A stretch of DNA of 33,291 nt from Hydrogenophaga sp. (lineage in GTDB: Bacteria > Pseudomonadota > Gammaproteobacteria > Burkholderiales > Burkholderiaceae_C). This document shows positions 1 through 33,291 of this stretch, piece by piece. Location of the stretch: the NCBI GenBank assembly GCA_018993155.1, contig JAGKSX010000098.1, forward strand, positions 1 through 33,291, given 5' to 3'. Numbering within the stretch: position 1 is the first letter of the stretch; each line of letters begins with the position of its first letter. The notes beneath the pieces are model-generated. The model had not been told where the DNA came from. It was given only the letters and a program-made list of their open reading frames with translations, and ran no database searches. The position numbers and the translations under genes are program-made.

Positions 1-974
1 TGCCGCGCCTGCTGCGCGAACTCGCGGGGAACACCGGCAAGCACGTCCGCCTGCAGGTCAGCGGCGAGACCACCGAGCTCGACAAGACCGTGATCGAGCG
101 GCTGAGCGAGCCGATGACCCACCTCATCCGCAATGCGGTCGACCACGGCATCGAGCCGCCGGCCGAGCGCATCGCGGCGGGCAAGGAGCCCGAAGGCACG
201 CTCTACCTCTCTGCCGAGCAGAAGGCCGGGCGCATCATCATCCAGATCCGCGACGACGGGCGCGGCATCAACCGCGACAAGGTGCTCGCCAAGGCGATCG
301 CGAGCGGGATCGTCGCCCCGGACGCGACGCTTTCGGACGAGGACATCCACCAGCTGATCTTCGCCCCCGGCTTTTCGACCGCAGCGCAGGTCTCGAACAT
401 TTCTGGCCGCGGGGTTGGGATGGATGTGGTCAAGCAGAACGTGAAAGAGCTGGGCGGGCGCATCACCATCGAAAGCGTTCCCGGCAAGGGCACGACCTTC
501 GCGCTTGCCCTGCCGCTGACATTGGCGATTTCGGACGGGATGATCGTGCAGGTGGGGGATCAATCGTTGGTGATCCCGCTCACCCACGTGATCGAAAGCC
601 TGCGCCCCACCCCTGCCGATGTGAAGGGCATGGGCACCCGTGCGCAGATGCTCAACGCGCGCGGCAGCTTTGTGCCGATCGTGCCGCTGGGCGTGCTGAC
701 CGGTGCGAACCAGGCTGTTGCCAACCCCTGCGAAGGCGTGCTGGTGCTGGTCGAGACCGAAGGCCATGGCCGCGCGGCGCTGCTGGTCGATGCGATCACC
801 GATCAGCGCCAGTTCGTGATCAAGGCGCTCGATGCCCATTACCGCCAAATCGACAGCGTGGCCGGGGCGACAATCCTTGGCAACGGCAAGGTCGCCCTGA
901 TCGTGGATGTCGATTTCATCGCCAGCACTGCTGCGCGCGGCACAGGCGGCGCCATTCTGGCTGCTGCGGCCTGA
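1..974 (+). CDS. cheA: Chemotaxis histidine kinase CheA, C-terminal half (5' truncated by window edge)
   Basis: CheA is the cytoplasmic kinase that takes signals from chemoreceptors through CheW and phosphorylates CheY and CheB. The frame is open from base 3, so the gene starts upstream; the ATG at 90 is internal. About 323 residues are visible. First comes the HATPase domain, with N-box HLIRNAVDHGIE, G1 box DDGRGI, G2 box GRGVGMDVVKQNV and the GKGTTF loop. A CheW-like regulatory domain follows and ends near the stop. The P1 domain with the phosphorylated His, and most of the dimerisation domain, lie outside the window, so their integrity cannot be judged. cheR starts 2 bases after the stop, so this is the upstream visible member of a che operon. 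The family call is very secure. Confidence 0.96.
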   Translation, partial: PRLLRELAGNTGKHVRLQVSGETTELDKTVIERLSEPMTHLIRNAVDHGIEPPAERIAAGKEPEGTLYLSAEQKAGRIIIQIRDDGRGINRDKVLAKAIASGIVAPDATLSDEDIHQLIFAPGFSTAAQVSNISGRGVGMDVVKQNVKELGGRITIESVPGKGTTFALALPLTLAISDGMIVQVGDQSLVIPLTHVIESLRPTPADVKGMGTRAQMLNARGSFVPIVPLGVLTGANQAVANPCEGVLVLVETEGHGRAALLVDAITDQRQFVIKALDAHYRQIDSVAGATILGNGKVALIVDVDFIASTAARGTGGAILAAAA

Positions 975-976
975 TC

Positions 977-1870
977 ATGCCCGCATCGTCTGCCATCGCG
1001 GATTCCGACAGCATGGTGCCCGGCATCAGCCCCGCGATCTACGGCGAGAAGGACTTTCGGCGCATCGCTGCCCTGATCCACGCCCGAACCGGGATCGTGC
1101 TGTCCGAACGCAAGAAGATGCTCGCCTATTCGCGTCTGGCCCCGCTGGTGCGGCGCAGCGGGCTGACAAGCTTCGGTGCGTTTCTCGATACGCTGGCGGG
1201 CGATGCGCAGGCCATGACCGACGTTATCGCCGCGCTGACGACCAATCACACCTATTTCCACCGCGAACCGCACCACTTCGAACATTTCGCAGCGGTGGCT
1301 CGCCCAGAGCTGCTGCACCGCCTTGCCAAGGGCGGCGAGGCGCGGATCTGGTCGGCGGGCTGTTCCACCGGCGAGGAGATCTGGACGCTGCTGATGGTGC
1401 TGCTCGGCCCGGATCGAGCCGAGGGTCTGAAGTTCGCCCGCACCGGTCTGCTGGCGCTGGCGAGCGACATTTCGGTGAATGCCCTCGCCGGAGCGCGGGC
1501 AGCGACCTATCCGGCAAGCGCGCTCGAAGCCCTGCCCGAGGCGCTGCGGCGTGTGTGGTGTACCCCTGCACCGGGCCGCGACGAGCCGTGCCTGCTTATC
1601 GACCCAGCGATGCAGGCGCTGGTGCGGTTTCGCGAACTCAATCTGATGGGCGATTGGCCGATGCAGCGCGCCTTCGATGTGATCTTCTGCCGCAACGTCA
1701 TGATCTATTTCGATCTTCCCACCAAGGAGCGGCTGATCGAACGCTTTGCCCGCCAACTGGCGGGCGGCGGCTATCTCTACATCGGCCACTCCGAACGCGT
1801 CAGCGGGCCTGCTGCCACGCTGCTCGAACCTGTCGGACCGACCATCTACCGGCGCAAGGGGGCGGCATGA
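977..1870 (+). CDS. cheR: Chemoreceptor glutamate methyltransferase CheR
   Basis: CheR uses S-adenosylmethionine to methylate glutamates on chemoreceptors, the adaptation step opposed by CheB. The protein has 297 residues, normal for the family. Visible motifs, in order: the N-terminal helical domain; TTNHTYFHRE, the form of the family's TTN-T-FFRE motif; the SAM-binding loop WSAGCSTGEE; DISVNAL; FDVIFCRNVMIYFD; and GGYLYIGHSERV near the end. The ATG at 977 lies 2 bases after the cheA stop. The stop overlaps the cheB start as ATGA, which suggests translational coupling. No pentapeptide-binding insertion stands out, in keeping with the two nearby receptors lacking an obvious C-terminal NWETF-type tail. 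Confidence 0.96.
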   Translation: MPASSAIADSDSMVPGISPAIYGEKDFRRIAALIHARTGIVLSERKKMLAYSRLAPLVRRSGLTSFGAFLDTLAGDAQAMTDVIAALTTNHTYFHREPHHFEHFAAVARPELLHRLAKGGEARIWSAGCSTGEEIWTLLMVLLGPDRAEGLKFARTGLLALASDISVNALAGARAATYPASALEALPEALRRVWCTPAPGRDEPCLLIDPAMQALVRFRELNLMGDWPMQRAFDVIFCRNVMIYFDLPTKERLIERFARQLAGGGYLYIGHSERVSGPAATLLEPVGPTIYRRKGAA

Positions 1871-2925
1871 GCATCCGGGTTCTGATCGTTGACGATTCCC
1901 CGCTGATGCGCGCGCTGCTCCAGCATCGTCTGGCACGCGAGGCCGACATCACCGTGATCGGCACCGCCGCCGATGCCGCCGAGGCGCGGCAGATGATCAA
2001 GGCGCTCGACCCTGATGTGGTGACGCTCGATATCGAAATGCCGGGGATGGATGGGCTGAGCTTCCTCGAGAAGATCATGCAGCTGCGCCCGACCCCGGTG
2101 ATCCTGGTGTCCGGTGCAACCGAGGCCGGGGCCAGCGCCACGGCGCGCGGGCTGCAACTGGGCGCTGTCGGGTGCATTGCCAAGTCACAGCTGCGCATGA
2201 AGCCGGGCGAGGCTGATGATGGCGCTCTGCCAGCCATGGTGCGCGAGGCGGCAAGAGTGCGGTTTGCCTGCGCGCCGCCGCGCGCTGCTCCGGCGGCTTC
2301 GGTGACGCCCGCTGCTGGACAGACCGCAGTGCCGGAGATCATCGTCATTGGCGCCTCGACCGGCGGGGTCGAGGCGCTCCACACGCTGCTTTCGGACTTC
2401 CCCGAGGATTGCCCGCCAACGCTGATCGTGCAGCACATCAATGGCTGCTTTGCTGCCGCGATTGCACAGTCCTTTGACCGGGCTGTGCGCCCGCGTGTGA
2501 TGCTGGCGACAAGCGACATGCCGCTGGAGAGGGGGATGGTCGTGCTGGCCCCCGGCAGCGACCGCCATCTGCAAGTCGCTGCCGCTGGCGCGCGGGGGCT
2601 GCGCTGTGTGCTGCGCGAAAGCGATCCGGTGTCCGGCCACCGCCCCAGCGTCGATCGCCTGTTTGCCTCGCTGGCCGCCTCGCTCCCGCCTGCGCGCGCC
2701 CATCTGGCGCTCGGGGTGCTGCTGACCGGCATGGGGCAGGACGGAGCACAGGGCATGGCTCAGCTTGCCAGCATCGGTGCGCGCACCATCGCACAGGATC
2801 AGGCCAGCTGTGTCGTCTATGGGATGCCGCGTGCGGCGATCGAACTGGGCGCCGCGCGCGAAGTACTGCCGTTGCCACGCATTGCAGCGGCGATCTTTGC
2901 TCCGGCAAGGTCCTGTCAGCCATGA
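1867..2925 (+). CDS. cheB: Chemotaxis methylesterase/deamidase response regulator CheB
   Basis: CheB removes methyl groups from receptor glutamates when phosphorylated by CheA. From the ATG at 1867 it has 352 residues; a longer upstream open frame lies inside cheR and is not used. The receiver domain has the acidic pair D9-D10 and phospho-acceptor D55 in TLDIEMPGMDG. After an Ala/Pro-rich linker comes the esterase domain, with the expected catalytic Ser in IGASTGGVEAL, His in LIVQHING and Asp in GMGQDGAQGM. The start overlaps the cheR stop (ATGA), and the stop overlaps the cheD start in the same way. Everything expected for an active enzyme is present. Confidence 0.96.
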   Translation: MSIRVLIVDDSPLMRALLQHRLAREADITVIGTAADAAEARQMIKALDPDVVTLDIEMPGMDGLSFLEKIMQLRPTPVILVSGATEAGASATARGLQLGAVGCIAKSQLRMKPGEADDGALPAMVREAARVRFACAPPRAAPAASVTPAAGQTAVPEIIVIGASTGGVEALHTLLSDFPEDCPPTLIVQHINGCFAAAIAQSFDRAVRPRVMLATSDMPLERGMVVLAPGSDRHLQVAAAGARGLRCVLRESDPVSGHRPSVDRLFASLAASLPPARAHLALGVLLTGMGQDGAQGMAQLASIGARTIAQDQASCVVYGMPRAAIELGAAREVLPLPRIAAAIFAPARSCQP

Positions 2926-3497
2926 CCGACATGAAGCCTATCAGTCCTGTCACCGCCAGTGCGCCCACGCCCGAGATTGTCCGCATGACAATCGTTCAAG
3001 GCGAAGCCAAAGCCAGCACAGACCCACGCGTGGAAATGAGCACCATTCTCGGCAGCTGCGTTGCAACCTGCCTGTTCGATCCGGTCGCCCGGGTCGGCGG
3101 CATGAACCACTTTCTGCTGGCCGAACCACCCGCTCACGCCCGCAACCAGACTTTCGACAGCGACTACGGCCTGTTCCTGATGGAGCTGCTGATCAACGAG
3201 ATGCTGGCCCTTGGCGCGCACAAGCACCGGATGCGAGCAAGGCTTTACGGGGGCGCAAACCTCAACCCCGATCTCAGCCCCATTGGCACCGCCAATGCTG
3301 CCTTTGCCCGCCAGTTTCTCGAACGCGAGAAGATCCCCTGCGTCTTCGAGGACCTCGAAGGCACGCAGGCCCGGCGCATCCAGTTCCGTCCCGCCAGCGG
3401 CCAGGTGCGTGCGCGCCTCGTGCCCTGCGATGTTGCACCTAAGGAAAAACCACTGGGGCGTCCGCAATCGGCGCTTGGGGCGGTCGAACTATTCTAG
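2922..3497 (+). CDS. cheD: Chemoreceptor glutamine deamidase CheD
   Basis: CheD deamidates glutamines on chemoreceptors, and in some bacteria also aids CheY-P dephosphorylation with CheC. The protein has 191 residues. The catalytic cysteine is in TILGSCVATCL and the catalytic histidine in GGMNHFLL, in the usual order and spacing; the RLYGGANL segment is also typical. It starts in an ATGA overlap with cheB. About 30 residues precede the conserved core and an Arg/Pro-containing tail follows it, so both ends are slightly extended. No CheC partner is visible. Its place between cheB and cheY fits receptor adaptation. Confidence 0.93.
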   Translation: MTDMKPISPVTASAPTPEIVRMTIVQGEAKASTDPRVEMSTILGSCVATCLFDPVARVGGMNHFLLAEPPAHARNQTFDSDYGLFLMELLINEMLALGAHKHRMRARLYGGANLNPDLSPIGTANAAFARQFLEREKIPCVFEDLEGTQARRIQFRPASGQVRARLVPCDVAPKEKPLGRPQSALGAVELF

Positions 3498-3515
3498 TTT
3501 CAAACGGAGCATATC

Positions 3516-3899
3516 ATGCAAGCCACGCCAACCGCCCCCATCCGTGTCCTCACGGTCGATGACAGCGCCTCGATGCGCGCCCTGCTGCTCGGCGCCCTGA
3601 CTTCGCGAGGGTTCGCAGTCGAACAGTGCGAGGATGGGCAAGAGGCGCTGGAATGGCTCGCCTCGAACGAAGTCGACGTGATCATCACCGACATCAACAT
3701 GCCGCGTCTCGACGGATTCGGGCTGATCGAAAAGCTGCGCACCAGCGCGCTCCATGCCGAGCGGCCAATTCTGGTGCTGACCACCGAAAGTTCCGAGGAA
3801 AAGAAGCAGCGCGCCCGCAATGCCGGGGCGACGGGGTGGATCGTCAAGCCCTTCGATGCCGACAAGCTCACCGCCGCGCTGCGCCGCGTGATCCACTGA
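3516..3899 (+). CDS. cheY: Single-domain chemotaxis response regulator CheY
   Basis: This is a 127-residue stand-alone receiver domain that would carry the CheA signal to the flagellar switch or act as a phosphate sink. Key residues are all present: the acidic pair D15-D16, phospho-acceptor D59 in IITDINMPRLDG, T89 in ILVLTTE, and K111 in GWIVKPF. The ATG has a GGAG-like site in the 18-base gap after cheD. No CheZ or CheC phosphatase gene is visible, so a sink role or an unlinked phosphatase is possible. It belongs to the same operon as cheW, 27 bases downstream. Confidence 0.93.
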   Translation: MQATPTAPIRVLTVDDSASMRALLLGALTSRGFAVEQCEDGQEALEWLASNEVDVIITDINMPRLDGFGLIEKLRTSALHAERPILVLTTESSEEKKQRARNAGATGWIVKPFDADKLTAALRRVIH

Positions 3900-3926
3900 T
3901 CCGCCCCACCCGTCAGGAGCTGCCCC

Positions 3927-4367
3927 ATGCGTCATGAACTCATCACCTTCGGTATCGCCAGTCAGCGTTTCGGCATCGACATCATGACCGTGCGTGAAAT
4001 CCGTGCCTGGTCGCCCGTCACCCGCCTGCCGCGTGTCCCCGACTATGTCGCAGGCGTCGTCAACCTGCGCGGTGCGGTGCTGCCGGTCATCGACCTTGCC
4101 GCGCGGCTGGGCTGGACGCCGACGGAGGCTACCCCTCGCAACCCGATCATCGTGATCGAACACGAAGGCCAGATGCGCGGTCTGATTGTTCATGACGTGG
4201 CCGACATCGTCTCGATCGAGGCGGGCACGCTCCAGCAGCCCGACGCGATGGGGCACGAGACCATCACCCATTTCCTTGAAGGCATCGCTCCGCTTGGCGA
4301 TGACATGGTCATGGTGCTCGATCTCACGCGCCTGATGGCCGACGAGCCGATCGAACTGGCAGCCTGA
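3927..4367 (+). CDS. cheW: Chemotaxis coupling protein CheW
   Basis: CheW bridges chemoreceptors and CheA in the signalling array. The protein has 146 residues and is essentially a single CheW domain: LITFGIASQRFGIDIMTVREI at the start, then the very typical LPRVPDYVAGVVNLRGAVLP, and a last strand DDMVMVLDLTRLM. A ribosome-binding site AGGAG lies 9 bases before the ATG. A 2-base gap separates it from the next small ORF, so co-translation is likely. The assignment is secure. Confidence 0.95.
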   Translation: MRHELITFGIASQRFGIDIMTVREIRAWSPVTRLPRVPDYVAGVVNLRGAVLPVIDLAARLGWTPTEATPRNPIIVIEHEGQMRGLIVHDVADIVSIEAGTLQQPDAMGHETITHFLEGIAPLGDDMVMVLDLTRLMADEPIELAA

Positions 4368-4369
4368 CG

Positions 4370-4660
4370 ATGGCAACCCTGCCGCCCGTTGCAAGCGCGC
4401 CGCATTCCGCTGCTCTGCTCAGCGGGATCGCAGCAGGCCTTGCCACCCTTGCCGAGGATGCTGAGGCGTTTGGCATCGTGCTGTGCAGCGATGGCGATGT
4501 TGCTGCCCGCTATCTGGTGCAGCTGCAACAGATCGACCGGCTTGCGCAATCCTTGCGGGAAATGGCGAACGTGCTGTCCGCTGCTGACCCGGAGGCCGCT
4601 GTGGCTGCCATCCGCCTTGGAGAGTTGCGGCAGGCGCTGGAACAGATCGATGCGTGCTGA
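4370..4660 (+). CDS. Small helical protein of unknown function in the che operon
   Basis: I do not recognise this 96-residue protein. It starts 2 bases after cheW and overlaps the next gene by 11 bases, so its place in the operon is strong evidence that it is real. It is Ala/Leu-rich with no transmembrane stretch or signal peptide. The sequence suggests mostly helix, for example RYLVQLQQIDRLAQSLREMA and a C-terminal helix ending LRQALEQIDAC. A helical protein at this site could bind a Che protein or receptor tip, but no CheZ, CheC or CheX signature is visible. Function is left open. Confidence 0.7.
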   Translation: MATLPPVASAPHSAALLSGIAAGLATLAEDAEAFGIVLCSDGDVAARYLVQLQQIDRLAQSLREMANVLSAADPEAAVAAIRLGELRQALEQIDAC

Positions 4661-4952
4661 TCGGGCGCTGATGGCGCTGCACGGAGCAGCCATCGCGCTT
4701 TCGCTGGTTGCAGCGACAGCCTGGCCGCGCCCCGGCCAGGCCGCGCTGCTGGTGCCGGTTGGCGGCAACGATCTTCACACCGTGCTACGCTGGATGGCGC
4801 AAGAGGACACTGCGGTGCTGGCGCTCGACACGGCCCGGGGCAGAGTGATCGTCCGCATATCCGACAATGCCGCCCCTTTGCACGCTCTGGCAGCAGGTAT
4901 CGTCCCGCTCACCGCACGCGCCCCCGGCTGCACAAATGGAGACGCCCGATGA
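4650..4952 (+). CDS. Small hypothetical protein, possibly exported, in the che operon
   Basis: This is a 100-residue protein not assigned to a family. I chose the ATG at 4650, which overlaps the end of the previous gene; the longer open frame upstream runs through that gene in a Cys/Arg-rich shadow frame and is unlikely. From this start the N-terminus has a charged stretch, MRADR, then a hydrophobic run, LMALHGAAIALSLVAATAW, ending near PGQAA. That resembles a signal peptide or a single membrane anchor. The remainder is short and has no recognised motif. The stop overlaps the chemoreceptor start as ATGA. The ORF could be an artefact of high GC content, but its tight fit between coupled genes supports it. 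Confidence 0.55.
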   Translation: MRADRALMALHGAAIALSLVAATAWPRPGQAALLVPVGGNDLHTVLRWMAQEDTAVLALDTARGRVIVRISDNAAPLHALAAGIVPLTARAPGCTNGDAR

Positions 4953-6486
4953 AGCTCGTCCCGGTTTATGAGATGAGCGAGCTGCGCGCCAAAGGCATGC
5001 GCCTTGCGGTCATGCTGGAAGGAATTGTCGGCGCGATCATCATCGTCTGGAGCTTTTTGGCAGGAGAACCGATTTTCGCGCTCTGCGCAGCGATGCTGAT
5101 TGCCGTGCCGGTGATCTTTGCCCTCCAGCAACGCGGCGACGGGATTGCGCGCCTGTCGACCGCAGTCAGCCTGCCGCTGCTGGGCGGGCTGCTGATTGCG
5201 CTGGCGCGATCAACCGGCTGGCTGATCGATATGCACATGGTGTTCTTCGCCTTTCTTGCAGTGCTGGTGACCATGGCCTGCTGGCGGGTGATCCTGACCG
5301 CTACGTTGACGATCGCACTGCATCACCTGCTGCTGAATTTCGTCGCCCCGGCCTATGTCTTCCCGGATGGGGCGGACTTGCAGCGCGTGGTGTTCCATGC
5401 GGTCGTCGTGCTGATGGAAGCGGCGATCCTGATGCTGCTGTGCCAGCGTTTCGAAGCACTGGTGCGCGGGCTGACCGATGCCCGCAACGCGCAGGCCGCC
5501 ATCGATGCCAAGCTCCAGGCCGAACGCGAAGCGGTCGCCAACGAACAGCGCATGGTGATGGTCAAGCTTTCCGAAAGGCTGCGCGCACTGGCGGCAGGCG
5601 ATCTGTCGGAGCGGATCGAAACGCCGTTTCCGGGCGAATATGATCAGGCGCGCACGCTACTGAATGCGTCTTGCCAGCAGCTCGATCAACTGGTTGGGGC
5701 GGTTGCGCTTACCGCCAACCGGGTTGCAACCGGCGCGCATGAACTGCGCGAGGCCTCCGGTGACCTTGCCGGCAAGACCGAACAGCAAACCGCCGCCATT
5801 GAAAATGCCGCTCGCACCGCAGGCGATCTGCTCGGCACTATCGAAGCACAGGCCAACCTGTGGTCGGCAACCCGATCGACCGCGCTGGAAGCGAAGACCG
5901 ATGCCGACCGCGGCGCCAGCGAAATCGCGGCGGCAGCGGAAGCTATCACCCGGATCGAGGCGTCATCAGCCGAAATCGGAGAGATGATCGGGTTCATCGA
6001 TACCATCGCCTTCCAGACCAACCTTCTCGCCCTGAACGCCGGAGTCGAGGCGGCGCGCGCCGGTGAGGCGGCAAGGGCTTTGCCGTTGTCGCGGGCGAAG
6101 TGCGCGAACTGGCGCAGCGTTCGGCCCAGTCGGCGACCGCCATCAAACAGCTTGTCGCCACTTCAAAGGACGAAGTGGCGATTGGCGTTGCGCGGGTCCA
6201 GCAGTTGGTCACCTTGCTCGCTTCGCTCGTTGCGCGCTTCTCTGATATCGCCGGTCAGGTGGACCGTATCGCATTGGGGGCAGAAGAAACGCTGGATGCG
6301 ATCCGTCAGATCAACGCGGCGATCATCATGCTTGACCGGGGCATGCAGCAGAACGCGGCGATGGCCGAACAGACCAACGCAGCCTCGGTCGAACTGCTGC
6401 GCGGCGCCGGGGACCTGAACGATCAGGTTGCCCGCTTCCGGCGCCAGGATAGCACCGCCGACACGCCCCTCAGCCGTGCTGCCTGA
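4949..6486 (+). pseudogene. Multi-pass membrane methyl-accepting chemotaxis protein, interrupted by a -1 frameshift
   Basis: Chemoreceptor with an unusual sensor: residues about 18-165 form five or six hydrophobic segments rather than two helices around a periplasmic domain. A HAMP-like linker (LSERLRALAAGDLSERIETP) and a coiled-coil signalling domain follow. The highly conserved tip begins [20 protein letters not shown]. The frame then fails: 4949 reads on to a stop at 6418 as nonsense, while the true continuation (VRELAQRSAQSATAIKQLV and onward) is in another frame from about 6072 to 6486. The neighbouring receptor gene has GGCGGGCAAGGGC where this one has GGCGGCAAGGGC at 6067-6078, so one G is missing. 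Intact length would be about 512 residues. This may be a real inactivation or a sequence error. Confidence 0.85.
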
Positions 6487-6545
6487 GGCCGCTCTCGCCA
6501 GAATTTCAGACGGGTCGCAGCCCAACCAGCCCAAGGAACGATGAT

Positions 6546-7991
6546 ATGTCTACCGATCCCTTGCAGGAACGCCTCGATTACTATGGTTTGTCCGATATCC
6601 GGCCATCCTCGCTTGCAGGGGTGGGCCGTGCGCTCAAGCGTCGGCTCGATACCGCGCTTGATGCGTTTTACCGCGTGATTGCCTCGCGCCGCGAACTTGC
6701 CGCTCATTTCGACAGCCCCCAGCAAATGGGGCGCGCAAAAATGGCTCAGGCTGAACACTGGCAAGCAGTGTTCCGCGACGGGGTGGACCAGCGTTTCTAC
6801 CAGCGTGCCATGCGCATCGGGAATGTTCATGCACGCATCGGGCTTGAACCCAAATGGTATGTGGGCGCCTATGGGCTGGTGCTGGATGAATTGATAACCG
6901 CCATCATCGCGCCCGGCTGGCGCGGGATGCTGCCGTGGAAGCGCGCGCAGGCGCGTCAGGTTGCGATCCTCGTCAAAGTGGCGCTGCTCGATATCGATCT
7001 GGCGCTTTCAGGTTATTTTCACAATTCCGAAGAGCGCGTTCGCATGCTGGTCAGTGACAAGCTGGGCACGGCGCTGCGGCAGGTGGCCTCGGGCGATCTG
7101 ACCGCGCGGATCGACGGCTTTCCGCCCGAATACCGTCAGGTCGAAGAAGACTTCAACGGCGCGCTGGGTACGCTTGCAGCAACGCTGGGGAGCGTGATGA
7201 ACGGGATGTCGTCGATGAACACGGGCGCAACCGAGATCCGTTCTGCCGCCGATGATCTGTCACGCCGCACCGAAGAACAGGCCGCCAATCTTGAAGAAAC
7301 AGCGAGCGCGATCGGCTCGATCAATGCCAGCGTGCAGGAAAGCGCAGCCACCAGTGCGGGCGCCAGGGCAACCATCGCCGATACATCCGCGCGCGCGGCA
7401 GACGGTTCGCAGATTGTTACCGAGGCTGTCAGTGCGATGCATCAGATCGAAAGCTCATCGCAGGAAATCACCTCGATCATCGCGGTGATCGAGAGCATCT
7501 CGTTTCAGACCAACCTGCTGGCCCTGAATGCCGGCGTCGAGGCGGCGCGAGCGGGTGAGGCGGGCAAGGGCTTTGCCGTCGTCGCCAACGAAGTGCGCGC
7601 CCTTGCCCAACGCTGCGCCGAGGCAGCCGACGAGGTCAAGGCGCTGATTTCATCGAGTTCTGTTCAGGTCAGCCGCGGGGTTGATCTGGTCGGGCGCAGC
7701 GGCGATGCCTTCGCCGCGATCACCCGCGACATCACCGCTCTTTCGGAGGCCATCCAGTCGATCGCGACCTCTGCCGCAGTGCAGGCCGAAAGCCTCGCCC
7801 AGATCACCACGGTGGTGGGAGAGCTGGACCGTTCCACCCAGCAGAACGCCGCCATGGCCGAAGAATGCACGGCCGCTGCGACCTCGCTCACCCGCGAAGC
7901 CGGAATGCTCAACAATGCGCTCGCCCAGTTCACCGTTGCCCCGCAGGAAAGCGGGCGCCTGATCGATTTGCGCCTCGATTACGCGGCCTGA
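6546..7991 (+). CDS. Globin-coupled methyl-accepting chemotaxis protein (HemAT-like oxygen sensor)
   Basis: This is a soluble chemoreceptor of 481 residues with no membrane segments. Residues about 1-165 are a protoglobin domain with the signature [16 protein letters not shown], in which H95 aligns with the haem-binding proximal His of HemAT. The MCP signalling coiled coil follows, with the tip [37 protein letters not shown] intact, unlike the preceding gene. Known family members bind haem and sense oxygen for aerotaxis, so that is the likely role here. The ATG at 6546 has AAGGA about 9 bases upstream. The C-terminus has no CheR-docking pentapeptide. It ends 1 base from the convergent peptidase gene. 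Confidence 0.93.
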
Positions 7992-7992
7992 G

Positions 7993-9411
7993 CTATTTGC
8001 CCTGCATGATCGGCGGCGCGGTAGGAACCGGGCCGCCGGTCAGGATCGAGGTTTCCTGATTGGCAAGGATGCCGACGACCTGCGTCCACACCGCGACATT
8101 CTGGCGCAGCTGAACGATGTCGATCTTGTCGAGCGTGTCGTCAGGCGTGTGGTGGAGGTCGAAATAGCGGGTGCCATCCTGTTGAAGGTCCACCAGCGCG
8201 CCCTTCTGGTCGCGCACGATGTTGAGGTCCGCCCCGCCCGTGGCGACATCATTGCCCGTCGATACGCCAAAGCGCGCCACAGCGGCGGCGATTGTCTTGT
8301 GCAGGGCCGGATTGGTTTCGCGGAAATTCGAATCGAAGCGCCACACCCGGTCCGCGCCGAAATCGCTTTCGATGCCGACCGCGATGGGTTCGTTGATGTG
8401 CGCAGCACTATAGGCCTTGCTGCCCCACAGGCCGGTTTCCTCAGCGCCTGCCATCAGCACACGGATGGTGCGCAGCGGCTGGCCTGAAACGCTCACCCAC
8501 TTAGCAGCCGCCACGATGATCGCGCAGCCTGCGCCGTCATCGAAAGCGCCCGGCGCGTTCCACCAGCTGTCGATATGACAGGCAAGCAGCACCGGCGGGA
8601 GCGCCGGATTGCGGCCGAGGATCTCTCCCACCACGTTGCCGCTCTGGGTCTGGCCGATCTGGCGCGGGTTCAGCTCCAGCTTCAGCGTGACCGGGCGGCC
8701 AGCGGCGCGGGCGAACATACGTTCAAGGTTCTCGGCATCGGGCAGGCTCAATGCACCGGACGGGATCGCTTTTGCGCCTTGCGGAAAGCTGGTGCCGCCG
8801 GTGTGCGGGTTGCGGTGGTGATCGGTGCCGATCGACTTGATGACGATGCCCACTGCGCCCTTGCTCGCTGCGATCCCGGGGCCGACCCAGCGCGCGGGGC
8901 CGGCAAAGCCGTAGTGCGAACCGTCCTGCGCGGGGCGCATCTGGTGGCTGACATAAGCGATCTTGCCCTTGAGGCTGCCCTCGGGCGCAGCACGCAGATC
9001 ATCCACTGTGCGGAAGAACACCACTTCCGCCTCGATCCCGCCTGCAGGTGTCGCCGCCGAATTGCCGAGCGGGAGAACTTCAAGGTCCTGCGCGAACGGC
9101 CCGGTCACGCGGGCACGGGCAATGTCGCCCGGTACCCAGGTGTCCATCATGAAGGGTTCATCGGCGACATTGGCGAAACCCTTGGCCTTCAGCCATGCGA
9201 CTGCCCATGCCCGTCCGCGTGCCTCGGCCTCGGTCCCGGCCTGACGCGGGCCGACTTCGGTGGTGATCCCTTCGACGAAATCCCATGCGTGAGGATCGAT
9301 ATCGCGCGCATTGTCGGCGGCCTGCTCCAGCGTCGGACGCGGAGATGGCGTGTTGGCAGTGGCGGGGACGGCGAGCGAAAGCGCGGCGAGCGCAAGGATA
9401 GGCTTGTTCAT
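7993..9411 (-). CDS. Secreted M28-family zinc metallopeptidase with PA-type insert
   Basis: Probable aminopeptidase or carboxypeptidase of family M28, exported: MNKPILALAALSLAVPATA is a clear signal peptide with cleavage near residue 19. A protease-associated-type region lies at about 120-240. The co-catalytic zinc site follows: H279 in LLACHIDSWW, D291 in GAFDDGAGC, the Glu pair 324-325 in AGAEETGLWG, D350 in GIESDFGADR and H421 in YFDLHHTPDD. All expected ligands are present at 472 residues, a normal length. It converges on the chemoreceptor gene with a 1-base gap and is divergent from the ABC-F gene. It is not part of the chemotaxis operon. Its substrate cannot be told from sequence. Confidence 0.9.
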   Translation of the reverse strand: MNKPILALAALSLAVPATANTPSPRPTLEQAADNARDIDPHAWDFVEGITTEVGPRQAGTEAEARGRAWAVAWLKAKGFANVADEPFMMDTWVPGDIARARVTGPFAQDLEVLPLGNSAATPAGGIEAEVVFFRTVDDLRAAPEGSLKGKIAYVSHQMRPAQDGSHYGFAGPARWVGPGIAASKGAVGIVIKSIGTDHHRNPHTGGTSFPQGAKAIPSGALSLPDAENLERMFARAAGRPVTLKLELNPRQIGQTQSGNVVGEILGRNPALPPVLLACHIDSWWNAPGAFDDGAGCAIIVAAAKWVSVSGQPLRTIRVLMAGAEETGLWGSKAYSAAHINEPIAVGIESDFGADRVWRFDSNFRETNPALHKTIAAAVARFGVSTGNDVATGGADLNIVRDQKGALVDLQQDGTRYFDLHHTPDDTLDKIDIVQLRQNVAVWTQVVGILANQETSILTGGPVPTAPPIMQGK

Positions 9412-9453
9412 GGCAGCAGGTGCTAGGCTGCCCCCGCGAAGCTGTCTAGCCGC

Positions 9454-9482
9454 TTGCCCTTCCCCCTCCCCTTCCCTATCTG
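9454..9482 (+). promoter_or_regulatory. Candidate sigma-70-type promoter for the ABC-F gene
   Basis: In the 120-base gap between the divergent peptidase and ABC-F genes, TTGCCC (9454-9459) and TATCTG (9477-9482) are spaced by 17 bases. Both boxes are weak matches. The rest of the gap is pyrimidine-rich with no strong structure. A GAAGGA ribosome-binding site lies at 9518-9523, ahead of the ATG at 9532. Confidence 0.3.
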
Positions 9483-9531
9483 CGCCAGCGAAACCTCATA
9501 CCCCAAGTCACGATCCCGAAGGACCCATCCG

Positions 9532-11484
9532 ATGGCCGCGCAATATGCCTATGTCATGAAGGGCATGACCAAGACCTTCCCCGGCGCCCAGAAGCCGGTG
9601 CTGAACAATATCAGCCTCCAGTTCTACCAGGGCGCGAAGATCGGCATCGTCGGCCCCAACGGCGCGGGCAAGTCGACGCTCATCAAGATCATGGCCGGGA
9701 TCGACAAGGATTTCACGGGCGAGGCATGGCCGGGAGAGAACATCACGGTCGGCTATCTGGAACAGGAGCCCGAGCTCGATCCGACCAAGACCGTGCTCGA
9801 AAACGTCCGCGAAGGCGCGAAGGAAACCGCCGATCTCGTCGCGCGCTTCAATGAAGTGTCGGCGCTGATGTGCGAACCCGATGCCGATTTCGACACCCTC
9901 GGCGCGGAAATGGGCGAGCTGCAGGACAAGATCGATGCGGTCGATGGCTGGACGCTCGACAACCAGCTTGAAGTCGCGATGGAGGCCCTGCGCTGTCCGC
10001 CGGGTGACTGGCCGGTGAAGGATCTTTCGGGCGGGGAAAAGCGCCGGGTCGCGCTCACCCGCCTGCTGATCCAGAAGCCTTCGATCCTGCTGCTGGACGA
10101 GCCGACCAACCACCTGGATCTGGACAGCATCACCTGGCTGGAAGACCTGCTGCTGGAATACAAGGGCAGCGTCGTCACGATCAGCCACGACCGGGCCTTT
10201 CTGGACCGCGTGGCCACACGCATGGTCGAACTCGATCGCGGCCGGCTGCTCAGCTATCCCGGCAATTTTGCGCAGTACCAGCTGCTCAAGGAAGAGCAGA
10301 TGGCACAGGAAGCGGTGATCAACGCCCGTGCGGACAAGCTGCTGGCACAGGAAGAGGTGTGGATCCGCAAGGGTGTGGAAGCGCGGCGCACGCGGGCTCA
10401 AGGGCGCATCACCCGGCTGGAGCGCCTGCGCGAGCAGCGCGCACAGCGGCGCGACGCGGTGGGCAGTGTGAAGCTGGAGGTGGCCAGTGGCAATGCCAGC
10501 GGCAAGATCGTGGCGGAACTGGAGAAGGTCACGCAGACGTTCGCGACCGCAGACGGCGGCCAGCGCACCGTGATCCGGGACTTCTCGGCCACCATCCTGC
10601 GCGGTGACAAGATTGGCCTGATCGGCCCCAACGGCGCGGGCAAGACCACCTTGCTCAAGATCATTCTGGGTGAACTGATTCCCACCAGCGGCACCGTGCG
10701 CCAGGGCAGCAAGATCAGCGTGGCCTATTTCGACCAGATGCGCGACCAGCTCGATCTGGACGCGACGCTCGAAGACTTCATCAGCCCGGGCAGCGAGTGG
10801 ATCGAGATCGGCAACAAGCGCACCCATGTAAAGAGCTATCTCAGCGACTTCCTGTTCTCGCCCGCACGGGCCAACGCCCCGGTCCGCACGCTCTCGGGCG
10901 GCGAGCGCAACCGCCTGCTGCTGGCGCGGCTGTTCGCGCGGCCGGCCAACGTGCTGGTACTCGACGAGCCCACCAACGACCTGGACATCGACACGCTGGA
11001 GCTGCTGGAAGACCTGCTGCAGCAGTACGAAGGCACGGTGTTCCTGGTCAGCCATGACCGGCGCTTCCTGGACAACGTGGTCACGAGCACCTTGGTGTTC
11101 GAGGGCGAAGGGCGCTGGCGCGAGTATGTGGGGGATGTGCAGGACTGGCTGACCCAGTCGGCGCGGTCGGCCGCCCTGCAGCGCGAGCGCGAGGCGCCCA
11201 CCCCACCGCCGGCGGCCCCGGCCGCCAAACCGGCCCCTTCGGCGCCCGCACCAGCACCCGCCAGGAAAAAGCTAAGCTACAAGGAACAGCGGGAGTTCGA
11301 CGCGCTGCCTCAGTTGATCGCGGCCCTGGAGGCCGAACAAGCCACCATTGGCAAGGACCTGGAGAATGGCCAACTATTTCACAGCGATCCCGCCCGCGCG
11401 GCTCAACTTGGCGCCCGGCATGCCGAAGTCGAGGGGGAATGGCTTCAGGCGCTGGAGCGCTGGGAAGCGCTTGGCGGCAGCTGA
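9532..11484 (+). CDS. Chimeric ABC-F ATPase: EttA-type N-terminus joined to Uup-type C-terminus
   Basis: The ORF has 650 residues and two ABC domains. Residues 1-196 are EttA-like: start MAAQYAYVMKGMTKTF, Walker A 41-49, and an arm region containing RFNEVSALMCEPDADFDTL and DGWTLDNQLEVAMEALRCPP; the signature LSGGE is at 165-169. EttA gates ribosomes in early elongation. From about residue 197 it follows Uup instead: WLEDLLLEYKGSVVTISHDR, KLLAQEEVWIRKGVEARRTR, Walker A 365-373, a second signature near 454, DEPTNDLD at 478, and a C-terminal Pro/Ala linker plus coiled coil (SYKEQREFDALPQ) that EttA lacks. The change happens in the shared Walker B segment. I chose the ATG at 9532 (RBS GAAGGA) over an earlier open-frame start. 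The flanking genes also change lineage here, so this is probably an assembly artefact rather than a working fusion. Confidence 0.85.
   Translation: MAAQYAYVMKGMTKTFPGAQKPVLNNISLQFYQGAKIGIVGPNGAGKSTLIKIMAGIDKDFTGEAWPGENITVGYLEQEPELDPTKTVLENVREGAKETADLVARFNEVSALMCEPDADFDTLGAEMGELQDKIDAVDGWTLDNQLEVAMEALRCPPGDWPVKDLSGGEKRRVALTRLLIQKPSILLLDEPTNHLDLDSITWLEDLLLEYKGSVVTISHDRAFLDRVATRMVELDRGRLLSYPGNFAQYQLLKEEQMAQEAVINARADKLLAQEEVWIRKGVEARRTRAQGRITRLERLREQRAQRRDAVGSVKLEVASGNASGKIVAELEKVTQTFATADGGQRTVIRDFSATILRGDKIGLIGPNGAGKTTLLKIILGELIPTSGTVRQGSKISVAYFDQMRDQLDLDATLEDFISPGSEWIEIGNKRTHVKSYLSDFLFSPARANAPVRTLSGGERNRLLLARLFARPANVLVLDEPTNDLDIDTLELLEDLLQQYEGTVFLVSHDRRFLDNVVTSTLVFEGEGRWREYVGDVQDWLTQSARSAALQREREAPTPPPAAPAAKPAPSAPAPAPARKKLSYKEQREFDALPQLIAALEAEQATIGKDLENGQLFHSDPARAAQLGARHAEVEGEWLQALERWEALGGS
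10087..10119. other. Probable chimera junction between two genomes
   Basis: This 33-base stretch encodes LLLDEPTNHLD, the Walker B/D-loop of the first ABC domain, which is nearly invariant between EttA and Uup. Upstream the protein matches EttA only; downstream it matches Uup only. A conserved k-mer of this kind can join unrelated contigs. The lineage of all other genes changes at the same point. Confidence 0.75.
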
Positions 11485-11532
11485 GGGCCCGGCACGGGAA
11501 CCCTAGGCCTTCGCACCACCTCACACACGCCC

Positions 11533-13752
11533 ATGACGCCCGATCGTCTCGCCTTTGACTTGCAACGCACGCTGGACGAGCTTCAGCAGGAGCGCGAGCG
11601 CACGCAAAGGTTGCAGGGCGAACTGGAGCACCAGAGCCGCGAGCTCGACCGCCTGCGCAGCATCGCGCACCGCGAGTCCAACAGCCGCCTCCTGGCCGAG
11701 GAAGCGCTGGACGAAGCGCGCGACCGCCTGCAGCTCGCGGTGGACGCCGCCGGCCTGGCACTGTGGGACTGGCAACTGCCCGCCACCCAGGTGTTCCTGA
11801 CGGCGCGCTGGGGCGAACTGCTCGGCGACATCGCCGCCGATGGCTACTGGGAGGCGATCGACCTGCGCGCGCGCCTGCACCCCGACGACATCGAGCCGCT
11901 GCGCGTGCAGGTGATGGCCTTGCTCGAAGGCCGCAGCCAGCGCGCCGTGGTGCAGCACCGGGTGCGCGCTTCCGAAGGCTGGCGCTGGGTCGAAACGCAC
12001 GCCATGGTCGCCGAGCACGACAGCAAGGGCCAGCCCCTGCGGCTCATGGGCACCCTGGCCGACATCGGCGAGCGCAAGCGCATCGAGCAGGATGGCGAGC
12101 GCGCCCGCGAATTGACCGAACAGGCCAGCCGGGCCAAGAGCGAATTCCTGGCCAACATCAGCCACGAGGTGCGCACGCCCCTCAACGCGTTCATGGGCCT
12201 CACGCGCATGCTGATGGATTCGCCGCTCAATGCGGACCAGTCCAGCTGGCTGGCGCTGATGGACAACTCAGCGCACGAGTTGCTGGACCTGCTCAACAAC
12301 CTGCTGGATCTCTCCCGCATCGAAGCCGGCCAGTTCGACATCGAGAACGTGCGCTTCGACCTGCACCAGGCCCTGGAACAGGCCATCGTGCCGTACGCCG
12401 AGCAGGCGGGCGAACAGGCTTTGGACTTCCGCTTCGAACTGCCACCGGCCCTGCCCCAATGGGTGATGGGCGACGCCGTGCGATTGCGCCAGGTGCTGAA
12501 CCACCTGCTCTCCAACGCGCTCAAGTTCACGCCCCGCGGCGGCCGGATCGAGGTGCGCATCCAGCCGATCGAGCCCGCGGGCCAGGCCCCGAAGCGGCTG
12601 CAGCTGCAGGTCCGCGACAGCGGCGTGGGCATCGCGCGCGAACACCACGCCACCGTCTTCGACGCCTTCACGCAGGCCGACGCCTCCACCGCGCGCCCCT
12701 ATGGAGGCAGTGGCCTGGGCCTGGCGATCTGCGCGCAGCTTGCCCGGCTCATGGGCGGCGAGATCGACCTGCAGAGCGACCCCGGCGAGGGCAGCACCTT
12801 CACCCTGACCCTGCCCTTGCGCGAGCTGGACCAGAGCCCGCTCAGCGCCTCGGCCGAGCTGCAGGAGGTCGCGCAGGCCGGTGCCCGCTATGTCGGCCTG
12901 GTGGTGCTGCTGGCCGAAGACCACCCGGTCAACGAACTGATGATGCGGCAGCTGCTGCTGCGCCTGGGCTGCATCGTGCGCGTGGCGCGCGGTGGCGTGC
13001 ACGCCATCGCCCAATGGGAACAGGGCGGCATCGACCTGGTGCTGATGGACGTGCAGATGCCAGGCATGAGTGGCCTGCAGGCCACGCACGAGATCCGCGA
13101 CATCGAGACCCGCCGCAAGCTGCCCCGCACGCCCATCGTGGCTGTGACGGCCAATGCCATGCCGGGCGACCGCGAAGCCTGCCTGGCCGCCGGCATGGAT
13201 GGCTATACCGCCAAGCCGGTCAGCCCGCAGGCGCTCATCAAGGAAATGGACCGGGTGCTGAAGCTCGACGACGGCCTGGCCGAGCCCGAGCAAGCCCCGG
13301 CCACACCCGCACCGGCCCCGGTGACCATCCCCGCCCCCATCGTGCCCAGCACCGTGTCGGGCGCGCGCGCCGCCGCCACGCACCTGGAGGCGCTGGACGT
13401 CGAGAAACTGCTGCGCCGCCTGGATGGCGACCAAGAGACGCTGGGGCAACTGGCCCAGGCCATGCGCGCCGACCTGGCTTCGCGCCAGAGCGAACTGCAG
13501 AAGGCGCTTCAGACACGCGATTCGGCCGCGGCCGTGGCCCACGCGCACGGCCTCAAGGGCTCGCTGGGCAGCATGACCGCCGAGCGTGGTGCGCGCCTGG
13601 CCAAGGGCCTGGAGCTGGCCGCCCGCTCGGGCGACTGGCACTTGTTCGCGCGCGCCCTGCCCTTGATGCAGGCCGAAGCGCGCCAGATCGACCGCGCGCT
13701 GGCGGACATCCTGCAGGCGCGCGGCCGCGACCTGTTCGACACCAAGCTCTAG
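11533..13752 (+). CDS. Hybrid sensor histidine kinase with PAS, HisKA, HATPase, receiver and HPt domains
   Basis: This is a cytoplasmic phosphorelay kinase of 739 residues with no membrane helix. An N-terminal coiled coil (about 10-65) is followed by a PAS domain with PAC-type end (66-180). HisKA has H211 in FLANISHEVRTPLNAF. The HATPase domain has LSNALKFTP, DSGVGI and GGSGLGLAI. The receiver domain has phospho-acceptor D506 in LVLMDVQMPG and K561. After an Ala/Pro linker comes a C-terminal HPt with H672 in AHGLKGSLGSM. All relay sites are present, so the protein could carry His-Asp-His transfer by itself and pass phosphate to an unlinked regulator. No response regulator lies beside it. The signal is unknown. 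It starts 48 bases after the ABC-F stop with no clear ribosome-binding site and is convergent with the next gene. Confidence 0.92.
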   Translation: MTPDRLAFDLQRTLDELQQERERTQRLQGELEHQSRELDRLRSIAHRESNSRLLAEEALDEARDRLQLAVDAAGLALWDWQLPATQVFLTARWGELLGDIAADGYWEAIDLRARLHPDDIEPLRVQVMALLEGRSQRAVVQHRVRASEGWRWVETHAMVAEHDSKGQPLRLMGTLADIGERKRIEQDGERARELTEQASRAKSEFLANISHEVRTPLNAFMGLTRMLMDSPLNADQSSWLALMDNSAHELLDLLNNLLDLSRIEAGQFDIENVRFDLHQALEQAIVPYAEQAGEQALDFRFELPPALPQWVMGDAVRLRQVLNHLLSNALKFTPRGGRIEVRIQPIEPAGQAPKRLQLQVRDSGVGIAREHHATVFDAFTQADASTARPYGGSGLGLAICAQLARLMGGEIDLQSDPGEGSTFTLTLPLRELDQSPLSASAELQEVAQAGARYVGLVVLLAEDHPVNELMMRQLLLRLGCIVRVARGGVHAIAQWEQGGIDLVLMDVQMPGMSGLQATHEIRDIETRRKLPRTPIVAVTANAMPGDREACLAAGMDGYTAKPVSPQALIKEMDRVLKLDDGLAEPEQAPATPAPAPVTIPAPIVPSTVSGARAAATHLEALDVEKLLRRLDGDQETLGQLAQAMRADLASRQSELQKALQTRDSAAAVAHAHGLKGSLGSMTAERGARLAKGLELAARSGDWHLFARALPLMQAEARQIDRALADILQARGRDLFDTKL

Positions 13753-13755
13753 CCA

Positions 13756-13777
13756 GCCTCAGGGCTCAGCCCGAGGC
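13756..13777. terminator. Candidate hairpin between convergent genes
   Basis: GCCTC (13756-13760) pairs with GAGGC (13773-13777), and GGGC (13762-13765) pairs with GCCC (13769-13772), with one bulged A. It sits just past the kinase stop and covers the stop codon of the convergent regulator. No T-run follows, so intrinsic termination is uncertain. Confidence 0.35.
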
Positions 13778-15184
13778 CTTCAGGCGCGAGAACACGCGCC
13801 AGAACGCCGCGTCCTGCGTGGTCGTGAAGTTGATGCGCATGAGGGTGCTGGGCGCCCGCGCGGCATGGAACAGCGCACCGGGCGCGATCAGGTAGCCCTC
13901 GTCCAGCATGCGCTGCGCCAGCGCGTCGGTGTCCACCCCGGTGTCAACCCAGCCGAACAGCCCCACCGGCTCGGCCGCGAAACTGCAGCCTGCGCCCAGC
14001 GCCAGCTTCACGCTGCGCGCCCGCGCGGCATCGAGCCGGGTGCGGATGCGCTCGGCGTGGCGCCGCAACTGGCCCTGCTCGATGCACAGCGCCAGCGCCC
14101 TCTCCAGCAAGGAGGGCGTGGTCAGCGTGGACAGCAGCTTGGTGTCGAGCAGCGGCTCCACCAGCGCCGGCGGCGCGGCAAGGTAACCGATGCGCCAGTT
14201 GGGCGCGAGGATCTTGGCGAAGCCGCTCACGTAGATGGTGCGCTGCAGGCCGTCGAGCGCGGTCAGGCGTGTGGCGTGTTCGGGCGCGATGTGGCTGTAG
14301 GTGTCGTCCTCGACGATGTGGAAATTGTGCCGGTTGGCCAGCTGCAGCAGGCGGTGCGCGCTGCCCGGCGACAGGCAGTAGCCGGTCGGGTTGTGGAACA
14401 CGCTCACGCTCACGTACAGCTTGGGCTGGTGCACCTCACAGTACTTCGCCATCACCTCCAGGTCGGGCCCGTCGGCGCGGCGCGGCACCGGCAGGATGCG
14501 CATGCCCAGCGCGGCCAGCCGGGCGAACTCCACCGCCCAGCCAGGCTCCTCCACCATCACCGGATCGCCCGCGCGCAGCAGCGTGCGGCTCACGATGTCC
14601 AGCGCGTGCGTGGCGCCCACGGTGGTGATGATGTGCTCCGCATCGGCATGCACATTGAGCGAGGCCAGCTTCTGCGACAACACCCGGCGCAGGCTGCTGT
14701 CGCCCATCGGTTCGCCGTATTGAAGCGAGAAGTCCTGCAAGGCGCGCGTGCCGGTGACCTTGCGCACGGCGGCCGGCATGAAGGTCGACTCCAGCCAGTC
14801 CGGCGGAAACACGCCCATGCCCGGGTGCGGCTTGTTGCTGACCTTGTGGAACATGCCGCGGATCAGCGCCGTCGCGTTGATGGGCGAAGCCCCGCCGCCG
14901 GCCCTGGCGGCAGCGGCCTTGGTTTCGCTCGACTGACCGTCGGCGCGCGGCGTGGGCATTTCGCGCACGAAGAAGCCCCGGTTCTTGCGCGCCTGCACCA
15001 GGCCTTGCGCGAGCAGCTGGTCATAGGCGGCCACCACGGTGGAGGGACTCACGCCGTGCTGCTGCGCGCACTGGCGCACCGAGGGCAGGCGCGCACCGGG
15101 CGCCAACAGGCGGCTGCGGATGCGGTCGGCGAAGCGCACGGCGAGCTGCTCGGTCAGGGATTGTGCGGGGGTCTTCATCAGCAT
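13766..15184 (-). CDS. MocR-type transcriptional regulator (GntR DNA-binding domain fused to aminotransferase fold)
   Basis: MocR regulators combine a GntR winged-helix domain with a PLP-binding type I aminotransferase domain that senses PLP or an amino compound. The winged helix covers about residues 1-75, with GARLPSVRQCAQQHGVSPSTVVAAYDQL and QARKNRGFFV. The aminotransferase domain follows, with VFHNPTGYCLS, IVEDDTYSHI and the PLP-lysine region YVSGFAKILAPNWRIGYL. I chose the ATG at 15184 (472 residues, MLMKTPAQSLTEQL) rather than the upstream TG-rich extension; the ATG at 15178 is also possible. It is divergent from the exporter, aminotransferase and dehydratase run, and an inverted repeat in the shared gap overlaps its likely promoter. 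It is therefore the likely local regulator of that run. Confidence 0.92.
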   Translation of the reverse strand: MLMKTPAQSLTEQLAVRFADRIRSRLLAPGARLPSVRQCAQQHGVSPSTVVAAYDQLLAQGLVQARKNRGFFVREMPTPRADGQSSETKAAAARAGGGASPINATALIRGMFHKVSNKPHPGMGVFPPDWLESTFMPAAVRKVTGTRALQDFSLQYGEPMGDSSLRRVLSQKLASLNVHADAEHIITTVGATHALDIVSRTLLRAGDPVMVEEPGWAVEFARLAALGMRILPVPRRADGPDLEVMAKYCEVHQPKLYVSVSVFHNPTGYCLSPGSAHRLLQLANRHNFHIVEDDTYSHIAPEHATRLTALDGLQRTIYVSGFAKILAPNWRIGYLAAPPALVEPLLDTKLLSTLTTPSLLERALALCIEQGQLRRHAERIRTRLDAARARSVKLALGAGCSFAAEPVGLFGWVDTGVDTDALAQRMLDEGYLIAPGALFHAARAPSTLMRINFTTTQDAAFWRVFSRLKASG

Positions 15185-15222
15185 GTCGGGGGCATCCTTC
15201 CAGCGCCTGTACTGTCGCATCG

Positions 15223-15263
15223 ACCAATACAGACTCGCAACTGCGCCGGTCAACTGTATTGGT
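15223..15263. promoter_or_regulatory. Perfect 10-bp inverted repeat, candidate MocR operator in divergent promoter
   Basis: ACCAATACAG (15223-15232) and CTGTATTGGT (15254-15263) are exact reverse complements, 31 bases apart start to start, about three helical turns. A second motif TGTACTG occurs outside each arm at 15209-15215 and 15267-15273. Spaced sites fit the dimeric binding known for MocR proteins. The arms overlap candidate promoter boxes on both strands. Confidence 0.6.
15226..15253 (-). promoter_or_regulatory. Candidate promoter of the MocR regulator gene
   Basis: Read on the minus strand, TTGACC (15253-15248) and TGTATT (15231-15226) are spaced by 16 bases, a fair sigma-70 match. 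The -10 box lies inside one arm of the inverted repeat and the -35 box abuts the other, which would give autoregulation. For the plus strand, TACATT (15284-15289) may be a -10, with a poor -35 at 15259-15264. Confidence 0.45.
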
Positions 15264-15330
15264 TGTGTACTGGCGCAAAAGCGTACATTGAACCTCCCGT
15301 GTTGACAAGCCCATCATCCCTCCGATCTTC

Positions 15331-15945
15331 ATGAGCGCCACCGAGCTGACCGCCCTGCTGCTGTTCTGCACCGCGATGAGTTTTTCGCCGGGGCCGAACA
15401 CCACGCTGTCCACCGCCCTCGCGGCCAACCTGGGCCTGCGGCGCGCCTTGCGCTTCTGCTTCGCGGTGCCCACCGGCTGGACGCTGCTCATGCTGGCCTG
15501 CGGCCTCGGCCTGGGCGCGCTGGTGCTGGGTGTGCCCGCGCTGCGCTGGGGCGTGAAGCTGCTGGGGGTGGCGTACATGCTGTGGCTGGCCTGGAAACTG
15601 GCGGGCGCCTCCAAGCTCTCCGAGGTCGACGCCTCGCGCCTGAACGTCAGCTTCCTGCAAGGCGTGGGCCTGCAGTTCCTCAACATCAAGGCCTGGATGC
15701 TGGCGCTCACGCTCACCGCCGGCTGGGTGGTCAACGCCGCCGGGCAGCCTGCGCCCAACCCGGGTCAGCGGCTGGCCATCATCTGCGTGGTGATGGTGTT
15801 CTTCGCCTTCACCAGCAACCTCACCTACGCGGTCGCCGGCTCGCTGCTGCGCCAGTGGCTCACGCAGGGCACGCGCCTGGTCTGGTTCAACCGCGTGCTG
15901 GCCGCCGTGCTGGTGGCCACCGCCCTCTGGATGTTGACGGTATGA
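15331..15945 (+). CDS. LysE/RhtB-family amino-acid exporter
   Basis: Inner-membrane exporter of 204 residues, typical for the family, with about six hydrophobic helices. The family's N-terminal motif is present as FCTAMSFSPGPNTTLSTALAA, with the second-helix GLRRALRFCFAVPTGW and the GVAYMLWLAWKL segment. Family members export lysine, arginine, threonine, homoserine or related amino acids; the exact substrate cannot be read here. It is the first gene after the divergent operator region, and its stop overlaps the start of the next exporter (ATGA). Control by the divergent MocR protein is inferred from layout. Confidence 0.92.
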   Translation: MSATELTALLLFCTAMSFSPGPNTTLSTALAANLGLRRALRFCFAVPTGWTLLMLACGLGLGALVLGVPALRWGVKLLGVAYMLWLAWKLAGASKLSEVDASRLNVSFLQGVGLQFLNIKAWMLALTLTAGWVVNAAGQPAPNPGQRLAIICVVMVFFAFTSNLTYAVAGSLLRQWLTQGTRLVWFNRVLAAVLVATALWMLTV

Positions 15946-16886
15946 ACACCCACAGCCTGCCCGCACCGCGCTGGATCGACCGGCCCGCCAACAAGGGGCT
16001 GGTGCTCGGCCTGCTGGGCGTGGTGATCTTCGCGCTCACCCTGCCCATGACGCGGCTGGCCGTGGGCCCGGTTGATGCGCCCCAGATGTCCGGCGTGTTC
16101 GTCGCACTGGGCCGCGCCGTGGTGGCGGCTCTGCTGTCGGTCGCCTTCCTGGTCGCCACGCGCGCGCCGCTGCCGCGCCGCGAAGACCTGCTGCCGCTGG
16201 CCATCACCTCGGCCGGGGTGGTGTTCGGTTTTCCGCTGTTCACCTCGGTGGCCATGCGCTATGTGGAAGCGGTGCACGCCAGCGTGATCGTGGGCGTGCT
16301 GCCGCTGGCCACGGCGGCGGTGGGCGCGCTGCTGCACCGCCAGCGGCCCTCCGTCGGCTTCTGGGCCTGCGCCGCCCTGGGCAGCGCGCTGGTGGTGGGC
16401 TTTGCGGTGCTGCGCTCGGGCAGCGCCGGCCTCACGCTGCACCCGGCCGACGCGCTGCTGCTCGCCGCCATGCTGTTCGCCGCCGTGGGTTATGCGTATG
16501 GCGCACGCCTGTCGCAGCGCATGCGCGCCGAACACGTCATCTGCTGGGCCTTGGTGATCGCCCTGCCGCTCACCCTGCCCCTGGCCGCCCTGACCCGGCC
16601 GCAGGCGGTGCTGCAGGCCTCGGCCTGGTGGGGTTTCGCCTACACCGCCGTGTTCTCGATGTGGATCGGTTTCTTCGCCTGGTACCGCGGCCTGGCCCTG
16701 GGCGGCACGGTGCGCGTGAGCCAGGTGCAGCTGGTGCAGCCCTTTCTCGGCATGCTGTTCGCCGTGCCCTTGCTCGGCGAACGGCTCGACGCCGTCACGC
16801 TGGGTTTTGCGATTGCGGTGATCGCCACCGTCTTCATTGGAAAGAAAATGCCGGTACACGCCAGCGCGCCCACCGAACGAGTTTGA
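15942..16886 (+). CDS. EamA/DMT-superfamily transporter
   Basis: Inner-membrane permease of 314 residues with about ten hydrophobic segments in two EamA repeats. The first repeat is near 18-145 (GLVLGLLGVVIFALTLPMTR at its start). The second is near 165-300 (LLLAAMLFAAVGYAYGARLS, then LVQPFLGMLFAVPLLGERLD, the usual family ending). Relatives export amino acids and other metabolites, so it probably adds a second efflux route. The start at 15942 overlaps the lysE-type stop; a longer open frame upstream lies inside that gene. The aminotransferase follows 12 bases later with a GGAG site. Confidence 0.9.
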   Translation: MNTHSLPAPRWIDRPANKGLVLGLLGVVIFALTLPMTRLAVGPVDAPQMSGVFVALGRAVVAALLSVAFLVATRAPLPRREDLLPLAITSAGVVFGFPLFTSVAMRYVEAVHASVIVGVLPLATAAVGALLHRQRPSVGFWACAALGSALVVGFAVLRSGSAGLTLHPADALLLAAMLFAAVGYAYGARLSQRMRAEHVICWALVIALPLTLPLAALTRPQAVLQASAWWGFAYTAVFSMWIGFFAWYRGLALGGTVRVSQVQLVQPFLGMLFAVPLLGERLDAVTLGFAIAVIATVFIGKKMPVHASAPTERV

Positions 16887-16898
16887 ACGGAGACCTTC

Positions 16899-18119
16899 AT
16901 GAAACCCAACGACCTGCCCACCACGCCCACCACCGCCATGCCCTGGACCCTGGCCCGCCGCGCCGAACGCATGAACCCCTCGGTGATCCGCGAGATCCTC
17001 AAGGTCACGGAGAAGCCCGGCATCATCAGTTTCGCCGGCGGCCTTCCCTCGCCCAAGACCTTCCCGGTGAGCGCGTTCGCCGACGCCTGCGCCAAGGTGC
17101 TGCGCGAAGACGGCCTGGCCGCCCTGCAGTATTCGGCCAGCGAAGGCTACGGCCCGCTGTGCGAGGCCGTGGCGGCGCAACTGCCCTGGGACGTGGACCC
17201 GGCGCAGGTGCTCATCACCACCGGCAGCCAGCAGGGCCTGGACCTGGTGGCCAAGGTGCTGATCGACACCGACAGCCGCGTGCTGGTGGAAACGCCCACC
17301 TACCTTGGCGCGCTGCAGGCCTTCACCCCCATGGAGCCCACCATCGAAGCCGTGGCCAGCGACGCCGAGGGCGTCGACGTGGGTGACCTCGAACGCCGGG
17401 TGGGCAGCGGCGCGAACCGCGCGCGTTTCCTCTACGTGCTGCCCAACTTCCAGAACCCCCCCGGCCGCAGCATGAGCGAGGCCCGCCGCGCCGCGCTGGT
17501 GGCCAGCGCGGCCGCGCACGGCCTGCCAATCGTGGAAGACAACCCGTATGGCGACCTCTGGTTCGATGCACCGCCGCCGCTGCCGTTGAGCGCGCGCAAC
17601 CCCGACGGTTGCATCTACCTGGGTTCGTTCTCCAAGGTGCTCGCACCCGGCCTGCGGCTGGGTTTCATCGTCGCGCCCAAGGCGGTTTTCCCCAAGCTGC
17701 TGCAGGCCAAGCAGGCGGCCGACCTGCACAGCCCAGGCTTCAACCAGCGCATGGTGGCCGAGGTGCTCAAGGATGGTTTTCTGGACCGCCATGTGCCCAC
17801 CATCCGCGCGCTCTACAAGAGCCAGTGCGCGGCCATGCTGGCCAGTCTGGCGCAGGAGATGCAGGGCCTGGACGTGCAGTGGAACTCGCCCGACGGCGGC
17901 ATGTTCCTCTGGGTGCGCCTGCCCGAAGGCATGAACGCCATCGACCTGCTGCCGCGCGCGGTGGACAAGGGCGTGGCCTTCGTGCCCGGCGCCGCGTTCT
18001 ACGCCGACGAACCCGATCCACGCAGCCTGCGCCTGAGTTTCGTCACCGCCAGCGTGGAGCAGATCCGCATCGGCATCACCGCGCTGGCCCAGGCCATCCG
18101 CGAACAACCGAAGGCCTGA
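16899..18119 (+). CDS. PLP-dependent aminotransferase (2-aminoadipate aminotransferase/LysN-like, class I/II)
   Basis: Cytoplasmic fold-type I aminotransferase of 406 residues. The N-terminal segment (FAGGLPSPKTFPV) and LQYSASEGYGPLCEAV are typical of the LysN/MocR-like branch. The cofactor site is visible: ITTGSQQGLDLV, YVLPNFQNPPG with the PLP-contacting Asn, VEDNPYGDLWF with Asp and Tyr, and the Schiff-base lysine K246 in YLGSFSKVLAPGLRLGF; the carboxylate-binding Arg is in RLSFV near the end. It lacks a DNA-binding domain, so it is an enzyme and not a second MocR regulator. It has a GGAG site 7 bases before the ATG. The substrate is probably an amino acid handled by the nearby exporters, but which one is unknown. 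Confidence 0.9.
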   Translation: MKPNDLPTTPTTAMPWTLARRAERMNPSVIREILKVTEKPGIISFAGGLPSPKTFPVSAFADACAKVLREDGLAALQYSASEGYGPLCEAVAAQLPWDVDPAQVLITTGSQQGLDLVAKVLIDTDSRVLVETPTYLGALQAFTPMEPTIEAVASDAEGVDVGDLERRVGSGANRARFLYVLPNFQNPPGRSMSEARRAALVASAAAHGLPIVEDNPYGDLWFDAPPPLPLSARNPDGCIYLGSFSKVLAPGLRLGFIVAPKAVFPKLLQAKQAADLHSPGFNQRMVAEVLKDGFLDRHVPTIRALYKSQCAAMLASLAQEMQGLDVQWNSPDGGMFLWVRLPEGMNAIDLLPRAVDKGVAFVPGAAFYADEPDPRSLRLSFVTASVEQIRIGITALAQAIREQPKA

Positions 18120-18123
18120 GCCC

Positions 18124-18738
18124 ATGCTGCAGCTGTGGGGCCGGCTGAGCTCGATCAATGTGCGCAAGGTCGTGCTGTGCGCGCAGGTGCTGGGCCTCGA
18201 GCTGCCGCGCACCGACGCCGGCCTGACCCACGGCATCGTGGACACGCCCGACTACCGCGCGCGCAACCCCAACGGCCTGGTGCCGCTGCTGCAGGACGGC
18301 GACTTCACGCTCTGGGAATCGAACGCCATCGTGCGCTACCTGTGCGCGCGCGAAAACCGGCTCTACCCGAGCGATCTGCGGCAACGCTTCGATGCCGAGC
18401 GCTGGATGGACTGGCAGCAGACCACGCTCAACCCCGCAGGCAGCCCGGGCTTCAAGCAGTGGATCCGCACACCGGCCGCGCAGCGCAACGCCCAGGTGAT
18501 CGCGCAATCGGTCGCCGCCACCGAGCCGCTGTTCGCCCTGCTCGACGAGCACCTGTCGCGCCAGGCCTTCATGGCCGGCGATGCGCTCACCATGGCCGAC
18601 ATCCCCATCGCCTGCGAAGTGCACCGCTGGTGGGGCCTGCCACAGCCGCGCCCCGCGTGGCCGCACCTCGAACGCTGGTACGCCGGCTGGCTGGCCCGGC
18701 CCGCGAGCCGCGGCGTGCTCGACCTGCCCCTGTCCTGA
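18124..18738 (+). CDS. Glutathione S-transferase family protein
   Basis: Cytoplasmic GST-fold protein of 204 residues. The thioredoxin-like N-terminal domain (about 1-80) has LWGRLSSINVRKVVLCAQVL, the cis-Pro segment GLVPLLQDGDFTLWES and the glutathione-contacting ESNAIVRYL. The helical C-terminal domain has the N-capping LTMADIPIACEV motif and ends LARPASRGV. These are the usual GST features; the Ser in RLSSINVRK could serve as the thiol-activating residue. It starts 4 bases after the aminotransferase stop, so it belongs to the same transcript. It might conjugate an electrophile produced or met in this pathway. The substrate is unknown. Confidence 0.92.
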   Translation: MLQLWGRLSSINVRKVVLCAQVLGLELPRTDAGLTHGIVDTPDYRARNPNGLVPLLQDGDFTLWESNAIVRYLCARENRLYPSDLRQRFDAERWMDWQQTTLNPAGSPGFKQWIRTPAAQRNAQVIAQSVAATEPLFALLDEHLSRQAFMAGDALTMADIPIACEVHRWWGLPQPRPAWPHLERWYAGWLARPASRGVLDLPLS

Positions 18739-18758
18739 CGAACCCGGAGAACCTTCCC

Positions 18759-19613
18759 ATGGCCCAACGCCCCTTCAAGCAAGTCGACGTGTTCACCGAG
18801 ACGCCCTACCGCGGCAACCCGCTGGCCGTGGTGCTCGATGGCACCGGCCTGAACACCGAGGCCATGCAGCAGTTCACCGACTGGACCAACCTCTCGGAGT
18901 GCACCTTCGTCCTGCCGCCCACCGACGAAGGCCACGCGGCCGGCGCCGACTACCGCGTGCGCATCTTCTGCCCCGGCCGGGAACTGCCTTTCGCGGGCCA
19001 TCCCACACTGGGCACCTGCCACGCCTGGCTGCAGGCTGGCGGCCAGCCCCGGGCCGACGCCCACGTGGTGCAGGAATGCGGCGTGGGCTTGGTGCGCATC
19101 CGGCGCGATGGCGAGCGCCTCGCGTTTGCCGCGCCGCCGCTGCGCCGCAGCGGCCCGCTCGACGAGACCGACGTCGCCCTGATCGCGCGCGGCCTGGGCC
19201 TGGCGCGCGATGAGATCGTGGCGCACGCCTGGTGCGAGAACGGCCCACCCTGGCGTGGTGTGATGCTGCGCTCGGCCGAGCAGGTGCTCGCGGCGCGGCC
19301 CGATGCGCAAGTGCTCGCCGGGCTGGAGATCGGCCTCGTCGGCCCCCAACTCGCCGGCTCGGACACCGCCTTCGAGGTGCGCGCCTTCTTCCATGGCCAC
19401 CAGACGCTGAGCGAAGACCCGGTGACCGGTAGCCTCAACGCCGCCGTGGCGCAATGGCTGATCGGCGCGGGCATGGCGCCACCGGACTACGTCGCCGCGC
19501 AAGGCACGGCCATGGCGCGCGCCGGGCGCGTGCACATCCACCGCGACGCCGAGGGCACCATCTGGGTCGGCGGCGCCTCAGTGACCTGCATCGAAGGCGA
19601 GGTGACGCTGTGA
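18759..19613 (+). CDS. PhzF-family isomerase-like protein
   Basis: Protein of 284 residues with the two-lobed diaminopimelate-epimerase-like fold expected for PhzF. It has FKQVDVFTETPYRGNPLAVV at the N-terminus, the conserved catalytic Glu E47 in WTNLSECTFVLPP, RIFCPGRELPFAGHPTLGT, and SEDPVTGSLNAAVAQWL in the second lobe. PhzF itself isomerises dihydrohydroxyanthranilate, but most relatives have no known substrate and no phenazine genes are present here. The ATG at 18759 follows GGAG; the earlier open frame runs through the GST gene and is a shadow. It probably acts on a small acid or amine intermediate of this cluster. Confidence 0.9.
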   Translation: MAQRPFKQVDVFTETPYRGNPLAVVLDGTGLNTEAMQQFTDWTNLSECTFVLPPTDEGHAAGADYRVRIFCPGRELPFAGHPTLGTCHAWLQAGGQPRADAHVVQECGVGLVRIRRDGERLAFAAPPLRRSGPLDETDVALIARGLGLARDEIVAHAWCENGPPWRGVMLRSAEQVLAARPDAQVLAGLEIGLVGPQLAGSDTAFEVRAFFHGHQTLSEDPVTGSLNAAVAQWLIGAGMAPPDYVAAQGTAMARAGRVHIHRDAEGTIWVGGASVTCIEGEVTL

Positions 19614-19628
19614 CCTGCGGGAGAGGCC

Positions 19629-20324
19629 ATGGCTGAGCCCCGGGCGCAGATCGACCACCTGGTGGTGGCCGCGCGCACGCTTGACGAGGGCGTGGCCTGG
19701 TGCGAAGCCACGCTGGGCGTCTCGCCCGGCCCGGGCGGGGAACACCCGCTGTTCGGCACCCACAACCGCCTGCTTCGGCTCGATGGGGATGAGGCGCCCG
19801 ATGCCTATCTGGAGGTCATCGCCATCGACCCGCGCGCCACGCCCGGCCGCGCACCGGGCCAGCGCCGCTGGTTCGACCTCGACGACCCCGCGCTGCAACA
19901 ACGCCTGCAGCGCCAGGGGCCGCAACTGGTGCACTGGGTGGCGCGCGTCGCCGACATCGACGCCGCCCTCGCGGCGCTGCGCGCCATCGGCATCCAGCGC
20001 GGCCCCGTCGTCAGCGCCTCGCGCCAGACACCGCAAGGCCTGCTGCAATGGCGCATCAGCGTGCGCGACGACGGCCAGCGCCTCTTCAATGGCGCGCTGC
20101 CCACGCTGATCCAGTGGAGCGGCACCCACCCCACCCGGCACATGCCCGCCAGTGGCGTGGCGCTGCGCCGCCTGCACCTGCGCCACGCGGGCGCCGCCGG
20201 GCTGCGCGCGGCCTTGCTGGCCGTGGGCCTGCCGGGCATCACCGTGAGCGACGGGCCGGCTGGCCTCGCGGCAGAACTCGACACCCCGGCCCACGGCCGG
20301 CTCAGCCTGCTGTCCCCGCCGTGA
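19629..20324 (+). CDS. VOC-superfamily (glyoxalase-like) protein
   Basis: Cytoplasmic protein of 231 residues. It opens with a VOC/glyoxalase-like strand (IDHLVVAARTLDEGVAWCEATLGV), then GGEHPLFGTHNRLLRL and YLEVIAIDP, which match glyoxalase-like (Glyoxalase_3-type) domains. A second, weaker repeat lies in the C-terminal half (GVALRRLHLRH). Metal ligands are plausibly His and Glu in these segments, but I cannot prove them. A GAGAGG site lies just before the ATG, 15 bases after the PhzF gene. The stop overlaps the GTG start of the next gene. Role unknown; the superfamily includes lyases, dioxygenases and resistance proteins. Confidence 0.8.
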   Translation: MAEPRAQIDHLVVAARTLDEGVAWCEATLGVSPGPGGEHPLFGTHNRLLRLDGDEAPDAYLEVIAIDPRATPGRAPGQRRWFDLDDPALQQRLQRQGPQLVHWVARVADIDAALAALRAIGIQRGPVVSASRQTPQGLLQWRISVRDDGQRLFNGALPTLIQWSGTHPTRHMPASGVALRRLHLRHAGAAGLRAALLAVGLPGITVSDGPAGLAAELDTPAHGRLSLLSPP

Positions 20325-21289
20325 ACCACCTGCTGCCAACCCTGCACGACATCGAGGCCGCCGCGCAGGTGGTCTACCGCGAGTTCGGCCCCACGCCACA
20401 GTACCGCTGGGCCACGCTGAGCACGCGCCTGGGCACCGACTGCTGGGTCAAGCACGAGAACCACACGCCGGCCGGTGCGTTCAAGATCCGCGGCGGACTG
20501 ACCTACTTCGACCAGCTCAAGGCGCACGGCGAGCTGCCGCGCGAGGTCATCAGCGCCACGCGCGGCAACCACGGCCAGAGCATCGGCTGGGCCGCGCGCG
20601 CGCATGGCGTGGCCTGCACCATCGTCGTGCCGCGCGGCAACTCGGTGGAGAAAAACGCCGCGATGCGTGCGCTCGGCGTCACGCTGATCGAGCACGGCGA
20701 CGACTTCCAGGCCAGCCGCGAGCACGCCATCGAGCTCGCCGCCGCACGCGGCGCGCACATGGTGCCGAGCTTCCACCCCGATCTGCTGCGGGGCGTGAGC
20801 ACCTACTGGTGGGAATTCTTTCGCGCCGTGCCGGCGCTCGACATCGTCTACGTGCCGATCGGCCAGGGATCGGGTGCGTGCTCGGCGATCGCCGCCAAGC
20901 TGGCGCTGCGACACCCCGTGCGCATCGTCGGCGTGGTCAGCGCCCACGCCACCACCTACGCGGCTTCACTGGCCGAAGGCCGGGTTGTCGAAGCGCCCGT
21001 GACCACCACACTGGCCGATGGCATGGCCTGCCGCGTGGCCGACGCCGCCGCGCTCGAGGTGCTGCGGCCGCACCTGGAGCGGATCGTGCAGGTCAGCGAC
21101 GCGGAAGTCGCGCAGGCCATGCGCATGCTGTTCGCCGACACCCACAACGTGGCCGAAGGCGCGGGCGCCGCCAGCTTCGCCGCCGCCTGGCAGGAGCGCG
21201 CCGCGCTCCCGGGCCAGGTGGTGGGCACCACCCTGAGCGGTGGCAACGTGGACAGCGCGGTGCTGGCCGGCGTCCTGGCCGAGGGCTGA
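20321..21289 (+). CDS. Threonine dehydratase-like PLP enzyme (fold type II, catalytic domain only)
   Basis: Protein of 322 residues, the size of a catabolic serine/threonine dehydratase without the ACT regulatory domain of biosynthetic IlvA. The PLP lysine is K55 in HENHTPAGAFKIRGGLTYF; the phosphate loop is the variant GQGSGACSA, and TLSGGNVDSAVL near the C-terminus contacts the pyridine ring. The start is GTG at 20321, overlapping the previous stop (GTGA); no ATG fits as well. Such enzymes deaminate hydroxyamino acids to 2-oxo acids and ammonia; racemases and other lyases of this fold cannot be excluded. It is the last gene of the seven-gene run and suggests the pathway ends in amino-acid breakdown. 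Confidence 0.88.
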   Translation: MNHLLPTLHDIEAAAQVVYREFGPTPQYRWATLSTRLGTDCWVKHENHTPAGAFKIRGGLTYFDQLKAHGELPREVISATRGNHGQSIGWAARAHGVACTIVVPRGNSVEKNAAMRALGVTLIEHGDDFQASREHAIELAAARGAHMVPSFHPDLLRGVSTYWWEFFRAVPALDIVYVPIGQGSGACSAIAAKLALRHPVRIVGVVSAHATTYAASLAEGRVVEAPVTTTLADGMACRVADAAALEVLRPHLERIVQVSDAEVAQAMRMLFADTHNVAEGAGAASFAAAWQERAALPGQVVGTTLSGGNVDSAVLAGVLAEG

Positions 21290-21347
21290 CTCTCGCGCGG
21301 CGAATCAAGCAGAATGGGCACCCGGCAAAAAACGCGGAGTGCAACGC

Positions 21348-21380
21348 ATGTTCGATCTGAGTGAAAGGGTGCAGGCCTGA
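21348..21380 (+). CDS. Possible 10-codon leader ORF before the response regulator
   Basis: ATG at 21348 opens MFDLSERVQA and stops at TGA 21378-21380, which overlaps the ATG of the response regulator (TGATG). GGAG at 21335-21338 is a good ribosome-binding site for it. It could couple translation to the regulator gene. It is short enough to arise by chance. Confidence 0.3.
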   Translation: MFDLSERVQA

Positions 21381-22096
21381 TGGAAGCCACCGTGATGTGG
21401 CGCTGCCTGGTGGTGGAAGACGACGCGGACAACGCGCGCTACATCGCCAATGGTTTCCGCGCGCTCGGCCACGTGGTCGTGATCTGCCGCGATGGCATGG
21501 AAGCGCTCGGCCGGGCCACCAGCGAGCAGTGGGACCTGATCATCCTGGACCGCATGCTGCCCAACGAGGTGGACGGCCTCTCGATCCTCGCGACCCTGCG
21601 CGGCCTGGGCAAGAAGACACCCGTGCTGGTGCTCAGCGCGCTCAGCGCCCTGGACGAACGCGTGCGCGGGCTCAAGGCGGGGGGCGACGACTACCTGACC
21701 AAACCCTTCGCTTTCTCCGAACTCGCCGCGCGGGCCGAGGCCCTGGTGCGCCGCTCGCGGCCGGGCCCGGCGATCCGCACGCTGCAGGTGGCCGATCTCA
21801 AGCTCGATCTCGCGAGCCGCCATGTCGAGCGCGGCGGCCGGCCGGTGGCGCTGCAGCCGCGCGAGTTCCGCCTGCTCGCCTACCTGATGAGCCACCCCGG
21901 CCAGGTGCTGACCCGCACCATGCTGCTCGAAGCCGTGTGGGACTACCAGTTCGATCCGCAGACCAACGTGATCGACGTGCAGGTCAGCCGGCTGCGCGGC
22001 AAGCTCGATGCGGGCGGTGCGCCACCGCTGATCCACACCGTGCGCGGCATCGGCTACCGCATCGCCGCCGACGACGACCCAGACAGCGCCGCATGA
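21380..22096 (+). CDS. OmpR/PhoB-family response regulator (TctD-like)
   Basis: DNA-binding response regulator of 238 residues. The receiver domain (about 8-125) has an acidic cluster in VVEDDADN, phospho-acceptor D57 in IILDRMLPNEVDG, a Ser where Thr is usual (VLVLSALSALD), and lysine in DDYLTKPFAFSEL. The winged-helix domain (about 138-230) has ALQPREFRLLAYLMSHPGQVLTR, VIDVQVSRLRGKLD and IHTVRGIGYRI. Start at 21380; the ATG at 21395 is an alternative. It overlaps the kinase gene (ATGA), forming a cognate pair. Its position before tctB/tctA suggests control of that transporter, as TctD does in enterobacteria; this is inference. Confidence 0.93.
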   Translation: MEATVMWRCLVVEDDADNARYIANGFRALGHVVVICRDGMEALGRATSEQWDLIILDRMLPNEVDGLSILATLRGLGKKTPVLVLSALSALDERVRGLKAGGDDYLTKPFAFSELAARAEALVRRSRPGPAIRTLQVADLKLDLASRHVERGGRPVALQPREFRLLAYLMSHPGQVLTRTMLLEAVWDYQFDPQTNVIDVQVSRLRGKLDAGGAPPLIHTVRGIGYRIAADDDPDSAA

Positions 22097-23466
22097 TCGG
22101 CCAGCTGGGCGGACTCTGGCGCTCGGTCGGTTTTCGCCTGGCGTTCTCCTACGGTTTCCTGGTCGCCGTCACCATGCTGGCCGCCCTGGCCATTGTCTAC
22201 CTGCAGACCGTCGGCGTGCTGCACCAGCGCATGGCGCGGCAGGTAGGCCTGTCGACGCAGCAGCTGATGGCGGACATGAACGAGGGCGGCACCGCGGCGG
22301 CGGCGGCGGCCATCACCCGGGCGCTGACGGACGGCCGCGACTCTGACAGCGAGATCTACCTCTTGACCGACCGAGAGGGCCACCGGCTCGCGGGCAACCT
22401 CGACCGCGCCCCCGACGCCGCCGCGAACACCGGGCCGACCCAGCGGCGCGTGGAGCGCGACGGGCGCAGCGTGAACGCCTACCTGGTCATGCGCACCCTG
22501 CCCTACGGCGGCGTGCTGGTGGTCGGGCAGGACCTGCGGGACCAGGAGCTGATCGAGTCCCTGGTGGCGAGCGCGAGCGCGGCCGCCGGCATCGTGGCCG
22601 TGCTGCTGCTGATCGGCGGCACCTTCGTGTTCCGCCAGGAACTCGAGCGCAGCGTGAGCGCGGTGCGCCTCACGGCCAAGCGCATCGCCACGGCCGGCGA
22701 GCTGCGCGAGCGCGTCGCGGAGTCGGGCGCGGACGATGAGTTCGCGCTGCTCAACCGCGAGATCAACACCATGCTCGACCGCATCGAGTCGCTGATGGAC
22801 GGCGTGCGCCACGTCTCCAACACCATCGCGCACAACCTGCGCACGCCGCTCACGCGCATCCTCGTGCGCCTGCGCCACGCGGAGCAGGCCGACACGGCCC
22901 CGGCGCAACGCCGCGAGGCCATCGGCGCGGCCATTCGCGAGATCGAAGAGCTGACGCTGGTGTTCGAGAAACTGTTGCAGATCGCCGAGGCCGAGGCCGG
23001 CGCGCGGCGCCGCAGCTTCACGCCGGTGGCGCTCGACGTGGTCGCCGCCGACGTGGTGGAACTCTACGAGGCCGTTGCCGAGGCCCAGGACGCCGTGCTG
23101 AGACACGAACCGGCCGACGAGGTGCAACTGCCCGGCGACCGCGACCTGCTGGCCGGCGCGCTGGCCAACCTGCTCGACAACGCGCTCAAGTACGCCGGCC
23201 CGGGGGCGGGGATCCAGGTGGGCACGCAGGAGCTGCCCGATGGCGTGCGGCTCAGCGTGCAGGACAACGGCCCCGGGGTCCCCGATGCCGAACTCGCGCG
23301 CCTGGGCACGCGCTTTCACCGCCTGCAGCCGGACGGCGCGCCGGGGCATGGCCTGGGCCTGGCCAGCGTGCAGGCCGTGGTGGCCCTGCATGGCGGGCGC
23401 CTGCATTTCGAGAACGCGGCACCGGGCCTGCGCGCCGTCATCGAACTGCCGCGACCCAACCGCTGA
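22093..23466 (+). CDS. Membrane sensor histidine kinase (TctE-like)
   Basis: Protein of 457 residues from the ATG at 22093 that overlaps the regulator stop; the longer open frame upstream is a shadow of the regulator gene. Topology: TM helix at about 14-38, a short periplasmic sensor region (about 40-158), TM helix at 160-180, and a HAMP-like linker to about 235. HisKA has H247 in VSNTIAHNLRTPLTRIL. The HATPase domain has LANLLDNALKYAGPG, QDNGPGVPD and GHGLGLASVQAVVALHGG. All catalytic motifs are present. It should phosphorylate the preceding regulator. A signal related to carboxylates is possible given the adjacent transporter but not shown. Confidence 0.92.
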   Translation: MIGQLGGLWRSVGFRLAFSYGFLVAVTMLAALAIVYLQTVGVLHQRMARQVGLSTQQLMADMNEGGTAAAAAAITRALTDGRDSDSEIYLLTDREGHRLAGNLDRAPDAAANTGPTQRRVERDGRSVNAYLVMRTLPYGGVLVVGQDLRDQELIESLVASASAAAGIVAVLLLIGGTFVFRQELERSVSAVRLTAKRIATAGELRERVAESGADDEFALLNREINTMLDRIESLMDGVRHVSNTIAHNLRTPLTRILVRLRHAEQADTAPAQRREAIGAAIREIEELTLVFEKLLQIAEAEAGARRRSFTPVALDVVAADVVELYEAVAEAQDAVLRHEPADEVQLPGDRDLLAGALANLLDNALKYAGPGAGIQVGTQELPDGVRLSVQDNGPGVPDAELARLGTRFHRLQPDGAPGHGLGLASVQAVVALHGGRLHFENAAPGLRAVIELPRPNR

Positions 23467-23492
23467 CGCGGCAGCGCGACGGCCGCGGCCGA

Positions 23493-23510
23493 CATTGCCA
23501 AATGGCAATG
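23493..23510. promoter_or_regulatory. Palindrome CATTGCCA-AA-TGGCAATG, candidate operator upstream of tctB
   Basis: Two perfect 8-base arms flank AA in the gap between the kinase stop and tctB. Its AT-richer make-up stands out from the surrounding GC-rich DNA. It is about 110 bases ahead of the tctB start, a fair place for a regulator site. No T-run follows the right-hand arm beyond TTTT, so it could also be a weak terminator of the kinase gene. Confidence 0.5.
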
Positions 23511-23622
23511 TTTTGGTCACCCACACACGCCCACGGTCTTCTTACCATCGCGCGGCGCACGTCCTGTGCCCTCGCCGAGCCCTGTCCAGGAGCCGGCGAT
23601 CAACGCCATTTCAGGAGACATC

Positions 23623-24108
23623 GTGAGAATCAAGAGTCAGAGAGACTTTGCCTCGGGCGTGCTGTTCAGCGCGTTCGGTGTGGCCTTCGCCTGGGGTGCC
23701 ACCACCTACAACGTGGGCACCGGTGCCCGCATGGGCCCAGGCTATTTCCCGCTGGTGGTGGGCGTGCTCATCGCCATCATGGGTGTGCTGATCACGCTCA
23801 AGGCCCTGACGGTGAAGACCGAGGATGGCGAGCCGATCGGCCGCATCGCCTGGCGCCCCCTGATCTTCATCATCGGCGCCAACCTGATCTTCGGCGTGCT
23901 GCTGGTGGGTGTGCACAGCTGGGGCCTGCCGGCCATGGGCCTGATCGTCGCGATCTACGCCCTCACTTTCGTCGCCAGCCTGGCGGGCGACCAGTTCAAG
24001 GCCAAGGAGGTGCTCGTGCTCGCCACCGTCCTGGCGATCGGCAGCTACATCGCCTTCGAACTCGCGCTCAAGCTGAACTTCCCGATCTGGCCGGCCTTCA
24101 TCGGCTGA
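23623..24108 (+). CDS. tctB: Tripartite tricarboxylate transporter small membrane subunit TctB
   Basis: TctB is the poorly conserved small membrane subunit of the TctABC secondary transporter, which takes up citrate or other carboxylates with a periplasmic binding protein. The protein has 161 residues with four hydrophobic helices: about 10-30, 40-62, 80-100 and 105-125, with more hydrophobic sequence near the C-terminus. The segment MGPGYFPLVVGVLIAIMGVL is typical of the family. I chose GTG 23623, with AGGAG 8 bases upstream, over GTG 23566, which would add 19 residues without a ribosome-binding site. tctA follows 34 bases later, so they are co-transcribed. Confidence 0.88.
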   Translation: MRIKSQRDFASGVLFSAFGVAFAWGATTYNVGTGARMGPGYFPLVVGVLIAIMGVLITLKALTVKTEDGEPIGRIAWRPLIFIIGANLIFGVLLVGVHSWGLPAMGLIVAIYALTFVASLAGDQFKAKEVLVLATVLAIGSYIAFELALKLNFPIWPAFIG

Positions 24109-24142
24109 TGCGCGTGACCACGACCCCCACCAGACAAGAACC

Positions 24143-25654
24143 ATGGATCTGATCACCAACCTCTCGATCGGTTTCGGCGTCGCCTTCACGGCGCAGAACC
24201 TCATCTACGCCTTCGTCGGCTGCCTGCTGGGCACGCTGATCGGTGTGCTGCCCGGCATCGGCCCGGTCGCCACCATCGCCATGCTCCTGCCCGCCACCTA
24301 CGGCCTGCCACCGGAAGCGGCGCTGATCATGCTGGCCGGCATCTACTACGGAGCGCAGTACGGCGGCTCCACCACCGCCATTCTGGTCAACCTGCCCGGC
24401 GAAGCGTCCTCGGTGGTGACCGTGATCGACGGCTACCAGATGGCGCGCAAGGGGCGGGCCGGGCCCGCGCTGGCCGCCGCCGGCCTGGGCTCCTTCTTCG
24501 CGGGTTGCGCCGGCACCCTGATCCTCGCGGCCTTCGCGCCGCCTTTGACCGAAGTGGCGTTGAAGTTCGGCCCGGCCGAGTACTTCTCGCTGATGGTGCT
24601 GGGCCTGATCGGCGCCGTGGTGCTGGCCTCGGGCTCGCTGCTCAAGGCGGTGGCCATGATCCTGCTCGGCCTGGCCTTCGGCCTGGTGGGCACCGACGTG
24701 AACTCCGGCGTGGCGCGCTACAGCTTCGACATCCCCGAACTCACCGATGGCATCAGCTTCATCGCCATCGCGATGGGCGTGTTCGGCTACGGCGAGATCA
24801 TCGCCAACCTGGCCACGCCGTCGGACCAGCGCGAGGTCTTCACGGCCAAGGTCAAGGGCCTGATGCCGACCAAGGAAGACTTCCAGCGCATGACGCCCGC
24901 CGTGCTGCGCGGCACGGCCCTGGGCTCGGTGCTGGGCATCCTGCCCGGCGGCGGCGCGCTGATGTCGGCCTTCGCCTCGTACACGATCGAGAAGAAGATC
25001 AAGCTCAAGAAGGGCGAAGTGCCGTTCGGCCAAGGCAACATCCGCGGCGTGGCCGGCCCCGAGTCCGCCAACAACGCCGGTGCGCAGACCTCGTTCATCC
25101 CGCTGCTCACGCTGGGCATTCCGCCCAATGCCGTGATGGCGCTGATGGTCGGTGCCATGACCATCCACAACATCCAGCCGGGCCCGCAGGTCATGACCAG
25201 CAACCCGGAACTGTTCTGGGGCCTGATCGCCTCGATGTGGATCGGCAACCTGATGCTGATCGTGCTCAACCTGCCCTTGATCGGCATGTGGATCAAGCTG
25301 CTGACGATTCCCTACAAGTGGCTATTCCCGGCCATCGTGCTGTTCTGTGCCGTGGGTGTGTACTCGGAGAACAACAACACCTTCGAGATCTGGATGGTCG
25401 CCATCTTCGGCGTGATCGGCTACCTGTTCCACAAGCTCAAGTGCGAGCCGGCGCCGCTGCTGCTGGGCCTGATCCTGGGACCGATGATGGAAGAGTACCT
25501 GCGGCGCGCGCTGCTGATCTCGCGCGGCGACTGGAGCGTGCTGGTCACGCGCCCGATGTCCGCCAGCCTGCTGGCCATCGCAGTGGTGCTGCTGGTCGTG
25601 GTGCTCCTGCCTTCGGTCAAGGCCAAGCGCGAAGAGGCGTTCGTGGAGGATTGA
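24143..25654 (+). CDS. tctA: Tripartite tricarboxylate transporter large membrane subunit TctA
   Basis: Large permease subunit of 503 residues with about twelve hydrophobic segments. Family hallmarks are present: GCLLGTLIGVLPGIGPVATIAM near the N-terminus, YYGAQYGGSTTAILVNLPGE, the matching second-half loop ILPGGGALMSAFASY, and VAGPESANNAGAQTSFIPLLTLGIPPN. The protein forms the transport channel with TctB and needs a TctC binding protein. No tctC lies in the window on either side, which is unusual, although many betaproteobacteria carry numerous unlinked TctC (Bug) proteins. A hairpin-rich repeat follows the stop. Confidence 0.94.
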   Translation: MDLITNLSIGFGVAFTAQNLIYAFVGCLLGTLIGVLPGIGPVATIAMLLPATYGLPPEAALIMLAGIYYGAQYGGSTTAILVNLPGEASSVVTVIDGYQMARKGRAGPALAAAGLGSFFAGCAGTLILAAFAPPLTEVALKFGPAEYFSLMVLGLIGAVVLASGSLLKAVAMILLGLAFGLVGTDVNSGVARYSFDIPELTDGISFIAIAMGVFGYGEIIANLATPSDQREVFTAKVKGLMPTKEDFQRMTPAVLRGTALGSVLGILPGGGALMSAFASYTIEKKIKLKKGEVPFGQGNIRGVAGPESANNAGAQTSFIPLLTLGIPPNAVMALMVGAMTIHNIQPGPQVMTSNPELFWGLIASMWIGNLMLIVLNLPLIGMWIKLLTIPYKWLFPAIVLFCAVGVYSENNNTFEIWMVAIFGVIGYLFHKLKCEPAPLLLGLILGPMMEEYLRRALLISRGDWSVLVTRPMSASLLAIAVVLLVVVLLPSVKAKREEAFVED

Positions 25655-25658
25655 GACT

Positions 25659-25763
25659 CCCCCCTGCGCCGCTTCGCGGCTTCCCCCCTCTCTGGCGCGC
25701 CTTCGGCGCTGGGAGGGGGGACGGCATCTTGGGCCGGCGAAGCCGGACCCTTGATGCCCCTGG
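25659..25763. repeat. Hairpin-rich intergenic repeat, copy A
   Basis: Three hairpins in a row follow the tctA stop: GCCGC-TTC-GCGGC (25668-25680); CCCCCCTC (25683-25690) with GAGGGGGG (25713-25720), enclosing GCGCC-TTC-GGCGC; and CCGGC-GAA-GCCGG (25734-25746). It ends with TTGATGCCCCTGG. The same order of elements recurs at 30655-30742. Such a layout suggests a dispersed, non-coding repeat that may end transcription or protect mRNA 3' ends. Confidence 0.6.
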
Positions 25764-25803
25764 AGTGGAGTGGCCTCTGCGGATGCCGCTGGGTGGTGTC
25801 GCT

Positions 25804-28131
<2,328 letters not shown>

Positions 28132-28334
28132 GGCAACGGGAAAAGACGCACATGCCGACGATTGAAGCACAGGGCCTGTGCCGCCTAGCAAGGGAAAAAG
28201 ACCGCAAAGCCGCGCGAGTTCGGGCGACCGACATCCGTCACGGTTGCGGGGGCAGACACCTGCGCGACTGCCGGGCGGCTGCCCAGTCGCTGCCGGGACA
28301 AAGTCGGGCCACTGCGCGGCCACAGAATGCCGCC

Positions 28335-29018
28335 ATGGGAACCCTCTACCTTGTGCGCCACGGCCAGGCCTCGTTTGGCTCGGACGACTACGACCGGCTC
28401 AGCGAAATGGGCCAGCGCCAGAGCGTGCAGCTGGGCCGCTACTGGGCCGAGCGCGGGCTGGTGTTCGACGCCGTGATCACCGGCACCCTGCGCCGGCACC
28501 AGCAGACCTGGGCCGGCATCGCCGAAGGCGCGGGGCTCTCATACGAACCCCTGGCCTGGGCCGGCCTGAACGAGTACGACAGCGAGGCGGTGATCCGCGC
28601 CATCCACCCGCACCCTTTGCAGAAGCCGCGCAGCGCCGCCGAAGCCCCCGAGCTCTACCGACACCACTTCCGCCTGTTGCGCGACGGCCTCGCGCAGTGG
28701 ATGGCCGGCACCGTGAGCCCGCAGGGCATGCCCAGCTACACCGAGTTCGTGCGCGGCGTGACGGGCGCGCTCGACCATGTGCGCGCGAACCACCACGGCC
28801 AGAACGTGCTGCTGGTCTCCAGCGGCGGGCCGATCTCCACCGCCGTGGGGCATGTGCTGGGGCTGAGCCCGGAAGCCACGATCGAGCTGAACCTGCGCAT
28901 CCGCAACAGCGCGGTGACGGAGTTCCAGTTCAATCCCAAGCGCCACACGCTGCTGAGCTACAACACGCTGCCGCACCTGGACCGCGCGGAGTTCAGGGAC
29001 TGGGCAACTTACGCCTGA
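28335..29018 (+). CDS. Histidine-phosphatase-superfamily (phosphoglycerate-mutase-like) protein with atypical second motif
   Basis: Protein of 227 residues from ATG 28335; an upstream in-frame extension of 61 codons is unlikely because it is Arg/Cys-rich. The first catalytic motif is intact: LYLVRHGQASFG with nucleophile H9. TGTLRRHQQTW supplies the usual Arg region. The second motif, normally SHGG with a catalytic His, reads LLVSSGGPISTAVG, so Ser replaces His. This could mark a subfamily with altered or no phosphatase activity. The substrate is unknown. It is divergent from the hybrid kinase and convergent with the creatininase-family gene, with a 2-base gap. Confidence 0.85.
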   Translation: MGTLYLVRHGQASFGSDDYDRLSEMGQRQSVQLGRYWAERGLVFDAVITGTLRRHQQTWAGIAEGAGLSYEPLAWAGLNEYDSEAVIRAIHPHPLQKPRSAAEAPELYRHHFRLLRDGLAQWMAGTVSPQGMPSYTEFVRGVTGALDHVRANHHGQNVLLVSSGGPISTAVGHVLGLSPEATIELNLRIRNSAVTEFQFNPKRHTLLSYNTLPHLDRAEFRDWATYA

Positions 29019-29020
29019 GG

Positions 29021-29863
29021 CTAGACCTTGGGCGGAAAGGCGACGCGCTCGGTGAGCGTGTCCGGTGGCAGCCGGTCGATTTCGCTCAAGAGCTGGGCCA
29101 GCGCGCGGCCGGCGGCTTCGAGCACGACCTGGCCCTTGTCGGCGCTGGCGGCGGCGGCGTTGCCCACGGCGCCTTGTGGGTTGTAGTCCTGCATCTGCCA
29201 GGCCAGTTTGGCGCTCTTGCCATTGCCCAGGATGGGGAAGCGCTGGGCGCGGCCCTGTGAGGCTGACCGGAAGTGCTCGGCCTCGCGCAGGTGCACCCGC
29301 TCGGGTGACAGCGCGAGCATGAGCGAGGTCTCGATCTCGCCCGCGTGGATGCCGAAGCGGTGCTCCTCGGCGCTGAACAGCGCGTTCAGGTCGTGCCCCT
29401 TGGCGTCGGTAAGCGGCAAGTGGAACCAGTTCACGCTGTAGACCAGCATGCCCAGCCGCGCGCGCAGGTCGCGCGCCACGAGGTCGAGCGCGCCCACCTG
29501 GCCGCCGTGCGCATTGAACAGCACGAGCTTCTTCACGCCGCTGGCCGCCACGCACTCGGCCAGCTCAGTCCACACCCGCATCAGGGTCTCGATCCTGAGC
29601 GTGAGCGTGCCCGCGAAACCGGTGTGCTCGGGGCTGTAGCCCACGGCCTGCGTGGGCAGCACCAGCACCGGCAGCTCGCTGGCGATGTGCGGCAAGGCCG
29701 CGCGCAGCACACCGTTGACGATGTCCGTGTCGACCGACAGCGGCAGGTGCGGCCCGTGCTGTTCGGTGGCGGCCACCGGCAGCACGGCGATGGCGCGCGC
29801 GGTGTCCAGCGCGGCGAAATCGGCGGTGGTGAGGTCGGACCAGAAGCGGGATGGGGCGGACAT
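29021..29863 (-). CDS. Creatininase-family amidohydrolase
   Basis: Cytoplasmic metal-dependent hydrolase of 280 residues. The binuclear metal site of the family is complete: E34 and H36 in AATEQHGPHLPL, D45 in SVDTDIVN, H119 in LFNAHGGQVGAL and E176 or E178 in IHAGEIETS. Family members include creatininase, mycofactocin MftE and riboflavin-pathway ArfB; nothing nearby points to any of these, so the substrate is unknown. It starts 45 bases from the divergent alaX gene. The gap contains the tandem 9-mers TTAAGTGCG and TTAAGCGCG (29873-29890). Confidence 0.9.
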   Translation of the reverse strand: MSAPSRFWSDLTTADFAALDTARAIAVLPVAATEQHGPHLPLSVDTDIVNGVLRAALPHIASELPVLVLPTQAVGYSPEHTGFAGTLTLRIETLMRVWTELAECVAASGVKKLVLFNAHGGQVGALDLVARDLRARLGMLVYSVNWFHLPLTDAKGHDLNALFSAEEHRFGIHAGEIETSLMLALSPERVHLREAEHFRSASQGRAQRFPILGNGKSAKLAWQMQDYNPQGAVGNAAAASADKGQVVLEAAGRALAQLLSEIDRLPPDTLTERVAFPPKV

Positions 29864-29908
29864 GCCCGCATCTTAAGTGCGTTAAGCGCGCCCCCGTAAG
29901 ATGGCCCG

Positions 29909-30688
29909 ATGACCCACGACCTTTTCCGCCAGGACGCCTACCTGCAGCAGTGCGACGCCACCGTGGCGCGCATCGACGAACTGGGCGTCGTGCTCGACCG
30001 CACGGTGTTCTACCCCCTGGGCGGCGGCCAGGCCGGCGATGCCGGCACGCTCACCCTGGCCGACGGCACGGCCGTCGCGATCGCCGACACCCGCAAGGGC
30101 AAGGACGCCGAAGGCCGGCCCACCGCCGACATCGTGCATGTCCCCGCGCCCGGGCAGGACGCCGCGCTGGCCCGGCTCGCCGCCGGCATGGCGGTCACCG
30201 CCCGCATCGACTGGGCGCGCCGCCACCGGCTGATGCGCTTTCACACCGCCACCCACCTGCTGTGCCACCTCGTGCCGGTGCCGGTGAACGGCTGCTCGAT
30301 CACGCCCGACTACGCGCGCATGGACCTGCACCTGACCGACCCGCTCGACAAGGAAGTGCTCACGCAAGGCCTGGCACGGCTGGTGGCCGAGTCGCACCCG
30401 CTGACCGTGGGCGCGATCACCGACGCCGAACTCGACGCCAACCCCGCACTGGTCAAGAGCATGAGCGTGGCCCCGCCGCGCGGCAGCGGCACCGTGCGCA
30501 CCATCCGCATCGGCGAGGGCGATCGGCTGATCGACCTGCAGCCCTGCGGCGGTACGCACGTGGCGAACACGGCCGAGATCGGGCGCGTGGTGATCACCAA
30601 GATCGAGAAGAAGTCGGCCACCACCAGGAGGGTGGTGCTGGGGTTTCAGGAAACACCCCCCGCGTCGCCTTCGGCGCCTCCCCCCTGA
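29909..30688 (+). CDS. Alanyl-tRNA editing protein AlaX (free-standing trans-editing domain)
   Basis: AlaX hydrolyses Ser or Gly wrongly attached to tRNA-Ala, like the editing domain of AlaRS. The protein has 259 residues. Zinc ligands are all present: H112 and H116 in FHTATHLLCH, and C213 and H217 in LQPCGGTHVANT. An N-terminal domain with YPLGGGQAGDAG matches AlaRS-like forms. The conserved sequence ends at about residue 246 (KIEKKSATTRRVVLGF). The final dozen residues, rich in Pro, Ala and Ser, are read out of the intergenic repeat copy B, and the TGA stop lies in the loop of its hairpin. Start at 29909 has no strong ribosome-binding site. Confidence 0.9.
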   Translation: MTHDLFRQDAYLQQCDATVARIDELGVVLDRTVFYPLGGGQAGDAGTLTLADGTAVAIADTRKGKDAEGRPTADIVHVPAPGQDAALARLAAGMAVTARIDWARRHRLMRFHTATHLLCHLVPVPVNGCSITPDYARMDLHLTDPLDKEVLTQGLARLVAESHPLTVGAITDAELDANPALVKSMSVAPPRGSGTVRTIRIGEGDRLIDLQPCGGTHVANTAEIGRVVITKIEKKSATTRRVVLGFQETPPASPSAPPP

Positions 30689-30742
30689 AGGGGGACGACA
30701 CCTGAGGCCCGGCAAAGCCGGTTCCTCGGTGCCTCTGGCCGG
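30655..30742. repeat. Hairpin-rich intergenic repeat, copy B
   Basis: Same element order as copy A: a GCC-TTC-GGC hairpin; CCCCCT (30681-30686) with AGGGGG (30689-30694); then GACGACACCTGAGG, CCGGC-AAA-GCCGG (30709-30721), and TCGGTGCCTCTGG. Overlaps the last codons of alaX and lies between convergent alaX and the cyclopropane synthase gene, so it may act as a two-way terminator. Confidence 0.6.
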
Positions 30743-30750
30743 GCTCGTTG

Positions 30751-31971
30751 CTAGCGGTAGATGAAGCGCCGCGACCACGGCAGGCCTTGGGCGGGCTGGC
30801 CCGCCGCGCGGCAGATCACCTGGTAGATCGACACCTCGTCGTGTTCGAAGGCCCAGGCGCAGCCCGCGAGGTACACGCGCCAGATGCGCCACTTGCGCTC
30901 GTCCACCAGCGGCTTGATCTGCGCCGTGCGCGCCTCGAAGGCCTCGCTCCAGAGCTGCGTGGTGCGCATGTAGTGGCGGCGCAGGCTCTCGATGTCGAAG
31001 GCCTCCAGCCCGCCTTCCTGCATGGTGCGCAGCACGGTGCCGATGTGCGGCAGCTCGCCCTGCGGGAACACGTAGCGGTCGATGAAGGTGCCGCCGCCGT
31101 GCCGCGTCTCGCCATCCTGCGGATCGGTGCTGGTGATGCCGTGGTTCATGGCCCAGCCGCCGGGCTTGAGCAGCGAGCGGATGTGCCCGAAATACGACGC
31201 CAGGTGGTTCAGCCCCACGTGCTCGAACATGCCCACGCTGGTGATGCGGTCGAACGGACCGTCCTTCACGTCGCGGTAGTCCTGCAGGCGGATGTCGATG
31301 CGGTCTTCCAGGCCGGCGGCCTTCACGCGCTCGCGCGCCAGCTCGTGCTGGTTCTTCGAGAGCGTCACGCCCACGCAGTGCGCGCCGAACTTCTGCGCCG
31401 CGCGCAACACCAGCGCGCCCCAGCCACAGCCGATGTCGAGCAGGCGCTGGCCCGGCTGCAGCTGGATCTTGGTGAGGATGTGGTCGATCTTCTTGACCTG
31501 CGCCTCGTCCAGCGTTTCGTCGCCGTTCTCGAAGTAGCCGCAGGAATAGACCATGCGCTCGTCCAGCCACTGGGCGTAGAACGCGTTGGACACGTCGTAG
31601 TGGTACTGGATGGCCTCGCTGTCGCTCTCGCGCGTGTGGGCGAAGCGCCGGCGCAGGCGCCCGAGCAGGCCGCCATCGGGCTCGGCGGTCTCGGCCAGGC
31701 GGTGCGCCACGGCCAGGATGTCCGCCATCGAACCCTCCACGTCGATCAGGCCCTCCACATAGGCCTGGCCCAGGGTGTCCAGGCCGGGGTCGATGAGCAG
31801 CGGCAGCGCCGAGGCGTCGCGCACCCGGATCTCCACCTGCGGCGCATCGAACTCACCCAGGGAGAGCGAAGACGAGCCCCGCTCACCCCAACTCAGGCGC
31901 ACCGGCAGGTTTACCCGCGACTTGACTCTTTGCGCCCATGGCAGCAAGGCGCGTTCAACGATCGATCCCAT
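30751..31971 (-). CDS. cfa: Cyclopropane-fatty-acyl-phospholipid synthase
   Basis: SAM-dependent enzyme that adds a methylene bridge to unsaturated acyl chains of membrane phospholipids, a known response to stress and stationary phase. The protein has 406 residues, near the usual length. An N-terminal domain precedes IQYHYDVSNAFYAQWLDERMVYSCGYF, a family hallmark. The SAM-binding motif is QRLLDIGCGWGALVL, followed by GVTLSKNQHELARER, LQDYRDV, FDRITSVGMFEHVG and FIDRYVFPQGELPHI. I chose ATG 31971, which follows GGAGGG at 8 bases, over an in-frame TTG two codons upstream. It faces away from the DsbD-like gene, with 223 bases between them. Confidence 0.95.
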   Translation of the reverse strand: MGSIVERALLPWAQRVKSRVNLPVRLSWGERGSSSLSLGEFDAPQVEIRVRDASALPLLIDPGLDTLGQAYVEGLIDVEGSMADILAVAHRLAETAEPDGGLLGRLRRRFAHTRESDSEAIQYHYDVSNAFYAQWLDERMVYSCGYFENGDETLDEAQVKKIDHILTKIQLQPGQRLLDIGCGWGALVLRAAQKFGAHCVGVTLSKNQHELARERVKAAGLEDRIDIRLQDYRDVKDGPFDRITSVGMFEHVGLNHLASYFGHIRSLLKPGGWAMNHGITSTDPQDGETRHGGGTFIDRYVFPQGELPHIGTVLRTMQEGGLEAFDIESLRRHYMRTTQLWSEAFEARTAQIKPLVDERKWRIWRVYLAGCAWAFEHDEVSIYQVICRAAGQPAQGLPWSRRFIYR

Positions 31972-32194
31972 GCACAAAACCCTCCATGCTGGTCACCACC
32001 CGTCCGCCCCCGGTTGTACCCAAACATGAAAGCCCTGTGAAGCCTGGGTGAAAAGCCCACAGCGTGTCGCTGCGCACGGAAAAACAGTGCTCGCTTATAT
32101 TTGAGCGGCCTGCCCCAGGAACTTGGGCGCGCCCGGCCTCTCATACCCACGGGCGGCGCCACCGCCCCGCCCCGATCCCCCTGCCTGTTGCCCG

Positions 32195-33291
32195 ATGCCC
32201 CTCAACGCCCTTTCCTCGGTCCGCCACGCCACGCGCCACCTGCTCGGCGCCCTGCTGCTGGCGCTCGCCCCCCTCTCGGTGCCCGCCCAGGGCCTGCTGT
32301 CGGGTGCGGCACCCGCGCAGACCGTGGTGCAGAGCGACCAGGCGCGTGCCGAGTTGCTGGCCCATGCCCCTGAAGGCGCCGGGCCGGGCCAGCCCATCTG
32401 GGTCGGGCTGCAGATCACCCACGCGCCCGAATGGCACACCTACTGGAAGAACTCGGGCGACTCCGGCCTGCCCACCGACCTGCAGTGGACGCTGCCGCCG
32501 GGCGTGACGGCCGGGGCCATCGCCTGGCCCACGCCGCGCAAGTTCCCGATTGGCAACCTCGCCAATTACGGCTACGACGGCACCGTGGTGCTGCCGGTGC
32601 CGCTGACCGTGGACCCCGGTTTCACCGGCAGCCACATTGACGTCAAGCTCCAGGCGACCTGGCTGGTCTGCCGCAAGGAATGCATCCCGGAAGAAGGGAA
32701 CTTCGCCCTGCGCCTGCCGGTGCGTGGCTCCACCGGCCTGCACGGTGCCGCCTTCGACGCCAGCTTCCAGGCCGCGCCCAAGGACCAGCCTGCGCAGGAC
32801 AGCCGCACCGCCCCCGAGCCCGGCTTCCTGAACGTGGCGCTCAGCGGCCTGCCCGCTGCCTGGCGCGGCCAGGCGCTGGAGTTCTTCCCCGAAGCCGCCG
32901 GCCTGATCGAACCCGGCCAGCCCTGGACGCAGGCCTGGGACGGCGAGCGCTGGACGGCGCGCGTGCCGCTCTCGCCGCACCGCAGCGACAGCCCGGACCG
33001 GCTCACGCTGGTGGTGGCCCAGGCCTCGCCGGCGGGCCAGGGGCCGGGCAGTCCCGGCGTGCGTCTGGACGTGCCGGTGCAAGGCAGCTGGCCGGCCGCC
33101 GCGCCCCTGCCCGCCGCGGTGCCCGAGGCGCTGCAGGCCGCGCTGGACGCCAATGCGGCCCGCGCGACCGCCGCCGCCCCCGCGGGCGGCGCCACCTCGC
33201 TCACCCTGGGCGCGGCCCTGCTGGGCGCGCTGCTCGGCGGGCTGATCCTCAACCTCATGCCCTGCGTGTTCCCGGTGCTGGCCATCAAGGT
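32195..33291 (+). CDS. DsbD-family thiol:disulfide reductase, N-terminal part (3' truncated by window edge)
   Basis: The frame is open from ATG 32195 to the window end, 365 codons. A signal peptide is visible (MPLNALSSVRHATRHLLGAL then LLALAPLSVPAQG). The periplasmic N-terminal domain has WHTYWKNSGDSGLPTDLQWT, FPIGNLANYGYDG and the paired cysteines in WLVCRKECIPEEG, all typical of DsbD/ScsB-type proteins. After an Ala-rich linker, the first membrane helix GALLGGLILNLMPCVFPVLAIK begins the DsbD transmembrane domain, with its redox Cys. The protein would carry electrons from cytoplasmic thioredoxin to periplasmic substrates. The rest of the membrane domain and any C-terminal thioredoxin domain lie beyond the window. 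A possible -10 TATATT is at 32097-32102; no clear -35 or ribosome-binding site was seen. Confidence 0.88.
   Translation, partial: MPLNALSSVRHATRHLLGALLLALAPLSVPAQGLLSGAAPAQTVVQSDQARAELLAHAPEGAGPGQPIWVGLQITHAPEWHTYWKNSGDSGLPTDLQWTLPPGVTAGAIAWPTPRKFPIGNLANYGYDGTVVLPVPLTVDPGFTGSHIDVKLQATWLVCRKECIPEEGNFALRLPVRGSTGLHGAAFDASFQAAPKDQPAQDSRTAPEPGFLNVALSGLPAAWRGQALEFFPEAAGLIEPGQPWTQAWDGERWTARVPLSPHRSDSPDRLTLVVAQASPAGQGPGSPGVRLDVPVQGSWPAAAPLPAAVPEALQAALDANAARATAAAPAGGATSLTLGAALLGALLGGLILNLMPCVFPVLAIK

Follow-up and report, generated by a model that had tools for sequence, protein, structure and literature searches.

The question raised by this locus is whether a reading frame that begins as one ABC-F ATPase and ends as another records an exchange of DNA between two classes of bacteria, or a mistake made when the genome was put together. 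The window, that is the whole stretch of DNA analyzed here, is the entire contig C3 (33,291 bases) of the draft genome G000, which comprises 4,896,586 bases in 176 contigs, is 94.2% complete with 3.3% contamination and, judging from its shape, appears to be a metagenome bin. The original prediction was a two-genome chimera joined within an ABC-F gene at about 10.1 kb, and split HMM scores, a base table, the flanks and the composition agree with it. From the sequence, the window is very probably a metagenome-assembly chimera of a sphingomonad-type alphaproteobacterium and Hydrogenophaga, joined inside the ABC-F gene, and the hybrid is almost certainly an artefact.

One reading frame with halves of two ABC-F families

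The frame at 9532-11484 on the plus strand is open over 650 amino acids and divides into the following parts:

9532-10086, plus strand: 5' part of a sphingomonad-type ettA, hybrid residues 1-185 (98.0% amino acid identity to G456 over residues 1-196; 91.3% DNA identity up to position 10118)
10087-10119, plus strand: join interval, 33 bases encoding LLLDEPTNHLD, assignable to neither parent (base table)
10120-11484, plus strand: 3' part of a Hydrogenophaga uup, residues 197-650, with the Uup-type C-terminal domain (91.9% amino acid identity to G011; PF16326)

Residues 1-196 score 289.6 bits with the EttA model TIGR03719 and 133.6 bits with the Uup model NF050005 (both NCBIfam), whereas residues 197-650 score 551.4 bits as Uup and 321.9 bits as EttA. 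This is the division that had been predicted, EttA-like up to LLLDEPTNHLD (residue 196) and Uup-like beyond it. The Uup-type C-terminal region expected from the same reading is present as well, PF16326 matching residues 580-647 with 67.8 bits against a cut-off of 32. Searching the halves separately, as had also been proposed, led to an alphaproteobacterial EttA for the first (98.0% identity to that of G456, versus 38.5% to the Uup of the Hydrogenophaga genome G011) and to a Hydrogenophaga Uup for the second (91.9% to that of G011, versus 37.9% to the G456 EttA).

The hybrid is like a natural alphaproteobacterial EttA over residues 1-196 but differs from one in its Uup-type residues 197-650, and as a whole it misses the TIGR03719 cut-off (629.9 versus 806.75 bits). 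Likewise, it is like Hydrogenophaga Uup over residues 197-650 but differs in its first ATPase half, which is EttA-type through LLLDEPTNHLD. The whole protein passes the cut-off of the second EttA model, NF008775 (630.6 versus 599 bits), as a hybrid is able to do given that a natural Hydrogenophaga Uup reaches 459 bits and G000's own EttA 967.6 bits with this model. The NF050005 cut-off of 900 bits is uninformative here because the natural Uup of G011 falls below it too (735.4 bits, compared with 705 bits for the hybrid).

The two parts also differ in where their relatives are found. The C-terminal part has matches of 75-92% in all 23 same-genus genomes, whereas the N-terminal part has only matches of 52-56%, in 22 of the 23; we took these to be the genus's EttA, a test by HMM having covered G000's own copy only. 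When 398 genomes sampled from the phylum were searched with the N-terminal part, 56 reached the threshold, G000 included, and the 17 best matches besides G000 (74-97%) all fell within family f57 of another class.

Flanks of different origin

The segment to the left of the join carries a chemotaxis operon, two receptors and a peptidase:

1-10086, unstranded: sphingomonad-type (alphaproteobacterial) segment (Pfam, NCBIfam, gene order, composition)
90-974: cheA, 3' part
977-1870: cheR
about 1867-2925: cheB
2922-3497: cheD
3516-3899: cheY
3927-4367: cheW
4949-6418: MCP
6546-7991: globin-coupled MCP
7993-9411, minus strand: M28 peptidase

The gene order A-R-B-D-Y-W-globin-coupled receptor recurs, minus the window's first receptor, in the alphaproteobacteria G164 and G647 of family f57, and a receptor resembling the globin-coupled one is found in 21 of 298 f57 genomes at the threshold applied. 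The M28 peptidase lies close to ettA in five of the eight alphaproteobacterial ettA loci fetched (G286, G441, G442, G470 and G440), and is not near it in the other three (G456, G387 and G168); in G470 a single alignment of 75.6% identity spans 8060-10241, from the peptidase into ettA. Because the che operon adjoins ettA in none of these eight loci, a further join may lie somewhere inside 1-8044. The closest ettA genes belong to genus g183 (60 genomes) but the che operon has its matches in G164 and G647, which represent other genera of that family, so that the left donor is placed only to family. Its sphingomonad name rests on the best listed plasmid matches, not on a tree: among the matches listed, the best for EttA is from Sphingomonas parapaucimobilis (71.7%) and the best for the receptor from Novosphingobium (47.1%), with Rhizobium making up 19 of the 38 records.

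The other side of the join is Hydrogenophaga DNA:

10120-33291, unstranded: Hydrogenophaga segment, collinear with G011 and G003 except for block 21282-25816 (blastn, composition)

By blastn against the fetched relatives, these 23 kb are 83-85% identical in DNA to Hydrogenophaga G011 and G003. The flanks thus differ as had been foreseen, sphingomonad-type on the left and Comamonadaceae-type on the right, and the right one is now resolved to the Comamonadaceae genus Hydrogenophaga.

A block of about 4.5 kb in the right flank (21282-25816) has nothing aligned to it at this position in G011, G003, G023, G005 and G007, all five of them Hydrogenophaga. It is either a strain-specific insertion or a segment lost from the other Hydrogenophaga, and it contains:

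21380-22096: OmpR-type response regulator
24143-25654: TctA transporter gene

A tetranucleotide plot in 1-kb windows, one of the checks proposed with the original prediction, places a step at 10-11 kb, where the switch lies. We scored each window by its log-ratio between alphaproteobacterial loci and the bin, with a scorer trained on the same loci that form its background. The ten windows up to 10 kb range from -0.002 to 0.072, the mixed window at 10-11 kb has -0.025, and the 22 windows from 11,001 on range from -0.039 to -0.100; the background means are 0.058 for the alphaproteobacterial loci (n = 176 windows) and -0.053 for the bin (n = 181 windows, 8.8% of them above 0). The first bin background included the alpha-like loci L109 and L110 (the first 6 kb of contigs C126 and C97), and a rerun leaving both out gave the same result. 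The left arm as a whole has 0.032, below the alphaproteobacterial mean of 0.058, a value that would fit a donor of another genus.

The switch falls on a word that both genes can share

We located the switch with a table of bases built on protein-guided codons, comparing nine alphaproteobacterial ettA genes with 44 rows of betaproteobacterial uup (37 distinct after removal of seven duplicates). The nearest lineage changes abruptly at one point. The last alpha-diagnostic base is 10086, where eight of the nine ettA genes and a single one of the 37 distinct uup genes have the window's base. At 10120, the first base diagnostic of uup, it occurs in none of the nine ettA and 32 of the 37 uup genes. 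The switch had been expected between 10072 and 10135, and both bases lie within that range. Across the join, the ettA of G456 follows the window's letters without mismatch up to 10115, and four of the 37 distinct uup genes equal the window over all of 10087-10119.

For a closer set of ettA genes, we took the best 20 loci out of the 60 genomes of genus g183 and compared them with the 37 uup genes, giving 740 pairs that are not independent. An exact word of at least 16 bases is common to 542 of them. The longest overall has 31 bases (three pairs, at 10085-10115), and of the 44 pairs sharing at least 29 bases, 40 have the word at the join and four elsewhere. Natural ettA and Hydrogenophaga-type uup genes thus have exact words of 29-31 bases in common at the join, which means that natural genes of both lineages are able to share a long enough word there; judged by these relatives, the actual two parents would share one as well. 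The words sit at LLLDEPTNHLD, in keeping with the earlier proposal that the switch falls in the segment most conserved between EttA and Uup. Counting against the chimera, the longest word of a pair is located at the join in just 145 of the 542 pairs.

Recombination, too, favors a crossover in a patch of identity. The window could then record a real exchange between classes, in which 10 kb or more of sphingomonad DNA, the chemotaxis operon included, entered Hydrogenophaga at the roughly 30-base identity of ettA and uup and produced a working hybrid ABC-F ATPase, as the open frame would allow. On the sequence evidence, we regard such an event as highly improbable. For homologous recombination, an identity patch of about 30 bases is generally regarded as short, and the proteins of the two genes have 38% identity. 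Moreover, the left arm does not revert to Hydrogenophaga before the contig ends, either in composition or in similarity to the fetched Hydrogenophaga loci.

ABC-F genes in the bin and in relatives

Contig C53 of G000 encodes a separate, complete EttA (941.9 bits, above the TIGR03719 cut-off), and we rejected on this ground the idea that the hybrid is a misread native EttA. The separate intact gene is a point in favor of recombination, since the hybrid would then replace Uup only. The other long ABC-F match in G000, on C46, has PRK10636 as its best model, which we take to be YheS-type, and no second Uup was found in G000. When the bin was searched with the first 543 bases of the native uup and the 453 bases upstream of it (G011 as query), it yielded, apart from three weak partial matches, just the last 35 bases, those at the join. 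We therefore rejected the idea that the bin has the native 5' end of uup at another place; that this part was not found also speaks for an artefact.

Further evidence against a recombinant gene comes from relatives. None of the best 80 of 354 relatives found in a genome scan, which may omit records very near the window, has the EttA-type N-terminal part or the fusion. All 80 have a Uup-type N-terminal part with at most 41.6% identity to that of the window, and we rejected a natural family of EttA/Uup hybrids on this basis. An EttA/Uup chimera or domain swap appears in none of the titles or abstract openings among the literature matches listed, which is no proof of absence, and the string 'chimer' does not occur in the available part of PMC6723617.

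The same relatives reveal what usually lies upstream of uup. In six of seven relatives scanned, rRNA genes divergent from uup are found there, L047 being the exception. Four of the relatives with upstream rRNA genes read N at the place of the 16S gene, and in G005 the 16S gene starts about 0.7 kb from the uup start. A contig end lies at most 1 kb upstream of the uup match in 48 of the 80 loci (L029-L108). The region upstream of Hydrogenophaga uup is a spot where assemblies break.

A second join in guaA

A like join, between the same lineages, is present in an unrelated gene on another contig of the bin, C126 (35,692 bases), which opens with a stretch of mostly alpha-like composition:

G000:C126:5747-5781 (locus L212): second chimeric join, inside guaA, of the same two lineages

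Positions 1-315 and 551 to about 769 of C126 match alphaproteobacterial genomes near their guaA. The guaA itself is Hydrogenophaga-type at residues about 13-149 (mean base agreement 0.81-0.98 in ten-codon blocks) and alpha-type from residue about 161 to its end; at the protein level each 60-residue piece from 151 on is closer to alphaproteobacteria, although several ten-codon DNA blocks on this side fail to separate the lineages. The Hydrogenophaga side is 89-91% identical to four same-genus genomes and the alpha side 80-83% identical to six f57 genomes. The switch lies between 5782, the last base that is clearly Hydrogenophaga, and 5746, the first alpha one, and the alignments to G164 and G286 end exactly at 5781. 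Against a clean switch, the alignment to G456 continues through the join to 6175 (77.8%), and base 5749, inside the interval, is of the Hydrogenophaga type and its codon agrees fully with neither side. In five of 24 natural guaA pairs, a common word of 28-32 bases falls exactly on the join. The longest word lies there in nine of the 24 pairs, with one tie, but other pairs have words of up to 42 bases elsewhere, which likewise counts against the chimera. In seven same-genus genomes (G009, G014, G004, G022, G017, G005 and G007) guaA and guaB are contiguous at 81-90% identity, and no other guaA match exists in G000 at E <= 1e-50.

The guaA join bears directly on the choice between readings. A single join of this kind could be a rare recombination. 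Two joins of the same lineages in unrelated housekeeping genes, each within 33-35 bases at which natural genes can be identical and each with a foreign arm that runs to the contig end, are the behavior of a k-mer assembler; their occurrence together in a single draft bin favors chimeric assembly over cross-class recombination. The two joins also bear on a physical chimera made during library preparation, by template switching in PCR or MDA or by ligation, and then assembled faithfully. Template switching prefers short identical stretches as well and is expected to leave the same sequence picture; it would, however, have had to happen twice independently, each time presumably with enough chimeric molecules to outvote the true paths, and both joins are collinear in their genes. 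We hold this to be the least likely of the readings considered here.

Approximately 80 bases between guaA and guaB (L212, about 6260-6343) have many matches of 83-93% in Hydrogenophaga genomes and look like a dispersed intergenic repeat of the genus.

How an assembler could have made the join

An assembly chimera could have formed as follows. The sample would have contained both organisms, and about 29-33 bases at LLLDEPTNHLD can be the same in their paralogous genes ettA and uup. In a short-read assembly in which identical k-mers are merged, this stretch would become a single node with two entries and two exits, and the assembler would have paired the ettA entry with the uup exit. In Hydrogenophaga the correct uup path was probably interrupted or unusual in its coverage: its way in is short, a divergent rRNA operon being a frequent upstream neighbor of uup, and the operon's place beside uup, where contigs tend to end, probably favored the wrong path. 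The hybrid frame is open because the shared word is in the same frame in both genes. Common assemblers use a k of 21-33 in early rounds, which fits the length of the shared word at the join. The graph step itself we infer.

Chimeric nodes in the de Bruijn graph of a metagenome are described in the available part of PMC8171044, with training graphs of k = 31. As in the case treated there, the window has an identical stretch with two ways in and out, at which the contig switches species. That case concerns evolutionarily similar species, whereas the window joins the paralogues ettA and uup of different classes; guaA is an orthologue pair. GUNC's authors, in the available part of PMC8201837, list misassembly among the sources of chimeric MAG contigs and call it less common than mis-binning. 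This rarity and the bin's contamination of just 3.3% are points against a chimera.

If the join is an assembly mistake, the genes to its left and right must not be treated as neighbors; 1-10086 is to be taken as sphingomonad-type DNA and 10120-33291 as Hydrogenophaga. Reading it so keeps the chemotaxis operon, the globin-coupled receptor and the peptidase from being credited to Hydrogenophaga, and a 650-residue hybrid ATPase from passing as a new ABC-F type. The present analysis gave no evidence for a functional hybrid ATPase; as far as sequence can tell, it is almost certain that the hybrid gene does not represent a new protein, and we infer that no cell carries the ettA/uup fusion.

Other alpha-like stretches in the bin

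With its estimated contamination of 3.3%, G000 contains two or more contigs in which the lineage changes within a gene, an error type that contamination scores may miss. A bin-wide scan of composition for other chimeric ends returned 47 alpha-like stretches on 47 different contigs of the 176, mostly at first ends and including the one on C126, positives that are to be weighed against the 8.8% of positive windows in the background. C90 has six alpha-like windows in an internal run, C50, C5 and C17 start with two each, and those of C4 are scattered. Two low-GC blocks (about 0.48-0.64), G000:C97:1-6000 (L110) and G000:C90 about 1500-8500 (L201), stand out in contigs that are otherwise GC-richer; they are possibly islands or more foreign joins.
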